Shown here piece after piece: positions 1 through 64,000 of a stretch of DNA of 64,000 nt (position 1 is the stretch's first letter; every line of letters starts with the position of its first letter). This DNA is from Bacteroidales bacterium (lineage in GTDB: Bacteria; Bacteroidota; Bacteroidia; Bacteroidales; F082). Both the position numbers and the translations under genes were made by a program. The DNA is taken from positions 88,312-152,311 of the forward strand of contig JAFYNJ010000019.1 of assembly GCA_017549805.1 (NCBI GenBank), given 5' to 3'. The notes beneath the pieces were generated by a model. It did no database searches. It was given only the letters and a program-made list of their open reading frames with translations, and was not told where the DNA came from.

Positions 1-319
1 CATATTCGTCCCAATGGTCATAGAGTATTGAGATTCCTTCCCCTTGAAATGAGATCCATCCATCACCAACGTTAACTGCATTCATGCTTATGTATAGGAA
101 AGGTCTTCCATGTGAACTGCCTCTATAAAAATCTTCGCTTAATGCAATTCCACATTCTGCCAATACTTTTTTCGTATTAGTCCATGGATAATTAGGGCCA
201 TAGCAGTCATTCTCTTCCTGGCACCATTCAAGTTTACCGTCCTTCTCGCTAACACAACCAGGTAATAACGAGATGAATTTAAACAATACGTCCTGAAAAA
301 CAGCTTCCTTCTTATCCAT
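1..319 (-). CDS. Hypothetical protein, partial (C-terminus beyond window)
   Basis: A leftward reading frame begins at an ATG at 319 (MDKKEAVFQDVL) and stays open to the window edge, giving at least 106 residues. It is rich in aromatic residues and Gly, with no signal peptide or membrane segment. I do not recognise a family. It lies 15 bases downstream of the phosphatase stop codon on the same strand, so it is probably the last or next-to-last gene of the operon that runs leftward from 9079. Its base composition is slightly more AT-rich than that of the phosphatase gene. Confidence 0.6.
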   Translation of the reverse strand, partial: MDKKEAVFQDVLFKFISLLPGCVSEKDGKLEWCQEENDCYGPNYPWTNTKKVLAECGIALSEDFYRGSSHGRPFLYISMNAVNVGDGWISFQGEGISILYDHWDEY

Positions 320-334
320 ATTATTGTCTTTTCG

Positions 335-1606
335 TTAATCTTTCTCCTCCCAAACCAGCCTCACCCTAAACGGATGCTCCTCCATCTTCCAGACAAGCAC
401 ACGCTCTTTTTCAGTAACGCCCACCTCGTCCTGATAAGGCACAAAGGCATCACCGTGGTATTCTTTCAGAAGAATGTCCATCTTCTTCACCAGCTGAAGC
501 TTTTCTGAATAACCTCTATCGATGTCGTTTTGGGCGTAGCGAAGTTCAATTCTGCTCTTCTCAGTATAACTTCCAGAAAGCTCTAAGCTGCTGCGTCTAT
601 CCTTGGCATCCATGATCTTTTTGTTGACGGAAAGAATCTCTGCCTTGGTCATAGCAATCTGCCAAAGAATAAACTTGGGCAAAGCTTCCTTCAGCCTGTC
701 CTCGTCATATATGCAAGCAACCGACATGTCATCCTGACTGCCGCGCTTGCTCAACACCGGCAACGTTTCTTGAATGTCCGCAAAGGTGGCATCATGGCCA
801 TTAGTCACCAAGGATTTTGCCACTTTCACATAGAAGTTCACCAAATTGGTTTCCTCGCCAAACGAATCATCCATGCCATCTGAGCCAAGGAAAACAGCAA
901 TAGGGAAGCCACCGTCACCTTGGTAAGTGTAACGGAACTCATTTAAGGCATCAGAGTCACAAATCGAGGTGGTTTTGTTGAGGAAACAACGGTCGTCCCA
1001 CAGTACAGGCTCTTTCCATTGTGCGTCGTTGTCAAACGAAATCATCTTGCCGTCGCCAAGATGGAAAGCAAACCAATACTTTGGCGTGCTGACGTAGGCC
1101 ATCAGCGTACAGCCGTAAATTTTTTCCAGCTTGTAGCCGTTTTGGAATTCTTTTCTGTATTGCTCTTCAACTTGGTTGTTTTCTTTTTCGGTTAGTGGGG
1201 TAGTGGCTGCATGTTGTTCAATACGCAGCTGCCACTGACTGATAATCGAGGAAAACAGTTGCCGAAACGCAACATCTATGGGCTTTTCCTTGCGGAAGTC
1301 CTGCTGGTCTATCTTGGTTTGAATTGCTGCTTGTTGGGTGAATGGTTGTCCGATGAGCAGGGCTTCGTCAATGTTGGTGACGAACTCTCTCACATTGTTT
1401 GTGGTGATCTCGGTGGCAAATCGGGCACCAACGTCACTGCGGAAGTAACGCTTGCCTCCGTGCCCGTCGCAAACAACGGCAATGGCAAGACCTTTCTCGT
1501 CGATATGACTGTAAGAATAGTCTTGGCATACCTTATCCGTTGCCTTATGGCTTTCGCCCTGGCAATGAAAGTCGAAACACCTCATGGGACAATTATTTAA
1601 TCCCAA
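335..1606 (-). CDS. PP2C-family Ser/Thr protein phosphatase
   Basis: This 423-residue protein carries the metal-binding motifs of PP2C phosphatases in order: DGHGG (47-51), LGDGK (183-187), GSDGMDD (241-247) and GSQDD (289-293). It should remove phosphate from Ser/Thr in the cytosol; no signal peptide or membrane segment is seen. The region after residue 305 is Lys/Glu-rich, helical and outside the catalytic fold. The start codon overlaps the stop of the upstream vWA gene by 10 bases, so the two are translationally coupled. With that vWA protein and the kinase at 4155-5423 it forms the phosphatase-vWA-kinase set known as the TerY-P triad, in which the phosphatase is expected to reverse the kinase's action. 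Confidence 0.9.
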   Translation of the reverse strand: MGLNNCPMRCFDFHCQGESHKATDKVCQDYSYSHIDEKGLAIAVVCDGHGGKRYFRSDVGARFATEITTNNVREFVTNIDEALLIGQPFTQQAAIQTKIDQQDFRKEKPIDVAFRQLFSSIISQWQLRIEQHAATTPLTEKENNQVEEQYRKEFQNGYKLEKIYGCTLMAYVSTPKYWFAFHLGDGKMISFDNDAQWKEPVLWDDRCFLNKTTSICDSDALNEFRYTYQGDGGFPIAVFLGSDGMDDSFGEETNLVNFYVKVAKSLVTNGHDATFADIQETLPVLSKRGSQDDMSVACIYDEDRLKEALPKFILWQIAMTKAEILSVNKKIMDAKDRRSSLELSGSYTEKSRIELRYAQNDIDRGYSEKLQLVKKMDILLKEYHGDAFVPYQDEVGVTEKERVLVWKMEEHPFRVRLVWEEKD

Positions 1607-2340
1607 TCGTCGGCATACGAGCTGCCGTCAACTTTGGTTGCGACTTCAGCGCCATCGATGTTGTCAACAGCGTTCTGCACCTCGCTAATCACCTGGTCTT
1701 GTTTGGTGGTGTCGCCTGCAGTGCTGCTCTTGCTGCCGATCTGCGATGATGTAACGGCCACCACGCGGATAATCTGCTTCAAGGCCTCGATGTTATGCAC
1801 CGTAAACACGGCTTCATTGGTGCCAGTAAACATGGCCAACTTTTCTTTGTCGGCATCGTCACCAATGGCAATGGCAACCTTAATGGCAGATTTAAACCAG
1901 TTGTTGCCTTGCAGTTTGGCCAATCCGGCTTCAAAATTGTCAGTGGGGGCACCGTCTGACAACAAGATGATGGCTGGAGCGAATGATCCGCTGGCCGACT
2001 GCATGAAGCCCTTGCTGCGTGACAGCTTGTTTTCCAATTCCTCACATGCTGCGCCAAGCGAAGTTAGGCCATTGGCCTGAACGTCCTGCCAAATAAACTC
2101 GTTGGCTAATTTTGGCTCACTGTAAAGCCATTTGCAACCTGTTGAGAATTCCAAAGCTGCTACTTTGATCTCAGCGTCGGGGTTGGTAACGGAGATTTCG
2201 TCCAGCATGGGCAAAACATTAACCACAGCATCGTTGACAGCTCCAATCTTACTTCCGGCCATACTGCCTGAAGTATCAATCATGAAAAAAAGCGTCATGG
2301 TTCTGCGTGGTACACTTACGGTTTCATCTAGTAATGACAT
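1597..2340 (-). CDS. TerY-like von Willebrand factor A domain protein
   Basis: This 247-residue protein is almost entirely one vWA domain. It has an intact MIDAS metal site DTSGS at 22-26, a conserved core strand ending in LLSDG, and a short acidic tail rich in Ser/Thr/Asp that could be a phosphorylation target (inference). TerY proteins of this size and architecture occur beside a PP2C phosphatase and a Ser/Thr kinase and are thought to scaffold metal-dependent complexes. Here the phosphatase follows with a 10-base overlap, and the kinase lies upstream beyond the helicase gene. It is cytosolic, with no signal peptide. Confidence 0.85.
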   Translation of the reverse strand: MSLLDETVSVPRRTMTLFFMIDTSGSMAGSKIGAVNDAVVNVLPMLDEISVTNPDAEIKVAALEFSTGCKWLYSEPKLANEFIWQDVQANGLTSLGAACEELENKLSRSKGFMQSASGSFAPAIILLSDGAPTDNFEAGLAKLQGNNWFKSAIKVAIAIGDDADKEKLAMFTGTNEAVFTVHNIEALKQIIRVVAVTSSQIGSKSSTAGDTTKQDQVISEVQNAVDNIDGAEVATKVDGSSYADDWD

Positions 2341-2356
2341 AATCGATTATTTTTAG

Positions 2357-4144
2357 TTAGTTAATAGAATTTCCAAAAGAAGGGTGGGGCTTGTCCAAAA
2401 CAGTAGCCCTCTTGTTCTGATATACTCGTTTGTAAATGTTGGCCACAATCGTCAACACCTCGTCGCAAATATTCTTGTCAGTATACTCCATCTGAAAGAA
2501 CTCAACATTTCTTATTTCATCAAGTTGGCTCGAATACTGGGTGGTATCAAAGGCGGCGATGATGGCCTCTATGATTTTCTGTAACTCTAAGTAGGCGTAT
2601 TGATACCTTTTCACAGAATAAAGCCGTGTGTAACTGTTCAAGGTATATAGGATAACGGTATTGGTTGAACTCTGCTCAGCATTGCAGACCAGACTCCTGA
2701 AGTCCTGGTATATTCTTGGCATGGTAGAAATGTCATGAGTGTTGCTGGTAGCTGCCTTTTCTCCTGAGAAGTGGCTCAGGAAGTCTGCAACGCTTTTGTC
2801 AATGATAATGTCGCTATAGGCGATTGGCTTGATCAGATAAAGTCCGTTGAGCGACTTCACACGGCTCAAAGCCACATACAACTGTCCTGGAGCAAAGATA
2901 TGGCTGCGTAGGTCAAGCACAATGTTGTCATATGTTTGGCCTTGTGACTTGTGTATCGTAAAGGCGTAGGCAAGCTTAACTGGGAATTGCTCGACTTTTT
3001 GATAATATGGCGTTTTCCTTACAAGCTCATGCTTGTTCGGGTTATATGCCATTTCGTATTTATAGTCTGTAGCCTTTGCTACCGAAACAACTTCTCCTGA
3101 GCGATCCAAAAGGATTTCTATGCTTCTTCCGTCAAATCCCACAATCTCGCCAAAATCACCGTTAATATAACCTGCCTTCTTATAGCTACTCGTGCAAATC
3201 ACTCGTGCTCCTATCTTGAATTTCAAATCTCCGTCAAATTGTGAAGGCATGGTAATCTCATGGTATTTTACGGTGTCAAGCTGGATTTCGTCATTGTAGT
3301 CCATCACCGTTGCGTTGTTCGTTTGCCTTTCCTTGATGGTGATTTGCGCACAAACACTGTATTCTCTCCCCGGTAGTTTGCTCAACCTTTCGTTGTTTAC
3401 GCTTCTAACTTCAGCGTTCGATGAAGCAATGTAAGGAATGTTTTGAGGGATAGTCCGTGGGGGAACAAGGCGTGTGTTGAGTTTGTTCAACACAGCGGCA
3501 TCGTTTATTATGTCCAACGAACGGAATTTGTCGAGCAGTTGCTCATAGTCTCTGTCGTTCTGATGTCTTATAGATTGTTTTAGTTCATAGAACTTTATGT
3601 TTGGCAGTTCTCTCTTGATGATATGGCTGTCGAAGAAGTAAATGCCTCCGTATTCATTGACGAGATACTTATAAACATCTTCTTCTTCAACGATAGGTGG
3701 CAGCTGGAACATGTCTCCAACAATAATGACCCTTATGCCTCCAAATGGCGCACTGGAACGTCTTACCACTTGACATATCTTATTCATCATTTCAAAGAAA
3801 TCCGACCTCACCATTGATATCTCATCAAAGATAATTGTATCAAGAGAGTTGATTTTAGGCAGAGTGTACTGAACGTTTTTTACTGCATTGTAGTTCTTTG
3901 GATTCTGCCAGCCTTCATCAAGATTGTCAAACTCACCATAGAAGAAACTGTGGAACGTTTGGGCTGAGCGGTACACTTGTTTGGCAAGGTTGGTGGGACA
4001 CAATATCTGATATTTGCCCAACCTTGGTGCAATTTCCCTTATCAGGTATGATTTACCTGTACCAGCTTTTCCTTGTATGATGGTGATGGGCGCTGGTGAT
4101 TGTAGTATCTCGTCAGCTATCTTTTGCTGTTCCTTGTTTAACAT
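2357..4144 (-). CDS. PIF1-like superfamily 1 DNA helicase
   Basis: This 595-residue protein has the SF1B helicase motifs: Walker A GKAGTGKS at 25-32, a Walker B-type FDEISMV, a GD-x-x-QLPP motif III, and the C-terminal TIHKSQGQT and YVALSRV motifs typical of PIF1/RecD-like helicases. The last ~130 residues lie beyond the helicase core and are unrecognised. It should unwind DNA 5' to 3'. It sits 16 bases upstream of the vWA gene and 10 bases downstream of the kinase stop, so it belongs to the same operon. Linkage of a helicase to kinase, phosphatase, nuclease and FtsK-like ATPase genes suggests a nucleic-acid-directed stress or anti-phage role (inference). Confidence 0.88.
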
Positions 4145-4154
4145 CTTGAGTCGC

Positions 4155-5423
4155 TTATTCGGTTATGTGTATCTCGCCTTTATAGTTGTTGCCAAACGAA
4201 ATCTTGATTCCGTTCTTTATTGGCATAAATTCGTTGGGTTGAACTTCTTTCAGTTTCCCGCTTGCGGTTTCCGCAGTCCATTTGTCTTTCGAAATGTTTT
4301 GCAGAAGCAACATGTTCTTGTCTTGTGGGTTAACCACTACTCTGGCATCTGGTGTGTTGTCGAAATCGATGAATAGGGGAGTGCCGTTGGTAAGAAGTAG
4401 GGTTCTCATTCCAAGCTTTAAGGTTCTGCTCACATCCACAGCATGACCACAGTTCATGCATTGGTGCTTCGTCTCGTCAACAAAGGTCTCCTCACCACAA
4501 TGCGGACATTTCACCAATCTATCACGCAACGATGCCAATAGTTTTTCCCAATTCTGTTCAATCATGCGTTTTTGCGGATTCTTCAGCATTTCAGGACTAA
4601 ACTCCCGGATGAAGGTTTCACGAAGCTCTGTGGGAAACACTGGCCAACGGCGTATCACGTTCTGGTGGATTCCTCGTACAGGAAGATTGGTTTTGTTGTT
4701 CGGGTCATAGATGAACACGGCTTCGCTGCCATAAAACTTCTTCTCAAATGATTCGGTCATACACGGACAGGCCACTACTTTGGCTCCTTCAAAGGGATGG
4801 TTGGCATAGAACAACATGAAGAGAATAACCGATAAAGAGAAGCGGTCGCTGTATTTGTCGGGAATGCCTCCGGCAACAATCTCAGGTGCCATATAACGGG
4901 CTTTGCCCATGATGCCAGACTTTTCTCCCTGTGGCATCACATTGTCGTTGTCGCAGATCAGCACATCACCCGTCGTTGGGTCGATAAAGAAATTGCCATC
5001 GTTCAAGTCTTGGTAACTGTAACCAAAACGATGTAGCATCATAAAGCCGTTGCAGATCTTCATGGCGGCAGCCATCATGGCCTGGAACGACTTGAAACTC
5101 TTCTTGGCCAGAAGGAAATTGCCAAACTCAAAATAGTTCTGTGGGCGAAGAGCCATTACATAACCAAAACTTCCCTGTTGCCGTTCGGTGATGCGCTCTG
5201 GCCATAGGAAGGCCGAGCTTGGCGCACCGTTCATAACATTATTCGCCAGATTGTTGTAGAAGTTCTGGTCGGGCACGTTATGGTACCATTTCAAAGCCTT
5301 TGGCTGGCCGTTAAGGTCAACTAAATACACTATGCCTTGGCCGCCTCGTCCAAGCTCTTTCTTTATGGTTACAAAGCCTCCGTTGAGCAGGCTTATTCTA
5401 TCTCCGTTTTTTAATTCTTTCAT
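4155..5423 (-). CDS. Ser/Thr protein kinase with C-terminal zinc ribbon
   Basis: This 422-residue protein begins with a protein kinase domain: Gly-rich loop GRGGQG (25-30), Lys45 in ALK, catalytic loop YQDLNDGN (Asp139, Asn144), metal-binding Asp in DND (158-160), and an APE motif near 180. HRD is changed to YQD and DFG to DND, but the essential Lys and Asp residues remain, so activity is expected. A four-Cys zinc ribbon follows (C306, C309, C322, C325). The final ~90 residues are beta-rich and could be an FHA- or SHD1-like module; I cannot assign them. It forms the kinase arm of the TerY-P triad with the vWA and PP2C genes downstream. Confidence 0.88.
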
Positions 5424-5455
5424 TTATATCTCCTAGTTAATTCTTTTTCAATAGC

Positions 5456-6235
5456 TCATTTAAACCATATCTCCTCATTCACCGTGCTTTCCACCGTGTT
5501 CTCAATATCATCGGGAAGTGAGAAGAAAAAGTCAATATTGGTTAAAGCCTCAATCTCGTCTATGCTCTTCACATAGGTCGTTAATGGCTTGTGTCCGGCA
5601 ACGTTTTCAAAATAGAATCCGACACCCTCATATCTTCCATCCTTGCTGATGAGCAGAACTTTATAAAAAGCGTCGGGTATCACAACAAGGTTATTACCAA
5701 TCACTCCGTTTCGGTTTTCTCCAACCACGGGTCCAGCGGCGATGTAAACATTGCCATAACGTTGGGCATAGTCTCGGCACTTCTCTTCAAGCGACCTCCA
5801 GTCACCACCATTCAAATTGTGGTTCTGCGGGCAAACGTTGGTGAAATAACAACTCTCAAGCATGGCTTGTTCATCCCATTTCATATCACCCGCTGGAGCA
5901 ATATGACCTTTGTCCCAGCCAGTATTCCGATAATCATCGTTGTCTGCTTGCCTTCCTCTCACATCGGGGTCTTGGAAGAACCTGCCGTTGCGCTTGCAGG
6001 TTCCGTTCACTTCTTCATTGGTCAGCTCGTATGCCACCCAATTCGGCAATCTTGTGTCTTTGTTGTATGAAACCGAATATCCCTTGTGCGTGATGACTTG
6101 GTTGGCCCTATTGTCCACCACCCTTGGTGTTTCAATAGAGAGGGTGTCACCTTCTGCTTTCTGCACGTTGGCGCAGGAAAACTGCAGAAGCGTGAACGCC
6201 GCTATTACCCAATTCATCAGCAAGGTTGTATTCAT
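5456..6235 (-). CDS. DNA/RNA non-specific endonuclease (NUC1/NucA family) lipoprotein
   Basis: This 259-residue protein has an N-terminal hydrophobic segment ending in the lipobox-like LQFSC (Cys21), so it is probably exported and lipid-anchored. The beta-beta-alpha-metal nuclease core follows. The active-site motif reads DKGH at 108-111 in place of the usual DRGH, with the metal-ligand Asn region (TNVCPQNHN, ~132-140) and the Glu in LEEKCR (~150) in their normal spacing. It should cut DNA and RNA without sequence preference. It lies inside the leftward operon between the FtsK-like ATPase and the kinase. A lipoprotein nuclease is an odd partner for cytosolic signalling proteins; attack on incoming DNA at the envelope is one explanation (inference). 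Confidence 0.85.
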   Translation of the reverse strand: MNTTLLMNWVIAAFTLLQFSCANVQKAEGDTLSIETPRVVDNRANQVITHKGYSVSYNKDTRLPNWVAYELTNEEVNGTCKRNGRFFQDPDVRGRQADNDDYRNTGWDKGHIAPAGDMKWDEQAMLESCYFTNVCPQNHNLNGGDWRSLEEKCRDYAQRYGNVYIAAGPVVGENRNGVIGNNLVVIPDAFYKVLLISKDGRYEGVGFYFENVAGHKPLTTYVKSIDEIEALTNIDFFFSLPDDIENTVESTVNEEIWFK

Positions 6236-6247
6236 CTTTTTTTTGTT

Positions 6248-7957
6248 TCAAATGTATTCCAAGTCTTTTAAGATCTGTTCTAGTGCAAATTCGCTTCCCA
6301 CCAATACCCGTCTGGGTGAGGAGCCATTGAAAGGGCCAACTATTCCAGCTGCTTCCAATTGCTCGATAATAAGCCCTGATCTATTGTAACCAAGTTTCAA
6401 TTTGCGTTGAATCATTGATGTAGAGCCTTGCTGGGTTTGGACAACGATTCGGGCAGCTTCTTCAAACAAAGGATCACGTTCATTAGTGTCGGTAAAGTAT
6501 GTTGATTCTTTTGGCTCCGTCAAATCTTCCAACAAATACGGTTCTGTGAATCCTCTTTGAGATCCCACGAAACTAGTAATGGAATCTATATCCATGCTTG
6601 AAACGACTGGCCCATGTACCATAGTTGGAGTACTGCCTGGTACCAGCACGAGCATTTCGCCATATTCTCTCAGTGTGTTGGCTCCAACGGCATCAAGCAA
6701 CGAACGTGATTCGGAAGCCGAATTAACTCTGAAGGCAATACGTGTTGGTACGCAAGCTTTCATTTGGGCAGGGAATACGTCTGTTGAAACTCTTGAGGTG
6801 CCTATGATGGCATGTATTCCCACTGATTTGCCTGATTCCAAAAGTCTTATCAATGGTGTACTCGCTTCTTTCCCTTTGGCCGAAACCAATATGGAATAGT
6901 CATCAATGACGATAACGAGATAGGGGAGGAAACGGTGTCTCTCAGTGGGTGACAACCGTCTCTGTTTGAATATCTCATTATACTCAGAAACGTTTCTGCA
7001 TCCAGCAGCCTTTAACAGTTTGATGCGCTCATCCAATTCATAGCACAGCGAATTCAATGTATTGATGGTTTTGTCAGCATCGGTTAATACGCTTTCGTCG
7101 CAGTTTGGCAATTTGGCCAGGTAATGCCGTTCAATCCGGTTATAATAATTGAACTCCAAACCCTTTAAATCTACCAACACCAGTTTCAGTTCTGCAGGGT
7201 GTATCTTGTGAAGCAGCGGAATGATCAGGGCGTGGCACAGTGTCGATTTTCCTGTGCCGGAAGCTCCTGCGATAATGACGTTTGGCGCTTTGGTCAGGTC
7301 AAAGCAGCAAACATCGTTGGTGGCTGTTTTCCCAACCACACAAGGCAGCACATAATTCGTGTTGGTGTATTCTTTTGAACTCAATAGTTCGTCCAGATGA
7401 ATATTGCCGTCTCTAGAATCGTGTCCCGCCAAATAAAGATTGGGTGCTGGGAATCTGTAGTCTTTCAGCTCATATTGTGGGTCAAAGGGTGCACTGGTTT
7501 GACTCGGATTGCCAATGGTAATTTTAATTGATTCTCTAATCTTTTCCCTTAATTCTTCCTCCGTGTACTTTCTTTTGGGTTGAGCAGCTGCGGTCGCTTC
7601 AAGTTCTGTCTTGCGTCCTTTTATTTTGTCTAGCTGCTCTTGGGCACTTTTGCTCCCTGGGTCTATTGCCAGCAGTTGGTAGATGGCTTTCTCTGCTTCA
7701 TTAACCTTCCCCTGTGCCAAATAAGCTTCGCTCAATCCAATATAGGCTCTAACATCGTGCTTGTTCGCTCCAATGGCTGCTTGGAAATACTCCATAGCCA
7801 ACACATAATTCCCTGCGGCCAATTGTTTTTGACCCTCTTCGCAATAGTTTCCAACAGTCTCCTGAGCTTTAGTGCTGACAATTTCTTCTGTGGTTTCGCT
7901 TGGAACCACTTCATCCTGCTGCGCCTTACTTGAAAACCATTTTGAAAAAATACTCAT
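6248..7957 (-). CDS. FtsK/HerA-like DNA translocase ATPase with N-terminal TPR repeats
   Basis: This 569-residue protein starts with about two TPR repeats (roughly 37-110, with the AEKAIYQLLAIDP signature) and a charged linker. An FtsK/SpoIIIE-type motor domain follows, with Walker A GASGTGKST at 231-239, a VLVDLKGLEF motif, Walker B VIVIDDY and a GTSR sensor. The C-terminal ~70 residues (DPLFEEAARIVV onward) match the winged-helix gamma domain of FtsK. There is no membrane anchor, unlike cell-division FtsK, so it is probably a soluble DNA pump. It is the second gene of the leftward operon, and the TPR region suggests docking to another operon product. Confidence 0.85.
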   Translation of the reverse strand: MSIFSKWFSSKAQQDEVVPSETTEEIVSTKAQETVGNYCEEGQKQLAAGNYVLAMEYFQAAIGANKHDVRAYIGLSEAYLAQGKVNEAEKAIYQLLAIDPGSKSAQEQLDKIKGRKTELEATAAAQPKRKYTEEELREKIRESIKITIGNPSQTSAPFDPQYELKDYRFPAPNLYLAGHDSRDGNIHLDELLSSKEYTNTNYVLPCVVGKTATNDVCCFDLTKAPNVIIAGASGTGKSTLCHALIIPLLHKIHPAELKLVLVDLKGLEFNYYNRIERHYLAKLPNCDESVLTDADKTINTLNSLCYELDERIKLLKAAGCRNVSEYNEIFKQRRLSPTERHRFLPYLVIVIDDYSILVSAKGKEASTPLIRLLESGKSVGIHAIIGTSRVSTDVFPAQMKACVPTRIAFRVNSASESRSLLDAVGANTLREYGEMLVLVPGSTPTMVHGPVVSSMDIDSITSFVGSQRGFTEPYLLEDLTEPKESTYFTDTNERDPLFEEAARIVVQTQQGSTSMIQRKLKLGYNRSGLIIEQLEAAGIVGPFNGSSPRRVLVGSEFALEQILKDLEYI

Positions 7958-7984
7958 CTCATTATTGCGTTTATAAGCCTAACA

Positions 7985-9079
7985 TTACACGTTTACCATC
8001 GAAAGCAGGTTCATGATGAACCAGCTGTCGAATCCTTGAAATACAATTCTCTTTGAGTTGCCGTCCTTCAATACCTCAATCCCATCCGAGTAAGGAGTGA
8101 TGCCAACAAGCTTTTTGTAGGGTATCTTAACTCCTTTCTCTCTGGAATAGAAGATGAGGTTTTGGTTTGTGACATACAAATCGCCTACGGCCACTCTTTC
8201 CATATACTTGTGTTCAACAGGATGGCCTTTGGAACGTCCTGTATGGTAATACACGCCTTTCATCACCTTGAAGCTAAACCCGCCACTGTTCCTTACGGTC
8301 TCTCTTTCTATCTTCTCTTGGAAGAACGTAACGCCGTTGTAAGTCCAAAGCAATGATTCTGTTTTTGTCAAGATAACGGGAAGTTGAACGAAGGTCGAGG
8401 GGAGCACTCCGTTAGCAAAATTCTTGAGTACCGTCATTTGGCCGAGTTTTGCCAAATCAGTGGTGGCGTATTTTGCTGGCAAGTGTTCTAAAGGTAATGC
8501 AAAGGCAGTGGCGTAGGAGCGTATCAGTCGCTCTTCTTGGTCGGTCATCATCCCGTCCTTCATGAAGTTTTCAGCGGCTTTGTTCAGCACATACATGTAC
8601 GCCTCGTTTTCATCTTCGGCACTAAGTGGAAGCACAGCGGCCACATCACGCACATCGCTTCTGACTTGTGCCTCAGTCGCACCGTTGGTGAAATAATTAA
8701 CGAGATAGCCTTTGACAATCTTTTGCGATAGCTTGCCTAAAACTCCATCTTTGTTTACGGCTCCAGCTGTAATCTTCAGCAATGCCATGAGCTGCTTCAC
8801 ATTCTGTTCTATTGCATGGGTATAGGGGCGCCGAATAGCATCGGTGAATTTTTTCAATGCGTTACTGGCACACTCAGCCTTATCTTCGTCGTTGAGGAAG
8901 TTGTTGGTCTGCAGCTGCTTTACACTGCTGTTAAAAACGCTTGCTGTTGTTGGTTTGCACAGGAAAGAATAAAACAGCGTCTCTGCTTCTCGCAGTCCGT
9001 CTTCGTGCAGTTGCTCGCACTGGCTGTGTTTATTAGTCAGTAGCCCCGCTTTTTGTCCGCAGTACTTACAGGTTCCCAT
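7985..9079 (-). CDS. Zinc-finger, TerB-like and PH/GRAM-like domain protein
   Basis: This is the first gene of the leftward operon. I place the start at the ATG at 9079 (MGTCKYCGQ), not at the upstream ATG at 9103, because that one overlaps the -10-like box at 9101-9108. The 364-residue protein has an N-terminal CxxC zinc-finger half (CKYC) with later Cys/His. Its helical middle resembles TerB (MTDQEERLIRSYA). The C-terminal ~100-residue beta-rich module (LYVTNQNLIFYS and KIPYKKLVGI) has the pattern of PH/GRAM-like domains. TerB-like domains often accompany TerY-P triads, which fits the neighbours. The domain calls are by eye and moderate; the gene itself is secure. Confidence 0.7.
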   Translation of the reverse strand: MGTCKYCGQKAGLLTNKHSQCEQLHEDGLREAETLFYSFLCKPTTASVFNSSVKQLQTNNFLNDEDKAECASNALKKFTDAIRRPYTHAIEQNVKQLMALLKITAGAVNKDGVLGKLSQKIVKGYLVNYFTNGATEAQVRSDVRDVAAVLPLSAEDENEAYMYVLNKAAENFMKDGMMTDQEERLIRSYATAFALPLEHLPAKYATTDLAKLGQMTVLKNFANGVLPSTFVQLPVILTKTESLLWTYNGVTFFQEKIERETVRNSGGFSFKVMKGVYYHTGRSKGHPVEHKYMERVAVGDLYVTNQNLIFYSREKGVKIPYKKLVGITPYSDGIEVLKDGNSKRIVFQGFDSWFIMNLLSMVNV

Positions 9080-9100
9080 TGTATCATCGACATTGAACCG

Positions 9101-9108
9101 CAAATATA
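9101..9108 (-). promoter_or_regulatory. Bacteroidetes-type -7 box for the TerY-P-like operon
   Basis: On the minus strand this reads TATATTTG, an exact match to the TAnnTTTG promoter box of Bacteroidetes. It lies 22 bases before the ATG at 9079, which would give a short leader. No convincing upstream TTTG was found. Confidence 0.6.
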
Positions 9109-9180
9109 ATCATTTTTTTCCTATCAACGAGTGCTAACGAGTGATTTTCAAAGCCTTTTTTGCCATTCTTATTTCGTTTT

Positions 9181-9334
9181 TCTTTGGGCGCGTCCCCCGG
9201 CGGCAGTGGCAGTGAGTCGATAGGGCAGTAGCATCTTGTAACCGCCGGCGGTCGGGCTTTCCGGGGGTCGCTTCGCTCCGTGCTCCGTTGCACTCCGCAC
9301 CAAGCCCCTCCAATCCCTCGCGCGCTACCGCATC
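9181..9334 (+). repeat. GC-rich extragenic repeat, family 1, copy A
   Basis: This ~155-bp unit begins TCTTTGGGCGCGTCCCC and continues through GCCGGCGGTCGGGCTTTCC, then GCTCCGTTGCACT and CCCTCCAATCCCTCGCGCG. Near-identical copies are at 14877-15032 and 18471-18628. The central part can form hairpins (CCGCCGGCGG is self-complementary). The middle ~50 bases vary between copies while the two ends are conserved. No coding role is apparent. Confidence 0.9.
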
Positions 9335-9363
9335 CCGGTCGTGCGGCTCATGAAACAATTTTG

Positions 9364-9371
9364 TATATTTG
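9364..9371 (+). promoter_or_regulatory. -7 promoter box for the LRR gene
   Basis: TATATTTG is an exact TAnnTTTG match 26 bases before the ATG at 9398. Its position excludes the upstream in-frame ATG at 9341 as the start. Confidence 0.6.
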
Positions 9372-9397
9372 CAATCCTATCCCAAAACAAAAGAACA

Positions 9398-10174
9398 ATG
9401 CCAGTCCGTGAAAAAACAATGATAGTTGATGGCTTCACGCTTTCCCTCGACGGAAAAAGACTAATCGAAGCTTGCGATGCGGAAGAGTGTCATGTACCTT
9501 ATGGCGTAGAAGTAATCGACACTTTGGCCTTTGCCTATAGGCAGAACATCAAAAGGATCTATCTCCCAGATACAGTGGTGGGCATCAATGAAGATACTTT
9601 TATCGGATGTGATAACGTTGAGAGTATTGATCTTCCTAATACAATCACAAGAATCGGTCAAGCTGCTTTTCAGATGTGCATTCGTTTAAAATCGATATCA
9701 ATACCGCCCTTAGTTGTCGGTTTAAACGACGCTTTGTTCACGCATTGCTTTTCACTTGAAGAAATAGTAGTTCCAGAAGGAATCTTAGCGATAGGAGAAT
9801 ACTGTTTCGCCGATTGCGAACAATTGAGAAGCATTCAATTGCCAGCATCATTGAGGTTCATTGAGACTAACGCATTCGATGATTGTCACGATCTCACCAT
9901 AAAAGTTCCCCATTCGTCCATTCTCGATGACTTTTATAACACGCACCCTTTTGGCGACCACTGTGAGTTTGTAAGATATAAAGCAACCTATAAGGGAGAT
10001 TGGGAATTGGATAAAAAGAAATGTGAGAGATTCCTCGCCGAACTGCGTTACAAACGTGAACGTGATGACTATGAATCAAGAAAAGAGATGGGGTTGTTGA
10101 CAAAAGAAGAGATTGAGAGGGAAGAAGCCATCTATTTTGATGCGATGTGTGATAGTGGTTTGGATGATTTCTAA
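9398..10174 (+). CDS. BspA-type leucine-rich repeat protein
   Basis: This 258-residue protein contains about five LRR_5 (BspA-like) repeats between residues ~35 and 175, with the recurring pattern I..G.F..C..L..I.LP..L..I. The C-terminal ~70 residues are strongly charged and helical (YKRERDDYESRKE). No signal peptide is seen, unlike surface BspA proteins, so a cytosolic binding role is more likely. The start follows the promoter box at 9364-9371. The gene stands alone between GC-rich repeats. Function is unknown; a target-recognition role is only a guess. Confidence 0.8.
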   Translation: MPVREKTMIVDGFTLSLDGKRLIEACDAEECHVPYGVEVIDTLAFAYRQNIKRIYLPDTVVGINEDTFIGCDNVESIDLPNTITRIGQAAFQMCIRLKSISIPPLVVGLNDALFTHCFSLEEIVVPEGILAIGEYCFADCEQLRSIQLPASLRFIETNAFDDCHDLTIKVPHSSILDDFYNTHPFGDHCEFVRYKATYKGDWELDKKKCERFLAELRYKRERDDYESRKEMGLLTKEEIEREEAIYFDAMCDSGLDDF

Positions 10175-10239
10175 TTCCAAAAAGCATTTTCCGTTTTTAT
10201 ATTAACCCACCCGTCAGCGGAGTTCCGCCCTTCGGGCTC

Positions 10240-10355
10240 CACATCTTGTTTATCCCGGCCACCGCTCAAGCCTAAGCTGTCGGCACCGGCTGCTCCGCAA
10301 AGCTCCGCAGCCCATGCCGCCAGCCGCACCCCGGTCAAACGCCTGCCGGTGGTTA
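10240..10355 (+). repeat. GC-rich extragenic repeat, family 2, copy 1
   Basis: The unit starts CACATCTTGTTTATCCCGGCC and includes AAGCCTAAGCTGTCGGCA and a CCATGCCGCCAGCCGCACCCC block. Related copies are at 15126-15185 and 15810-15987, with a fragment at 19431-19452. It lies between the convergent LRR and mcrC genes. Confidence 0.8.
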
Positions 10356-10362
10356 AACTGTT

Positions 10363-11691
10363 TTAATCTAAGTTTAATGATTCCACAAACACCCGCTCCA
10401 TGTCTTTCATCCTTTCGCAGAATTCTCCGTAAGTCTTCGCCGTCTGGCAAACCGCTATGCCGAAAATGGAAAGCGTTGATTGAGCGTCTTTGAGCCTCCC
10501 AGTGGGTATCTTGGTTTGCTTCTCCATAAGAGGTGCCACAAAACCACCTCTGGTCGCTTTAAGTGTGGTCATATATGCCATCACCTGATGTACATCGTTT
10601 CGGTCAACATCAGATACCTTCACATAGCTCCCAAGCCTCTTATACTTGGCATCGAGTACAAAATCTTCTTTGTAGAAGTCGGGATATCTCACACCGCTAT
10701 GTCCCTCAAATAGGTAAATGCCATTCTTACGTTTCTTGTTTTCGCCATGGATGAAGCCAAGTCCATCCAGTACCGTATTGACATACTCTTCCCACAGCCA
10801 TGCGCCATCGAACAGGATGCCGCAGATGATGTCATCGCTCTCTCCATACTTCACTTCTTCCATCCTTAATATTTGCAAGCACAAGGTTTGCAGTGGCCGG
10901 TACTCTGTATAGTAGGGGTGCATCCGCATCCTCAGGTTTTTGCTGATGATGGCACTGCGCTCGTTCCTATCATACAACGGGGTGTGCTCTACGATGGCCT
11001 CTACGTTCTCTTTGGTCTCTTGGTCAATGTTGAGCACAGCTTGGCCGTACTTCTTGGTCTTCATGAACTCTATGGTATGCCTGATGAGCTCGGTGGTGCT
11101 GTTGTCGTAGCTGTATTCTCGGGTGGAATAGGCAAAGTCGCCAACGAACGGGGTGTTTCGGGCAACGTGCCGCCCAACGTCCAGCGTTCCTTTCAGGTGG
11201 GCATCGTTGTGCCGGTAGTTCTGATACTCCCTGTAAATGCCTTGCCGCATGGCCGACTTCAGGAAGTAGGGGAACATGAACATCACAAAGTCAAACACGT
11301 CTTCCTGCTCGTTGTTGTGGTTCAGGTCAAAAAGGTTGAACGACAGAACGCGCTGAAGCATATAGTGGAGCAGGAAGTCATCCCGTCCCTTATCGAATCT
11401 CGATTGTATCTTGATCTGGAGGTCGCCAACACCGATGAAGCCCATCACATTGTTGGTGGTGATGCGTACTTTCTCAGAGTCGCTGGTGTTGAGTATCGAC
11501 ATGACAGAGGCATCGCCAACCCTATCGTCCGACGTTTCTATGCTGTAGGGGAAGATAAGCAGGTTCTCATTTTCCCTGCACAGTTCCGCTACCGTTTTGT
11601 CGGCAATGGGGAAGAGAGCGGCAACATCCTTTCTCGGATATACTCCCGCGTCTGGTTGCCCAATATTGTTATCTGTCAGGTTAATTCTCAT
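10363..11691 (-). CDS. mcrC: McrC subunit of McrBC-type modification-dependent restriction system
   Basis: This 442-residue protein has the McrC layout: an N-terminal adaptor domain that engages the McrB motor and a C-terminal PD-(D/E)xK nuclease. The catalytic signature is visible as RYPDFY, then LDAKYK about ten residues later. The mcrB stop lies 11 bases inside the start of this gene, so the two are translationally coupled. McrBC uses GTP to translocate DNA and cleaves between modified cytosine sites, mainly restricting foreign modified DNA. The long N-terminal region (residues 1-200) is typical of the DUF2357-less, stand-alone McrC. I see no inactivating change. Confidence 0.9.
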   Translation of the reverse strand: MRINLTDNNIGQPDAGVYPRKDVAALFPIADKTVAELCRENENLLIFPYSIETSDDRVGDASVMSILNTSDSEKVRITTNNVMGFIGVGDLQIKIQSRFDKGRDDFLLHYMLQRVLSFNLFDLNHNNEQEDVFDFVMFMFPYFLKSAMRQGIYREYQNYRHNDAHLKGTLDVGRHVARNTPFVGDFAYSTREYSYDNSTTELIRHTIEFMKTKKYGQAVLNIDQETKENVEAIVEHTPLYDRNERSAIISKNLRMRMHPYYTEYRPLQTLCLQILRMEEVKYGESDDIICGILFDGAWLWEEYVNTVLDGLGFIHGENKKRKNGIYLFEGHSGVRYPDFYKEDFVLDAKYKRLGSYVKVSDVDRNDVHQVMAYMTTLKATRGGFVAPLMEKQTKIPTGRLKDAQSTLSIFGIAVCQTAKTYGEFCERMKDMERVFVESLNLD

Positions 11692-14434
11692 CGATCAACT
11701 CTTGGGTGGCTTCCTTTTCGTTGAAATAGGCTTTGCTGAACTTTTCAAGGATTTCCTTGGTCTTGCGGAACCCACGGAGGTACTCCTTCAGCAGAGGTTC
11801 AATGTTCATCGTCCAGAGTTTCTCGAAGTCTCCACCGTTTTCTCCCAGCTTCAGGAAGTATGATGGACCAATGCTGTAGGCGGCTCCCAGTCCGTCAGTG
11901 GCGGCAATGGCCTCGTTCAACCGTTTCATGGTAGCTTTGGCTTCATCGGCACATGGCAGGTTGTCAAGCATGTCTTGGGTGTCTTCAGGGGTCACCTCTT
12001 TCCAGGTGAACCTGCGTCGCATCGCAAAGTCCATGCTTTCCACCGAACGGTCAATGTCGTTCATCGTGGCCAGTATATAAACGTTCTCCGGCACGTAGAA
12101 TCCCTTGGCAAAAACATCGGTCTCTGGTATGAGGTTCTGATACTGGGTTTGTACCAGGTGCTCTTTCTTGCCTCTATAGCCTGGATCAATGGCATAGAAC
12201 AATTCGCCGAAGATTTTCGAGGCCTCGCCACGGTTGATTTCATCAATGATGAATACGTAGGGCTTACGCAGCACCTTTGCGGCATCGGCTGTCACCGTCT
12301 TCTGCTTCATGGCTCTCACGGCCTTGGTGATGATGTAAGCGTATGAATCAGGCTGGGTGCCAAACTTCCTGTTGAAATGGTTGCGGATGTCCTTCACGTT
12401 GTTGAGTGGCACTTCCTGAATCAACAGTTCCAGTATTTCATCGGTGTTGACAAGCACCTGTGTGGTCTTCTCGTTCTGTTCGTTGTGTACCACAACACTA
12501 TGCCCCCTGTTTTCCACGATGGTGAAGTCGCTTCCGGTGGCGAGGGTGTATTTCTTTCCGCTTTCTATGGAGTCCTCGATGAACTGCTGGAGGCTCTCTT
12601 CCCACTTCATCTCCTTGGTCAGGTTCTCAACGCTCTTTTCCGAGTCCACCATGTTCTTGATGGCCTTGCGGCAGAACTCCTTAAATACTCCGTCCTTGCG
12701 CTCAAAGCCCATCTGTCCGTCGGGCTTCTCTATGGGTCGCAAGCCTTCCACGAAGTCGGTGTAGTCAAACGAGGGATGGAACTGCACAAACATCGATTCT
12801 GCGCCCATCTCGTCGGCTATAGCCTGCGCCATATAGGTCTTTCCCGTGCCTGGTGCGCCGGTCAGCACAAGGTTATAGTTCTCGTTGAGCAGGTCAATGT
12901 AGGTCTGGTATTTCTTCAGTGTCATGGTCTCTCCGTTTATTAAGCTGTTGGCATAATCAATGATATCTTGGACTTTGGGATCTGCTTGGTGTATGGTCTT
13001 TCTGTAGGCTCCATATACGTTGCCATCGAAATCCTTTTGGTCAAAACTCACGTATTTCACACTACACTTGCAGCGGGTGTATTGGTCAACTTGGTAGGTA
13101 GTGACGTTGCCCGTCACCACACCCACCCCCTTTATTCTAAGGAATGGAAGGTCGTGGTTTTTGCCTTTGGTGGCTGACGATTTCAAAATGATGACATCCC
13201 CCTCGGTGATGGTCTTGGCCTGAGCCATCAGCCTTTGGTCGCCAGCGGATGTTTCATCGAAACCGCCTTCCCATATCCCCTCATCCTTAAAACGCTCCAT
13301 CTGCGAATTATGTCCTCCAAAACTATAACCCACAAGCCAGTACTTCTTGCTTGGCTTTTGATTTCTCAGCCATGCTTGATACGAAATCTCTGGGATGTCT
13401 TTTTCTTTGATCTCATGCTTCTCAATCTTGTCCTTCACCGCATGAAGAACGTTAAGATAATGCGCTGCATCAAATTGGTTTTCCCTGAAAACATCAACAC
13501 CTATGGTTGGCAAATAATCCCTGTTGCAAGCATCAAGGGCTATATAGTCATACGGGCGAATCCAGAACAACCCCATGGTAATATTCCATTTGATGCCATG
13601 CTGCTTTATTACCTTATCGAAAAGAATGGCAAATAGTGATTCGTCTTTCCTAACCACTGCTTCAAACAAATCCCATAATGGCCCCACATCCTTACCGACA
13701 TTTTCACGCCAAAAGAAAACAGCTTTCATGGCATTGACAACTGGTACACCGTCAAAATCTTCCGGAAGTCCTGCTCCTATACCCAACTTTTCTTTGAAAT
13801 ACTGGCAAATGCTAACACGATTCGTTAGTGTAAGGCCTCTGTTTATAATGCCATACACCGAGAATGGATCAATATCTGAAATATGCCCGTCGTTCTCGTC
13901 CTTGATATAGCCTACAAACTTAGCGTCGAGTCCATACACGATATCCAACAACAGCTGTCTACTGTCTTTGAAGGCCAATAACTTATCAGCCATTTCCTCA
14001 AAGAAAGGAATCCAGGTGCAATGCTTGTTCCATCCCAGGTTCTCTATAGCCTGCACCAATTCATCTCTTAAGGTGGTCTCAAACAAGCCGTCATCGCTTT
14101 CAGTCCCTTCCTTCATGGTAACATGCCAGAAGCGTTCCTTCCCTTCTTGGTCATAGATCCGAAAACGATTCAGGTGTCTCACTACCGCCATCCCGAATTT
14201 CGTAATCCACGAGTTGAACTTTTGTGCATCGACAGGGTTGCCATAATACTTCAAGCCCAGCGTCTTACAGCTGGCTTTATGTCCAGGCTCGTTATAAAAG
14301 GCCAATAGAGCCTTTCTGTAGTTGTCCGTAGTCAGCGTCTTATTGGCCAGAATCTTCTGCCATTCCTCCACTGTCACATCAATCTCGCACGAAAAAGTCC
14401 CTTTGGGTCCTTCCTTGGTGTATATCTTTTCCAT
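11681..14434 (-). CDS. mcrB: McrB-type AAA+ GTPase with EVE-like DNA-recognition domain
   Basis: This 917-residue protein ends in an McrB-type AAA+ motor. Walker A (TGAPGTGKT) is near 525, Walker B is IIDEINRGE, and the McrB signature MNDIDRS is near 795. The middle part (~380-480, WLVGYSFGG through the GDVIIL segment) looks like an EVE/PUA-like module, a fold that reads modified bases. The N-terminal ~350 residues are an unrecognised helical region. With McrC it should restrict DNA carrying modified cytosine or another base. E. coli McrB is about half this length, so the N-terminal extension is the notable part. A promoter box sits at 14460-14467. Confidence 0.9.
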   Translation of the reverse strand: MEKIYTKEGPKGTFSCEIDVTVEEWQKILANKTLTTDNYRKALLAFYNEPGHKASCKTLGLKYYGNPVDAQKFNSWITKFGMAVVRHLNRFRIYDQEGKERFWHVTMKEGTESDDGLFETTLRDELVQAIENLGWNKHCTWIPFFEEMADKLLAFKDSRQLLLDIVYGLDAKFVGYIKDENDGHISDIDPFSVYGIINRGLTLTNRVSICQYFKEKLGIGAGLPEDFDGVPVVNAMKAVFFWRENVGKDVGPLWDLFEAVVRKDESLFAILFDKVIKQHGIKWNITMGLFWIRPYDYIALDACNRDYLPTIGVDVFRENQFDAAHYLNVLHAVKDKIEKHEIKEKDIPEISYQAWLRNQKPSKKYWLVGYSFGGHNSQMERFKDEGIWEGGFDETSAGDQRLMAQAKTITEGDVIILKSSATKGKNHDLPFLRIKGVGVVTGNVTTYQVDQYTRCKCSVKYVSFDQKDFDGNVYGAYRKTIHQADPKVQDIIDYANSLINGETMTLKKYQTYIDLLNENYNLVLTGAPGTGKTYMAQAIADEMGAESMFVQFHPSFDYTDFVEGLRPIEKPDGQMGFERKDGVFKEFCRKAIKNMVDSEKSVENLTKEMKWEESLQQFIEDSIESGKKYTLATGSDFTIVENRGHSVVVHNEQNEKTTQVLVNTDEILELLIQEVPLNNVKDIRNHFNRKFGTQPDSYAYIITKAVRAMKQKTVTADAAKVLRKPYVFIIDEINRGEASKIFGELFYAIDPGYRGKKEHLVQTQYQNLIPETDVFAKGFYVPENVYILATMNDIDRSVESMDFAMRRRFTWKEVTPEDTQDMLDNLPCADEAKATMKRLNEAIAATDGLGAAYSIGPSYFLKLGENGGDFEKLWTMNIEPLLKEYLRGFRKTKEILEKFSKAYFNEKEATQELIDEN

Positions 14435-14459
14435 CTTCTTACGAAGTTTATTATTGACG

Positions 14460-14467
14460 CAAAGTTA
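14460..14467 (-). promoter_or_regulatory. -7 box upstream of mcrBC
   Basis: The minus strand reads TAACTTTG, an exact TAnnTTTG match 26 bases before the mcrB ATG. It suggests mcrBC has its own promoter, separate from the 116-residue gene upstream. Confidence 0.55.
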
Positions 14468-14482
14468 ATGATTGTTTTCTAA

Positions 14483-14833
14483 TTAGAGGTTATCCAAGTC
14501 AACGAACTTACAGTTGGGGTCAAACTCAATGTCTTTGACCTTCTGCTGAATATACTTTTTTGTCGAAACTCCTGAGGGCATGTCATCATCATACCAAACC
14601 ACCTCCAGCCGATGTTTCCATTGATAACTGGTGCGAAGTGTAAAGACGTAGGGTTTGAGGGCGCCATTGTCCAGCTCTGGAGTGATGTAGTACACTCCCT
14701 TCCGATTCACCATCCCCCTCATTTTAAACTGTGTTACAGTCTGCCGTGTACCCTCCAAGCAACCTCCATACGTTTCTTCCACGTTGAAGCCATCAACTTT
14801 CACTCCCTTGCGGTCTTTGAAATCTATTATCAT
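14483..14833 (-). CDS. Hypothetical protein, 116 residues, upstream of mcrBC
   Basis: A small, mostly beta-rich protein with many aromatic and charged residues (VYYITPELDNG and LEVVWYDDDMPSG). It has no signal peptide or membrane segment, and I recognise no family. It lies 48 bases upstream of mcrB on the same strand, with its own promoter box at 14858-14865 (TAACTTTG). Because mcrBC has a separate box, the two may be only partly co-transcribed. A role as an accessory of the restriction system is possible but rests on position alone. Confidence 0.65.
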   Translation of the reverse strand: MIIDFKDRKGVKVDGFNVEETYGGCLEGTRQTVTQFKMRGMVNRKGVYYITPELDNGALKPYVFTLRTSYQWKHRLEVVWYDDDMPSGVSTKKYIQQKVKDIEFDPNCKFVDLDNL

Positions 14834-14857
14834 TTTTCTTGGTATCTATCTTCTCCG

Positions 14858-14865
14858 CAAAGTTA
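14858..14865 (-). promoter_or_regulatory. -7 box for the 116-residue gene
   Basis: The minus strand reads TAACTTTG, 24 bases before the ATG at 14833. The same octamer precedes mcrB. Confidence 0.5.
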
Positions 14866-14876
14866 CTCATTTTTTT

Positions 14877-15032
14877 CTTTTGGGCGCGTCCCCCGTCGGC
14901 CAGCTCTGTTTTGTCATTGAGTGGCATCATCTCTTTGGCCGCCGGCGGTCGGGCTTTCCGGGGGTCGCTTCGCTCCGTGCTCCGTTGCACTCCGCACCAA
15001 GCCCCTCCAATCCCTCGCGCGCTGCCGCACCC
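14877..15032 (+). repeat. GC-rich extragenic repeat, family 1, copy B
   Basis: Second copy of the unit at 9181-9334, in the same orientation. The ends are conserved (TTTGGGCGCGTCCCC; CCCCTCCAATCCCTCGCGCGC) and the middle segment differs. Confidence 0.9.
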
Positions 15033-15125
15033 TAACAAAGCCCGCCCAGCCAAGGTGTTTCGCCCTCTGCCGAAGCCTTCCGTCAGCGCACTGGCCAGCC
15101 CCATCTCCAGGCATCGGCAGAGCGC

Positions 15126-15185
15126 TTCACATCTTGTTTACCCCGCCAGCCGCACGAGCCTAAGCTGCTGGCATCCGCTGCTACG
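15126..15185 (+). repeat. Extragenic repeat family 2, copy 2 (partial)
   Basis: CACATCTTGTTTACCCCGCC, then AGCCTAAGCTG and GGCATCCGCTGCT, matches the first ~60 bases of the copy at 10240. Confidence 0.75.
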
Positions 15186-15525
15186 GTCCGTTCCATTGGC
15201 GTTTTTGCCCACGCACACGACCCTCCCTCAGTGTGGTCGTTTCGGGTGGCCATCCCTTCATGGTCTGACAACTCCATTCCGCTACGGCGGGCTGACGATG
15301 GCTTCGTTTCACTTCGCCGTCGATCAGGCCGCCTCCGCTCCAGTCGTCGTCAGACCACTCAACCGCACCAGCCTTCTCCCTTTTGGTCGGTTTTAGCATT
15401 TAGCGGCAACTTCTTGTTTCTCGTGTCGGTCGCCCGTTTCCCCACCCACTCTAAAAACGCCGATTCCGCTACCCTCCGCAGCCAATGCCATCAGCCGCAC
15501 CCCGCAACAGCCTTTTGGTGACTCC

Positions 15526-15556
15526 GTCATTGCGAGGAGGAACAACGAAGCAACCC
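15526..15556 (+). repeat. GTCATTGCGAGGAGG-type interspersed repeat, copy 1
   Basis: The sequence CGTCATTGCGAGGAGGAACAACGAAGCAACC is the widespread short repeat whose usual form has GTCATTGCGAGGAGG followed by GACGAAGCAATC. A second, closer copy is inside the thermonuclease gene at 20574-20604. Confidence 0.8.
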
Positions 15557-15809
15557 CGAAGGGCTCACCGAACGAAGGGAGGTAATCTTCATGTTGGAGA
15601 ATTTGCCTGTCATCGGCAGTTTTTCGCAATCCTAAATCGACACGGAAAATAGGGTAGAGGCAAACCAATGCCCCGCCCCCTGTTGGTGTTCCGCCATTCC
15701 AGAAGCCTCGCCTTGGGGCTGGCTCCGCTGCGTCGGCTTTCATTCCGCTTCGCTTCATGAAGGCCGCCTCCGCTTCTCCAGGCCCAAGTCAAGGCCTCTT
15801 CCATGGCTC

Positions 15810-15987
15810 CACATCTTGTTAATCCCCCGGCCACCGCACAAGCCCAAGCTGTCGGCATCCGCTGCTTCGTTTCGCTCCTCGGCGTTTTTCCATCCCGCAC
15901 GGCCTCCCCGTCAAAAACGCCACTCCGCTCCAACTTCGCAGCCCATGCCTCCAGCCGCACCCCGCTCAAACGCCTGCCGGCGGCAGA
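15810..15987 (+). repeat. Extragenic repeat family 2, copy 3
   Basis: It starts CACATCTTGTTAATCCCCCGG, includes AAGCTGTCGGCATCCGCTGC, and ends with the GCCTCCAGCCGCACCCCGCTC and AACGCCTGCCGG blocks shared with the copy at 10240-10355. Confidence 0.8.
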
Positions 15988-16013
15988 ATGCTCTTCTTTG
16001 TTTAATGCAGGTA

Positions 16014-16043
16014 TTTGCAATGCCGTTTTTATTACTATCTTTG
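16014..16043 (+). promoter_or_regulatory. Full Bacteroidetes promoter for the 16070 gene and UvrD-like helicase
   Basis: TTTG at 16014-16017 and TATCTTTG at 16036-16043 are separated by 18 bases, matching the TTTG and TAnnTTTG boxes of Bacteroidetes promoters. The first ATG after it is at 16070, which fixes the start of the small gene and excludes the in-frame ATG at 15803. Confidence 0.75.
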
Positions 16044-16069
16044 CCAAATCAACTATAAAAAGCAAAACG

Positions 16070-16330
16070 ATGGACGATTCTACTGAACTCAACGGATTGA
16101 AATACATAGGCGATGTGCCTATGGTTTATAAAGGAGCTGCATACGAGGAATACTACGAACCCTTATATGTTCAAATGGTGGGCGACAAACCTTTCTATGC
16201 TGTAAAAACTGAAAACGGCATAGAAGCAGTGGCCATCGTTAAAGAGAGCTCAATCCCCTTTATCACCAAGGATAGAGTTTTCAAGTACAACGCCGAGAAC
16301 GATAATATTTGCGTAAAGATTCCGATGTAA
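16070..16330 (+). CDS. Small hypothetical protein, 86 residues, partner of UvrD-like helicase
   Basis: The start is the ATG at 16070, 26 bases after the promoter box; the longer frame runs back through repeat DNA. The product (MDDSTELNGLKYIG) is acidic and beta-rich, with no signal peptide, and I recognise no family. Only 15 bases separate it from the helicase gene, so the two form a bicistron. A small acidic protein encoded directly before a helicase could be a regulator or an antitoxin-like partner, but nothing in the sequence proves it. Confidence 0.7.
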   Translation: MDDSTELNGLKYIGDVPMVYKGAAYEEYYEPLYVQMVGDKPFYAVKTENGIEAVAIVKESSIPFITKDRVFKYNAENDNICVKIPM

Positions 16331-16345
16331 ATCTAAACCTTCAAC

Positions 16346-18454
16346 ATGAATGATTTATTTGAGCATCTCAATCAACACCAAATCGAAGCCGTAAAAGCTA
16401 CAGAAGGAAGAATTAGGGTTACAGCCGGAGCTGGCTCTGGGAAGACAAGAGTTCTTGCCCACCGTTATGCGTATTTGGTAAACGCATTAGGTATTAGTCC
16501 ATCAAATATCCTTTGTGTAACTTTTACCAATAAAGCGGCAAACGAGATGAAGAAACGCATTGGCGGGATGGTGTCCGCTGGTAATACCAACGATTTTGTC
16601 TGTACTCTTCATGGTTTTTGCGTTAAATTTCTCAGAAAAGAAATCCATCGTTTAGGTTATCCGCATAATTTTATAGTATTGGATGAAGAGGATTCCAAGG
16701 ATTTGGCAAAACTGGCAATGAAAGAATTTGATCTCGAAGCCAATCAAATTACAGTAAAGCAGTTTCTCGCAAGCATTGCCAGGTTCAAACGCACTTCCCC
16801 TTATATTTATGGTTTTATGCTCCCTAGTTCAATATTCAAAACCATAAATGAGACATCAAGGTATTTTCAGCTTCAATTAAAAAGTTTTGCTCTTGACTTT
16901 GATGACTTAATTTATTTTACCATCTACATCTTGGAGAATTATTCCGATGCAAAAGCGTATTGGCAAGATAAGTTAAACTACATAATGGTAGATGAAGCCC
17001 AAGACTTTAGTGAAAGAAATTGGACTTTAATCGAGTTGCTATCTGAACATCACAAAAATTTATTTATCGTTGGAGACCCCGACCAATCAATCTATGAATG
17101 GCGTGGAGCAAGGCCTGAATTGTTTTTAAACTTTGATTCTGACAAAGATTTCATTCTGGAAGAAAACTACAGATCAACACCAAATATCCTTGAGGTTGCC
17201 AATTCTGTAATTAAAAACAACAAAAAGCGCATTGAAAAGAGACTGATTACAAATATCAGCAAGGGGAAGAATGTGATTCATTATCATGGGAAGGACGATG
17301 CTGATGAAAGCGACTGGATTGCAAATCAAATTGTTCAATTTAAGAAGTCTGGCTTTGCTTATTCTGATTGCGCTATCCTATATCGCGCTTCATATCTCTC
17401 CCGAAGTGTTGAACAAGCGTTGCTGAAAAAGAAAATCAGTTATACGGTATGGGGTGGTATCAGATTCTTTGAAAGAAAAGAAATCAAAGATGCTCTTGGG
17501 TATTTAAAACTAATTGCATACTATGATGACTTGGCCTTCAGAAGAATTATTAATGTTCCATCAAGGAAGTTTGGCAGGGTATCGATGGAAAAAGTACAAA
17601 AGATTGCTGAAGCTCAAAAAATCAGTCTCTATGATGCATTGAAAATCTTCAACAAAGAATCTGGCAATGAACAAATCAAGGCTTTCATTACCTTGGTTGA
17701 CGATATGGTTGCCCGAAAGAATAGTGTTTCAATTTCTGATCTGCTGAATTATGTGTTAAATGAGAGTGGTTATATGAATATGATTAGAACCGACTCAGAC
17801 GAAGAAAGACTAGAAAATCTTGAAGAGCTTTTGTCGTCAATCAAGAACTATGAGCACGCTAATCAAGATGATGAAATCTCAATTGATACATACCTGCAAG
17901 ATATAGCTCTATATACCAATGCCGACTACAAGAACGATGAGTCAACAGTTAAACTCATGACAATTCATCAATCTAAAGGTCTTGAATTTCCTATCGTTTT
18001 TATCTGCGGTTTAACGGAGGGTGTTTTCCCGAGTCATAGGTCTATAAGAGAAAGGAAGGGTTCTGCGCTTGAGGAAGAGAGAAGATTGTTCTATGTTGCG
18101 TCAACTCGTGCTGAGAAACACCTTTTCTTGACTGAATCAGAAGGTTATAACGCTTCATCGGGTACAGATAAATATCCTTCTAGATTTATAAGCGAAATTG
18201 CTGACAATTTGGTCGAAGTTGAAGGTAATCTTAGACCCGAATTGCTTGAAGGAACCAAATACCTTGTCAAGTCAATTGATTCTGAAATTGATCCTGAGCC
18301 AATAACACCTTTGAATGTCGGTGAGCATGTTTCTCACATGGTTTTTGGCGAAGGTGTTGTTGTCGAAGTCAATCTCGAAGAGGATACTTGCAAGGTTCAT
18401 TTTAAGGATGGCGACCGGCATATTCGTCCCTCATTTCTTACACCTTTGGTTTAG
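16346..18454 (+). CDS. UvrD/PcrA-like superfamily 1A DNA helicase
   Basis: This 702-residue helicase has Walker A GAGSGKTRV (28-36), the TFTNKAANEM motif Ia, Walker B VDEAQDF, motif III GDPDQSIYEWRGA, motif IV ENYRSTPNI, motif V TIHQSKGLEFPIVF and motif VI FYVASTRAEKHL. The extreme C-terminus (VGEHVSHMVFGEGVVVEV) matches the Tudor-like fold that ends PcrA/UvrD and binds RNA polymerase. At 702 residues it is close to normal PcrA length. It sits in an accessory island, paired with an 86-residue gene, and its AT content is higher than that of the T6SS genes. It may therefore be an acquired paralogue rather than the housekeeping UvrD. Confidence 0.92.
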   Translation: MNDLFEHLNQHQIEAVKATEGRIRVTAGAGSGKTRVLAHRYAYLVNALGISPSNILCVTFTNKAANEMKKRIGGMVSAGNTNDFVCTLHGFCVKFLRKEIHRLGYPHNFIVLDEEDSKDLAKLAMKEFDLEANQITVKQFLASIARFKRTSPYIYGFMLPSSIFKTINETSRYFQLQLKSFALDFDDLIYFTIYILENYSDAKAYWQDKLNYIMVDEAQDFSERNWTLIELLSEHHKNLFIVGDPDQSIYEWRGARPELFLNFDSDKDFILEENYRSTPNILEVANSVIKNNKKRIEKRLITNISKGKNVIHYHGKDDADESDWIANQIVQFKKSGFAYSDCAILYRASYLSRSVEQALLKKKISYTVWGGIRFFERKEIKDALGYLKLIAYYDDLAFRRIINVPSRKFGRVSMEKVQKIAEAQKISLYDALKIFNKESGNEQIKAFITLVDDMVARKNSVSISDLLNYVLNESGYMNMIRTDSDEERLENLEELLSSIKNYEHANQDDEISIDTYLQDIALYTNADYKNDESTVKLMTIHQSKGLEFPIVFICGLTEGVFPSHRSIRERKGSALEEERRLFYVASTRAEKHLFLTESEGYNASSGTDKYPSRFISEIADNLVEVEGNLRPELLEGTKYLVKSIDSEIDPEPITPLNVGEHVSHMVFGEGVVVEVNLEEDTCKVHFKDGDRHIRPSFLTPLV

Positions 18455-18470
18455 TGTGTGTTTCTTATTT

Positions 18471-18628
18471 CTTTGGGCGCGTCCCCCGGCGGCAGCGGCA
18501 GTGAGTCGGTAGGGTAGAAGTGCCTCATGTGCCGCCGGCGGTCGGGCTTTCCGGGGCTTCGCTATCGCTTCGGTGCTCCGTTGCACTTCGCACCAAGCCC
18601 CTCCAATCCCTCGCGCGCTCCCGCACCC
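18471..18628 (+). repeat. GC-rich extragenic repeat, family 1, copy C
   Basis: Third copy of the unit at 9181 and 14877, in the same orientation, starting 17 bases after the helicase stop codon. It differs from copy A by a short expansion in the GCTTCGCTATCGCTTCGG segment. Confidence 0.9.
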
Positions 18629-18674
18629 TGAACTTTCACTCACAAAATATCGACCCCGAATTGGAATAAATGCT

Positions 18675-18682
18675 TACCTTTG
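18675..18682 (+). promoter_or_regulatory. -7 box for the 18698 gene
   Basis: TACCTTTG matches TAnnTTTG, 15 bases before the ATG at 18698 and 21 before the alternative ATG at 18704. Confidence 0.5.
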
Positions 18683-18697
18683 CCAGCGATAGGGTAG

Positions 18698-19396
18698 ATG
18701 CTTATGGAAAACCGAATCTTGCGACAATACAACGCCTACGAAATCGTCATGTTCGTCCACGAAATGCACTCCCGTGGCTATGGCAAGCTGCGCCTTTTTT
18801 CAGGCATGTCGCCAAATGGTTGTGCCTGGCGTTGGTTCATCTATCCCAAGATCCTGATGAAGTCCGACAACCTCTTTGAGCGTCACGACGACCATGTTCC
18901 TTTTGATTGCCCCTTTGGTGTCACTGGCGACAGCGAAGCTGTCATCATGTGTCCCGACACCATCGACGAGGCCATCCGTGCCAACCAAGGCTTCTTCGAT
19001 CTGGCTAAAGGCTGCGACGATGAATATGTTGCCTGGTTCTCAACCATCGTTGAGCAGGCCAAGCGAGGCGCGTATCCCATTGCCTTTGCCGATTGTTATC
19101 TTGCTGATACCTGGATGTTCACCAATGGCCAAGATTCATTGCCGTTCCCGCCTTTCGTTCCCGACGATATCGATGATTTCTCCGATGAGCAACTCCTCGT
19201 AGGTGCGCCCTATTTGTTCGACCAATCCTCCGCCGCCGAACTCAACGAAGTCCTCAACTTCCAAGGCTCCAAGCCCAACAGTCAAACCATCTGCTCCGTC
19301 ATCCGTCAAGCCCTCAAAGAAAACAAAGGCCTCCTGAGCCATATCGACACCTACGTCACCCCCAACGAAATCGACCTCTTCCCCTGGAGTGACTAA
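18698..19396 (+). CDS. Hypothetical protein, 232 residues
   Basis: A soluble acidic protein rich in Asp, Phe and Trp. The N-terminal half has RLFSGMSPNGCAWRWFIYPK, and a proline/Asp-rich segment (PFPPFVPDDIDDFSDEQ) lies near 150-170. No signal peptide, membrane segment or catalytic signature is visible, and I do not recognise a family. The start could be ATG 18698 (MLMENRIL) or ATG 18704 (MENRIL); the second gives a more usual leader length. It is a single-gene unit between a family 1 repeat and a family 2 fragment, like the other orphans of this island. Confidence 0.75.
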   Translation: MLMENRILRQYNAYEIVMFVHEMHSRGYGKLRLFSGMSPNGCAWRWFIYPKILMKSDNLFERHDDHVPFDCPFGVTGDSEAVIMCPDTIDEAIRANQGFFDLAKGCDDEYVAWFSTIVEQAKRGAYPIAFADCYLADTWMFTNGQDSLPFPPFVPDDIDDFSDEQLLVGAPYLFDQSSAAELNEVLNFQGSKPNSQTICSVIRQALKENKGLLSHIDTYVTPNEIDLFPWSD

Positions 19397-19430
19397 AGTA
19401 CCCGCCCTTCAAGGTGTTCAGCGCTCCGCG

Positions 19431-19452
19431 CTTCACATCTTGTTCATCCCGC
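19431..19452 (+). repeat. Extragenic repeat family 2, fragment
   Basis: CTTCACATCTTGTTCATCCCGC matches the start of the family 2 unit seen at 10240, 15126 and 15810. It follows the stop codon of the 232-residue gene. Confidence 0.6.
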
Positions 19453-19496
19453 CCGCAAAACCTACCGGCGACAACCACTTCTTCGCAAATTTTCAT

Positions 19497-19504
19497 TACC
19501 TTTG
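19497..19504 (+). promoter_or_regulatory. -7 box for the HD-domain gene
   Basis: TACCTTTG, 24 bases before the ATG at 19529. The in-frame ATG at 19502 lies inside this box and is rejected as a start. Confidence 0.55.
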
Positions 19505-19528
19505 CCCCAAAGAGGGAAGGAGCCAACC

Positions 19529-19969
19529 ATGATCGATATCGAGCAAGTAAAACAATGGGCAGTCAACCGCTGGACGCTGGGCGAGCTTCACGGCATCGCA
19601 CACTGGGAGCGTGTTGACCGCAACGGCCAACTGCTGGCCACCCCCGATTGTGACTTGACCGTGATCCGTCTCTTCGCCTACCTCCACGACAGCTGCCGTG
19701 AAAACGACAGCTACGATGAGCAGCACGGCCCTCGTGCCGCTAAAATGATCAAAAGCTTAAGGAAAACCCTCCTAAAGGACTTGACTGACCAACAATTTGA
19801 CCTCCTTCAGTCGGCTTGCTACCTCCATACCACTACCCACAGCACCGGCAATCCCACCATCGACGCCTGTTTCGATGCCGACCGCCTCGACCTCGGTCGC
19901 GTAGGAATCACCCCTGACCCCACCAAGATGGCCACCACCAAAGGCAAGGAACTGGCCAGCCGCTTATAA
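19529..19969 (+). CDS. Small HD-domain phosphohydrolase-like protein
   Basis: This 146-residue protein carries an HD-type metal-binding pattern: His in HGIAHWERV near 21-26, His-Asp in YLHDSC near 52, His in QHGPRAA near 65, and a downstream Asp in DADRLDLGRVG. HD proteins hydrolyse phosphomonoester or phosphodiester bonds, often of nucleotides; the substrate here cannot be read from the sequence. The start at 19529 follows the promoter box at 19497-19504. It is a single gene, and its stop overlaps the terminator of the convergent small transcript (19967-20001). Confidence 0.75.
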   Translation: MIDIEQVKQWAVNRWTLGELHGIAHWERVDRNGQLLATPDCDLTVIRLFAYLHDSCRENDSYDEQHGPRAAKMIKSLRKTLLKDLTDQQFDLLQSACYLHTTTHSTGNPTIDACFDADRLDLGRVGITPDPTKMATTKGKELASRL

Positions 19970-20001
19970 AAAAGGAGCCACGCTATCCCAGCGCAGCTCC
20001 T
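19967..20001 (-). terminator. Rho-independent terminator, minus strand
   Basis: Read on the minus strand, AGGAGCTGCGCT and AGCGTGGCTCCT form a strong stem followed by six T. It can end transcription from the thermonuclease operon and from the internal promoter at 20063-20094. Confidence 0.75.
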
Positions 20002-20056
20002 GGTCGAGATTACAAATGAACCCAAAGCCCAATTCCGAGGAATCGTTCTTTGCGTC
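19968..20056 (-). ncRNA. Candidate small RNA between internal promoter and terminator
   Basis: A full promoter on the minus strand (TTTG at 20091-20094, 20-base spacer, TATATTTG at 20063-20070) lies in the 3' end of the thermonuclease gene. A strong terminator lies at 19967-20001. Between them is a unit of about 90 bases with no start codon followed by a useful frame. It contains a second hairpin (ATTCCTCGGAAT). The simplest reading is a short non-coding transcript. It may instead be a decayed leader. Confidence 0.4.
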
Positions 20057-20062
20057 GCTTTG

Positions 20063-20094
20063 CAAATATACACCTTTTTCCTTACCTATACAAA
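20063..20094 (-). promoter_or_regulatory. Internal promoter within thermonuclease 3' end
   Basis: The minus strand reads TTTG, a 20-base spacer, then TATATTTG. Both boxes match exactly and face the terminator 60 bases away. Confidence 0.55.
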
Positions 20095-20657
20095 TCTCGC
20101 TCAGCTTTGCTCATCTTCCTCCATTCCCATGGCGGTACCGCTCGATCATCTCTCCACAGACCCAGCCTTCGCAATCTCGCTCCAGCCTCCAGTTGAGCGT
20201 ATGATGGGATGTTCTCGTATTCTTTGTAGTACCAAGCCAATCCATGTTTCAACATTTCCCCGGCAACATCCAAACCGTTAATGCTCACCTTGGCCACCCA
20301 TCTTCCGTACCTGTCTTTCCGAATCAGCTCCAGCTGCACAGTCTCACCGCCTATGCGATAGTTGAGATGCCTCGTCGCCACATCGCCGTAATACTGGCCA
20401 CGTTCAGGTGCATCTATCCCGCAGATCCGTATCGTCAGCCGATTCAACTCAATGGCCAACGGGTTTACTCCAGGATTGCCGCCATTGTCAATGTACCCCT
20501 CAAAGGTGTCCCCATCGACAACCCGACTCACCTTCAGCGTCACTATTTGGTTGTGGTAGGTTGTCGCCGCCACCGTCATTGCGAGGAGGCACGACGAAGC
20601 AATCCACATGTACGCAAATAAGATCATTATCCTTTTCATACTCAATTCTCCTTTCAT
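20082..20657 (-). CDS. Staphylococcal nuclease-like thermonuclease, exported
   Basis: This 191-residue protein has an N-terminal signal region (MKRIMILFAYMWIASSCLLAM) and an SNase fold with VVDGDTF, IRICGIDAPE, DRYGRWVAKV and an ARLRRLGLW C-terminal motif. The catalytic Asp, Arg and Glu positions appear intact. It should cleave DNA or RNA outside the cytosol with calcium. The start may be ATG 20657 or ATG 20639 (MKRIM); its first codons overlap the stop of the upstream gene by 4 bases. Part of the signal peptide is encoded by an interspersed repeat (20574-20604). It is the last gene of the cassette with the M15 peptidase. Confidence 0.88.
   Translation of the reverse strand: MKGELSMKRIMILFAYMWIASSCLLAMTVAATTYHNQIVTLKVSRVVDGDTFEGYIDNGGNPGVNPLAIELNRLTIRICGIDAPERGQYYGDVATRHLNYRIGGETVQLELIRKDRYGRWVAKVSINGLDVAGEMLKHGLAWYYKEYENIPSYAQLEAGARLRRLGLWRDDRAVPPWEWRKMSKAERDLYR
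20574..20604 (+). repeat. GTCATTGCGAGGAGG-type interspersed repeat, copy 2, inside a signal-peptide coding region
   Basis: CGTCATTGCGAGGAGGCACGACGAAGCAATC matches the classical form of this repeat. On the minus strand it encodes the segment IASSCLLAMT of the thermonuclease signal peptide, so the repeat has been used as coding sequence. Confidence 0.85.
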
Positions 20658-21127
20658 TTTTTCTTAATCATAAACACCAATCCACAAAAAGCACAGATTA
20701 TCGCGAAGATCCACCACAGAATGGCACCAACATTCCGCTTGGCCGTTCCATCGCCTCCAGCTGCTGGCTTATTGACTACAGCCACAGAATCCCTCACAAT
20801 CAGCGTGTCGCTCGTAGCCTCCAAAGCCTCGCTCTTCACCATCACCTCGGAGCTAATCACCCTTAGTTTGGAATCGTCTCGCTCAGTGGTTTTCTCTATG
20901 CGCAAAGTGTCGCCCTCAGTGGTGGTCAAAACAGTAATGGTGGTCGTTTCCCGAATCGTGTCGAAAACAGCCACCATTACATTCTCCTTTATGGAATCTG
21001 CTCGTTTCGCCTCAATCTCCACTTTCTGCTGTTCAACCCTCGTTTTCACCTCCTTGCTTGCTCTGCAGCTCGTCCAAAACGGGGCAGTCAGCAGCAAGAG
21101 GGCAATCATTAATCCTTTGTATCGCAT
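20654..21127 (-). CDS. Lipoprotein with C-terminal membrane segment, spanin-like position
   Basis: This 157-residue protein starts with a lipoprotein-type signal (LLLLTAPFWTSC, Cys21), has a Lys/Glu and Thr-rich middle (repeated DTLRI and DTLIV strands) and ends with a hydrophobic helix (ILWWIFAIICAFCGLVF) and Lys residues. Its first 95 bases overlap the end of the upstream gene in another frame, as o-spanin genes overlap i-spanin genes in phages. The extra C-terminal membrane helix is unlike normal o-spanins, so the call rests mainly on arrangement. It lies downstream of an M15 endolysin-like gene. Confidence 0.65.
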   Translation of the reverse strand: MRYKGLMIALLLLTAPFWTSCRASKEVKTRVEQQKVEIEAKRADSIKENVMVAVFDTIRETTTITVLTTTEGDTLRIEKTTERDDSKLRVISSEVMVKSEALEATSDTLIVRDSVAVVNKPAAGGDGTAKRNVGAILWWIFAIICAFCGLVFMIKKK

Positions 21128-21353
21128 TTCTAAGCAAATCCACTTCGTTTCTCAATTCCCTAACTTCCTGCCGTAGGGGTTCGGCAATGTTCTCACGGAA
21201 CTCATCCACATACATCTTGGAAAGATCCATGTCTTTTTGCCTGTTATCGGCTTTCAAGCTTTCCACCTCCTGGCGGTACTTCCTCCCCGAAACAATCCAA
21301 CCGCATCCGCTCAGCAAGGCGATAAGTGCCAGTATAATGCTCGTCCATTCCAT
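21033..21353 (-). CDS. Small membrane-anchored coiled-coil protein, i-spanin-like
   Basis: This 106-residue protein has an N-terminal membrane helix (IILALIALLSGCGWIV) followed by a heptad-like charged helix (QEVRELRNEVDLLRNAI). That layout fits phage i-spanins (Rz). Its 3' end overlaps the lipoprotein gene by 95 bases, and it begins 17 bases after the M15 peptidase stop. Spanins join inner and outer membranes for lysis. Without terminase or capsid genes nearby, the cassette is probably a remnant or a domesticated lysis module. Confidence 0.65.
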   Translation of the reverse strand: MEWTSIILALIALLSGCGWIVSGRKYRQEVESLKADNRQKDMDLSKMYVDEFRENIAEPLRQEVRELRNEVDLLRNAIQRINDCPLAADCPVLDELQSKQGGENEG

Positions 21354-21370
21354 AGTAACTCCTTTCTGAA

Positions 21371-21781
21371 CTACATATAAAGCACCCTCTTACGATTACC
21401 ACCCAGGCGTTTCCAGCTTACGTGTAGCCACTGTGGTCCAGCTTCGCTGTTCTTTTCATAAATCAACTGGTCAAACTTCCCAGCCTCCTCAATCATCTTG
21501 GCCAGCTTCAGGTTCTCTTCAGGACTCCCAGCGGTAATATCAGCAGCTTCGCCTTTCATGTGTTGACTGTTGGCCGCACCGTTCACAAGCTGGTTGAGCT
21601 TGGGGCAGCGGTACCCGCTGTTCACGTAGATAGGCTTCCCGTAGCGTTCCCTCAAGGGGTCGAGAACCTGCTCCACAAGGGAGCGAAGGTTCTCTTCCGC
21701 CTCAAGGTTCGCACCGTTCCAGAGGCACCGCCTGATGGCGGTGTCGCTCCTGAGCATTTCGCTAATGCTAAAGTGCTTCAT
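21371..21781 (-). CDS. Peptidase M15-type cell-wall endopeptidase (endolysin-like)
   Basis: This 136-residue protein is a full M15_3-type domain: SGYRCPKLNQLV, the zinc-binding SQHMKGEAADI (His and Asp) and the C-terminal WLHVSW (His). Such enzymes cleave peptidoglycan peptides. There is no signal peptide, as in phage endolysins that need a holin or other release route. It is followed by spanin-like genes and preceded by the DUF6266 gene at 29 bases. Confidence 0.9.
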   Translation of the reverse strand: MKHFSISEMLRSDTAIRRCLWNGANLEAEENLRSLVEQVLDPLRERYGKPIYVNSGYRCPKLNQLVNGAANSQHMKGEAADITAGSPEENLKLAKMIEEAGKFDQLIYEKNSEAGPQWLHVSWKRLGGNRKRVLYM

Positions 21782-21809
21782 GGTTCCTGGTTTTTGGTTC
21801 CTCGTTCAA

Positions 21810-22931
21810 TTACTCGGTATCGACGGGCTCGTCATTGCCACCGGTGCTCTTGCTGAACATGCGGCTCACGGCCTGGCTGCTCACACCGTCCTTAATGGCG
21901 ATGGCACGGACGTTGGTCGTGCCGGTGATGGTGAACGGTTCAGTGTAGAGCGGGCTGCTTGCACTTGGCATGTAGCCGTCGGTGGTGTAGTGGATCTCAG
22001 CACCGGCAGGGCCAGTGATGCTCACCTCGGTGCTCTCAGTGAACGGAGAAGTACCGCTGATCACAGGAGAAGCCAGAGTTTCTGCAGCGGCTCCGCCGCC
22101 AGTGTTGCCACTGTCGTTGCCACCAGCGTTACCGCCGGTATTTTCACCAGCGTTGCCGCCAGTGTTGCCACTGCCGTTGCCACCAGCGTTACCGCCGGTG
22201 TTTCCACCAGTTTGAGTGCCGGACTGGCTACCGCCGTTGTTCTGTTCGCCGCCGTTGCCTTCCTCACGACCAGGAGCTTCGGCACCGAAAGCGCCAAGAT
22301 ACTCGGTTTGAGAGGCAACGCCTTCGTTGTACGAAGCGCCTCCAATAACGAAAGCGTAGGCATAGATACGCTTGCCTGCCCACTTGGCGGACATGGTCAA
22401 GCTCAGTTCACCTTCTTCGTTGCGTTTGCCAACGGCCATGCACTTCGAGTTGTTCACTTCGGGGCAGTAGGCCACCAGATAAACGTGGTCTTTCTCCGAT
22501 GCGCGGTGGTCGTCCATGTTGGCTTCCTCAATGCTTGCACTGAGTACGTTGCCAGTGACAGCCACGTCGGCGAGTTCCACGCCCGGCAGCTTGCCGAAGC
22601 TGAGTTTCAGATGCTCGTAGTCGAGGCTAAGCAGCTCGGGAGCGTCGCCGATCACGTTCTGCATGTTTTCCTTGACAAACAAGCCGTTTTGAGTGGTTCT
22701 GCGATTGCGGGCTTCAGCACGAAAACCAGCATAGATGGCCTCGTAGAGGTCACCGGCAGCGTGGGTGATCAGTGCAAAGCGGGCGCGTTGCAGACTTTGT
22801 TCCTTGGTTTGCGACTTTCTGCCGTTCACCGTGTGGGAGCGTTGGACGTTCTGGCCTTTCCAGTTGAAGCCAACAACGTTGCCGAGCTTCCCGACAAATC
22901 CTGAGGTAATACCCCAATTAATTTTTGCCAT
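21810..22931 (-). CDS. DUF6266-type protein with Gly/Asn-rich linker and chitobiase-like C-terminal domain
   Basis: The N-terminal ~225 residues match the Bacteroidetes DUF6266 pattern (starting MAKINWGITSGFVGKLGNVVG, with NGRKSQT). A long low-complexity linker of repeated GGNAGG and GGNTGG units follows at ~232-292. The C-terminal domain has the chitobiase/beta-hexosaminidase C-terminal pattern (IHYTTDGYMPSASSPLY). DUF6266 proteins are of unknown function. It is the first gene of the leftward cassette, with a full promoter at 22999-23031. The repeat-coded linker probably varies in length between strains. Confidence 0.8.
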   Translation of the reverse strand: MAKINWGITSGFVGKLGNVVGFNWKGQNVQRSHTVNGRKSQTKEQSLQRARFALITHAAGDLYEAIYAGFRAEARNRRTTQNGLFVKENMQNVIGDAPELLSLDYEHLKLSFGKLPGVELADVAVTGNVLSASIEEANMDDHRASEKDHVYLVAYCPEVNNSKCMAVGKRNEEGELSLTMSAKWAGKRIYAYAFVIGGASYNEGVASQTEYLGAFGAEAPGREEGNGGEQNNGGSQSGTQTGGNTGGNAGGNGSGNTGGNAGENTGGNAGGNDSGNTGGGAAAETLASPVISGTSPFTESTEVSITGPAGAEIHYTTDGYMPSASSPLYTEPFTITGTTNVRAIAIKDGVSSQAVSRMFSKSTGGNDEPVDTE

Positions 22932-22998
22932 AGTTTTTGGTTTTTAAAGGTTAATAAATTTGGTTCTCTTGGTTGGTTTTCCGGATTGCAACCGGCTG

Positions 22999-23031
22999 CA
23001 AAATTACTGTCATTGCATGCCTCAACGCAAA
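22999..23031 (-). promoter_or_regulatory. Full promoter of the DUF6266 cassette
   Basis: On the minus strand, TTTG (23028-23031) and TAATTTTG (22999-23006) are separated by 21 bases, a good Bacteroidetes promoter facing the DUF6266 gene. Confidence 0.65.
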
Positions 23032-23103
23032 TCGAGTTGGTTATATATAACTAACTTTCTGTCTGCTCCCTCCGTGGTCTCTCCCTGTTTCCTGTCTGTT
23101 TTC

Positions 23104-23194
23104 TCTCTGAAATCAGAGACAAATCAGGGAGGATGTCTCTGAAATCAGAGACAATTCAGAGAGAATCAGAGACAATTCAGAGAGAAATCAGAGA
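23104..23194. promoter_or_regulatory. Array of TCAGAGA half-sites, helically phased operator-like cluster
   Basis: Two palindromes TCTCTGA-AA-TCAGAGA (23104-23119 and 23136-23151) are followed by direct half-sites TCAGAGA at 23156, 23166, 23177 and 23188. From 23145 onward the half-sites recur every 10-11 bases, about one DNA turn. The array lies between the DUF6266 promoter and the small HTH gene at 23313. A binding platform for the HTH protein or the recombinase is the likely use (inference). Confidence 0.65.
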
Positions 23195-23312
23195 GCCGCC
23201 CATAAAGTGATTTCGTCCCTATTTCTCTCTGCCTCGTCACAATTTCCATCCGAAATGTCACTAAATCAGAAAAATGCATTAATTTTGTACTTCGAACCAA
23301 AAACCAAAATTT

Positions 23313-23573
23313 ATGAATACTTTAAGGGTGATTCTTGACCACCTCGGAGTGACACTTGAGGAGATCCGCAGTGAAAGTCATGAGCGGCGCATCACTGATG
23401 CCAGGACTATGCTAGCGGCAGCACTTCCCATCACACAACGCCAAGTTGCCGTCTTGCTCGGCTGCTCACAGCCGGCAGTACATAAGATGAGGCGCAAGCA
23501 CAAACAACTCTTGCATTATGATAAAGAATACCGTGAGATGTGGGAGGCCATCAATTCCGTCGAGGGGAGTTAA
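23313..23573 (+). CDS. Small HTH DNA-binding protein
   Basis: This 86-residue protein has a helix-turn-helix core (ITQRQVAVLLGCSQPAVHKMRRKH, about residues 39-62). The preceding helix (RRITDARTMLAAALP) recalls the DNA-binding domain of DnaA and of phage or transposon regulators. It is the only transcription-factor candidate in this module and sits beside the TCAGAGA array, which suggests autoregulation and control of the divergent cassette. The first 35 residues may form a dimerisation helix. Confidence 0.75.
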   Translation: MNTLRVILDHLGVTLEEIRSESHERRITDARTMLAAALPITQRQVAVLLGCSQPAVHKMRRKHKQLLHYDKEYREMWEAINSVEGS

Positions 23574-23940
23574 TCCTCAGTCGGCCAACGGCTGCGGAGC
23601 GTAGCCTTCACATCTCTATGGCATCGAGCACGCCGCAGCCATTGTCCGCCTTCGGCTAATTACCTATCTACCCTTACAATAAAATCATTCGGAAAGCTAC
23701 CTGGCTGCCGAAGGCTGCGGGAGAGGAGTTTCACCCTTTTGTGGCGGCTCGTTAGCCGCAGCCTTCGTCATCCAGTCAGGCACCCTTTTGAAAAAAAGAT
23801 GATTTGACAATGAAAAAACAAATTTGTATCCAATTTGTCTAAAGAAAAGTCTATCTTTGCACTCGACTCCCCGTAGCCATTACAAGGAGTTTATCTGTTA
23901 AAGGAAGCCGAAAGCCCAATTTATTCGGCTTCCTGCTTTT
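23574..23940. other. Intergenic region with inverted repeat and short transcription unit
   Basis: No protein gene is seen. It contains a GC-rich inverted repeat (CGAAGGCTGCGG at 23709-23720 with CCGCAGCCTTCG at 23756-23767), a promoter box at 23852-23859, one copy of the 12-bp repeat TTTATCTGTTAA (23890-23901) and a terminator at 23902-23942. Confidence 0.6.
23890..23901 (+). repeat. 12-bp direct repeat, left copy, beside integrase gene
   Basis: TTTATCTGTTAA occurs exactly here and again at 25457-25468, bracketing the integrase gene. It could be an attachment-site core or an arm-binding site. Confidence 0.5.
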
Positions 23941-23942
23941 TT
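23902..23942 (+). terminator. Rho-independent terminator, plus strand
   Basis: AGGAAGCCGAA and TTCGGCTTCCT form an 11-bp stem with an 11-base loop, followed by GCTTTTTT. Confidence 0.75.
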
Positions 23943-25428
23943 AGAGTGCGTTGATCATCTTCTTTTTGGTCTCGTCACTTACCTTGCGGTACCGCGAAAT
24001 GGCTTTGCTACCCTCGGCGTGGCCGCTCATCGAAGCGATATCCGAATCCCTAAAGCCAGCCTCATACAGGTTGCCGCAGAAGTTTCGTCTTCCCATGTGG
24101 CTGCTGGCCACTTCCGAAAGCTTCACCTGTTTCTCAAGCCTGGTCACTGGGTCGAGGATGGTCACGATGCGGTCAATCTCAGGCACCAGCTTGAAAATCT
24201 CCTTAATGGCATCGTTGTATTTCTGGTCGGAGATAAAAGGAAGGATGCTGTCCTCGCAGTTGTTGCTGTAGCGTTCAAGAATAATCTTGGCGGTAGGGTG
24301 GAGGGGTACGGTGACAATCTTGCCGCTCTTGTTTTTCGTCTTACCGGCCACATATTGGAGCATCTCGCCATCGATGATGTTGGAGCGCTTCAGACGCTTC
24401 AAGTCACCCACACGGCAACCCACCAACGATTGAAACACAAAGATGTCTCTTTGGATGGCCAGCTCGGGACGCTTGCTAAGATCAGCCTCAAAGAGTCGTT
24501 GCCTGTCCTCGTTCGAGAAGAAGAAAGGCGTGCCGTAAACCGATTGATCCATGTTGAAGTTCATGAACACATCGTCGATGTTCAGTTTCTTCACCTTCAG
24601 CAGCCAGTGCCAGAAGGCAATCAGATACTTGATTTCGACCACCACATAGTTCAGGCTCCGCTTTTCCACACCACGTTTCTTCACATACTCGTAGCCATCA
24701 TAGATTCTCTCGTACTTCCTTTTCGGAACATAGGCCTCTTTGCTGTTGCCGTCTTTGTCCATGACAGTCCTGGTTTCCCAGAGCTCGAACTCGTTGATGA
24801 TGAAGTGTCGGTAGTCATACATCAACGAAGTTGTCACTTCCTTCAGTCGGTACTGCTTACCTTGATAGCGTTCCATCCGATCCCAAAGCCCATGGGCTGT
24901 GTAGTAGGCCTTGTGGCGGCAGTCGCCAATCACACCGTTTTTGTACTGCTCTTCGATGAAGTAGGCAAAGACATCGAGGAAGTATTGATTCTCCATCTTG
25001 GAGCGTTCAACCTTCCGAGCCACTTTTTCTTCCTGAAGGCGTTTTTTACTAAAGATGGTCCATTGGTTGGAGATCACTTCCTGCCCATTAATATAAATAG
25101 GTGTGGAAGAGCTTCGCCATTCGATGTCTTTCATCCATTGTGTCAGGGAGTCCGGCTTTAAGTCTTTCGGCTCGGTTTCTTCCCAGCAGCGGATGAGGTA
25201 GGAGGTCAGTTGGTTTAGTCGGTCGCGGATCTCCTCGCAGTTGTCGCCAAATTTGTTTTTCTTCCCTTTGGGCATTCCTTTTTCGCTGTCCCAATTACCA
25301 GCGGTGATGAAAATTCCCGTGGGTGCTCTTTTCACGAAATCCCTCTTGCCACTGAAGCGGAGCTGGATTTCACCCCTTTCGTCATCTTTCTTGATGTACC
25401 GTGAAAGGTAAAATTTTAGTGTTGCCAT
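23941..25428 (-). CDS. Tyrosine recombinase (phage/transposon-type integrase)
   Basis: This 495-residue protein has an N-terminal arm-binding segment (LKFYLSRYIKKDDERG), a core-binding domain and a C-terminal catalytic domain. Visible catalytic residues are Arg in GCRVGDL (~341), a Lys-rich TKNKSGKIVTVPL strand, HMGRR (His444, Arg447), His470 in GHAEG and Tyr480 in SRYRKV. It should integrate and excise a mobile element. It is convergent with the HTH gene and bracketed by the 12-bp repeat. No tRNA target is seen nearby. It is longer than most Bacteroidetes integrases (about 400 residues). Confidence 0.92.
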   Translation of the reverse strand: MATLKFYLSRYIKKDDERGEIQLRFSGKRDFVKRAPTGIFITAGNWDSEKGMPKGKKNKFGDNCEEIRDRLNQLTSYLIRCWEETEPKDLKPDSLTQWMKDIEWRSSSTPIYINGQEVISNQWTIFSKKRLQEEKVARKVERSKMENQYFLDVFAYFIEEQYKNGVIGDCRHKAYYTAHGLWDRMERYQGKQYRLKEVTTSLMYDYRHFIINEFELWETRTVMDKDGNSKEAYVPKRKYERIYDGYEYVKKRGVEKRSLNYVVVEIKYLIAFWHWLLKVKKLNIDDVFMNFNMDQSVYGTPFFFSNEDRQRLFEADLSKRPELAIQRDIFVFQSLVGCRVGDLKRLKRSNIIDGEMLQYVAGKTKNKSGKIVTVPLHPTAKIILERYSNNCEDSILPFISDQKYNDAIKEIFKLVPEIDRIVTILDPVTRLEKQVKLSEVASSHMGRRNFCGNLYEAGFRDSDIASMSGHAEGSKAISRYRKVSDETKKKMINAL

Positions 25429-25456
25429 TACAAAAAAGTTTTAATTTTGCGAAAAA

Positions 25457-25468
25457 TTTATCTGTTAA
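25457..25468 (+). repeat. 12-bp direct repeat, right copy
   Basis: TTTATCTGTTAA is identical to 23890-23901, in the same orientation, 29 bases before the integrase start on its upstream side. Confidence 0.5.
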
Positions 25469-25663
25469 GTACCCCTTGTAGGGGCAGCCCAAGCCCCTAT
25501 AAATAAGGCACTACAAAGATAAGAAATAATTTTGAAACGTGTCAACGCCGTGTCAACCAAATATGAAAAATATGCTCACTCGTTGTAATTTGTTCTCATT
25601 CTAAATAACTCTACAAACGATATAAAAATAGGAAAATCAACCACTTAACATACCAAAAGAAAA

Positions 25664-25741
25664 ATGAGACCTGCTAACGAAAATAATAACAATAATAAAA
25701 ATAGTGCCCCTGTTCGGGGCACAGCAATCAGCAACCTATAA
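25664..25741 (+). CDS. Candidate 25-residue leader peptide with Asn run
   Basis: An ATG at 25664 opens a frame (MRPANENNNNNKNSAPV) that ends at 25741 inside a hairpin. An A-rich stretch (AAAAGAAAA), common before Bacteroidetes start codons, precedes it. The run of five Asn codons followed by two hairpins (GTGCCCC/GGGGCAC at 25704-25722 and the terminator at 25731-25757) resembles a transcription attenuator. It lies directly before the pseudouridine synthase gene. It could equally be chance. Confidence 0.35.
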   Translation: MRPANENNNNNKNSAPVRGTAISNL

Positions 25742-25757
25742 TAGGGTTGCTTTTTTT
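25731..25757 (+). terminator. Terminator or attenuator before the pseudouridine synthase gene
   Basis: GCAACC and GGTTGC form a stem with an 8-base loop followed by seven T, ending 3 bases before the ATG at 25760. Being so close to a start codon, it would block the gene's expression unless bypassed. Confidence 0.65.
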
Positions 25758-25759
25758 AT

Positions 25760-26659
25760 ATGAAAGACAAAAAGCGCCACTCCAAAGAAAACCCTCTGAA
25801 ATTCAAGGTCGTTGAGCCATCACCCTTGATGGAATTCATCATGAAAAAGATGGACGGTATCAGCCGTACCAAAGTGAAACACATGTTGGCCAACGGCGTG
25901 GTCTCTGTGGACGGAGAACGCTCCTCCCAGTTCGACTTCGCTCTCAAACCGGGTATGACTGTAGAAATTGGCAAACCCTCCGCCAAAGAACGTTTCTACA
26001 GCAAATGGCTTAAGATTGTCTATGAGGACAAATACCTTGTGGTGATCGACAAAAAGGAAGGTTTGCTCACCAACAGCCCGGGCAAGGAACAGGAAACGGC
26101 CCAATCCATCCTGAACCAGTATTTTACCGCATCACAACAGCGTTGCAGGGCGCATACCATCCACCGTCTCGACCGCGACACTTCGGGATTGATGCTTTTC
26201 GCCAAGGACAAGCAGATTGCCATGAGCTTTGAAGAGAATTGGAAGGAGAAGGTCTATGACCGCCGCTATGTAGCCGTCGTCGAAGGCAAGTTGGAACCGA
26301 GGGAAGGCACGGTGGAGTCGTGGCTCAAGGACAATAAGATGTTCGTGACCTATTCCAGTCCTGTCGATAACGGCGGCAAATTCGCCGTTACCCATTACGA
26401 GGTGCTGGTCAGCAACAGAAACTATTCGTTGGTGGACTTCCATCTGGAGACTGGCCGAAAGAACCAGATCCGTGTCCATGCCCAAGACCTTGGTCATCCC
26501 ATCGTGGGAGATGAGAAATACGGCAGTCACGACAACTCATTGGGGCGACTCTGTCTCCATGCCTACAGACTCTGTTTCATCCATCCCACAACAGGCAAGG
26601 AACACGAGTTTGAGACTCCATTCCCGAAGGTGTTCGAGAAGCCATTTAGGCAAAAATAA
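25760..26659 (+). CDS. RluA-family RNA pseudouridine synthase
   Basis: This 299-residue protein has an N-terminal S4-like RNA-binding domain (ISRTKVKHMLANGVVSVDG) and the RluA catalytic core with the HRLDRDTSGLMLFAK motif, whose second Asp is the catalytic residue. The C-terminal LETGRKNQIRVHAQ motif is also present. It isomerises uridine in rRNA or tRNA; the exact site cannot be told. The possible attenuator directly upstream is unusual for this family. Confidence 0.9.
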   Translation: MKDKKRHSKENPLKFKVVEPSPLMEFIMKKMDGISRTKVKHMLANGVVSVDGERSSQFDFALKPGMTVEIGKPSAKERFYSKWLKIVYEDKYLVVIDKKEGLLTNSPGKEQETAQSILNQYFTASQQRCRAHTIHRLDRDTSGLMLFAKDKQIAMSFEENWKEKVYDRRYVAVVEGKLEPREGTVESWLKDNKMFVTYSSPVDNGGKFAVTHYEVLVSNRNYSLVDFHLETGRKNQIRVHAQDLGHPIVGDEKYGSHDNSLGRLCLHAYRLCFIHPTTGKEHEFETPFPKVFEKPFRQK

Positions 26660-26694
26660 TTTGTAATTCCGCATTCCTGATTCCGAATTATTCC

Positions 26695-26702
26695 TATCTT
26701 TG
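26695..26702 (+). promoter_or_regulatory. -7 box for the transketolase operon
   Basis: TATCTTTG, 28 bases before the ATG at 26731. Confidence 0.5.
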
Positions 26703-26730
26703 CCTATCTCAAGGAATAATTAATATAGTT

Positions 26731-27573
26731 ATGAATATCAATGAATTGAAACGGGTGGCATCGCAGGTTCGCCGCGATATCATCCGCATGGTGCATGGCT
26801 GTCAGTCAGGGCATCCGGGCGGCTCGTTGGGTGCTACCGACCTGGTCACTGCCCTTTATTTCGACCAAATGCAGATCGATCCTGCCAACTTCCGTATGGA
26901 TGGCAATGGTGAGGACATGTTTTTCCTTTCCAATGGCCATATCAGCCCTATGTTTTATAGTATCCTGGCCCGTAGGGGTTATTTCCCGGTGAGCGAGTTG
27001 GCAACCTTCCGCAGGCTTGGTACCCGGCTTCAAGGACATCCTACAACGGCTGAAGGACTGCCTGGTGTGCGTATCGCTTCAGGTTCCCTCGGACAAGGCC
27101 TTTCCGTGGCCGTCGGAGCTGCTCAGGCCAAACGTCTCAATAATGACCAACATCTCGTGTTCGTACTGATGGGCGACGGCGAACAGGATGAAGGCCAGAT
27201 ATGGGAAGCCGCTATGTATGCCGGAGCCAAGAAGATCGACAACCTTGTCGGCATTCTCGACTACAACAAGAAACAGATCGACGGTCCTACCGATGTGGTG
27301 ATGAACTTGGGCGACATGAAAGCCAAATACGAGGCTTTCGGCTGGAAAATCATTGAACTCAATGGCAACGACATGCAACAGGTGGTGAATGCTCTTAACC
27401 AAGCCCGCAAAGAAGCAGGGCAGGGACAACCCCAACTGCTGCTGGCTCACACCGAGATGGGCATGGGCGTCGACTTCATGATGGGCACCCATAAATGGCA
27501 TGGCACGCCGCCCAACGACGAACAGGCCACCAATGCATTGTCACAACTTGAGGAGACTTTGGGAGATTATTAA
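26731..27573 (+). CDS. Transketolase, N-terminal subunit
   Basis: This 280-residue protein is the thiamine-diphosphate-binding half of a split transketolase. The GDGEQDEGQIWEA motif binds the cofactor, and HPGGSLGATD and SNGHISPMFY are family signatures. With the C-terminal subunit encoded next it transfers two-carbon units in the non-oxidative pentose phosphate pathway. Split transketolases of this size are common in Bacteroidetes, archaea and Firmicutes. The downstream partner begins 34 bases later. Confidence 0.92.
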   Translation: MNINELKRVASQVRRDIIRMVHGCQSGHPGGSLGATDLVTALYFDQMQIDPANFRMDGNGEDMFFLSNGHISPMFYSILARRGYFPVSELATFRRLGTRLQGHPTTAEGLPGVRIASGSLGQGLSVAVGAAQAKRLNNDQHLVFVLMGDGEQDEGQIWEAAMYAGAKKIDNLVGILDYNKKQIDGPTDVVMNLGDMKAKYEAFGWKIIELNGNDMQQVVNALNQARKEAGQGQPQLLLAHTEMGMGVDFMMGTHKWHGTPPNDEQATNALSQLEETLGDY

Positions 27574-27607
27574 ACGGAAAACTGAAAACGGAAAACGGAG
27601 AGTTATT

Positions 27608-28561
27608 ATGGAAACATTTGAAAAGAAAGATACAAGATCGGGTTTCGGTGAGGGCTTGCTGGAAGCGGGCCGCCGCAACCCCAAAGTGGTTGCATTTTGT
27701 GCCGACCTTACTGGCTCCTTGAAGATGGGTGACTTCGCCAAGGAGTTCCCGGAGCGTTTCTTCCAAACCGGCATTGCCGAGGCCAATATGACCAATATGG
27801 CTGCGGGTATGGCTTTGAGCGGTTTCATTCCGTTTACGGGTACTTTTGCCGCCTTTGCCACAGGCCGTGTTTATGACCAGATTCGCCAATGTGTGGCCTA
27901 TTCAAACAAGAATGTCAAGATTGCAGCTTCCCATGCCGGCGTGACACTCGGCGAGGATGGCGCCACCCACCAGATTTTGGAAGACATCGGCCTGATGAAG
28001 ATGCTGCCCAACATGACGGTTATTGTGCCTTGCGACTTCAACCAGACCAAGAACGCTACCATCGCGGCAGCCGAATATGAAGGTCCCGTCTATCTACGTT
28101 TCGGTCGCCCGAAAGTGCCGAACTTTACACCTGCCGACGAGAAGTTTGAGATCGGGAAAGCCCATTTGATTCAGGAAGGCAAGGATGTCACCATCTTCGC
28201 CTGCGGCCATCTCGTTTGGAAAGCCATGCAGGCATTGCCAATCCTCAAAGAGATGGGCATCGATGCTGAGTTGATCAACATCCACACCATCAAGCCGTTG
28301 GATGTGGAGGCTGTGCTGAAGTCAGTAGCTAAGACTTGCTGCGTAGTGACAGCTGAAGAACACATGCGCAATGGTGGTCTCGGCGATAGTATCGCCCAGG
28401 TGCTGGCACTCCATCATCCTGCACCTATCGAGATGGTTGCCGTCAACGACATGTTTGGCCAAAGCGGCACCCCCGATGAGCTATTGAAAGCATATCATCT
28501 GGACACTCCCGACATTATGGAAGCCGTAAAAAAGGTTATCGCAAGAAAGATGAACTCCTAA
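27608..28561 (+). CDS. Transketolase, C-terminal subunit
   Basis: This 317-residue protein is the pyrimidine-binding half of transketolase (GIAEANMTNMAAGMAL contains the catalytic Glu) plus the C-terminal domain. I choose ATG 27608 (METFEKKDTRSGFGEGLL), which follows a purine-rich stretch; the in-frame ATG at 27500 lies inside the N-terminal subunit gene. The intergenic stretch carries the GGAAAACTGAAAACGG motif also found after the next gene. Confidence 0.92.
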   Translation: METFEKKDTRSGFGEGLLEAGRRNPKVVAFCADLTGSLKMGDFAKEFPERFFQTGIAEANMTNMAAGMALSGFIPFTGTFAAFATGRVYDQIRQCVAYSNKNVKIAASHAGVTLGEDGATHQILEDIGLMKMLPNMTVIVPCDFNQTKNATIAAAEYEGPVYLRFGRPKVPNFTPADEKFEIGKAHLIQEGKDVTIFACGHLVWKAMQALPILKEMGIDAELINIHTIKPLDVEAVLKSVAKTCCVVTAEEHMRNGGLGDSIAQVLALHHPAPIEMVAVNDMFGQSGTPDELLKAYHLDTPDIMEAVKKVIARKMNS

Positions 28562-29734
28562 ATGCTAAATGATATGAAAGAAACAAGATTATGCTTTCTG
28601 CTCTTATTATCTATATTATTACTAGGCTTCGAAAGTTGCGCGAAAAAAGAGCAGGAGCCCTTGAAGGCGAAGAATGTAATCTACATGATCGGTGACGGCA
28701 TGTCGCTGCCACAGGTATTTGGTACCATGCTCGCCACGGGCGAGGACTTGGCATTCCAACAGTTTCCCTATATTGGCATTGTCGATACCCGTTCAGCCAG
28801 TAACGACATCACCGATTCAGCAGCCGGTGGTACGGCCTTGGCCTGCGACAAGAAGACCAAGAACGGCATGGTAGGCATGGATGTGGATACCTTGGCCATG
28901 GAAAGCATTCTGGATGTTTTGGCGGATCAGGGCAAGAGTACGGGCATCGTGGTGACTTGCTATTCAGGTCATGCCACGCCTGCGACCTTCTTCGCCAAGG
29001 TGCCGAGTCGCAAGATGTATGAAGACATTGCTTTGCAGATGGCTGAGTCGGACAAGCTCAACGTGATGATTGCTGGAGGCCGCAAGCATTTTGATCAACG
29101 CAAGGACAGCATCAACCTTCTTGAACGGATGGAAAACGAACTGGGCTGGAAGGTTTATGATACCTTGGCCGACATTGATACGACTTGTATGAAATATGCT
29201 GTGTTGGCCGCCAAGGGACACATGCCCAAGGCTCCGGAACGTGGTGACTTCTTGCCTGATGGTGTTGAGACGGCTCTGAAAACTTTGTCGCAAGACGAAG
29301 ACGGCTTTTTCTTGATGGTGGAAGGCTCCCAGATCGACTTCGCCTGCCATGCCCAGGATTCGGTGAATATGGTGGAGGAGACAGTGGATTTCAGCAAAGC
29401 CGTTCAGATTGCTTTGGATTTTGCCAAGGCCGATGGCAACACCTTGGTGGTGGTCACTGCCGACCATGAGACGGGCGGTTTGACCATGATCGATCCCCAA
29501 GGGCATTATTCCAATGTGTCGTTCAATTATTCCACTCGCAGCCATACCTGTCTTCCGGTAATCGTTTATGCCTACGGTCCCGGAGCCGAGCTGTTCACCG
29601 GCTGGATGCAGAACAACGAGCTGAAAGCCAAGATTCTCAAAGCCTGTGGCATTGAGCCACAGTCAGCATCTTCTGAGATGGATCAAGAGATTGCTCCCGT
29701 AGTGGGAAACTTCGATTCCAATAGGAATAATTGA
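28562..29734 (+). CDS. Alkaline phosphatase (PhoA superfamily), probable lipoprotein
   Basis: This 390-residue protein has a hydrophobic N-terminus with lipobox-like FESC, so it is probably lipid-anchored outside the inner membrane. Family motifs are IYMIGDGM (metal Asp), TDSAAGGTA (nucleophile Ser) and VTADHETGG (metal ligands). It should hydrolyse phosphate monoesters in the periplasm. The transketolase stop directly abuts its first ATG; the ATG at 28574 (MKETRLCF) gives a more usual signal peptide. It is the last gene of the transketolase operon. Confidence 0.9.
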   Translation: MLNDMKETRLCFLLLLSILLLGFESCAKKEQEPLKAKNVIYMIGDGMSLPQVFGTMLATGEDLAFQQFPYIGIVDTRSASNDITDSAAGGTALACDKKTKNGMVGMDVDTLAMESILDVLADQGKSTGIVVTCYSGHATPATFFAKVPSRKMYEDIALQMAESDKLNVMIAGGRKHFDQRKDSINLLERMENELGWKVYDTLADIDTTCMKYAVLAAKGHMPKAPERGDFLPDGVETALKTLSQDEDGFFLMVEGSQIDFACHAQDSVNMVEETVDFSKAVQIALDFAKADGNTLVVVTADHETGGLTMIDPQGHYSNVSFNYSTRSHTCLPVIVYAYGPGAELFTGWMQNNELKAKILKACGIEPQSASSEMDQEIAPVVGNFDSNRNN

Positions 29735-29738
29735 AACG

Positions 29739-29776
29739 GAAAACGGAGAACGGAAAGTTTTCAGTTTTCCGTTTTC
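29739..29776. terminator. Inverted repeat between convergent genes, likely bidirectional terminator
   Basis: GAAAACGGA (29739-29747) pairs with TCCGTTTTC (29768-29776) between the stops of the phosphatase and speA genes. T-rich and A-rich flanks fit termination in both directions. Confidence 0.5.
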
Positions 29777-29781
29777 AGCTT

Positions 29782-31671
29782 TCAGTTCTCCAGATAGGTA
29801 TATCCGTAAAGTCCTGATCTGTAATTGGAAAGGAACTCTTTCCCTTCCTCAACGGTGATCTTGCCTTCCTTGACGCACTTGGTCACCCAGGTCTCCACGG
29901 TGCGAACCAACTTTTTCGGACTGTATTGGACATATTCGAGCACATCGGCAACGGTTTCGCCGTCGATGACTTGGTCGATGTAATAGCCCTTTTCATCCAC
30001 TGAGACGTGCACGGCGTTGGTGTCGCCAAACAGGTTGTGGAGGTCGCCCAGAATCTCCTGGTAGGCGCCTACCAGGAACACACCGATGTAGTAGTGTTCC
30101 TTGTCGTTGAAGCTGTGCAGCGGGATGGTGTGCTGGGTCGATTTTGTGACGAAACTGGTGATCTTGCCGTCGCTGTCGCAGGTGATGTCTTGCAGGGTGG
30201 CGAGGTGGGTTGGATTCTCGTCCAAGCGCTGGATCGGGATGATGGGGAAGAGTTGGTCGATGGCCCAAAGGTCGGGGAGCGACTGGAACAGCGAGAAGTT
30301 GCAGAAGTATTTGTCAGCCAATAGTTTAGGCAATGAGGTAAAGTCCTCTGGAACGCGCTTCAGGCTATTGGCGATATGGTTCACTTCACGGGCGATGCTC
30401 CAGAACAAACGTTCAATCTTGGCGCGCGATTTGAGGTCGAGCAGGCCGAGGCTGAACAGGTTCAACGCCTCTTCGCGGATTTCCTGCGCATCGTGCCAGA
30501 TTTCCAACGACGAGCTCTTGTTCAGTTCGTCCCATGAATCGTAGAGTTCCTTGATCAACTCGTGGTCGTCTTCCTCGGGTTCCTCGTTGTCGTCCCATTC
30601 GGGCAAGGAGGTCTTCTCCAACACTTCGAAGATCAGCACGGAATGGTGTGCCGTAAGGGCACGGCCCGATTCGCAGATGACGTTGGGGTGGGGCAGTTCG
30701 TTCTTGTCGCAGGCATCAACAATGGTGTAGATGGCGTTGTTGGCGTATTCTTGGATGCTGTAGTTGACCGAACTGGCGCTGCTGGAGCTGGTGCCGTCGT
30801 AGTCAACACCGAGGCCTCCGCCCATGTCGACGAATTCGATATTGTATCCCATTTTGTGGAGCTGCACATAGAACTGTGCCGCTTCACGCAGGGCCACATT
30901 GATTTTCTTGATTTTGCTGACCTGGCTGCCGATGTGGTAATGCACGAGTTTCAAGCAGTCCTTCATGTCATGTTCCTCCAGGAAGTCAAGCGCTTCGAGG
31001 AGTTCGGAAGAGGTGAGGCCGAACTTGCTGCCGTCGCCGCCCGATTCTTCCCACTTGCCAGCCCCGGAGCTCGCCAGCTTGATGCGCACGCCGAGGTTAG
31101 GCGTGACTTTCAGCCGACGGGCGATCTTCGCCGTGGTCTTCAGTTCGTTCAGCTTCTCTATGACGATGATGATCTTACGGCCCATCTTCTGTGCCAGCAA
31201 GGCCAACTCGATGAATTCCTCGTCCTTGTAGCCGTTGCAGACGATGAGTGAATCGGAGTCGGTTCCTAATGCCAGGATGGCGTGGAGCTCTGGCTTGGAG
31301 CCGGCTTCCAAGCCGATGTTGCATTTCTTGCCATGGCTGACGATTTCCTCAACCACAGGGCGCATTTGGTTCACCTTGATGGGCATCACCACGAAGTTCT
31401 GTCCGTGGAACTCATATTCCTTGGCGGCCTCCTTGAAGCAGGAGTCGATACGGTTGATGCGGTCGTCGAGGATATCGGGGAAACGAATCAGCATGGGTGC
31501 CGAAACGTCCCTGAGAGCCAATTCGTCAACAAGGTTGGGAAGGTCCACGGAAGCGCATCCTTCCTTGGGAGTCACCACCATGTGGCCGTTCTCATTGATC
31601 GAAAAATAGTTGCCGCCCCAGCCTTTCACGTTGTAAAGGTCCTCGGAGTCTTCAATACGCCATTTTCTCAT
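29782..31671 (-). CDS. speA: Biosynthetic arginine decarboxylase
   Basis: This 629-residue protein has the full SpeA layout: a PLP-binding alanine-racemase-like barrel with the cofactor Lys in VMPIKVNQ (~99), the KFGLTSSELL strand, the HYHIGSQ and DMGGGLGVDYDG motifs, and the helical insert and C-terminal domain typical of this family. It converts arginine to agmatine for polyamine synthesis. It is monocistronic, with a promoter box at 31704-31711, and diverges from the T6SS operon, so it marks the left chromosomal edge of the T6SS locus. Confidence 0.95.
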   Translation of the reverse strand: MRKWRIEDSEDLYNVKGWGGNYFSINENGHMVVTPKEGCASVDLPNLVDELALRDVSAPMLIRFPDILDDRINRIDSCFKEAAKEYEFHGQNFVVMPIKVNQMRPVVEEIVSHGKKCNIGLEAGSKPELHAILALGTDSDSLIVCNGYKDEEFIELALLAQKMGRKIIIVIEKLNELKTTAKIARRLKVTPNLGVRIKLASSGAGKWEESGGDGSKFGLTSSELLEALDFLEEHDMKDCLKLVHYHIGSQVSKIKKINVALREAAQFYVQLHKMGYNIEFVDMGGGLGVDYDGTSSSSASSVNYSIQEYANNAIYTIVDACDKNELPHPNVICESGRALTAHHSVLIFEVLEKTSLPEWDDNEEPEEDDHELIKELYDSWDELNKSSSLEIWHDAQEIREEALNLFSLGLLDLKSRAKIERLFWSIAREVNHIANSLKRVPEDFTSLPKLLADKYFCNFSLFQSLPDLWAIDQLFPIIPIQRLDENPTHLATLQDITCDSDGKITSFVTKSTQHTIPLHSFNDKEHYYIGVFLVGAYQEILGDLHNLFGDTNAVHVSVDEKGYYIDQVIDGETVADVLEYVQYSPKKLVRTVETWVTKCVKEGKITVEEGKEFLSNYRSGLYGYTYLEN

Positions 31672-31703
31672 GTCAATAATTGTTTATTTATGAATAGGGG
31701 ATG

Positions 31704-31711
31704 CAAAAATA
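31704..31711 (-). promoter_or_regulatory. -7 box for speA
   Basis: The minus strand reads TATTTTTG, 33 bases before the speA ATG. Confidence 0.5.
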
Positions 31712-31775
31712 GCTATTCTTTTTAATTTTTTATAATTAATTGTATTTTATCATTGGATTCTATCTTAATAGTTTG

Positions 31776-31783
31776 TATATTTG
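31776..31783 (+). promoter_or_regulatory. -7 box for the T6SS operon
   Basis: TATATTTG, preceded 18 bases earlier by an imperfect TTGG. It lies 32 bases before the ATG at 31815 and shows that the in-frame ATG at 31740 is not the start. It is the only clear promoter found for the downstream 23-gene run. Confidence 0.6.
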
Positions 31784-31814
31784 CCCTTTCAAGTATCATT
31801 GTAGTATATTTCGT

Positions 31815-34310
31815 ATGAGTAGAAAAACCATTCTTGCCTCTTATGAGGAACTGTTGAAGAAGGCTATGAGTTATGCCGTTGACAATTCCAACGATGCGGT
31901 GTATCCATGCCATCTCTTCAAGGCATTGCTTCACAAGGATATGGGCATGGTGCCGTTCCTTGAGGGCAATCTTGACAAAGACTATTATTATCTGGTGGAA
32001 TGGGCTGATGTCGAGATCTCGATGACGCCCAAGTCGTCGCGTCCCAACAGCGACCTCGGTCTTTCCGATGAATCCGTTGCCGTGTTCGACATGGCTGACG
32101 ATTACCGTTCCAAGTTCGGACTCGAGGAGCCTGACAACTATTGCCTTTTGGCTGCCTTGGTGACGCCAGGCGTCGGCTTCAACTTCAACCAGATGAAGAA
32201 CCTGCCTTTGAACGTCAATGAGGTGCTCGATGCCATGGGCAAGCCGGCCGCAGGCGAGGGTAATGTTGCCCAACCGACCGTTCAGCTTTCGCAGAATGCG
32301 AAGAAAGTGCTGTCGAAGTATTGCATCAACAAAAACGAGCAGGTCGCATCGGGCCAGACCACCCCGGTTATTGGCTTTGAACGTGAGATCGCTGTGTTTT
32401 TTGAGGTGTTGGGACGCAAGACCAAGTCGAATCTCCTTATCGTAGGCGAGTCGGGCGTTGGTAAGACTTCACTGGTGAACGGCTTCGTGAACCGATTGCT
32501 TTACGGTGCAGTTCCGAGCTTCCTGCAAGGCGCTCCCGTTTATGAACTCGACCTGGCAGCCTTGGCCAGTGGTGCCGTCAACAACATGGAGACGGAAGAC
32601 CGCTTCAAGAGCGTGCTTGCCGAGCTTCGTGCCTTAGGCAATGCTGTCTTGGTCATCGAAGGCCTTGACAAGATGATGGACAAGATGGGTGCCCTCCATG
32701 GCACGGGCGATATCCTCAAGCAGGAGCTCAACAGGGGCGATATCCTGCTCGTCTGTACTTCCACCATCGATGGTTTTACCAAGAATATCGAAACCGACAA
32801 GGAGATGGTCCGCAAGTTCGAGAAGATCAGTATCGACGAACCGGATGTGGACACTTGCTTCCGCATCGTCAAAGGCGCTGTGAGCACCTACGAGAAATAT
32901 CACGGCCTTGAGATGGACGACAGCGTCATTACCGAAGCCATCCGCCTCTCCAAGCGCTATATGACCGAGAAGGCCATGCCCGACTCGGTGTTCGACCTCA
33001 TCGACCGTACCATGGCTTTGATCAAAACCATGAATGACGTTTCGGAGAAAGACCTTGCCGCTGTTGAGGAAAAGATCAACCGACTCAAGGAAAACCAGGA
33101 AGGCCTCGACGACCAGCGCCTCATGGTGGAGCAGAATTGGTTGCATTATGAATTGTTTAACAAGATAAACGTCCTGTTGGTAGCTCAACTCGACGACGAC
33201 ACCGATTTCCTGAAGATCCCAACCAAGGAAGAGCGTTTTGCCTATCTCGACCAAGTGATTGCCAAGCTGAAGCCGCTCACCCTTGAAAAGCGCAATAAGG
33301 TGCTCGACACCGACTTGCTTGCCGTTGTTGCCAAGCAAACGGGCATCCCGATGGGCAAGGTCCAGTCGAAGGAAAGGGAGAAATTGGTCAACGCCGAAGC
33401 CATCCTCAAGAACAGGGTGGTGGGGCAGGACCATGCCATCAAGATCATTCTCGATTCCATCTACGAGTCGCGTTCAGGCCTTAACAAGAAAGGCCAGCCC
33501 ATGGGCTCCTTCTTCTTCCTCGGACCCACCGGAACCGGTAAGACAGAGCTCTCCAAGGCCTTGGCAGAGTTCCTATTCCAAGAAGAATCCTCGTTGATCC
33601 GTTTCGACATGTCAGAGTTCAAGGAAGAGCACTCCGTCGCTTTGTTGTACGGAGCGCCTCCAGGATATGTGGGCTATGAAGAGGGTGGTCTGTTGGTCAA
33701 CAAGATCCGTCAGAAGCCTTATTCTGTGGTGCTGTTCGATGAAATCGAGAAGGCTCACAAGTCGGTGTTCGACCTGTTCCTGCAGATCCTCGACGAAGGT
33801 AAGCTGCATGACCGTCTCGGTCGTGTGGGTGACTTCTCCAACGCCTTGATCCTGTTTACCTCGAATATCGGAAGCAAGTTCATCGTCGATTCGTTCGAGA
33901 AGGGTGTTGTCCCGAAGAACAGCGACTTGATGACGATCATGCAGGACTATTTCCGTCCCGAATTCCTCGGCCGTCTCACCGAGATCGTGCCGTTCTCGCC
34001 GATTACCCCGGCAACGGTCACCCGCATCTTCAGCATCCACTTGAAGGGTTTGGTCAAGCTGTTGACGGAGCAGAACATCAACTTCAAGATCGACGAGGAG
34101 ACCAAGCAGGCCATTGCCATGATGGACTTCAGTCCGCAGTTCGGTGCCCGTCCCATCATTGGTACCATCCGCAAGGAACTCCGCCGTCCGCTCTCCAAGA
34201 TGATCATCTCGGGCAAGCTTAAGGCTGGCGATACCGTCGAGGTCAAGATGGAAGAGAGCAAGGTTGCCTTCTATGTCAATGGTGTCAAGACGGAATACCA
34301 GTTGAATTGA
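31815..34310 (+). CDS. tssH: T6SS ClpV-type AAA+ ATPase (TssH)
   Basis: This 831-residue protein has a Clp N-terminal domain (1-~150) and two AAA+ modules. The first has Walker A GESGVGKTS (~213) but a degraded Walker B (VIEGLD near 279, where Asp-Glu is expected). The second is intact (GPTGTGKTE near 569, LFDEIEKAH near 640, GAPPGYVGYEEGG pore loop). ClpV unfolds contracted TssB/TssC sheath for recycling. The start at 31815 follows the promoter box; the longer frame begins in the promoter. It is the first gene of the T6SS operon and is directly followed by tssB and tssC, its substrates. Confidence 0.92.
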   Translation: MSRKTILASYEELLKKAMSYAVDNSNDAVYPCHLFKALLHKDMGMVPFLEGNLDKDYYYLVEWADVEISMTPKSSRPNSDLGLSDESVAVFDMADDYRSKFGLEEPDNYCLLAALVTPGVGFNFNQMKNLPLNVNEVLDAMGKPAAGEGNVAQPTVQLSQNAKKVLSKYCINKNEQVASGQTTPVIGFEREIAVFFEVLGRKTKSNLLIVGESGVGKTSLVNGFVNRLLYGAVPSFLQGAPVYELDLAALASGAVNNMETEDRFKSVLAELRALGNAVLVIEGLDKMMDKMGALHGTGDILKQELNRGDILLVCTSTIDGFTKNIETDKEMVRKFEKISIDEPDVDTCFRIVKGAVSTYEKYHGLEMDDSVITEAIRLSKRYMTEKAMPDSVFDLIDRTMALIKTMNDVSEKDLAAVEEKINRLKENQEGLDDQRLMVEQNWLHYELFNKINVLLVAQLDDDTDFLKIPTKEERFAYLDQVIAKLKPLTLEKRNKVLDTDLLAVVAKQTGIPMGKVQSKEREKLVNAEAILKNRVVGQDHAIKIILDSIYESRSGLNKKGQPMGSFFFLGPTGTGKTELSKALAEFLFQEESSLIRFDMSEFKEEHSVALLYGAPPGYVGYEEGGLLVNKIRQKPYSVVLFDEIEKAHKSVFDLFLQILDEGKLHDRLGRVGDFSNALILFTSNIGSKFIVDSFEKGVVPKNSDLMTIMQDYFRPEFLGRLTEIVPFSPITPATVTRIFSIHLKGLVKLLTEQNINFKIDEETKQAIAMMDFSPQFGARPIIGTIRKELRRPLSKMIISGKLKAGDTVEVKMEESKVAFYVNGVKTEYQLN

Positions 34311-34385
34311 TAGTTGAAAATTGAAAGTTATACTTGAAATAACAAATAGTAAATCATTAAATATAAAATCTTTAAATCTAACTGT

Positions 34386-34847
34386 ATGGAAGAGAAAAAT
34401 TTCATTTCAAAAGCGACTGATGAAGAATCAGGGAGCAATGTAAGTGCATTGGACACCAACAAGACCCTGTTCATTGACCAGTACACCACCGACGCTCAGG
34501 GTGAAGATCCCGAGTTGTTTGAGGATGCTAAGACCATCAACGATGTGTTCGACCACTTCAAGCCGAATGTTGAGGTTGCGTTCACGGGTGAGGACGGCGG
34601 CATCGTGTCAGAGACGCTGCACTTCAACGAGATCAAGGACTTCGAGGCTGATGGCGGACGCGGCAACCTCGTGGCCAACAGCGAGTTCCTCTCCGAACAA
34701 AAGGCGCAGATGGACAGCTTCGCCAAGGTGAGGAAGCAAATCGAACAGAACAAGAAACTCCGCGATATCCTGAAGGATCCCAAGAGCAAGGAAGAGCTCA
34801 AGGACTATCTGGAGTATCTGTTGAATGAACTGAAGGATAATGAATAA
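34386..34847 (+). CDS. tssB: T6SS sheath small subunit TssB
   Basis: This 153-residue protein has the TssB/VipA features: a central conserved segment (FDHFKPNVEVAF, then FNEIKDFEADG) and a C-terminal long helix (KKLRDILKDPKSKEELKDYL) that interlocks with TssC. It forms the contractile sheath. A 75-base AT-rich gap separates it from tssH. TssC follows 24 bases later. Confidence 0.92.
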   Translation: MEEKNFISKATDEESGSNVSALDTNKTLFIDQYTTDAQGEDPELFEDAKTINDVFDHFKPNVEVAFTGEDGGIVSETLHFNEIKDFEADGGRGNLVANSEFLSEQKAQMDSFAKVRKQIEQNKKLRDILKDPKSKEELKDYLEYLLNELKDNE

Positions 34848-34871
34848 TCAAGAATTTAGAACTTAGATATT

Positions 34872-36245
34872 ATGGCAGATCCTCAATTACAAAAAGCTGC
34901 TGAAGTAAAAGTAGAACAACAAGGACAGCAGCAGTCCAAGAAAGAAGTCACCGAACTTCTGAAACAGTTTGGTGGGTTCTCGGCCGTCAAGGGTATCATT
35001 CCCACCGCCGAAGACATGAATCCTACCAAGAAAGCCATCAAGGACTCTTTCCTGAAAGACAGCCGCAAGGCTGCCAAACGCAAAGCTCTGGCTACCGAGT
35101 TGGAAGCTTGGCTGGCCATCCTCGGCGAGGACAAGACTGCAGCCACCGACTTGGTTGATAGCTGCAAGGTTCAGGAAGAGAAGCACCTCCAGGTGCTGAC
35201 TCAAGGCATCACCGATGCTCTTGACGCCTCTAAGAATCTGGAACGTTCCTATCGCGCTCTCGACATGTTCTTCAAGAACGCTGGAGCCGAGAAGGTTGAC
35301 AAGATCAAGATTGTCAATGTGGCCAAGGATGCCATCACCGATGCCGACTCGAGTTTCAAGGATCAGGTTGACGACCTGCTGAAGCATGCCTTCGACCGTT
35401 TGAGCCTGAAGGACAGCTACAGCTTCATCGTCATCCCTGGCGGCGTGTTCAAAGACAGGGTGGAACTGCTTCGTTGGGCCAAGGTAGCTCACAAGTACAG
35501 AACAATTCTGGTGACCGATACCGCTTTGGAAGACGAGAACTCACTCGAAGACCTGAAGGAAGTGACCAGCGGTTTCGTTGACAGCGATGCCGCCTTGCAA
35601 AATGTGGTCATGGCTTGCAACTGGCTCGTTGGCCGTCAGAGCGAGAAGCTCAGCTACGATGAGCAGTATGAAGATGCCTTCTACATTTCGCCCGCCGGTG
35701 CATTGGCAGGTATGATGTATGACGAAGCCACCCCGATTTCACAAGGCCGTGCCGGTAAGAAATACGGCACCGTGTCGGATGTGAAGGGCGTGAAGCTCGA
35801 CCTGCTCAAGTCGGAGATTGCTTCGTTGATGGACGATCACGTTGTGCCGATGGTCTTCTCCGAAGGCCGCGTCATGGCATTCAACAACAACACCTTGTAC
35901 AACGGCGACCTCGACGCCATGATGGAATATCCCATCGTGCGTGTGTTCGACTGGATCAAGAAGGTGTTGATGAACTATGTGCATGAGATTGCCCTTGAAA
36001 ACTGGGATCCCTACACTTCACCCAAGAAGCTGAAGGACAAGATCCAGGACTTCCTGAACCATTATCAGGGCTACCAGAACTTCTTCTCAAAGTACAAACT
36101 GGGCGACCCGAAACAGGATCCCAAGACCAAGGTGGTCTCTGTCGATATCTCCATCACCCCGTTCTTTGCCGCCAAGAACTTCGTCATCAAGCTTGAGGCT
36201 GACAACAAGGACTACATGGGCGCTGAAACCACAGCGGAAGGCTAA
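34872..36245 (+). CDS. tssC: T6SS sheath large subunit TssC
   Basis: This 457-residue protein matches TssC/VipB: the C-terminal half carries the conserved NWLVGRQSEKLSYDEQYEDAF region, the FISP-like ISPAGALAGMM and a C-terminal VDISITPFFAAKNFVIKLEA strand. With TssB it builds the sheath around the Hcp tube. It is the Bacteroidetes (subtype iii) variety judging from its N-terminus and neighbours. The 5' third encodes a helical region rich in Lys and Ala. Confidence 0.92.
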   Translation: MADPQLQKAAEVKVEQQGQQQSKKEVTELLKQFGGFSAVKGIIPTAEDMNPTKKAIKDSFLKDSRKAAKRKALATELEAWLAILGEDKTAATDLVDSCKVQEEKHLQVLTQGITDALDASKNLERSYRALDMFFKNAGAEKVDKIKIVNVAKDAITDADSSFKDQVDDLLKHAFDRLSLKDSYSFIVIPGGVFKDRVELLRWAKVAHKYRTILVTDTALEDENSLEDLKEVTSGFVDSDAALQNVVMACNWLVGRQSEKLSYDEQYEDAFYISPAGALAGMMYDEATPISQGRAGKKYGTVSDVKGVKLDLLKSEIASLMDDHVVPMVFSEGRVMAFNNNTLYNGDLDAMMEYPIVRVFDWIKKVLMNYVHEIALENWDPYTSPKKLKDKIQDFLNHYQGYQNFFSKYKLGDPKQDPKTKVVSVDISITPFFAAKNFVIKLEADNKDYMGAETTAEG

Positions 36246-36304
36246 GCAGAAAGCTGAAAACTACAAACTGAAAACTAGTACAAACCCTTAAATAACAAAT
36301 TAAA

Positions 36305-36697
36305 ATGGCTAAAACACCTGTAACACTGAAAGTTGACGGCCTCACCGAACGCGAGGTCATGATGGTCACCTATTCGTTTAACCAAGCGGTCGATACTGAA
36401 GGCCAGATGTCGGGCATTCCGAGAGGCGGTCAGATCACCCTCCGTGTGAAGGCTTTGAACGATGGCAATCCGGATCTTCTCGACTGGATGATTGCCCCGA
36501 ATCTCGCCAAGAATGGCGCCATCGAATTCAACGAGACCAAGTCAGGTAACCTGATGAAGAAGATTGAGTTCACCGATGGCTACTGCATCAACTTCGTGGA
36601 GATGTGGGAAGACAAGCTGGGTCATTACGAGGAAATCGTGATTTCCTGCCGCGAGATCAAGAACGGCCCGGTCACCTACACCAACGACTGGGCTTAA
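36305..36697 (+). CDS. tssD: T6SS inner tube protein TssD (Hcp), copy 1
   Basis: This 130-residue protein shows the Bacteroidetes TssD pattern (VTLKVDGLTEREVMMVTYSFNQ, then LDWMIAPNLAKNG) and the length of a minimal Hcp. It should stack as hexamers into the tube expelled by sheath contraction. It is followed by a very strong hairpin (36713-36742) before the second copy, which could stabilise this upstream message and raise the dose of the most abundant component (inference). Confidence 0.9.
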   Translation: MAKTPVTLKVDGLTEREVMMVTYSFNQAVDTEGQMSGIPRGGQITLRVKALNDGNPDLLDWMIAPNLAKNGAIEFNETKSGNLMKKIEFTDGYCINFVEMWEDKLGHYEEIVISCREIKNGPVTYTNDWA

Positions 36698-36712
36698 ACC
36701 TTAATGTTCAAC

Positions 36713-36742
36713 ATGGGCGGCGGAGCTGGCTCCGCCGCCCAT
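36713..36742 (+). promoter_or_regulatory. Perfect GC-rich hairpin between the two tssD genes
   Basis: ATGGGCGGCGGAGC, a two-base centre, then its exact complement form a 14-bp palindrome. No T-run follows, so it is not a standard terminator. A processing or 3'-stabilising element between hcp copies is plausible. Confidence 0.6.
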
Positions 36743-36758
36743 CTTAAAACTGAAGACC

Positions 36759-37274
36759 ATGGCAATTAAAGGAACATTGAAAATTGATGGATGTCCGGAG
36801 ACTTTCACTTTGCAAGAGTGTGAATACCGACTCAGTCAAACTGTCAGTGTGGATGGTGTTCCCACCTCTGGAGTGTGCGGCGGCTTGATTATCGCAACCA
36901 TCGTAACGCCGACCAAAGGATTCGTCCTGTATGAATGGATGCTGAATGACTTTATGAAAAAAGACGGCACCATTTCTTTTGTCATCAACGTCAATGACAA
37001 GTCCAAGAAAGGAACCCGCACCATCCGCTTCGAAGAGGCGTTCTGTACCAACTTGTTCGAGTATTACAATGGCCTTGACAAAACCATGATGACCACACGC
37101 ATTGCCATCAATGCAAGAAAAATCATGTTCGGCGACAACACAGGTCAGGGCATCGGTCTTGACAATCAGACGAAAAAAGTCATAGAAGGCTCCGTGCAGG
37201 CAGTCGATATTTTGAAGCAAAAGGCAAAATCCGCTGCTGGCGAAACGCTGCAACTTCTCGATTTTAATTATTAA
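36759..37274 (+). CDS. T6SS tube-type protein TssD (Hcp), copy 2, with C-terminal extension
   Basis: This 171-residue protein shares the Hcp core with the preceding gene (MAIKGTLKIDGCPETFTLQECEYRLSQ compared with VTLKVDGLTEREVMMVTYSFNQ). It adds about 45 residues at the C-terminus ending in a Lys/Ala helix and LLDFNY. It may cap the tube, bind VgrG or carry cargo. It lies between the main hcp and vgrG, 16 bases before vgrG. Confidence 0.85.
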   Translation: MAIKGTLKIDGCPETFTLQECEYRLSQTVSVDGVPTSGVCGGLIIATIVTPTKGFVLYEWMLNDFMKKDGTISFVINVNDKSKKGTRTIRFEEAFCTNLFEYYNGLDKTMMTTRIAINARKIMFGDNTGQGIGLDNQTKKVIEGSVQAVDILKQKAKSAAGETLQLLDFNY

Positions 37275-37290
37275 CCATAACAATTACAAT

Positions 37291-39621
37291 ATGGCGATAC
37301 AGTTAGCGAGTGATCCTAAGATAAAAATCAACGGCGAAGAGCTGAATGGATACTTATTTACGGGTTTCAAGTTGACGAAGCGGCTTTTGGAACCTAACCG
37401 TTTTGAGTTCATTCTTCGCAAGGAAGACATGACGCTGACCCAAGAGGATATCAAGTTCGAACTTCGCGAAAATCTTCTGGGGTCTTTGGTGGAATGCTCC
37501 CTTTCAGCGAATCGGGTTGATGTGGAAGGGGATTGTCAGACCGATGTGGTGGACAATTTCTTCAAAGGCTATATCCAGCATATCAAGGTGGAGAGGAAAG
37601 ACAACAAAGCTCCGTTTGAACTGCGCTGTATTGCATTTAGTCCCGACTCGCGTCTCAAGCAGTTCCCAAGCTGCTCGTCACGAGTCAACGCCACTTTGGG
37701 CAAATATGCCGCCGACATCATCTTTGGCCCTGCCGAAGGAAACTGCAAATTCGACGTGCCGTCCGGACGCTATGACGACTCTCATCCGATACAGGCATTC
37801 ATCAACCCGAGGTATAACGACCCTATGCCTTATACGGTGCAGTATCATGAAAGTGGCTATGAGTTTCTGAAACGACTTGCCAAACGTTACGGCGAGTTCT
37901 TCTATTACGAGGACGGCACACTCTATTTCGGCGAGATGAAAGAATACGATGCCGTCACCCTGCGCACCGGTATCGACTTGGAAAACTACAACTACGATCT
38001 CAATATGAACGAGCACTTGGGTATCGTGCTTACTGAGTTCGATTATATCGATCGTGGCATGGAGAGGTTGGTTGGTCGTGTAAAATGGGGCAAAGGAGGA
38101 TGGAAGCAGACGGCAGAGTCCTATCATGAGATGTCGCAATCGGCTTTCAACCACTCCATAGAATTCTTTAACGACGATCATTGCATGGTGTCGGACAGCC
38201 GTTCGGCACGTATGTTGAAAGAACCGTCATCGAGGGAGTTTGAAAAGAATGACAATGTGTTCTGGGCACGTGAACAACATGATCTTCTTGAGAAATACGT
38301 CATGGCCGACACCTTGATTTGCAGCGGTGATGCTCGTCGGGCGGATCTCAAGTTGGGGAGTGTGATCGTGATCGAGGATGAAACCAATACCGGTCCTGGA
38401 GCATCCACCGAGATGGTCCAACACGAGCCTCTGAAGGTGATTGATCTCGTCTATACTTGGGACAGCAAGAAAGACAACCGGTCGTTGGTGAACCATTTCA
38501 AAGCCATTCCCCAGAAGGCCACTGTGCCCCCATATCTCGAACGCGACAGTCAAGGTTTTCTCACCTACGGTGACTTTGACATCTTCCCATACAGCGGTCC
38601 CCAGCATGGTCGTGTGGTGGACAACAAAGATCCCTTGGGCCTTGGCAGGGTGCAGGTGGTCATGAGCTGGCAATTCCGTCAGGAATACTGCAACGACCAA
38701 GAAAAAGACATTATGGAAGTCGCGGAAAACAGGACTCCGTGGATTCGTGTCTCACAGCCGTATGGTGGGCATGAAAGAGGCTGCTACATCGTTCCGGAAA
38801 TCTTTGATGAAGTCATCGTGGGTTTTGAGCACAACAATGCGGAACGCCCTTACGTGATGGGCACTGTTCACAACAACTGGAACGACAAGGTGGACGCCAA
38901 ATGGGGAGAGGATTCCGTTGTGCAGAACAACGAATTCAAATCGATCCGTACCCGTAACGGACATACCATCGAAATCCGCGATAAAGGCAAACATGGCTAT
39001 ATCAAGATCTATGACAATGTAACCCATAATTACGTTGTGACCTTGGACACCGACCGTAGCTTGATCAAGCTTGAATCAGCAGGCAACATTGAACTGGAGG
39101 CAAAACAAGATATCGTAATGCACGCTGGCAACGATATCATCATGAATGCTGACCGTGACATCAACGAAGCGGCTGAAAACGACGTGAAAGTGAATGCTGG
39201 CAATGACATGATAAAGAATGCTGGCAATGACATGCGGTTGGAAGCAGGAAATGACATGGTACAAGGTTCGGAGAATGATTTCGCAGTTCATTCGGTTGGG
39301 GAAATGAATGTTTCTTCAGGTAAAGATATGTTGATAAGTTCCGAAGGAAGCATGTTTCCATCCTCTCACAAGGACTTTGAACTTGTTGTGGATGGCGAAG
39401 GAGATGTCTTAGGGAAGAAAGGTTTCGTCGCCGATGTTAAAGAAGGTGTTGAGTTGAAGGCTGGAAAGAGCTTCGAGTTTAAAGCTGATGATATCATCGG
39501 AATTGCTCAGAAAGAATTCAGTGAGTATTCCGAAAAACACAATATAAAAGCACAAGACGGCATCAAGATCAATGCCACTGTGTGCATTGACCTCAAAGCA
39601 AGAAGCATTAGGGAGAACTAA
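37291..39621 (+). CDS. vgrG: T6SS spike protein VgrG (TssI)
   Basis: This 776-residue protein has the gp27-like base (VQYHESGYEFLKRLAKRYGEFFYYEDG), the OB-fold gp5-like part (GRVVDNKDPLGLGRVQVVMSW and VGFEHNNAERPYVMGT) and a long C-terminal beta-helical needle made of AGNDM/AGNDI repeats (~600-660). The C-terminus is free of any enzyme domain, so cargo is expected on the PAAR-like tip or adaptors. It is followed 5 bases later by an unrecognised gene and then the PAAR-like gene. Confidence 0.94.
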   Translation: MAIQLASDPKIKINGEELNGYLFTGFKLTKRLLEPNRFEFILRKEDMTLTQEDIKFELRENLLGSLVECSLSANRVDVEGDCQTDVVDNFFKGYIQHIKVERKDNKAPFELRCIAFSPDSRLKQFPSCSSRVNATLGKYAADIIFGPAEGNCKFDVPSGRYDDSHPIQAFINPRYNDPMPYTVQYHESGYEFLKRLAKRYGEFFYYEDGTLYFGEMKEYDAVTLRTGIDLENYNYDLNMNEHLGIVLTEFDYIDRGMERLVGRVKWGKGGWKQTAESYHEMSQSAFNHSIEFFNDDHCMVSDSRSARMLKEPSSREFEKNDNVFWAREQHDLLEKYVMADTLICSGDARRADLKLGSVIVIEDETNTGPGASTEMVQHEPLKVIDLVYTWDSKKDNRSLVNHFKAIPQKATVPPYLERDSQGFLTYGDFDIFPYSGPQHGRVVDNKDPLGLGRVQVVMSWQFRQEYCNDQEKDIMEVAENRTPWIRVSQPYGGHERGCYIVPEIFDEVIVGFEHNNAERPYVMGTVHNNWNDKVDAKWGEDSVVQNNEFKSIRTRNGHTIEIRDKGKHGYIKIYDNVTHNYVVTLDTDRSLIKLESAGNIELEAKQDIVMHAGNDIIMNADRDINEAAENDVKVNAGNDMIKNAGNDMRLEAGNDMVQGSENDFAVHSVGEMNVSSGKDMLISSEGSMFPSSHKDFELVVDGEGDVLGKKGFVADVKEGVELKAGKSFEFKADDIIGIAQKEFSEYSEKHNIKAQDGIKINATVCIDLKARSIREN

Positions 39622-39626
39622 TCGTC

Positions 39627-40469
39627 ATGGATGCCTTTAACGACTGGGGAGAACTGATTGCAATGCTTCACACCAGCCCAAAAACTGGTGAGGAAAAGAC
39701 AGTTGTTGCCGAAGAAGTGCCTCAGGTCGTTCCAGAGAGTCCTGTACCGGAAGTTCCTGTTGTTGAAGAGCCAAAGGCGAAAACCGAGTCGATTTCAAGA
39801 GATGAATGGGAACAGCTGTCGGATCAACAGCGAAGAAGTGAAGAGATTGCTGAGACGTTGCGCGAAAAGATACGGTCTGTTATATCCCAATGTGGTCCCA
39901 ACCAGCAGCCCAAAGGCATACGTGCCATCTTGAGCCATCTCAACAGTGTTGCGGATGCTGCTGTTGCCACGAAAGCTTTGGTGGACTTTTATCTGGGTAA
40001 CAACGTACAACAACTTCACAGTTTCGAGGAGAGTAAGCTGAAAAGGAAGGCAATCAACACCTTCAGATCCCTTCAAGACCGCAAGCCTAGATTGCAAGCA
40101 TATATGGAGGAACTGGAAAGTATGATTAAATCAGGGGATGATCGAGTGATTCTGAATCTGAAGATTCGTAGCATTAAAGACCAGACCATAAAAATTTATG
40201 GCGAAGTTGAAAGGCAGGCTGTGGCATTTTCCAAAACTATCGAAATGTTTCCTTCGGAGAATGGTTCTTTAGCTCTTTTGAATCGTTTTACGGAGAGAAA
40301 CGACCAAAAGCTGATGACTAGCATTGACAACACCCTTAATTTGGCTGGAACCGCCATGGTGCTGGTGGAGGATGTGCCTGCCATGCTTGACGCTTTGAAG
40401 AACAATGACACAGACACCATTGTTTGTTTGCAGAAAAAATTGATTGACTACATATTTGAAAAAAAATAG
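39627..40469 (+). CDS. Unrecognised protein between VgrG and PAAR-like spike, candidate adaptor
   Basis: This 280-residue protein has an N-terminal Pro/Val/Glu-rich low-complexity stretch (VPQVVPESPVPEVPVVEEP, ~32-50) and a long helical remainder. There is no signal peptide, membrane segment or catalytic motif. Its position between vgrG and the PAAR-like gene, with 5-base and 2-base gaps, is where T6SS loading chaperones or adaptors are usually encoded. I assign no family; the adaptor role is inferred from position. Confidence 0.7.
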   Translation: MDAFNDWGELIAMLHTSPKTGEEKTVVAEEVPQVVPESPVPEVPVVEEPKAKTESISRDEWEQLSDQQRRSEEIAETLREKIRSVISQCGPNQQPKGIRAILSHLNSVADAAVATKALVDFYLGNNVQQLHSFEESKLKRKAINTFRSLQDRKPRLQAYMEELESMIKSGDDRVILNLKIRSIKDQTIKIYGEVERQAVAFSKTIEMFPSENGSLALLNRFTERNDQKLMTSIDNTLNLAGTAMVLVEDVPAMLDALKNNDTDTIVCLQKKLIDYIFEKK

Positions 40470-40471
40470 TT

Positions 40472-41191
40472 ATGGCGGAATCCTATGTAACATCTTCGGC
40501 GATGATCAGTTGCACCTTTGGGACGAATCCATGCCCCTTGATGGCGAATCCCTCACGGATGTCTTCGTTGTCAAGTCAGGCCAAATTGAATGTCAGCGAT
40601 TTTGCCACGGGGGTCAATGTATCGTCTTTCGGGATGTGTTCGTCGCCCTCCAATCCCATGGTCATTGCGGCCACTGCCGCTGCCTTGGGAGTGCCAACGC
40701 CAGCTCCTTGCGTTCCTGCCCTAGTGGGACCATGGATACCCGGGAAACCCGACATCATGATCGATGGCATGCCAGCACTGACCAACCAATGCCGTAACAC
40801 CTGTATGTGGGCAGGCCAGATATCGTTCACTAATGACGGTCAGATTCCCATTCCGCCACCGATGACCGCACCTCCCGCGGGGAGCCTCAGCAAGGTTCCG
40901 ACTGGTGATCAGGCACCATTGACCGAAAGCGAAATGGGTCAATTGTCAGTAGTCGACCAGCAACAGTATAAAGAAGACCTTGCCAAGGCGAACATGGTTG
41001 GAACCAACGAAGAGAAGATGGGGGAGGCCTGGAAGAAGACTTCTGACGACTATGCCAAGAAGGGTGAGTCAGAGAAAGCCGCCATGGCAAGCAAGAAATC
41101 AAAAGACGCCCTTGACGCAGGCGCCGACAAGCGCAATATTGCCATTGGCAATGTAAACCAAAACTATCGGGGAAAGACAAGAAAGGAATAA
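40472..41191 (+). CDS. PAAR-like (DUF4280-type) spike tip protein
   Basis: This 239-residue protein begins with a Bacteroidetes PAAR-like domain (ISCTFGTNPCPL, then SSPSNPMVIAATAA, CVPALVGPWIPGKPDIMIDGMPALTNQCRNTCMWAG). Proline/Gly turns and paired Cys replace the PAAR repeats. The C-terminal ~90 residues are charged helices (YAKKGESEKAAMASKKSKDA) that could dock the next gene product. It sharpens the VgrG spike and links effectors. The effector candidate starts 4 bases later. Confidence 0.85.
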   Translation: MAESYVTSSAMISCTFGTNPCPLMANPSRMSSLSSQAKLNVSDFATGVNVSSFGMCSSPSNPMVIAATAAALGVPTPAPCVPALVGPWIPGKPDIMIDGMPALTNQCRNTCMWAGQISFTNDGQIPIPPPMTAPPAGSLSKVPTGDQAPLTESEMGQLSVVDQQQYKEDLAKANMVGTNEEKMGEAWKKTSDDYAKKGESEKAAMASKKSKDALDAGADKRNIAIGNVNQNYRGKTRKE

Positions 41192-41195
41192 TACT

Positions 41196-43802
41196 ATGTG
41201 TGGAGGAGTTGGTACAAATGCAGCAGAATGCCCAAGCTATTCTCAGAATAATTCTTGTTCGAATAACGACAAGAAAGCTCCGACAATCTGTATCTTTTTC
41301 TCGCCATATACTTATGATTTCCTCAAAGAGAATTGTAGTTGTAGGATAATGAATTCCTTTGGTTACGACTATAATCACCATGTTCTCAGCCGTTTTATTT
41401 CAGTCATGGAATGGTCATCAAAAGGTGGTTTGAAAAAGAATCCAAAGGAAGTTGTAAAATCAAATGTTCCTGCAATAGCTAAGGGCAAGCCGGAAATTGA
41501 TTTTGACCAATACATTTTCATTGACTGCAGCAGTGAAAACTGCTCTCGGGTTGTATTTGAGCTTGCCGATGTGGTTGGCTATCTTTCATTGGCTATTTCT
41601 GAAGTAAAGGATCGCTTGTTTCGTTTGCATAAGGATGGTTGCTCTGGTAATGTAAATTTTGTTATTGCCGCCTATCAACCCATGCAACTTCTTATGTTTG
41701 CCATGCTTGCACTATTAGGCATTCCCGTAAATGATTGTATGAAATACAAAGATTTTATTCGGTTGCTATCTACGAATTGCTGGTTTAGCAGTTTGAGGTG
41801 TTGGCTTGAGAAATATCATTGGAAGCCTGTCTTAAAGGAAGGCATTGTCTATCAGGGCTATTTCTATGGGGTAAGCCAAGAAAGCGACTATTCACGGGCG
41901 ACGAAAAAATTAAAGAAATTTTACTTGGAACTTCAAAAAACCGAGCCCTATTTTAAAGGAGGTGGAATGAGGCTGTGTAAAGATGCGTGGATTGAGGAGT
42001 ATAAGGAAGCAGGTGGCGCTTCTACGGATATGTATGCCAAAGGTGAAGACAAGCCTATTTACCATAAAGGAGAAGGTCAGGGAACTTTTGAAAGCTTCTT
42101 TTTGGACGAGGAACCACTGGGATATGTTGACGGCAAGTATTATACCGTTGGTGAAATGCGTGCTGAAGTTAAGAAATGGGAAAAAATACAACAGTCTGAC
42201 CCCGTAGCACCCAAAACCTGGTATATTGATAAACCACCCAAAAATGGGAAGAGGGGCGTGGATATGGCGGCAGTTATTGACGCTGATACCACAGACATGG
42301 AGAAAGAATTCCTTGAATGGGAAGCAACCACCTACAGACCCCAAATGGCAGAATACAACCAATACATAAGGTCGATAGATAAAAGGGAAACAGATAGTAA
42401 AGAGTCAAGTATTTGGGAAAGAAAGAAAACAGAAGATGAAGCCATTTCAAAAAAATGGAGTGCTGATAAAGATGAAATCTTATATCATGGAAAAGTAAGG
42501 AAAAGAGCAGAGTTTGAAAACGAAAAAGAAAAATTAAACAAACAACGCAATGAATGGTTAACTGCGATTGCTGAAAGAAGAGATATTGCAACTAGGATTA
42601 GAATCTTAAAAGCTATATCAGCAGTTCAGTTTGGATTAGGTTTTATCTCACTTGGTGTTGCCGCACCAGTCGGAGCAGCAATACTTCTTGGAATAGACGC
42701 ATTATTGGAAGGGGCAAAAATTGCGGTTGATTTCACTTATGACAAAAACTATACATGGGGGAAAGCCGTTGATGAGCATTTGGGAGGCATTATCTGTGAT
42801 GGTGTTTCTGCACTATTATTGATTCCACAAATTGCAAGGTTTACATCAAAAGAGCTAAAAGCTATTAATTCCATGGCACCTTCACCTTCCACGCCAGCAC
42901 CTAAGACTTCGCAATACGTGGTAAAGACTAGCAACCCTAAGTTTAACTACACAACCCAGACTACTGGAACTGATATTGTCAGCTCTCATGGTTCCGTTTC
43001 GACAGGAACTGCAAAACCTGTACAAAAACCAATCCAATACACAGAGAACGGGAAAAACTATGAAATTGTTAGTATAACAGGAGATAAAAAGAATAAGAAT
43101 ATTTTAACAAATAATTTTAGCGAACTTAAGATTGGTGACAATCTTAATAGAGATACAGGATATTTTTATGTAAAAATCCGCCCAGAAGGTGGCGGCAAAG
43201 CAATAACAAGAAAATGGAATGCCGGAGAGGTAAAAAACAACACAGGGAAAACTCCAAAAGAATGGAAAGAAACCAAGGATATTACGGCTCAACATTCAGG
43301 AATGCCAACAGAAATGACAACTCAATACTCAGGAATGCCTGAAGAAATGACAAGTATTTCAACTGACCGTATTCAAACCCTGAAACAAGAGGTTCAAACA
43401 TCATTTCCTCCCGGCGAAGACAAGCATTTAGCGCAGATTCAAGAGAATGGAAACGTAAGCCAATCTCCAAAAGACTATCTTCAAGAAATGATAAACTATG
43501 TTGACGGAGAAAAGAAACCTCTAAAATTCAAATTTGTTACTAAGCAAGCTAAAGACGCTGCTTTTTGGCTTGCCAATGTGGAAGAAGGAATTAAAGCGGT
43601 TAAAGGAGGAAAAATAGCTAAAGGATCGCTGCACTTTTTAGGTGGCAGCGCCAAAGCAGCAACTTTTATTTATTCTGGATTTGGAATGTATCAGAACTGT
43701 GTTTTTGTTGTAAGCACACAAGATTTGTCGTTGGAAATGGCCAAACGTTTAGGCGTTGATGAAATTGATGGTAAAAATGTAGAGGATGTCTTTAATAAAT
43801 AG
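41196..43802 (+). CDS. Large candidate T6SS effector with hydrophobic hairpin
   Basis: This 868-residue protein starts with a Cys-rich ~190-residue domain (MCGGVGTNAAECPSYSQ; FIDCSSENCSRVVFELADVVGYL). A charged coiled region (~330-465), a hydrophobic hairpin (ISAVQFGLGFISLGVAAPVGAAILLGIDAL, ~470-500) and a divergent C-terminal region with two SGMP-containing repeats follow. It ends with a further hydrophobic stretch (~820-845). I find no known catalytic motif; pore formation is possible. The second half is far more AT-rich than the T6SS core genes, as expected for an exchangeable cargo. It follows the PAAR-like gene and precedes the putative immunity gene. Confidence 0.75.
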   Translation: MCGGVGTNAAECPSYSQNNSCSNNDKKAPTICIFFSPYTYDFLKENCSCRIMNSFGYDYNHHVLSRFISVMEWSSKGGLKKNPKEVVKSNVPAIAKGKPEIDFDQYIFIDCSSENCSRVVFELADVVGYLSLAISEVKDRLFRLHKDGCSGNVNFVIAAYQPMQLLMFAMLALLGIPVNDCMKYKDFIRLLSTNCWFSSLRCWLEKYHWKPVLKEGIVYQGYFYGVSQESDYSRATKKLKKFYLELQKTEPYFKGGGMRLCKDAWIEEYKEAGGASTDMYAKGEDKPIYHKGEGQGTFESFFLDEEPLGYVDGKYYTVGEMRAEVKKWEKIQQSDPVAPKTWYIDKPPKNGKRGVDMAAVIDADTTDMEKEFLEWEATTYRPQMAEYNQYIRSIDKRETDSKESSIWERKKTEDEAISKKWSADKDEILYHGKVRKRAEFENEKEKLNKQRNEWLTAIAERRDIATRIRILKAISAVQFGLGFISLGVAAPVGAAILLGIDALLEGAKIAVDFTYDKNYTWGKAVDEHLGGIICDGVSALLLIPQIARFTSKELKAINSMAPSPSTPAPKTSQYVVKTSNPKFNYTTQTTGTDIVSSHGSVSTGTAKPVQKPIQYTENGKNYEIVSITGDKKNKNILTNNFSELKIGDNLNRDTGYFYVKIRPEGGGKAITRKWNAGEVKNNTGKTPKEWKETKDITAQHSGMPTEMTTQYSGMPEEMTSISTDRIQTLKQEVQTSFPPGEDKHLAQIQENGNVSQSPKDYLQEMINYVDGEKKPLKFKFVTKQAKDAAFWLANVEEGIKAVKGGKIAKGSLHFLGGSAKAATFIYSGFGMYQNCVFVVSTQDLSLEMAKRLGVDEIDGKNVEDVFNK

Positions 43803-43811
43803 TGGTGAGCG

Positions 43812-44813
43812 ATGGAAACATATAGCTACAGAGGAATCATTTCAACATTTAAAAATGTTGTCTCGTCGTTAAAAGAAGCCAAGCTTTGCTATGGCAATGA
43901 GGAGGGGCAGGAGTTTCGTATTATTGACAATATACCTAAAGACTGGGGTGATATTTACTCCATGAATGTCATTACTAAAGAGACTTTTCCTCTGCCTCAA
44001 AAAGTGAAATTGCGGTGGATAACACTGACGGATCTGAAATGTTATGAGCTAAATACAAAAATAGATACTGCTAAAATGGAAGAAATGTGGACGGAGCAAA
44101 AGAAACTCTATCCAAAACAGCCATTTAAGTATGTTGTTGTTGGCATTGCTCCTTATGGTGAGGTGACCCTCTGGCTACGGAGCAATGTCAATGCAGTTTT
44201 ATTTCAAAGGCTTAAAGCCAACGAGGTGGATTTTGACGAAATAGAAAAGTCCGTCTATTCAGAGATGAGAAGCGATGACGAGATAATGCAGGCCATTCTC
44301 TCGAAAGAACAAATAGAAAGTGTGATGAATCAATACAATTACCGCTATGTGCCTTTGGAAGAATACTTTGATGGCAAGCAATGGCGATTGTATGCTAGCG
44401 ATGATGCCAATTATGAAGACATAGATATTGAATGTGTGGAAGACAAGCGCGTGGATGGCACTTTCGATTTTACTGACAGTGATTCTCTCATGAAATACCA
44501 TACCACGGGAATGCCGAAGCGAATTACTGTAAGATGGAGTGAAAACAATGTGAACTATTTTGCTCATTTCTGGTTGAGCACTCATTATGTTACATGGTTC
44601 TTCGAGAGTTTCCACAAATTGTTTCCTGACACGCCTGTGGATCTGCTGATACGACTTGATACGCGCGCCAATCGTTATGAGGTGGCGATGACTGCAGAGG
44701 ACCTGATGCCAAGAGCTTTCATCGGCACCCAGTATATTGTTTTCAAAGATTTTGAGGAAATCGCCCGAAGTGAGTATTTTGACAAGGAAGACGGCGAATG
44801 GAGATGGTTCTAA
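43812..44813 (+). CDS. Putative immunity protein for the upstream effector
   Basis: This 333-residue protein has no signal peptide. It is beta-rich and aromatic (KVKLRWITLTDLKCYEL; KRITVRWSENNVNYFAHFWL), a pattern that repeats roughly twice and resembles DUF2931-type proteins of Bacteroidetes, often encoded beside effectors. The gene starts 9 bases after the effector stop and shares its AT-rich composition. Immunity function is inferred from position and composition. The family match is tentative. Confidence 0.65.
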   Translation: METYSYRGIISTFKNVVSSLKEAKLCYGNEEGQEFRIIDNIPKDWGDIYSMNVITKETFPLPQKVKLRWITLTDLKCYELNTKIDTAKMEEMWTEQKKLYPKQPFKYVVVGIAPYGEVTLWLRSNVNAVLFQRLKANEVDFDEIEKSVYSEMRSDDEIMQAILSKEQIESVMNQYNYRYVPLEEYFDGKQWRLYASDDANYEDIDIECVEDKRVDGTFDFTDSDSLMKYHTTGMPKRITVRWSENNVNYFAHFWLSTHYVTWFFESFHKLFPDTPVDLLIRLDTRANRYEVAMTAEDLMPRAFIGTQYIVFKDFEEIARSEYFDKEDGEWRWF

Positions 44814-44831
44814 CACAAAAAATCAAACGTC

Positions 44832-45320
44832 ATGCAACCAACTTTCAATAAAAAAACGTTCTTCTACGACTACTTTCCAGATCTTCCTGTGATGCGGATG
44901 CGGCTGGATTTTGAGATGGGTTACTACGAGCAGAACATGGTCAAGCAACAGGTGCAGAGCCTGATCCTTAAAGCATACGACCGTTTGGTCGATTTGCATG
45001 ATCTCAAGCATTTCTATGTTTATCCAGAGATCGGGGAGGAGTTCGACGACAACTTCTACCGTGAACTCAAAAACGATGTGCAACGCCAACTTCACAAACC
45101 TGGCTTTTGGGACTTCCTCGACAACCTCATCAAGAAGCAAAGCTTTGATAATGAGCAGGATCTCGATGCCTTCCGAACCAAGGTTTCCGCCGCTCTCGGT
45201 TATGGTCTGCCAAGGAACGAGCATGGCTTTGTAACGAAAGATGCATTTATTGCATTATTTATTCTCGATATTGATGCGCTGAATGGAAGAGAATTACTAT
45301 ATTTGACGAAAATTAATTAA
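44832..45320 (+). CDS. Hypothetical protein, 162 residues, T6SS operon
   Basis: A soluble, acidic, mainly helical protein rich in Phe/Tyr and Asp (KTFFYDYFPDLPVMRMRLDFEMGYYEQ). No signal peptide or membrane helix is present, and I recognise no family. Its composition returns to that of the T6SS core, so it is probably conserved machinery rather than cargo. It might be a baseplate accessory or an unrecognised TssO/TssP-like part, but nothing in the sequence shows this. Confidence 0.7.
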   Translation: MQPTFNKKTFFYDYFPDLPVMRMRLDFEMGYYEQNMVKQQVQSLILKAYDRLVDLHDLKHFYVYPEIGEEFDDNFYRELKNDVQRQLHKPGFWDFLDNLIKKQSFDNEQDLDAFRTKVSAALGYGLPRNEHGFVTKDAFIALFILDIDALNGRELLYLTKIN

Positions 45321-45332
45321 AACAACAATAAC

Positions 45333-46652
45333 ATGAAAAAATATTGCGTAATCGTCCTGTGTTTGCTATGCTCCATCGCAGCAATGGCTCAAGGAACCGA
45401 TACCCTTGTCTTCCATACGGTGGAGGTGGATCCCACCATTGTGCATGGCACGCTGAACGTGAGACCGACAGGAGAGGTCCAAGTGGGATGGAGGGTGAGC
45501 GTGACGGCCACTCCCGATGAGAACTATCATCTGGAATCCGTCACAGTGCACAAGACAACGGAACCCAATGTGACGGTCGAACTTGTTGAAGAACATTTTG
45601 TGATGCCCGATTTCGATGTGATGGTCACAGCAGTTTTTGAATCGGATCTTCCTCTGATTGAAGGCGAAATCACGGCGCCTGCCGCCATCTGTGCCGGCGG
45701 ATCGCTTGAACTGACCGCCCCGGTCGTACAGTTGGCCGATTCACAAGGGTGGGAAATGGCACCTAACGATAGCTTCCAACATCCTACAGCCTATACGGAT
45801 CAGCCTCTGGATGCTTCCTACAATGGTTGGAAGTTGCGTTATTGGGCCTCTAACCGAACAGGTACGGTGTATAGCAATGTCGTTGGCATCACGGTCAACG
45901 AGGTCAAGGAAGTGACCATTGCTGGCGACGCCATGGGATGCACCATGCAGGAATGCGAATACAGCGTCAGGAAAGAGGTTGGCCTGAACTATTCCTGGGA
46001 GGTTTCGGATGCCTCCGCCACGGTAACCGTGAACAGCAACACCGTCAAGGTGTGCTGGAGCACCGCAGGCACACAAAAGGTATCCGTGCTGGCTGAGAAT
46101 CCCACAACGGGATGTTCCGCAAATGCCGAATTGAGCGTCAAGGTGCAGAGTTATGTCAACCCATCCGACCTGAATGCCATCGTGGCCAAGAAACACAACG
46201 GCAAGGAGTACATCCTGATTTATCCGAATCCCAAGGACCACTACAGATACCAATGGTATAAGGACGGCCAAAAGATAGCCGGCGCTAATGGACAATACTA
46301 TTATCAAGAAGGCGGTTTGGATGCCGGTGTCTATAAACTCTACTTGAGTTTCAATGCCGATGCCAACGGCAACCTTTTCGGAGGTGCCTTCACTGCCGAT
46401 TACATCGTTTCAGTTGTTTCCAAACTCGACATCTATCCGAATCCGGCCCAGGAGGGTGACAATCTTGTGGTCGTAAACGAATTGGGCAACGAGGTTGAAG
46501 TCGCCATCTATAGTATGGAAGGCCGTTTGGTTCACCGTCAAACGGTCTCAGGGACGCAAGCCGTTCTCAGCATAGATCTGATGAAAGGCATCTATATGGT
46601 GCGTCTGTCCGACGGCAACAGCAATAAGGTTCAAAAGATAATCATCAAATAA
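45333..46652 (+). CDS. Secreted protein with Ig-like domains and T9SS C-terminal sorting signal
   Basis: This 439-residue protein has a signal peptide (MKKYCVIVLCLLCSIAAMAQ) and an N-terminal repeat-like beta domain (~25-110). PKD/Ig-like segments follow, with a final type A T9SS sorting domain (DIYPNPAQEGDNLVVV, then MEGRLVHRQTVSG and GIYMVRLSDG). Such proteins cross the outer membrane by the type IX system and are surface-anchored. Its place inside a T6SS operon, 8 bases before the Ubl gene, is unusual. A surface role in target-cell contact or in bracing the outer membrane part of the machine is only a guess. Confidence 0.85.
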   Translation: MKKYCVIVLCLLCSIAAMAQGTDTLVFHTVEVDPTIVHGTLNVRPTGEVQVGWRVSVTATPDENYHLESVTVHKTTEPNVTVELVEEHFVMPDFDVMVTAVFESDLPLIEGEITAPAAICAGGSLELTAPVVQLADSQGWEMAPNDSFQHPTAYTDQPLDASYNGWKLRYWASNRTGTVYSNVVGITVNEVKEVTIAGDAMGCTMQECEYSVRKEVGLNYSWEVSDASATVTVNSNTVKVCWSTAGTQKVSVLAENPTTGCSANAELSVKVQSYVNPSDLNAIVAKKHNGKEYILIYPNPKDHYRYQWYKDGQKIAGANGQYYYQEGGLDAGVYKLYLSFNADANGNLFGGAFTADYIVSVVSKLDIYPNPAQEGDNLVVVNELGNEVEVAIYSMEGRLVHRQTVSGTQAVLSIDLMKGIYMVRLSDGNSNKVQKIIIK

Positions 46653-46660
46653 TAAAAATT

Positions 46661-46975
46661 ATGGAAGACTTCTTTTTGTTTTTACGTTACAAGAACAAGA
46701 CCATCAAATTCAAGATCACTGACCCCAATACCGATTTGGAGGTGCTGATGACCAACCTGCGCAAGGCGGTTGACAACACGGGAACCCGTATCTTCGACCT
46801 TCCCGAGATGATCGATTATGTTCCCACTGAGTATTTCTTTGGTAAGAAAGACGAGGTGACCGGACGTGACATCATCTTGCAGCCAAAAGTCGGCAAGACT
46901 AAGAAGACTCTGTTGGACTATAACGTCAAGCCGGGTGATACGCTTGAAGTAATCTCGGATCCCATCGCAGGCTAA
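46661..46975 (+). CDS. Ubiquitin-like beta-grasp protein with free C-terminal Gly
   Basis: This 104-residue protein has the beta-grasp pattern: paired N-terminal strands (FFLFLRYKNKTIKFKI), a central helix (DLEVLMTNLRKAVDN) and a C-terminal segment LLDYNVKPGDTLEVI like that of ubiquitin/YukD-type proteins. It ends in Ala-Gly directly before the stop, so the Gly is already exposed for E1 adenylation without processing. An insertion of ~25 residues lies between helix and last strands. The E2 gene follows 24 bases later, and E1, RING and JAMM genes lie downstream in the same operon. Conjugation to a target is inferred from this set. Confidence 0.85.
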   Translation: MEDFFLFLRYKNKTIKFKITDPNTDLEVLMTNLRKAVDNTGTRIFDLPEMIDYVPTEYFFGKKDEVTGRDIILQPKVGKTKKTLLDYNVKPGDTLEVISDPIAG

Positions 46976-46999
46976 TCCATTGTATAAAGCAATAACAAC

Positions 47000-47617
47000 A
47001 TGGATATGGAACAGTTGTGTGAAATCGATCAACCAAGGGAAATTGATCAATACAAGAACAACCGCTATGTGGGACGGAACCGCCGTCTGATGCATGAGTG
47101 GTCGGCCATTGATCAGCGTTTCAGGAACGATCCCGACATCACTTATATCATCAGGAAACGGAACCCCGACAATCTTCCTGTGCAGTATGAGATTGTCTTC
47201 AAGGTGAAGTCGTTTTGCAACATTCAGGAACCTGATGCCAACGGACTCTGCCTGCCCGTTTGCGCCGATGTGTTCAGGATGCACATTACCATCCCGAACA
47301 ATTATCCGGCCGTGGATAGCAAGCTGGAGTTCAAGTTCATCACCCGCGACGAACAGGGCAATGAGATTCCCCATCCCTGGCATCCCAACATCCGCTTTTT
47401 CGGTGATTTTGCCGGCCGCGTTTGTCTCAATACGCCCGCTTGTGGCACATTCACCGATTTGGCCTGGTATGTTGACCGCGTGATGTCCTACCTCAGATAT
47501 GAGAAATACCACGCCTTGAACACGCCTCCATTCCCAGAGGACAACAAGGTGGCGGAATGGATTTTGGAACAAGCCGAACCGAACGGCTGGATTGAAAAAC
47601 TAAGAAACGAAAACTAA
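47000..47617 (+). CDS. E2 ubiquitin-conjugating-like enzyme
   Basis: This 205-residue protein has a UBC fold with strands YEIVFKV and FRMHITIPNNYP, then the HPN motif (H128-P129-N130, in PHPWHPNIRFF) and the catalytic Cys142 in GRVCLN. Spacing of 12 between Asn and Cys is slightly longer than in most eukaryotic E2s. The C-terminal helix region (LNTPPFPEDNKVAEWILEQ) is typical too. The N-terminal ~40 residues are an extra charged helix. It should accept the Ubl from the E1 (54853-56064) as a thioester. No inactivating change is visible. Confidence 0.9.
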   Translation: MDMEQLCEIDQPREIDQYKNNRYVGRNRRLMHEWSAIDQRFRNDPDITYIIRKRNPDNLPVQYEIVFKVKSFCNIQEPDANGLCLPVCADVFRMHITIPNNYPAVDSKLEFKFITRDEQGNEIPHPWHPNIRFFGDFAGRVCLNTPACGTFTDLAWYVDRVMSYLRYEKYHALNTPPFPEDNKVAEWILEQAEPNGWIEKLRNEN

Positions 47618-47623
47618 ACTGCT

Positions 47624-48781
47624 ATGAAAAGAATAACCATTTTCCTGCTTTCAGTGCTATTTGCACCGGCGATGCTTTTCGCCCAACTTAATGTATCTGT
47701 GTCCACTGAAGGGTCAACCGACCTCAAGGTGACCGTTCCAGGCTATAATGAACGCATTCCTGCTGCTGTCATGAACCTGAAGTTTGAATTCGACCAAGAG
47801 ACGGAAACCCTTTTGGTCCGCATGGGCAGCACCAACGAGAGTACAAAATACGACAAAATCTGGTTGCCACAAAACGACATCCCGTTTGGCGAGCTGAGTT
47901 CCTACATGAACAACCGTGGCGTCAAGATGGTGAAGTCCAATACTTTCGTTGACCAGGAGAATTTCTTGAATCTATCCAGTAAGACGATCAATGCTGCCAT
48001 CCAATGCACGGGCATGTCCTTCACTGGTGTGTACGACCTCAAATCGCCAAAGAAAGTCAAGAAGCAATTGGATCACCAGATGGTTCCTCTTGACGGCAAG
48101 ATGGAGCTTGACCTCAAGTTCAAGGTGTTCAAGGGTGTCAGCCGTACCATGCTGAAGCTGCGCAATCCCATTCCCATGGATCGTAGTGGAAGAAAGGGCA
48201 TCCTCGCTTTCATGGCTGACGATATCGTGATCAACATCAAACTCGAACGTTGCAAGGATGCAGAACAGTTGATCCAGACCATCCAGGAATATGAAGCACT
48301 CTTCCAAGTGGCGGAAGACAAGCTGAACGAACTAAAGAGAAACCCGAGTACGCAAAAGGCCTATAAGGAATTCGTTTTGAGGGAACTTTCCGTGATTGAC
48401 ATGGGACGCTTCAGAGATGCCGACTGTGAAGATGTGCAGAGCAGTTACCAAAGCCTGATGAACTGTATCGATAGGATCAACGACATGGGTTCGTCGTCTG
48501 GCTCGGGGTATGGATATGGCTCGGGAACTTCACAGGATTACGGTTGCGATGTCAATGCCTTGAACAAAGAGATCAAGTCTACCACCTCCAGTTTGAACAA
48601 CTTGGTCAACGACTGGTCGTTGGCTGGTTCTGCTGCAGCCAAAGCGGAGAAGAAAGCCGCCTTCGACGCTGCCGTGAAGAGGTTCGATGACAAGCTGAAC
48701 AGCCTGCCGGCTGGTTGCAAAAACAAGTTGGACCAAAAACTTATCAAGAACTACGAATTTGTTAAGAAACTAGTCAAATAA
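47624..48781 (+). CDS. Exported protein of unknown family, T6SS/Ubl operon
   Basis: This 385-residue protein has a signal peptide (MKRITIFLLSVLFAPAMLFAQ) and no further membrane segment. The N-terminal ~200 residues are beta-rich, and the remainder is helical, with a Gly/Ser/Tyr-rich linker (SSSGSGYGYGSG) near 290. It begins 6 bases after the E2 stop and ends 6 bases before the next membrane protein. I do not recognise it. A periplasmic part of a trans-envelope complex is the natural guess given its neighbours. Confidence 0.75.
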   Translation: MKRITIFLLSVLFAPAMLFAQLNVSVSTEGSTDLKVTVPGYNERIPAAVMNLKFEFDQETETLLVRMGSTNESTKYDKIWLPQNDIPFGELSSYMNNRGVKMVKSNTFVDQENFLNLSSKTINAAIQCTGMSFTGVYDLKSPKKVKKQLDHQMVPLDGKMELDLKFKVFKGVSRTMLKLRNPIPMDRSGRKGILAFMADDIVINIKLERCKDAEQLIQTIQEYEALFQVAEDKLNELKRNPSTQKAYKEFVLRELSVIDMGRFRDADCEDVQSSYQSLMNCIDRINDMGSSSGSGYGYGSGTSQDYGCDVNALNKEIKSTTSSLNNLVNDWSLAGSAAAKAEKKAAFDAAVKRFDDKLNSLPAGCKNKLDQKLIKNYEFVKKLVK

Positions 48782-48787
48782 ACTCCC

Positions 48788-49561
48788 ATGAAGAACGCTT
48801 TCCATAGACTTCTTCTTGTCGTGTTGATGGCGCTGTTTATGCCTGCAAGGTTTTTTGCACAGGACGACTTGGCGGATTTTGTCCGCGAGGAGCTGAACTC
48901 CTATTACAAGGAGTTGGTGAAACTCGACAATCAGATTGAAACCGCCGACGATGCAGAACGTTTGGAAAACCGCTACAAGAACCATATCAAGTTGGTGGAG
49001 TCATGCTATAGCGATTACAGTGAGATCATACGTTACGACAGAAAGCTGTATGCCATCTATGAGGACTACACCGACCTGTATCAGCAGATTGGCAAGAAAA
49101 TCGATGAACTGAAGGAGGAGAAAGCCAAGGAGGAACGTATTGATAAACTCACCGCAAAGCTGAACCGATATCTGGAGCAACTCACCGCATTGGAAGAGGA
49201 GGGTAACCGATATGTTGCAAGCAAGCGTGTCGACTCGCTCCGTGTCGTGAAAAAGCAAGCCGAGGATTGCTATGTGGAAGAAGCCACGGTGGAATACGGT
49301 GCCAATCGCGATTTCATCGATGAGAACGAGGACCTCACGCAGCTTTGGAGAAAGGTCAAGGACACTTATTCCAGGATTTCCACCTTGGAGATCATCAAGA
49401 GTCCCATCGACCTGACCTTTATTCTTGAACTTGTGGGTATCGTAGCAGCCATCGTGGTCACCATCACCATGATCAGCTCCAAGGTAAAGATGGCAAAGGC
49501 GATGAAACCAAAGAAAGAGAAGAAGCCCAAAAAGGAAGAAGAAGACATACCCTCAATATGA
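48788..49561 (+). CDS. Membrane-anchored periplasmic coiled-coil protein
   Basis: This 257-residue protein has a signal peptide (MKNAFHRLLLVVLMALFMPARFFAQ), a long heptad-like helical region (~30-170) and one C-terminal transmembrane helix (FILELVGIVAAIVVTITMI, ~215-235). A strongly basic tail (KPKKEKKPKKEEE) probably faces the cytosol. Its ATG-TGA overlap (49558-49561) couples it to the JAMM gene. The layout suits a periplasm-spanning connector. I see no match to TssL, TssM, TssN or TssO. Confidence 0.75.
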   Translation: MKNAFHRLLLVVLMALFMPARFFAQDDLADFVREELNSYYKELVKLDNQIETADDAERLENRYKNHIKLVESCYSDYSEIIRYDRKLYAIYEDYTDLYQQIGKKIDELKEEKAKEERIDKLTAKLNRYLEQLTALEEEGNRYVASKRVDSLRVVKKQAEDCYVEEATVEYGANRDFIDENEDLTQLWRKVKDTYSRISTLEIIKSPIDLTFILELVGIVAAIVVTITMISSKVKMAKAMKPKKEKKPKKEEEDIPSI

Positions 49562-51156
49562 TCAAGATGAAACAAATAGCAAGATCGATTTGTGCCGTAT
49601 TCCTGTTCCTTTCCATTACGGCTTTGGGGCAGGCTCCCACCATGACCTTTGACGGGAAAAGTCTTCAGGTCGTGGTGCCCTCCGGACATCTTGAGCTGGA
49701 AAAATCTGCCATTGAAAACGATGCCATACGTGATTGCATCGAGTGGGGCGGCCGCGAGACCTGTGTCTTCATGTCAAGTCCCGAACCCTATTACTTGAAG
49801 CCCTTTGGTCTCAAGGATGATGAACCAGTGTACTTGCCGGGGTTGTTCAATGAGGAACCCATCATGATTCAAGTAGAGATGAAACCCCATGAGCAACCCG
49901 TGCAACCCGATCCTGAACCGGCAAAAAAATCCTCCATCCTCAATGTGCTGGTCATCGTGGGGATTGCTTTGCTGTTATTGCTCATCGGCTTGTTCTTCAT
50001 CTTTAGGAAACGCAATAAGGGCAGGGCTTTCAAACCGAAAGAACAAAAGGGACCGGATGTGCTGTCCATGATCACCGACGAGTCGGTTGTTTATGAGAGG
50101 GGACTGGAACATGTGCGTAAACGCGAAAACGAATACCTGACCTTTGACATGGACCAAGTTTTTGAGGATACCGCTGTCAAGAAGGTATATTTCAACACGG
50201 ATCTTATCAAGAAACTGTATGATTTCTTCAACGGTTCCTTGGAAGACGGTGGCCGTACCAATGAGACGGGTTGTTTCATCCTCGGCTGTTGGGATCTTGT
50301 ACAGGGGAGGAAGGACCGTTACGATGTCAGCCTCGAATACATGGTGGAGCCTGGCGACGATGCCGACTTCGGCGAATACAGCCTCAATTTCGGTAAGAAA
50401 ATCGGCATCAACATGGCTTCGGTGATAGACACCCTCGGCCAAAAATCGAAACGCGACTATGTGCTGACCTGCTGGATGCACTCCCATCCGGGATTGGGCC
50501 TGTTCCTTTCGAATCAGGATCTGATCGTGCAGCAGCAGCTTACCTATTCCGATCACCGCAAGCGCCTGCTGGCCCTTGTGATTGATACCAACACCCCCGA
50601 CTTCAAGTTGGGTTTCTTCACGGCCAAGACCGACGGCAAGATGAACAACCAGGAAGAGGTGAGGCAGTGGTTCTCCTTTGAGGAGATCTATCGCCAAAGC
50701 CGTGAAATGAACCGCAATTCGGGTCCGAAGACGAATCTCTTGGAGGAGTTTAAGGCCGATCCCGATTGCTATACCATGGAACTCAACGACGAAAGCCTGC
50801 ACCATATCGGCTTTGCCCCGCATGCCATCAATCAAATCGACAATGCGCTGTATTCCAATTCAAAAGGCGTTGCCGGATATTTGTACGGCGATGAGACGGG
50901 CAATTATGTTCAAATCGGCTGCTGCCTGCCCTACGAGAACGAGGAAAAGGTGGCGTGTTTGATCAACGACAGCGACCTGGATGCAGCATCGTTGGCGAAA
51001 TACGCCGGCGAGACGGAGGGATGCCGTTTTTTGGTTCAATGCGTTGCCGACGACCAACTCCGAGTTTGGACCAGAAATGAACAAGGCGGCATGTCCCCGA
51101 CAGGTAGCACCACATTGACACAAATGAAAGAATGGATTCGAAGAAAGAGAGTATAA
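49558..51156 (+). CDS. Membrane-anchored JAMM (JAB/MPN) isopeptidase-like protein
   Basis: This 532-residue protein has a signal peptide, a short periplasmic part and one transmembrane helix (VLVIVGIALLLLLIGLFFIF, ~130-150). A cytosolic JAB domain follows. The full JAMM zinc site is present: Glu236, then H308-S-H310 with S318 and D321 in the exact H-x-H-x7-S-x2-D spacing. A second MPN-like segment near 410-530 (GYLYGDETGNYVQIG) lacks the Glu and His ligands and is probably a pseudo-MPN. JAMM enzymes remove ubiquitin-like proteins from targets or trim their C-termini. Because this Ubl already ends in Gly, deconjugation is the likelier job. Confidence 0.9.
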   Translation: MIKMKQIARSICAVFLFLSITALGQAPTMTFDGKSLQVVVPSGHLELEKSAIENDAIRDCIEWGGRETCVFMSSPEPYYLKPFGLKDDEPVYLPGLFNEEPIMIQVEMKPHEQPVQPDPEPAKKSSILNVLVIVGIALLLLLIGLFFIFRKRNKGRAFKPKEQKGPDVLSMITDESVVYERGLEHVRKRENEYLTFDMDQVFEDTAVKKVYFNTDLIKKLYDFFNGSLEDGGRTNETGCFILGCWDLVQGRKDRYDVSLEYMVEPGDDADFGEYSLNFGKKIGINMASVIDTLGQKSKRDYVLTCWMHSHPGLGLFLSNQDLIVQQQLTYSDHRKRLLALVIDTNTPDFKLGFFTAKTDGKMNNQEEVRQWFSFEEIYRQSREMNRNSGPKTNLLEEFKADPDCYTMELNDESLHHIGFAPHAINQIDNALYSNSKGVAGYLYGDETGNYVQIGCCLPYENEEKVACLINDSDLDAASLAKYAGETEGCRFLVQCVADDQLRVWTRNEQGGMSPTGSTTLTQMKEWIRRKRV

Positions 51157-51160
51157 AATT

Positions 51161-53512
51161 ATGAAACGAATAGCACTATTATTGTTTTTTATCGCATGTC
51201 TTTTCATGCCGGCCCTTGCCCAGGTGGACATTGAATTTGGAAAGGTTGAATGGTGTAAGGCAGGCCGTTTTATCGATTTCAAACTGATGCGCGACGGCAA
51301 GAAAGTTCCTCTTTTCGGTTTGAAGCCCGCTGACGGCCGTTGTTACGAGCTTGCCAACTCCGACACCGTGAAGCTTCATATCGACAGCCTTGTTGACATC
51401 TCCAGCCGCAAGTTGGTCTCCAACAACCTGACCATCGTGATCCTTGCCGACCAAGGCGTGTTACTGAGCGAAGAGGATTACATGAAAGTGAAGGAAGCCA
51501 TCGTTACCTTTGTTGACGCGCTGCCTGAATATGTCAAGGTGTATATTACCATGATGGGTACCGATGTCACAGAGACCGAGCGCGTCTATCCTGGCGAAAG
51601 CATCCGTTCCTACGTCCGTCGCGACGAGATGGCGGAGCAGTCCGAAGAAGAGAAGTCCATCTATGCTTCCATCATCTCCAAGATCCAGGAAATTGCCAAT
51701 TTGGATGAGGACGAGTGTTTCTATCCAGATATCCCTCATAACAAAGAACTCAGTTCCGATACCCTGTCCGACAAGATGCTGTTTATCCTTTCGGGCAAGG
51801 TGGAGCAGGATGAGGACGAGGATTTCTTCCGTGACAAACTGCTGTTCAACAATCCCGACTACCTTGAGATTCCTGAGCATTTGAAAGCCATATACTGCGT
51901 GTATTTTGGCGAGGAGCTGGATCAGGACATGGAAAATGAGTTCAAGTTTATGTGCCATCGCACTCCGGAAGGCCGCTTCTATCCTCAGTATTCGGTGGAT
52001 TCCCTGAAATATGTGCTGCTCGGTGCCATCGACTCCATTGCCATGGACTACCGCATGTATTACACGGTGGAGGAGAAGACAACTTACAACGGGCAACCCT
52101 TGAACCTTTGCCTTGACATCAACAAGGCCAAGGCGCATGGCGAAAAGAGCTATTCCATTGGATCTGCCCTTCGGCCTATTGTGCTTTCACCTGCTGAACA
52201 TTTTTCTAAAAAGGGTTGGTATCTCATGATACTTACCGGCTTTCTGATCGGCTTGGGAGTCATCATTCTTGTTTATCTCATCATGCAACTCATGGTGCCG
52301 TGGCTGCAATACAAGTGGTTCCGGATGAAATATGTCAAGAAGTTCAAACCGTCCGATGTCAAGGACGACGGCAAGGATGTGGTGTTGCAGCAGTGCTATT
52401 ACTGCAAGGACAATTTCCAGGAAGGTGACCTGATCGTTACCAAGTGCAAGCACACCGTGCACTGGGAGTGCTGGGAGGAAAACCACGACCGTTGCCCGGA
52501 ATACGGCTTGAACAGCTGCAAGGACGGCATCTATTACTATAACAAGAAGCACCTGTTGGATGAACGCAACTCACCCTATTTCACCTCGTGGCTGCTGTAT
52601 GGCTTGGCAGGTGGTCTCATTTCGTGGCTGCTATTCAAGTTGATTCGTGGTTTTGGCTTCTTCAGACGTCTTGTCGTTTGGATCGTCGGTTTGTTTGAAG
52701 GCGCGAACGCCGACCTTGTGGCAAGGGAATATGTCCAAAAGATCGTTCCCTTGTTGATGTGTGGCTTGATCTTAGGATTTGTCATCACCTTCCTCTTTGG
52801 TTATCTGATGGAGTTCCGCAAAAAGACTTGGAAGAACATGTCGATCATCTTGGCCAGGTCCTTAGGCAATGCCGTCATCGGTTGCATCGCGTTCCTGCTC
52901 GGTGCCATCGTGATCATCGCTCTCAAGAAACCGAGCAATTGCTGGTGGATCGACTGGCTGCCGTGGCTGTTCTTCGGCATCAGCATCACATGGTTGCTTT
53001 CCAAGAAATCGGACATTGAGTTTAAGGAAGCCTTCCTTGGCGGCTTGATTTCAGCCGTGTTGAGCTTTGTGGTTGTTTACGGATTGGGGTCCTCGGTGCC
53101 TATTGTGAGCGTATTGGCCTTTATGATCTACGCTGCTGGTTTGGGCGCTTCCATTGCCGTGGTCCACTATACCTCTGAGAACTATTATCTGCATATTGAA
53201 GGTCCGACCAAGGAGCGTGACATCGCCATCTACAAATGGATGAACGTGGCGGGCGGATCCAACCATGTTTCCATTGGAAGCTCACCCAATTGCGTCATTC
53301 AGATGACCTGGGATCCCAGCGATCAGATTCGCGAAAAGCAGGTTGAACTTTATATTGACAACGACCATCCTTATTGCCATGCCTTGACCGATGGGACGAC
53401 TTACGGCAATGAGCAGCGTGTCCTGAAGGAAGGCGACTCCTTCATGCTGTCGCACGGAAGCAGCTTCACGATTGGCAATACGAAGTTCACCTATATCGAG
53501 AAAGACAAATAA
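51161..53512 (+). CDS. Membrane RING-type E3-like protein with vWA-like and FHA-like domains
   Basis: This 783-residue protein has a signal peptide, then a periplasmic ~330-residue part with a vWA-like pattern lacking the MIDAS metal site (NLTIVILADQGVLLS). A transmembrane helix (~355-380) is followed by a cytosolic RING-type zinc domain with eight ligands: C412, C415, C429, H431, H434, C437, C445, C453. Several more transmembrane helices (~490-680) and a C-terminal FHA-like domain (VSIGSSPNC through FTIGNTKFTY) follow. The last ligand pair is spaced seven apart rather than CPxC. In the Ubl set it is the natural E3. The FHA part suggests phosphothreonine control, as with Fha in other T6SS. 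Confidence 0.82.
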   Translation: MKRIALLLFFIACLFMPALAQVDIEFGKVEWCKAGRFIDFKLMRDGKKVPLFGLKPADGRCYELANSDTVKLHIDSLVDISSRKLVSNNLTIVILADQGVLLSEEDYMKVKEAIVTFVDALPEYVKVYITMMGTDVTETERVYPGESIRSYVRRDEMAEQSEEEKSIYASIISKIQEIANLDEDECFYPDIPHNKELSSDTLSDKMLFILSGKVEQDEDEDFFRDKLLFNNPDYLEIPEHLKAIYCVYFGEELDQDMENEFKFMCHRTPEGRFYPQYSVDSLKYVLLGAIDSIAMDYRMYYTVEEKTTYNGQPLNLCLDINKAKAHGEKSYSIGSALRPIVLSPAEHFSKKGWYLMILTGFLIGLGVIILVYLIMQLMVPWLQYKWFRMKYVKKFKPSDVKDDGKDVVLQQCYYCKDNFQEGDLIVTKCKHTVHWECWEENHDRCPEYGLNSCKDGIYYYNKKHLLDERNSPYFTSWLLYGLAGGLISWLLFKLIRGFGFFRRLVVWIVGLFEGANADLVAREYVQKIVPLLMCGLILGFVITFLFGYLMEFRKKTWKNMSIILARSLGNAVIGCIAFLLGAIVIIALKKPSNCWWIDWLPWLFFGISITWLLSKKSDIEFKEAFLGGLISAVLSFVVVYGLGSSVPIVSVLAFMIYAAGLGASIAVVHYTSENYYLHIEGPTKERDIAIYKWMNVAGGSNHVSIGSSPNCVIQMTWDPSDQIREKQVELYIDNDHPYCHALTDGTTYGNEQRVLKEGDSFMLSHGSSFTIGNTKFTYIEKDK

Positions 53513-53526
53513 CAAAAACAAAAGAT

Positions 53527-54843
53527 ATGAAAAAGCTGTTTTTCCTATTGCTGATTTCGACGATGGCGGTCACGACGTATGCCCAGTCGCAGCTTTCCAC
53601 GATTCGCGGCAAGACCAAGGATGGGAAAAAGGTCAAGATTGAATATTACAAAGGCAATGTCGAAGATATGATCCAATCGATCAGTATCGAAGGCATGGAT
53701 GAGCTGCAGGACAAGGTCAAGCAATTGAAGTCAGAGTTGGATGAAGCCAACCAGGAGATCAAGCGACTGAAGAGCGCAACGCCCAGTTCCGATAATGAAG
53801 AATTGAAGCACCTTCGCAAGAAAGTTAGCGACTATGAGAAGGAGACCAAAAATCTGGGCAAGCAGGTCAGTGATTTGAACGAGGACATCAGGAATTTGAA
53901 CGAGGAGATAGGCATGTTAAGGGCAGGAGGGAGTGTCGATACGGCCGTGATTGAACGATATCATGCCATCCTCGCCGAGAAGGAACAGGAGCTGAATAAC
54001 ATGAATCAAGTGGTTGAGGCATGCAATGTGAAGATCGACCAGTTGAACCAGGAGGTCAAGATCCTTAAGGGCATAGCACGGCCTCCGGCGAGTCCGGTCA
54101 TCGGCATTGAGGCAGCCATGGGTCCGACTTTCCTTGGCAAGAACGCTCCCGAGCCATGGTCCAAGGAAGTGAATTGGGCAAAGCTGTTCGATGTGTATTT
54201 CGGTACAGCCAACTTGGCTGAATCTTTCCCGCTTTCGGTGGAGGCAGGCTTCGGAATCCGCACCTTCCATCTTGGTGCTGTGTTGCCTGAGTATTCCTTT
54301 ACGCTCAGGGGCTATGATGCCGACAATGATCCCGTTGAGTCCATCTATGCTTTTCGTAATCTTTCGGAAGACTTGGCATTGACCTATTTCGACATACCTG
54401 TCCGTCTTTGTTTCGGTCAGCCACTCAAAGACAGGGTGATCGTTTATGCAAAGCTTGGCTTGACCCCTTCGTTCAAGATTTCATCTGCGTTTACAGGTGA
54501 GGGAAAATATGATCTGGAAGGCTATTACCAGCAATGGGATGTTACCCTGGAGGACATCACGGAGTTGGGCTATGGTGAGAATCTCTCGTGCTATGACGGT
54601 TACGAGCCGACGTTGAAGTCGTTTGTGCTCTGGGGCAATGTGGCATTGGGTGCCTGTGTGCCCTTCAAGAATTCGCCCATTATGCTGAACGCCGGCATGA
54701 AGCTGGACTTCCCGCTCACTTCGTTGGGTGATGCCGCCTCGAAGGAAAACTTCCTTCCCGGAACGCACGCCGCAGTGCTGAGCCAAGGAGGCAAAGTGAT
54801 GATTCCAAGTGTGGAATTAGGATTGATTTACAACATAAAATAA
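53527..54843 (+). CDS. Exported coiled-coil plus outer-membrane beta-barrel-like protein
   Basis: This 438-residue protein has a signal peptide (MKKLFFLLLISTMAVTTYAQ), a long coiled coil (~50-180, with ELQDKVKQLKSELDEANQEI) and a C-terminal ~250-residue part of alternating strands. These end in a short aromatic-free strand (VELGLIYNIK) like the small Bacteroidetes outer-membrane barrels. This suggests a periplasm-spanning rod attached to the outer membrane. Its place between the RING and E1 genes makes it a candidate outer part of the envelope complex (inference). Confidence 0.75.
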   Translation: MKKLFFLLLISTMAVTTYAQSQLSTIRGKTKDGKKVKIEYYKGNVEDMIQSISIEGMDELQDKVKQLKSELDEANQEIKRLKSATPSSDNEELKHLRKKVSDYEKETKNLGKQVSDLNEDIRNLNEEIGMLRAGGSVDTAVIERYHAILAEKEQELNNMNQVVEACNVKIDQLNQEVKILKGIARPPASPVIGIEAAMGPTFLGKNAPEPWSKEVNWAKLFDVYFGTANLAESFPLSVEAGFGIRTFHLGAVLPEYSFTLRGYDADNDPVESIYAFRNLSEDLALTYFDIPVRLCFGQPLKDRVIVYAKLGLTPSFKISSAFTGEGKYDLEGYYQQWDVTLEDITELGYGENLSCYDGYEPTLKSFVLWGNVALGACVPFKNSPIMLNAGMKLDFPLTSLGDAASKENFLPGTHAAVLSQGGKVMIPSVELGLIYNIK

Positions 54844-54852
54844 ATCGTCGGC

Positions 54853-56064
54853 ATGGAAGAACTTGAAATCAAGGAATGGGGCAAGGAGGTCTTCGACCTG
54901 CTGTCGTGGTACAAAATGGATGTCGTCAAGAACGCCAAGGTATTGGTGGTTGGTGCCGGTGCTTTGGGCAACGAGGTAATCAAAAACCTCGCCTTGTTCG
55001 GGGTCGGCAACATCTATATCGTGGACTTTGACACCATTGAATACTCGAATCTGACCCGTTCCGTGCTATTCAGGGAAGACGATGCCGATAAGGGTTACTT
55101 CAAGGCAGAGGTGGCTTGCAGAAAGGCTCGTGAAATCAACCCGAATATCAATATACAGTGCATCTGTGGCAAACTCAACACCGATGTGGGATTGGGCTTG
55201 TATCGGAAGATGGATGTGGTGATTGGATGCCTCGACAGCCGTTTGGCCCGCTTGCAGCTCAATAGGCTCTGCATGCGTGCTGATGTGTCTTGGGTGGAAG
55301 GTGGCATGGAAAACCTTACGGGCAACGTGCGCATCTTTAAACAAGGCGAGAACTGCTATGAATGCGGCCTGACCGAAAATGCCAAGCAGAATATCTTCCA
55401 ACAGCTCTCCTGTGCCGGTGTCGCCCACCGAAACGAGAAGCAGGGAAGAATCCCTACTACGCCGGTCATCGCTTCCATCATCGGAGCCGTGGAGGTTCAG
55501 GAAGCCATGAAGCTGATCCATAAGGACGAGGTGCAGTCGGGTGTGTTTTCCACGCTATTGGGCAAATGGTTCCATTATGAAGGCATGCACAACCATGTCT
55601 CCATATATGACTCTGTCGCTTTCTTCGACGATTGTCCTTCGCATGAGTGTTGGAACGACATCGTGAAGATGCCGTCGTTGAGTGCCGATACGCGTATCAA
55701 CGATGCCTTTACCCTGATCCAAGAAACCTTAGGAGTGAAAGACGTGGAGATCAATCTCCGCAACGACAAGTTCGTGGATATCATCGTCTCAAAAAACGAC
55801 AACCAGCGCTTTACGCCCATGCTGCCCGAGTCGAAGATCTCCGATTACATAGATAACAACTACGATCTCTATACGCGTTCGAGGTCCGATTTGAACCAGA
55901 ACGCCTATGAGAACATTGACGAAGGATTCCCATATCAGCGATTGACACTTCGTGAGATTGGCATCCCGTATTACGATGTGATTGAAATCACCACCGAAAA
56001 GGGTGTGTTTCATGTTGAACTCAGCAAGGACGAGGACCGTTTCCCGATTGTTGTAAAAGAATGA
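54853..56064 (+). CDS. E1-like ubiquitin-activating enzyme (ThiF/UBA fold)
   Basis: This 403-residue protein begins with a ThiF-type Rossmann domain: G34-x-G36-xx-G39, the DFDTIEYSNLTR region (D58, D60, N66, R69) for ATP and the LDSRLARLQLN strand with its conserved Asp. The likely catalytic Cys is C187 in LSCAGVAHR, followed by the crossover segment TTPVIASIIGAVEVQEAMK. One CxxC pair (C168/C171) is present; the second pair of MoeB-type zinc sites is not obvious, although CPSHEC lies near 260. About 140 residues after 265 form a separate C-terminal domain, perhaps an E2-recruiting one (inference). It activates the Ubl encoded at 46661. Confidence 0.9.
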   Translation: MEELEIKEWGKEVFDLLSWYKMDVVKNAKVLVVGAGALGNEVIKNLALFGVGNIYIVDFDTIEYSNLTRSVLFREDDADKGYFKAEVACRKAREINPNINIQCICGKLNTDVGLGLYRKMDVVIGCLDSRLARLQLNRLCMRADVSWVEGGMENLTGNVRIFKQGENCYECGLTENAKQNIFQQLSCAGVAHRNEKQGRIPTTPVIASIIGAVEVQEAMKLIHKDEVQSGVFSTLLGKWFHYEGMHNHVSIYDSVAFFDDCPSHECWNDIVKMPSLSADTRINDAFTLIQETLGVKDVEINLRNDKFVDIIVSKNDNQRFTPMLPESKISDYIDNNYDLYTRSRSDLNQNAYENIDEGFPYQRLTLREIGIPYYDVIEITTEKGVFHVELSKDEDRFPIVVKE

Positions 56065-56070
56065 TAGACC

Positions 56071-56844
56071 ATGTCCTATTTTGACCAAGATCCCATCCAA
56101 CAAGAGCTTTGCGCTGAACTGTTGCTTTCGGTTTATTATCCCGAGATCAAGGAGTGGAGTGCCAACTATGGCAGCTTCTTCACCAGGAACTTCTCGGGCG
56201 ATTTGAAACACATTGACCCCAATGTCAAGATCGTGTCGCTATCACGCAACGGCATCTACGATGTGCTGCCAGAGAAGCTGTTTTTCGATCCCAACGAGTT
56301 GCGCCATAAGGAGAGCCGGGCTTTTGCCCAGCGAGTCACAGAGATCTATGAGGAGGAGAAGAACATCCAAAAGTATTTCCTGCCCTTTGACTCATTCTTC
56401 TTCAACCGTTCGTTAAATGTCCGCATGAATGTAAACAGGCTGGTGGACGACAAGACGGAATTGTTGCTCAAGATCCTGTTCGACTACGACATCCGTGAAG
56501 AAACGAATCCGTTTGTCCGCATGCTGGCACCCTTGCTGCTGCAAGTGACCGAACTGCGCGGCGATCTGGATCGATTGTCCACCATGCTGTCGGCAATCAT
56601 CGGTTGTCAGGTCGATTATCGCATCGTCAACCAAGACAGGGTGGTGTTCACGGTTCACAAACACAATTTGTGCAGCAAGGAATACAAGGAATCCATGTTG
56701 GAGCTGAAGCCCTTGTTTGTTTTTGTCAAGGAATGGTTTGTGCCTATGGAGTTGGATTGTGATTATCAAGTGAAAGACTACCAGCAGCCGTTTGTGTTGT
56801 CCGATGAACGGCCTTTGGTGCTGGACTACAATACGCATTTTTGA
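56071..56844 (+). CDS. tssG: T6SS baseplate protein TssG
   Basis: This 257-residue protein carries the TssG landmark SLSRNGIYDVLPEKLFFDP near 50-70, comparable to the YD-LPE-LFH motif of the family, and a helical region with LRGDLDRLSTMLSAIIG. It is shorter than proteobacterial TssG (about 330). It forms the baseplate wedge with TssF and TssE. It begins 6 bases after the E1 stop. Confidence 0.75.
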   Translation: MSYFDQDPIQQELCAELLLSVYYPEIKEWSANYGSFFTRNFSGDLKHIDPNVKIVSLSRNGIYDVLPEKLFFDPNELRHKESRAFAQRVTEIYEEEKNIQKYFLPFDSFFFNRSLNVRMNVNRLVDDKTELLLKILFDYDIREETNPFVRMLAPLLLQVTELRGDLDRLSTMLSAIIGCQVDYRIVNQDRVVFTVHKHNLCSKEYKESMLELKPLFVFVKEWFVPMELDCDYQVKDYQQPFVLSDERPLVLDYNTHF

Positions 56845-56874
56845 TGATTGTTTTATTAGATAATAACCTGCAAG

Positions 56875-57759
56875 ATGAATACAGATATCAGAATTGATTG
56901 GCGCTCGGGAATGGAAATCACCCCGCAGACCTTCGTTGACATGGAGAACAACATTTCCGAAAACCGTTTGTTGGTCCGAAAGATGATTGCCGCCAAGTGG
57001 TTCGGCATTATTCCTGGGACGAAATTTTCAGTCAGCCACGAAATCCTCAATGGTTGTTTGGTGCTCAAGCAAGTCGTTTGCGACGTGCTGTTGCCGACCG
57101 GACAGGTTGCCGTGGTAGAGACCAAGGCTCCTATCACACTCAACATTCCCGATAAGGAAGTCGATGGGCTGTATCTAACACTGGAGGTCGGCGATCATCT
57201 TGTCTCTTTTGAGAAAGACGGAGTGCCCCATGTGGTCAATGAGTACCATTTCGATTTCAAGGCCCTTTCTGAAATAGGGAACCGGCAACCCTTGCTCAAA
57301 CTGGTGCAGAACAACGGTGCCTGGAGTGTCTATGAAAATTATGTTCCTCCGATCATGTCCGTTAGAAGCTCGGTGCCGCTGCTGGAAAAACTGGGCGAAT
57401 TGAAACAGGCTGCTGAGAAAATTGTCCACCATGAACACTTCGATCTGATGGAGGATCCGGTATTGGTGCTGACTCTTATCGACCAGTTGGAGACCTTCTC
57501 GCCAGACGATTCTTTGCGTGAACTGGTACTTCTTGACAGGCGCATTGCCGTTGCTTTGAGCTATGCCGTTATGAAACAAAAGGTTGAGCTGTCGGTGCCA
57601 AACATCATGGATGTGGAGCCCTACCTGAACGTCTTCAAGCAGTTTTTGGAGGATATCGCCGTAGCGATGAACGACCTGCAACCCAAAGTAGTTGAAGTGG
57701 TGAAGGAACCCGAACCGGAACCCGAACCCGAACCGGAGATCTGGTGCCCGCAGATTTAA
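56875..57759 (+). CDS. tssK: T6SS baseplate protein TssK, short form
   Basis: This 294-residue protein begins with the TssK hallmark (IDWRSGMEITPQTF, where the family has WREGM-LTPQHF) and a matching N-terminal shoulder domain. At 294 residues it is much shorter than proteobacterial TssK (about 440). It ends in a Pro-Glu repeat tail (EPEPEPEPEIW), so the C-terminal head domain that contacts the membrane complex seems absent. That fits a machine with a different envelope anchor (inference). Confidence 0.75.
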   Translation: MNTDIRIDWRSGMEITPQTFVDMENNISENRLLVRKMIAAKWFGIIPGTKFSVSHEILNGCLVLKQVVCDVLLPTGQVAVVETKAPITLNIPDKEVDGLYLTLEVGDHLVSFEKDGVPHVVNEYHFDFKALSEIGNRQPLLKLVQNNGAWSVYENYVPPIMSVRSSVPLLEKLGELKQAAEKIVHHEHFDLMEDPVLVLTLIDQLETFSPDDSLRELVLLDRRIAVALSYAVMKQKVELSVPNIMDVEPYLNVFKQFLEDIAVAMNDLQPKVVEVVKEPEPEPEPEPEIWCPQI

Positions 57760-57778
57760 CCCATAAAGCCATTGCGTT

Positions 57779-58258
57779 ATGTTCATTAGAAACCCATTAC
57801 AACTGCGTTATCCCATAGTGGATCTCGACAACAGCCAGCTGAAGGCCTCCATCGACGCCTTTCTTCAACTGCTGATTGCATCCAACAAATACGACAGCAT
57901 TGCCGACCAAGAGTTCGGCTTCTGCTTGGAGGACTTCCGCTTCGAGGGATTCAGCACCGAGAAGGCCAAGTTCCTCGATCGGTCAACGATGGTGCTGGAT
58001 GCCGATGAGAACACCGAGCTGGCCGAGATTCGCACGCCCTTGTATCTCAAAAGGCTCGTCGGCAACAGCAAGAATGCCGATACCTTTGCCCGAGAGCTGA
58101 AAATGAGTATTGAACGTTATGAGAGACGGCTTCGGGAAGTTCAGGTGAACATGGACTTCCAAAAAAATGGCAGCCTTATCCATATTATCGTGACGGGTAA
58201 GATCAACAATGCGACCAATGCCATCTATTATAACGAATTTAATGTTGATGTTTGGTAA
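57779..58258 (+). CDS. tssE: T6SS baseplate protein TssE (gp25-like)
   Basis: This 159-residue protein has the gp25 lysozyme-like baseplate pattern: EFGFCLEDFRFE in the N-terminal half and MSIERYERRLREVQVNMDF near the end, with the family's final strands. It nucleates sheath polymerisation. It lies between tssK and tssF, 19 and 15 bases from its neighbours. Confidence 0.82.
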   Translation: MFIRNPLQLRYPIVDLDNSQLKASIDAFLQLLIASNKYDSIADQEFGFCLEDFRFEGFSTEKAKFLDRSTMVLDADENTELAEIRTPLYLKRLVGNSKNADTFARELKMSIERYERRLREVQVNMDFQKNGSLIHIIVTGKINNATNAIYYNEFNVDVW

Positions 58259-58273
58259 TAACAACTGAGAACT

Positions 58274-60028
58274 ATGACACAAGAAGAATATGATATTCAG
58301 GTACAGGTTGACAACCTGATGCAGAAGGTGCTTGAGACCTGGAAACGGGAAGGCAAATGGGACGGTAACAATCCCAACTCGCCCTTTTACGGCTTCGAGA
58401 AGGATCCTTTGCTTCGTATCCTGATCACCGCCTTCGTGTATCAAACCAACGGCCTGAAGGCCAATATCCAGAATCTGGAGCGGGAAGTGGTGGGTGATTT
58501 CCAGAATAGCATCTTGCCCTATCACATCACGCAGGCCATGCCCGCCATGACCCTCATCAAGACGGCCAAGAACCCTGAAGAGCAAGGCGATGTGTATTGC
58601 GACGACACATCCACCTTCCTTGTGAAGAAGGAGTCGCTCCGTCTCAAGGAAATGTTCCCGTTCCATCCGCTTTTCAAGACCAAGATCATCGGAATGAGCG
58701 TCAACGGCGTGACCAAGATTGCCAGCGACAAGTGGAATGTCAACATCGACGTCACCGACCAAAAGGCGGATCTGTCGAACTTCGGCTTCTTGATCACGGG
58801 ACTTCGCTATAGCGATGTGAGTGTTTATTGGAACAATGAGAAGCTTCCATTGATACGACCGTGGGAGTTTGACCGTTTCCCAAAAATGTCTTGGTTCAAT
58901 GATGCGAATATCGTCTTCAACAAATCCATGGTCTTTGGCGGCGAAAGCAAATGGTACGACCTGTGGGCGCAGTTGAACGTGAACTACTATATGGTGGAAC
59001 CGACTTTCCACCGTCCCATGGATTCCGACATGATCAACTTCGTGTTTGAGTTCTCTGGCATGTCCAGACCATTCAATCTGGAGGCAGACAACTTGGTTTT
59101 CAATTGCTTCCCAGCACTCAATGTGATGAAGAAGGACTTCCAGCTTTCGGGTGCCGAACCCATCCTGAAACTGACCAAGGAGTCGGACTACAACGACGAC
59201 GAGGAAGGTCTTGTCAAGAATGTCCGTTCCCAAGTGGACGAGAACAGCCATGAAGATTTCTTCATGAATTTGGTCATGAATCAGGATTCTTCGCTTGATG
59301 ATTTGGATCGTTTCAGTATCCGCCGTTTCGGCTGCGAGCGATTCAATATCAATGAATTGGTGCGTTTGGCCAATGAGTTGAGCAACCGTTATGAATCGGA
59401 TTTCTATGCCTTCCAGAAGATTCATAAGATGCAGAATACCGACAAGATCCGCCGGCTCGACATTGTGTTGAAGGATGTGCTGGGGGTGATTCTGAACAAC
59501 AAAGAGCCGCGCGCGGGAGTGTATGCCATTCTGAAACACGGCAAGGGGGACGGCAATCCTAATCCGATCCATCTCTCAGGCTTGTTTACCGACGGTGCCT
59601 ATGCCAACGACATTGACGTTTTCAGCGATGTGTCGGGTCCGAAGAACCTTGACAAAAAGGAGACAAGGATGCTGTTCAAGACCTTCGGTGGACGCGACGA
59701 GGTGATTGACAAGGACGAGAAGAGCATGCTGGCCAAGTATTACGCCCGCACCAACGACCGCATCGTGACCCGTGCCGACCTGAAGGCGTTCTGTTACCGT
59801 TATTTCGTACAAAACGGCATTGCCGACGTGCTGCTTGACGTGGTCAGCGTCATCGAACGCCAAGAAGACGGACAGACCAGGCAACATGTAAGCCTGCAGC
59901 TGAAAAACGACTTCGTGCGTGATCGCGAGGATGTGCCGATGATTGTGGATCGTCTGCGTAAGCTGATTGAGGTGCGCAGTGTGAATAGGTTGCCACTGGT
60001 GGTGGATTATCTGGCGGTGGTAAGTTGA
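58274..60028 (+). CDS. tssF: T6SS baseplate protein TssF
   Basis: This 584-residue protein has normal TssF length and layout: an N-terminal helix with DPLLRILITAFVYQTNGL, a central TLIKTAKNPEEQG and FHPLFKTKI region, and a conserved segment with VFEFSGMSRPFNLEADNLVFNCFPALN. It forms the wedge with TssG and TssE. It is the last recognisable T6SS gene in the operon. Confidence 0.85.
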   Translation: MTQEEYDIQVQVDNLMQKVLETWKREGKWDGNNPNSPFYGFEKDPLLRILITAFVYQTNGLKANIQNLEREVVGDFQNSILPYHITQAMPAMTLIKTAKNPEEQGDVYCDDTSTFLVKKESLRLKEMFPFHPLFKTKIIGMSVNGVTKIASDKWNVNIDVTDQKADLSNFGFLITGLRYSDVSVYWNNEKLPLIRPWEFDRFPKMSWFNDANIVFNKSMVFGGESKWYDLWAQLNVNYYMVEPTFHRPMDSDMINFVFEFSGMSRPFNLEADNLVFNCFPALNVMKKDFQLSGAEPILKLTKESDYNDDEEGLVKNVRSQVDENSHEDFFMNLVMNQDSSLDDLDRFSIRRFGCERFNINELVRLANELSNRYESDFYAFQKIHKMQNTDKIRRLDIVLKDVLGVILNNKEPRAGVYAILKHGKGDGNPNPIHLSGLFTDGAYANDIDVFSDVSGPKNLDKKETRMLFKTFGGRDEVIDKDEKSMLAKYYARTNDRIVTRADLKAFCYRYFVQNGIADVLLDVVSVIERQEDGQTRQHVSLQLKNDFVRDREDVPMIVDRLRKLIEVRSVNRLPLVVDYLAVVS

Positions 60029-60052
60029 AAGGTGAAAGGTGAAAGTTGAGAG

Positions 60053-60883
60053 GTGAATAAACTGATTGTTGATGCGGGATCCACAAAGATGGAGTGGGTA
60101 GTGATGGAAGAGGGGCAGATGGTGCGTCGCTTCCACACTTCGGGTTTCAATCCCAATTATGCCGAACCTCCTGCGCTTGAGAAGATTCTTTTCCAAGAGA
60201 TTCCTGATTTGGAAGAGGCGGGTTCCGTAGCGTATTACGGTACGGGCTGCGGTTCAGAGGCCAATTGCAATCTGGTGGAGGGCCTGTTGCGGAAGCGTTT
60301 CCCGAAGGCTGAAATCTATGTTTCGCACGACATGATGGGGGCGGCTCGAGCATTGTTTGGCGAGGGTAGAGGCATCGCATGTATCTTGGGTACGGGCGCC
60401 AATTCCTGTCTTTATGAAGACGGGAAGATTCTTGATAAAGCCGTCTCCTTGGGCTATTTGGTAGGCGATGAGGGCAGTGGCTGCTATATCGGAAGAAAGC
60501 TTGTTAGATCATATTATTATGGTTTGATGCCCAATGATTTGCGAGCTTTATTTGAAGTAAAATACCAACTGGATTTGAAATCGTTTATTGATCGGGTTTA
60601 TCACCAGCCGGAGGCCTCAAAGTACCTTGCCGAGTTTGCCCGTTTCGCTGGTGAATACAAGGATCATCCTTTTGTCCGACAGTTGGTGAAAGAATGCCTT
60701 AATGACTTTATCGATGTCTTCGTGATGCGATATCAGGACTGCCATGAGTTGCCTATCGGTTTTGTCGGGTCAGTGGCGTATCATTTTCAGTCGTTGCTGC
60801 AAGAATGCTTGTCAGCCGAAGGGTTGACCATGGGGAAGGTAATGCAGTCGCCCATGGAAGGGTTGATCCAGAGGTATTCTTGA
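60053..60883 (+). CDS. BadF/BadG/BcrA/D-type ATPase, probable N-acetylglucosamine kinase-like
   Basis: This 276-residue protein has the ASKHA fold: phosphate loop DAGSTKMEW (8-16), a GTGANSCLYEDG adenosine-side motif and VGDEGSGCYIG. Proteins of this type in Bacteroidetes are annotated as N-acetylglucosamine kinases. The start is GTG 60053 (MNKLIVDAG), 24 bases after the tssF stop, so it may be read from the T6SS transcript. Its 3' end overlaps the convergent miaA gene by 97 bases. Confidence 0.85.
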   Translation: MNKLIVDAGSTKMEWVVMEEGQMVRRFHTSGFNPNYAEPPALEKILFQEIPDLEEAGSVAYYGTGCGSEANCNLVEGLLRKRFPKAEIYVSHDMMGAARALFGEGRGIACILGTGANSCLYEDGKILDKAVSLGYLVGDEGSGCYIGRKLVRSYYYGLMPNDLRALFEVKYQLDLKSFIDRVYHQPEASKYLAEFARFAGEYKDHPFVRQLVKECLNDFIDVFVMRYQDCHELPIGFVGSVAYHFQSLLQECLSAEGLTMGKVMQSPMEGLIQRYS

Positions 60884-61728
60884 TCCTTGCGCAGCCAAGT
60901 CATCTGACGCTTGGCATAGTGCCTTGTGTTGAGCTTGATTTGTTCCACCGCTTCTTCCAAGGTGCATTTTCCGTCGAAGTATTCGAACAATTCCTTGTAA
61001 CCCACTGTGTTAAGTGCATTGCGGCGACGGTAGGGGTAGAGTCTCTTGGCCTCATCCATCAAGCCTTGCGAGAGCATGATCTCCACCCTTCGGTTGATGC
61101 GGTTGTTCAGTTCCTGCTTGTCCCATAACAAGGCATATTTCACGATGTTGAAATCGCGTGGGGCGCTTGTCTTGGTGCGGAACGAGGTGAAGGTCTTTCC
61201 CGTCTGGAAACAAACCTCCAATGCGCGTTGCAGCCGCCGTGGGTTCTTCTGATCGACAATGGCCCAATACTCGGGGTCAAGGCGTTGGACTTCCTGTTGC
61301 AAAGCGGACAAGCCTCCTTCTTGGTACAAGTGTTCCACCTTTTGCCTTGTGGTTGGGTCGATGTCGGGCATGGCATCGATGCCGTTGCACACCGCATCGA
61401 TGAACAATCCCGAACCACCCGTGAGAATCACTTGGTCGTGCTCCAAGAAAAGCTTCTTCAATAATTGTAGGACATCCTGCTCATATTGGGCTACATCATA
61501 ATCATTTAAAATACTGATATGATGAACGAAATAATGCTTTACTTCTTGTAATTCTTTAGGTGTAGGAGCGGCGGTGCCGATGCTCATTTCCTTGTAGAAC
61601 TGGCGGCTGTCGGCATTGATGATGACGGTATCCAGCTGCTTGGCAAGTTGGATGGCGGCAGCGGTCTTACCCGATGCCGTCGGACCGGCAATGACAATCA
61701 AGGTTTTTTCCAGCATCCCTCCACTCAT
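60787..61728 (-). CDS. miaA: tRNA dimethylallyltransferase
   Basis: This 313-residue protein has the P-loop GPTASGKTAAA (15-25), the NADSRQFYKEM motif, and the GGSGLFIDAVCNG and KNPRRLQRALEV signatures of MiaA. It adds a dimethylallyl group to A37 of tRNAs reading U-starting codons. The last ~25 residues extend past the usual end (DQEYLWINPS) and overlap the BadF-type gene on the other strand. It begins 5 bases after the cca stop. Confidence 0.95.
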   Translation of the reverse strand: MSGGMLEKTLIVIAGPTASGKTAAAIQLAKQLDTVIINADSRQFYKEMSIGTAAPTPKELQEVKHYFVHHISILNDYDVAQYEQDVLQLLKKLFLEHDQVILTGGSGLFIDAVCNGIDAMPDIDPTTRQKVEHLYQEGGLSALQQEVQRLDPEYWAIVDQKNPRRLQRALEVCFQTGKTFTSFRTKTSAPRDFNIVKYALLWDKQELNNRINRRVEIMLSQGLMDEAKRLYPYRRRNALNTVGYKELFEYFDGKCTLEEAVEQIKLNTRHYAKRQMTWLRKDQEYLWINPSMGDCITFPMVNPSADKHSCSND

Positions 61729-61733
61729 ATCTT

Positions 61734-63215
61734 TTATCTTTTATCTACCTTCGGCACTGGCCCATTGTTATTTACCACCACAGGCGCCTCTAATTCCTTG
61801 ACCACGGTCAGACCTTGTTCGGCGCCGACTTGCTTCATGAAAGCGTAAGCCTCCTCAAAGCTGTTGCCGATGACGCCGTCGAGCACCGCCTCGCGGATGG
61901 CGTTTTTGATGATGCCTACCTCGCGTCCTTCGGGGATGCCGAAGGTCTCCATGATGGCTTTGCCGTCGACGGGCGGCTGCCAGTTACGCAGATGGTCCTT
62001 GGCCTCGATCTCCTTCAGTTTTTCCTCCACAATCTCGAAGTTACGGTGGTATTTCTTGATTTTCTCCTCGTTTTTCGAGGTGATGTCGGCATGACACAGC
62101 AGCATCAGGTCGTCGATGTCGTCGCCGGCATCGAAGAGCAGCCTTCTTACAGCCGAATCGGTGACGATGTCTTCAGCCAACACGATGGGGCGGAGGTGGA
62201 GCAGCACTAATTTCTCCACGTATTTCATCTTCTCGTTCAGCGGCAGCTTCAGCTGGGCGAAGATCCTCGGAACCATCTTGGAGCCCTTGAACTCATGGCC
62301 GTGGAAGGTCCAGCCAATGCCGTCTTCCCAGCGTTTGGTCTGTGGCTTGGCGATGTCGTGCAACAGGGCAGCCCAGCGTAGCCATAGGTTGTCGCTCTTT
62401 TCGGCTACTTGGTCAAGCACCTGCATGGTATGGTAGAAATTGTCCTTGTGGCCTTTGCCGTGGATCACCTCCACGCCCTTCAGCAGGGTGAGTTGGGGCA
62501 GGATGTACTTCAGCAGCCCACATTCGTCGAGCAGGACGAATCCTGTAGAAGGTCTCGACGACATCATGATCTTGTTGAGTTCCTCAGTGATGCGCTCCAT
62601 GGAGACGATCTTGATCCGTTCTGCGTTGCGGGCGATGGCATAGAACGACTCGGGCTCGATGTAGAAATGCAGCTGGGTGGCGAAACGGATGGCGCGCATC
62701 ATGCGCAAGGGGTCGTCGGAGTAGGTGATGTCAGGATCCAACGGCGTGCGGATGGTGAGCTCCTCGAGGTCTTCCATGCCGTTAAAGGGGTCGAGGAAGG
62801 CGCCGAAGTCATCTTCGTTGAGGCTGATGGCCATGGCATTGATCGTGAAGTCGCGCCGGTTCTGGTCGTCCTCTAGGGTGCCGTCTTCCACCACGGGCTT
62901 GCGGCTGTTGCGGTCGTATGACTCGCGCCGTGCGCCCACAAACTCAATCTCGATGCCCTTGTAGCGGATCATGGCCGTGCCGAAGGCGCCGTAGTATTTG
63001 GCCTCCTTGTTGCCTGGCAGTTGCGATGCCACCTTCTTGGCCAAGGCAATACCGCTGCCGATGGTCACGATGTCGATGTCGTTCGACTTCCTGCGAAGCA
63101 GGATGTCGCGCACATAGCCGCCGATCACATAGCTTCTTACGCCGAGTTCCTTGCTTGATTTGGAAATCAGTCGGAAGAGGGGGTTGTCAATATGTGCTCT
63201 GAAGTCGTATTCCAT
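61734..63215 (-). CDS. cca: CCA tRNA nucleotidyltransferase with HD domain
   Basis: This 493-residue protein has the class II nucleotidyltransferase head (GGYVRDILLRRKSNDIDIV with catalytic Asp residues), RRDFTINAMA, and the EDPLRMMRAIRFA-type motif (SDDPLRMMRAIRF). A C-terminal HD domain has LLHDIAKPQ. It adds or repairs the CCA end of tRNA. Its start overlaps the clpC stop by 49 bases; a shorter start inside the overlap is possible. It is co-transcribed with miaA. Confidence 0.93.
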   Translation of the reverse strand: MEYDFRAHIDNPLFRLISKSSKELGVRSYVIGGYVRDILLRRKSNDIDIVTIGSGIALAKKVASQLPGNKEAKYYGAFGTAMIRYKGIEIEFVGARRESYDRNSRKPVVEDGTLEDDQNRRDFTINAMAISLNEDDFGAFLDPFNGMEDLEELTIRTPLDPDITYSDDPLRMMRAIRFATQLHFYIEPESFYAIARNAERIKIVSMERITEELNKIMMSSRPSTGFVLLDECGLLKYILPQLTLLKGVEVIHGKGHKDNFYHTMQVLDQVAEKSDNLWLRWAALLHDIAKPQTKRWEDGIGWTFHGHEFKGSKMVPRIFAQLKLPLNEKMKYVEKLVLLHLRPIVLAEDIVTDSAVRRLLFDAGDDIDDLMLLCHADITSKNEEKIKKYHRNFEIVEEKLKEIEAKDHLRNWQPPVDGKAIMETFGIPEGREVGIIKNAIREAVLDGVIGNSFEEAYAFMKQVGAEQGLTVVKELEAPVVVNNNGPVPKVDKR

Positions 63216-64000
63216 ATCCGAATCTCTTGCAGATCCTCGTCAAGGTCGATGTTAATCTTACTTCCTATTGGCAATGGGTTGATGATCAGCGACTCAGCCA
63301 ATTCGTCTTCCACATACTTCTGGATGGCGCGTTTCAGCGGACGGGCGCCGAACTGGTCGTCCCAGCCCTTGTCGGCGATGAAGTCCTTGGCTTTCTCGGT
63401 AAGTTCGAGCGTATAGCCCATATCTTCCACGCGCTTGAAGATGTTGCGCAGCTCGATGTCGATGATCTTATGGATGTCCTCGCGTTTCAGTGAATTGAAC
63501 ATGACCACGTCGTCCACACGGTTAAGGAACTCGGGCGCGAAGGTGCGCTTGAGGGCATTTTCGATCACGCTGTGCGAGTATTCGTTGGCCGAGTTGCGCT
63601 TGGCCTCGGTGCCAAATCCCACGCCTTGTCCGAAGTCCTTGAGCTGGCGGCTTCCAATGTTGGAAGTCATGATGATGATGGTGTTCTTGAAATCCACCTT
63701 GCGACCCAGGCTGTCGGTCAATTGGCCGTCGTCGAGCACTTGCAGCAGGATGTTGAACACGTCGGGATGGGCTTTCTCGATCTCGTCGAGGAGGACGATG
63801 GAGTAGGGCTTGCGGCGCACTTTCTCGGTGAGTTGTCCGCCTTCTTCGTAGCCCACGTATCCTGGAGGCGCACCAACCAGTCGCGACACGGCGAACTTCT
63901 CCATGTATTCGCTCATGTCGATGCGGATCAGGGCCTCTTCTGAGTCGAACAGGTACTTGGCGAGCACTTTGGCAAGATAGGTCTTGCCGACGCCGGTGGG
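63167..64000 (-). CDS. clpC: ATP-dependent Clp protease ATP-binding subunit ClpC, partial (N-terminus beyond window)
   Basis: The frame enters at the window edge with PTGVGKTYLAK, the Walker A of the second AAA+ module. It continues through LIRIDMSEYMEKF, GAPPGYVGYEEGGQLTEKVRRKP and Walker B VLLDEIEKAH to the C-terminal domain. The segment GSRQLKDFGQGVGF is typical of ClpC. It unfolds substrates for ClpP. It is distinct from the T6SS ClpV at 31815. Only the last ~278 residues are visible. Confidence 0.92.
   Translation of the reverse strand, partial: PTGVGKTYLAKVLAKYLFDSEEALIRIDMSEYMEKFAVSRLVGAPPGYVGYEEGGQLTEKVRRKPYSIVLLDEIEKAHPDVFNILLQVLDDGQLTDSLGRKVDFKNTIIIMTSNIGSRQLKDFGQGVGFGTEAKRNSANEYSHSVIENALKRTFAPEFLNRVDDVVMFNSLKREDIHKIIDIELRNIFKRVEDMGYTLELTEKAKDFIADKGWDDQFGARPLKRAIQKYVEDELAESLIINPLPIGSKINIDLDEDLQEIRIWNTTSEHILTTPSSD

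Follow-up and report, generated by a model that had tools for sequence, protein, structure and literature searches.

Ubiquitin-like conjugation genes linked to a type VI secretion lineage of Bacteroidales

The window, the whole stretch of 64,000 nucleotides analysed here, encodes a ubiquitin-like protein (Ubl), an E2-like enzyme, a JAMM metalloprotease-like protein, a RING protein and an E1 within a type VI secretion system (T6SS) locus of the T6SSiii class. As judged from gene content and order across genomes, this Ubl-conjugation set belongs to the T6SS lineage, with a linkage beyond chance. A functional Ubl cascade is very probably integral to that lineage, and the presence of this kit in a locus type that lacks key genes of the usual membrane anchor points to a part for protein tagging in building or running the contact-killing T6SS. 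The module probably substitutes for the canonical membrane complex, and we lean towards a T6SSiii sublineage with an envelope anchor built around Ubl conjugation; docking or assembly is a tentative assignment of its specific role.

Upstream of the Ubl genes, on the + strand, lie genes for ClpV (TssH; 31740–34310, by Pfam and homology), TssB (34386–34847, assigned from its place and from homologues at other loci, with no Pfam match), a T6SSiii-type TssC (34872–36245; PF17541, 5e-103), two Hcp (TssD) proteins (36305–36697, PF17642, 4.9e-28; and 36759–37274, by homology) and VgrG (TssI; 37291–39621, by eye and by homology to genes at the equivalent place in other loci). A DUF4280 protein at 40472–41191 is recognised by its Pfam match. 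Downstream, again on the + strand, are TssG (56071–56844), TssK (56875–57759, 294 amino acids), TssE (57779–58258; gp25 in Pfam, 2.5e-6) and TssF (58274–60028), with family-level hhalign values of 99.9% (to canonical TssG), 99.8%, 99.3% and 100%, respectively. By its PF17541-type TssC together with these tail and baseplate genes, the locus is assigned to T6SSiii.

Between the two blocks, at 46661–56064, all five Ubl-conjugation genes were confirmed as + strand open reading frames, as the earlier note had described, and residue inspection agrees with its account of intact hallmark residues, the active sites being invariant across dozens of genomes. Three further genes (starting at 47624, 48788 and 53527) are interspersed among the five, and directly upstream of the Ubl gene lies a + strand gene for an InlB-like-repeat protein with a weak PKD match and a T9SS sorting tail (45333–46652), whose family occurs in 14 of the 78 loci described below. 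Pfam searches with the single window proteins give a strong match for E1 only (ThiF, 5.6e-51); matches for the RING protein (0.0011), E2 (0.0029) and Ubl (0.11) are all under the curated cut-off, and the JAMM protein has none. Family profiles support every one of the five classes, the Ubl fold being the weakest.

The predicted Ubl modifier (46661–46975, +, 104 amino acids) ends in IAG, and the C terminus is exactly Gly in 69 of 71 relatives, with short tails after Gly-Gly in the other two (loci L063 and L112). It is YukD/ubiquitin-like by weak family-level matches to Rad60-SLD (13/32), ubiquitin (11/32) and YukD (9/32). Against PDB sequences, its profile scores mostly 0.02–0.1 with single ubiquitin, values of about 1e-9 to polyubiquitin being summed over repeats. 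The terminal Gly is thus present, and these profiles weakly indicate a beta-grasp fold. The E2-like enzyme (47000–47617, +, 205 amino acids) carries HPN at 128–130 and Cys142, a cysteine kept in 71 of 71 relatives. UQ_con is matched by 23 of 28 family E2s in Pfam and E2-25K by the family profile (7.1e-6); the Prok-E2_B model found nothing in the window's own genome, nor in any control. The E1 (54853–56064, +) has a ThiF fold with GAGALG, CxxC at 168/171, C261/H264, Cys187 and an extra C-terminal domain that is UFD-like by eye only; its profile matches UBA7/UBA1 at about 1e-29, and its catalytic Cys is invariant where typed. Among the best 8 of 18 phage records matched by the E1, identity is 25–34% and 4 of the 8 are annotated as ThiF or MoeB.

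The RING protein (51161–53512, +) is a putative membrane E3. Its eight ligands (C412, C415, C429, H431, H434, C437, C445 and C453; region 412–453) show no variation across the 72 typed loci, and in Pfam zf-RING_2 is matched by 25 of 34 family members and FHA by 13 of 34; the profile matches the RNF165 RING at 0.0037. Topology of the module proteins was read from hydropathy. From the N terminus, the RING protein has a hydrophobic segment, a VWA-like region, a transmembrane segment, the RING, several further transmembrane segments and a C-terminal FHA-like domain, which suggests a membrane protein. With the E1 and the HPN- and Cys-bearing E2, this eight-ligand RING-type candidate E3 makes up a predicted conjugation cascade. 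The JAMM protein (49558–51156, +, 532 amino acids) has an Rpn11-like site, HSHPGLGLFLSNQD with Glu236; Prok-JAB is matched by 12 of 23 family members in Pfam, and the profile matches Rpn11 at 3.7e-10. Hydrophobic segments at 11–29 and 130–148 suggest that it is membrane-anchored with a cytosolic JAMM domain. The companion at 47624–48781 (+) has a signal-like N terminus by eye; its family occurs in 49 of 78 loci, mainly of architectures A and B, and a short stretch resembles the xB protein of architecture C (hhalign 87%). The companion at 48788–49561 (+) has a helical middle; inspected by eye, its N terminus looks like a signal and its C-terminal part holds a hydrophobic stretch. It belongs to a family in 46 of 78 loci and has partial likeness to xA of architecture C (hhalign 76%). 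The third interspersed gene (53527–54843, +) encodes a protein with coiled-coil-type matches and a long C-terminal region, from a family in 22 of 78 loci. Together, these features suggest that the Ubl module brings its own envelope proteins.

The genome scan was seeded with the RING protein only; it found 159 relatives, of which 80 were kept, giving 78 loci (L049, L077 and L081 appear to share genomes with G178, G388 and G046). TssK and TssF are within reach in 72 of the 78. E1 and tssG are adjacent on one strand in all 65 loci called with both, with a median gap of 2 bases, and Ubl and E2 are adjacent in 65 of 65; counts of E1, E2, Ubl and JAMM, made by best-family assignment, lie slightly under raw matches or a motif scan. 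Linkage to T6SS genes is seen in dozens of genomes. A chance insertion in a single genome is rejected on this linkage and on the invariant active sites. Gene order varies among architectures: in architecture B, Ubl and E2 come after tssF. Compared with each of three relatives, the Ubl has the lowest dN of 12 genes and E1 the next, and E1 and TssF distances correlate at r 0.76, a value that includes shared ancestry. Related modules are also present in three genomes that gave no TssC match (G016, G527 and G621); being part of a T6SS is therefore not intrinsic to the module.

The window's TssK is below canonical length and has a Pro/Glu-rich tail, and architecture A as a rule has a TssK shorter than the canonical one. 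A fixed 'aromatic-x-Pro-x-Ile' TssK end was rejected: of 73 rows, 25 show the pattern, the window's own is not among them and no architecture C row has it. Only an altered tail is therefore claimed. Ub-type TssF sequences group with that of G258, apart from canonical rows, in 71 of 72 rows. At L081, the module is coupled to canonical-like TssF and TssC, and TssN was not found in the search of its genome as G046.

TssN, TssO and TssR were searched in relatives from 71 of the 78 loci. TssN (PF17555) is over cut-off in 1 of 71 Ub-T6SS genomes (G398) and under cut-off in five more, with 2 of 2 controls recovered; TssO (PF17561) is over cut-off in 1 of 71, again G398, and under cut-off in two more, with 7 of 7 canonical controls recovered. 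TssO was found neither in the window's genome nor in the two extra genomes searched, G000 and G242. G398 has a separate canonical T6SS locus, with two TssC matches of 751 and 347 bits. By these profiles, canonical TssN and TssO are missing in nearly all Ub-T6SS genomes. The VWA part of TssR (PF20782) has no match in the window's genome under a model that recovers only 3 of 7 controls; it is over cut-off in G398 and also, as partial matches, in G448 (35.7 bits) and G242 (30.8 bits), with no recognised tss genes beside the partial matches in the stretch read. TssP and TssQ gave no match in the 78 loci, an absence shown weakly by single-locus seeds that matched only L041's own copies plus one further in L131 and missed other canonical loci fetched. 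L041 has two TssO-like proteins, and by Pfam the seed named TssO corresponds to the weaker and the 'TssQ' seed to the stronger; these labels are to be read with care in both the locus search and hhalign.

Over 17 TssC-positive genomes (G273, with a match of 42 positions, left out; two less than 70% complete), TssN is found in 0 of 5 with the RING family, the window's included, versus 7 of 12 lacking it (p ~0.04, hand calculation). The other five RING-lacking genomes are G239 (65% complete), G247, G258, G270 (about 330 contigs) and G331, so the lack of TssN is no proof of replacement by the module. Homology to TssN/O/P/Q/R was looked for with Ubl, RING, JAMM and companions and was not found: hhalign gave at most 3.8% in the pairs run, with single L041 sequences as TssO/P/Q/R profiles, baseplate control pairs positive (99.3–100%) and three mismatched pairs negative.

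In the mechanism that we propose, the C-terminal Gly of the Ubl would be activated by E1 and passed to Cys142 of E2. Several helices would keep the RING protein in the inner membrane, its VWA-like region probably periplasmic and its FHA-like domain C-terminal, and at the baseplate–membrane junction the protein would drive Ubl transfer onto a component of the membrane or the baseplate. Such a modification may fix or license docking of the TssEFGK baseplate with its reshaped TssK, and the membrane-anchored JAMM, where present, would strip the Ubl and reset the site. In a further-reaching form, about which we are rather doubtful, the Ubl module would itself be the membrane complex: an inner-membrane RING ligase would serve as the anchor and attach the Ubl covalently to couple baseplate and envelope, with TssNQOPR, whose own TssN is described as bearing a ubiquitin-like domain, displaced. 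A secretion system would in that case use covalent tagging as a structural step of its assembly. A one-sequence search with the window's JAMM, which leaves room for other JAMM types, came up empty in all 30 of the 30 architecture-B genomes and in L059's genome. Reversible conjugation, as inferred in the earlier note, is therefore not supported as a general feature, and the role in recycling or cargo that it offered found no support, the fixed neighbours being baseplate and envelope genes. A JAMM requirement for Ubl maturation is likewise not supported, given Gly-ending Ubls and no window-type JAMM found in architecture B.

Bacterial Ubl-type conjugation is known from CBASS phage defence (PMC10097602), and the E1 has PADLOC E1–E2 matches (best 1.9e-14). 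It is nevertheless very improbable that the module is a Bil- or CBASS-type anti-phage system carried in the T6SS locus as cargo: the other four proteins have no PADLOC match, the TssK/TssF and tssG linkage is pervasive, the putative ligase and deconjugase appear membrane-anchored, and neither the 9.4-kb DNA (near mode) nor the RING protein has a plasmid match. Only slightly less improbable is a non-covalent, YukD/EccD-type structural Ubl with E1, E2 and RING vestigial or devoted to other chemistry. It would accord with the YukD matches and with the ubiquitin-like domain reported for canonical TssN and proposed for baseplate docking (PMC10781749), but the E1 and E2 cysteines and RING ligands are invariant, the terminal Gly is kept and the Ubl has no profile similarity to TssN.

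Instead of building an anchor, the Ubl might be a loading tag on Hcp, VgrG or effectors, or a tag that sends spent parts to ClpV or proteolysis. Ubl and E2 do come after the VgrG/PAAR region in architecture A and C loci with that region in reach, but they follow tssF in architecture B, tssG is the most fixed neighbour and a multi-transmembrane ligase with a VWA-like region is more in keeping with a platform in the envelope than with cargo that is soluble; we think such a tag unlikely. Similarly unlikely is an envelope-stress or contact sensor regulating T6SS firing, with VWA outside, FHA and RING inside and another, unrecognised complex as the anchor. The VWA and FHA matches would suit a sensor, and T6SS genomes lacking both TssN and the RING family exist, so other anchors may exist too; against this, the families modelled at the 78 loci include no second multi-transmembrane family.

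We know of no secretion system with ubiquitin-style conjugation in its machinery, and none was found in the literature searched, which was largely without subscription papers and preprints; the earlier note's statement that no T6SS with such a set had been described agrees with this. Its view that bacterial Ubl sets usually have fewer parts was half right, full RING-containing E1/E2/JAB/YukD-like Ubl sets having reportedly been predicted in prokaryotes by Burroughs et al. in 2011; those sets are not known to have a T6SS context. By that definition, the predicted E1, E2, RING, JAB and YukD-like Ubl genes make up the same set here, sharing the five functions, a YukD/ubiquitin-like Ubl and an extra E1 C-terminal domain. 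Bil also uses bacterial Ubl-type conjugation chemistry. Compared with Bil and CBASS, only the E1 has a PADLOC match, and operon, context and topology differ.

CBASS has bacterial Ubl-type conjugation chemistry in common with the module (PMC10097602). A study of 2017 reconstituted an E1/E2/(RING) E3 cascade from an uncultured archaeon (PMC5654768); the archaeal Ub/E1/E2/RING/Rpn11 system shares the five-part logic, including an Rpn11-like JAMM (PMC5654768 and PMC6043591), whereas here RING and JAMM appear to be membrane proteins, and the gene set is tied to a secretion machine. The ubiquitin of B. fragilis, described as a secreted antagonistic protein (PMC5705921), is comparable by description as a ubiquitin-like protein in Bacteroides antagonism. 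T6SSiii systems with TssNQOPR (GA1–GA3; PMC10781749 and PMC4714493) have homologous TssB/C, Hcp, VgrG, ClpV and TssE/F/G/K, and TssC here is above the PF17541 cut-off, whereas in this lineage TssN and TssO are missing, a Ubl module is present instead, TssK is reshaped and TssF stands mostly apart. An anchor built around Ubl conjugation, if true, would extend the roles of bacterial E1–E2–RING cascades beyond phage defence and help account for a T6SSiii branch without TssN and TssO. It would also show ubiquitin chemistry at work in the construction of a large protein assembly. Carriers of the module are gut and rumen Bacteroidales of several families, with named strains among them, which makes the proposal testable.

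The T6SS locus of the window lies on a single strand, from ClpV (31740) to TssF (60028), with ClpV, TssC, Hcp, a DUF4280 protein and TssE matched by Pfam, and VgrG, TssB, TssG, TssK and TssF named via homology to other loci or to the canonical T6SSiii, the form with a TssNQOPR membrane complex. The five genes that the earlier note had described here as a ubiquitin-like (Ubl) conjugation set are indeed present, all on the + strand: Ubl (46661–46975), E2 (47000–47617), JAMM (49558–51156), RING (51161–53512) and E1 (54853–56064), with two companion genes (47624 and 48788) among them. Taken as single proteins, only the window E1 has a strong Pfam match (5.6e-51); RING (0.0011), E2 (0.0029) and Ubl (0.11) fall under the cut-off, and a single-sequence Pfam scan of the JAMM protein gave no match. 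Most of the Ubl, E2, JAMM and RING class assignments are settled by Pfam at the level of the family rather than the single window protein: UQ_con in 23 of 28 E2 proteins, Prok-JAB in 12 and JAB in 8 of 23 JAMM proteins, zf-RING_2 in 25, FHA in 13 and VWA in 4 of 34 RING proteins, and Rad60-SLD in 13, ubiquitin in 11 and YukD in 9 of 32 Ubls. Against PDB sequences, the family profiles find E2-25K (7.1e-6), Rpn11 for JAMM (3.7e-10), the RING of RNF165 (0.0037) and, for E1, UBA7 and UBA1 (about 1e-29) better than MoeB (7.7e-27), with the Ubl profile matching single ubiquitin mostly at 0.02–0.1. Elsewhere in the window, at 40472–44813, a DUF4280 (PAAR-like) protein is followed by proteins of 868 and 333 aa in an effector–immunity-like layout.

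Within the order, the RING protein occurs in 6 of 393 genomes, the window's own included, and TssC in 18 of 393; five of the six RING genomes carry TssC. The Ubl set sits inside a T6SS locus in the window's genome, G178, G046 and G388; no Ubl was called in the G388 stretch, and L077, a locus apparently from the same genome, has one. In G242 the set is divided, with JAMM and RING on one contig and the Ubl adjoining VgrG, Hcp, TssC and ClpV on another. A scan of a species-genome collection, seeded with the RING alignment alone, kept 78 loci, and family profiles place TssK and TssF in 72 of them. Five of the other six (L044, L060, L064, L086 and L094) are contigs of 3.5–7.6 kb, one of which (L094) reads E1–TssG–TssK, and the genome of the sixth, L057, carries TssC elsewhere (327 bits). 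tssG lies directly 3′ of E1 on the same strand in 65/65 loci called with both, at a median gap of 2 bases, and E2 is preceded by Ubl in 65/65. The records with these loci are labelled, among others, Xylanibacter muris, Xylanibacter ruminicola, Parabacteroides distasonis An863, Bacteroides mediterraneensis An793, Prevotella, Alistipes and Muribaculaceae. L064, a RING–E1 contig, is filed under Lachnoclostridium sp. UBA933, perhaps through a binning error.

Three gene orders are seen. Architecture A (21 loci), the window's type, reads Ubl–E2–companions–JAMM–RING–E1–tssG–K–E–F. Architecture B (30 loci) reads E1–tssG–K–E–F–Ubl–E2–companions–RING and is without JAMM. Architecture C (21 loci, largely Prevotella and relatives) reads Ubl–E2–xB–xA–JAMM–RING–E1–tssG–K–E–F, mostly with further genes after, xB and xA being partly similar to the companions. 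Some loci differ from these orders by at least one gene, part of them cut at contig ends. L046 and L056 form tandem T6SS blocks on one RUI549 contig; in the second block Ubl and RING are present, and no E2, E1 or JAMM was recognised.

Across the typed loci, the RING ligands are unchanged in 72/72, E1 Cys187, CxxC, C261 and H264 in 69/69, and E2 HPN plus Cys in 70/70 (Cys in 71/71). The Ubl glycine is present in 71/71 and is the exact C-terminal end in 69, the Ubls of L063 and L112 having short tails beyond Gly-Gly. E1 Arg74 is not conserved in 21 of 28 B loci. The JAMM motif is found in 18/21 A, 21/21 C and 0/30 B loci; of the three A loci without it, L059 is apparently devoid of JAMM, L053 starts within RING, and L056 represents a second, incomplete copy. 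With the window JAMM protein as query, no match was found in 30/30 B genomes or in that of L059, and 3/3 A/C controls were positive. Compared with three relatives, Ubl has the lowest dN of 12 genes (0.016, 0.034 and 0.038) and E1 the second lowest (0.022, 0.071 and 0.056), against 0.077, 0.082 and 0.186 for TssF. The dN/dS ratios (Ubl 0.010–0.023, E1 0.015–0.042, TssF 0.052–0.099) are rough because most dS values exceed 1 or are undefined.

Passages of PMC10781749 give TssNQOPR as the known T6SSiii membrane complex, ascribing a ubiquitin-like domain to TssN and a VWA-like domain to TssR. Among genomes of the order with TssC, TssN is found in 0 of 5 with the RING protein and in 7 of 12 without it; its absence from the remaining 5 of those 12 counts against uniqueness. 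In the wider set, TssN exceeds the cut-off in 1 of 71 Ub-type genomes, B. mediterraneensis, with five more at 19–25 bits, under the cut-off; TssO exceeds it in 7/7 canonical controls and again only in B. mediterraneensis among the 71, two more falling under the cut-off, and a TssO search of the window's genome and G242 found none. In B. mediterraneensis, TssN and TssO sit apart from the Ub-type locus, in a canonical one that also contains TssR and a gene resembling TssP, and the genome has two TssC (751 and 347 bits); strain An793 (L070, L131) holds both T6SS kinds. The TssR VWA model, a weaker test that detects 3 of 7 controls, exceeds the cut-off in B. mediterraneensis and matches partially in two further genomes, G448 (35.7 bits) and G242 (30.8 bits); within the stretch read, neither match adjoins a recognised tss gene. 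The G448 match (L141) is a 793-aa protein with genes like the window 53527 and 45333 families nearby. TssP and TssQ seeds from one locus found none in 78 loci, which says little because they also missed other canonical loci. By hhalign, Ub-type TssK, G, F and E are homologous to their canonical counterparts (99.3–100%), and Ubl, RING or its parts, JAMM and companions reach 3.8% or less against TssN/O/P/Q/R in the pairs run. In the T6SS stretches of G247, G258 and G331, which are without TssN and RING, no Ubl set was recognised, and these T6SSiii loci may have a further anchor type. The same loci (L032–L037) share gene family n3 with architecture C.

In other T6SS types, the C-terminal part of canonical TssK touches the membrane complex. 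In architecture A, L081 apart, TssK measures 282–320 aa, against 380–405 in canonical loci; among the A rows aligned with two canonical rows, L081 again apart, every one lacks a portion of the canonical C-terminal half and ends in a Pro/Glu-rich tail. Tails of B and C are of other kinds. The window TssK (56875–57759) is itself short with an acidic Pro-Glu tail, and C-terminal ends vary among relatives. Enzymes and gene context of the Ubl module are read from sequence; in the mechanism that we infer, with its membrane topology, substrate, direction and necessity, a membrane RING ligase would conjugate Ubl where baseplate and envelope meet, as a step in T6SS assembly or docking, and JAMM would optionally reverse this conjugation.

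The literature searched, which covers few subscription papers and preprints and may omit an earlier mention, yielded no description of a T6SS locus with a Ubl conjugation set; passages of PMC10781749, PMC4714493, PMC3482391, PMC1779556 and PMC11354881 describe none. A human-gut survey (PMC4714493) excluded Prevotella save two species and mentions two loci that fit none of its three types, so the lineage could easily have been overlooked.

A TssF tree, made by a quick method with SH-aLRT support only and with G258 and L081 flagged by the tool as long-branched, separates 71 Ub-type rows plus G258 from the canonical rows, G247, G331 and L081 (branch support 100). In the E1 tree, with three E1s from TssC-less genomes as outgroup, L081 branches first (support 96). 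Tentatively, and on a simple view, a pre-existing module would have been recruited once into a canonical-like T6SSiii, with L081 as an early branch. Distances among the E1s correlate with those among the TssFs (r 0.76, 0/999 permutations, 68 rows), as shared ancestry could also yield.

Related modules occur in G016, G527 and G621, genomes where the TssC search found none. When 395 genomes from the phylum were searched with the RING profile, matches with E 1e-10 or better came only from the window's genome, G527 and G621; the latter two (L135–L138), of the same class outside the order, carry the same module, with Ubls ending in VPG or VPGGK. The related E1–Ubl–E2–JAMM–RING set of G016 (L015:1548–18543, L038:4939–6884) adjoins SrfB (PF07520, 1e-213) and SrfC-like (PF10139, 1.8e-139) genes, and includes a second JAMM-type protein, a longer protein with a Ubl-like start and a Ubl with a four-residue tail past Gly.
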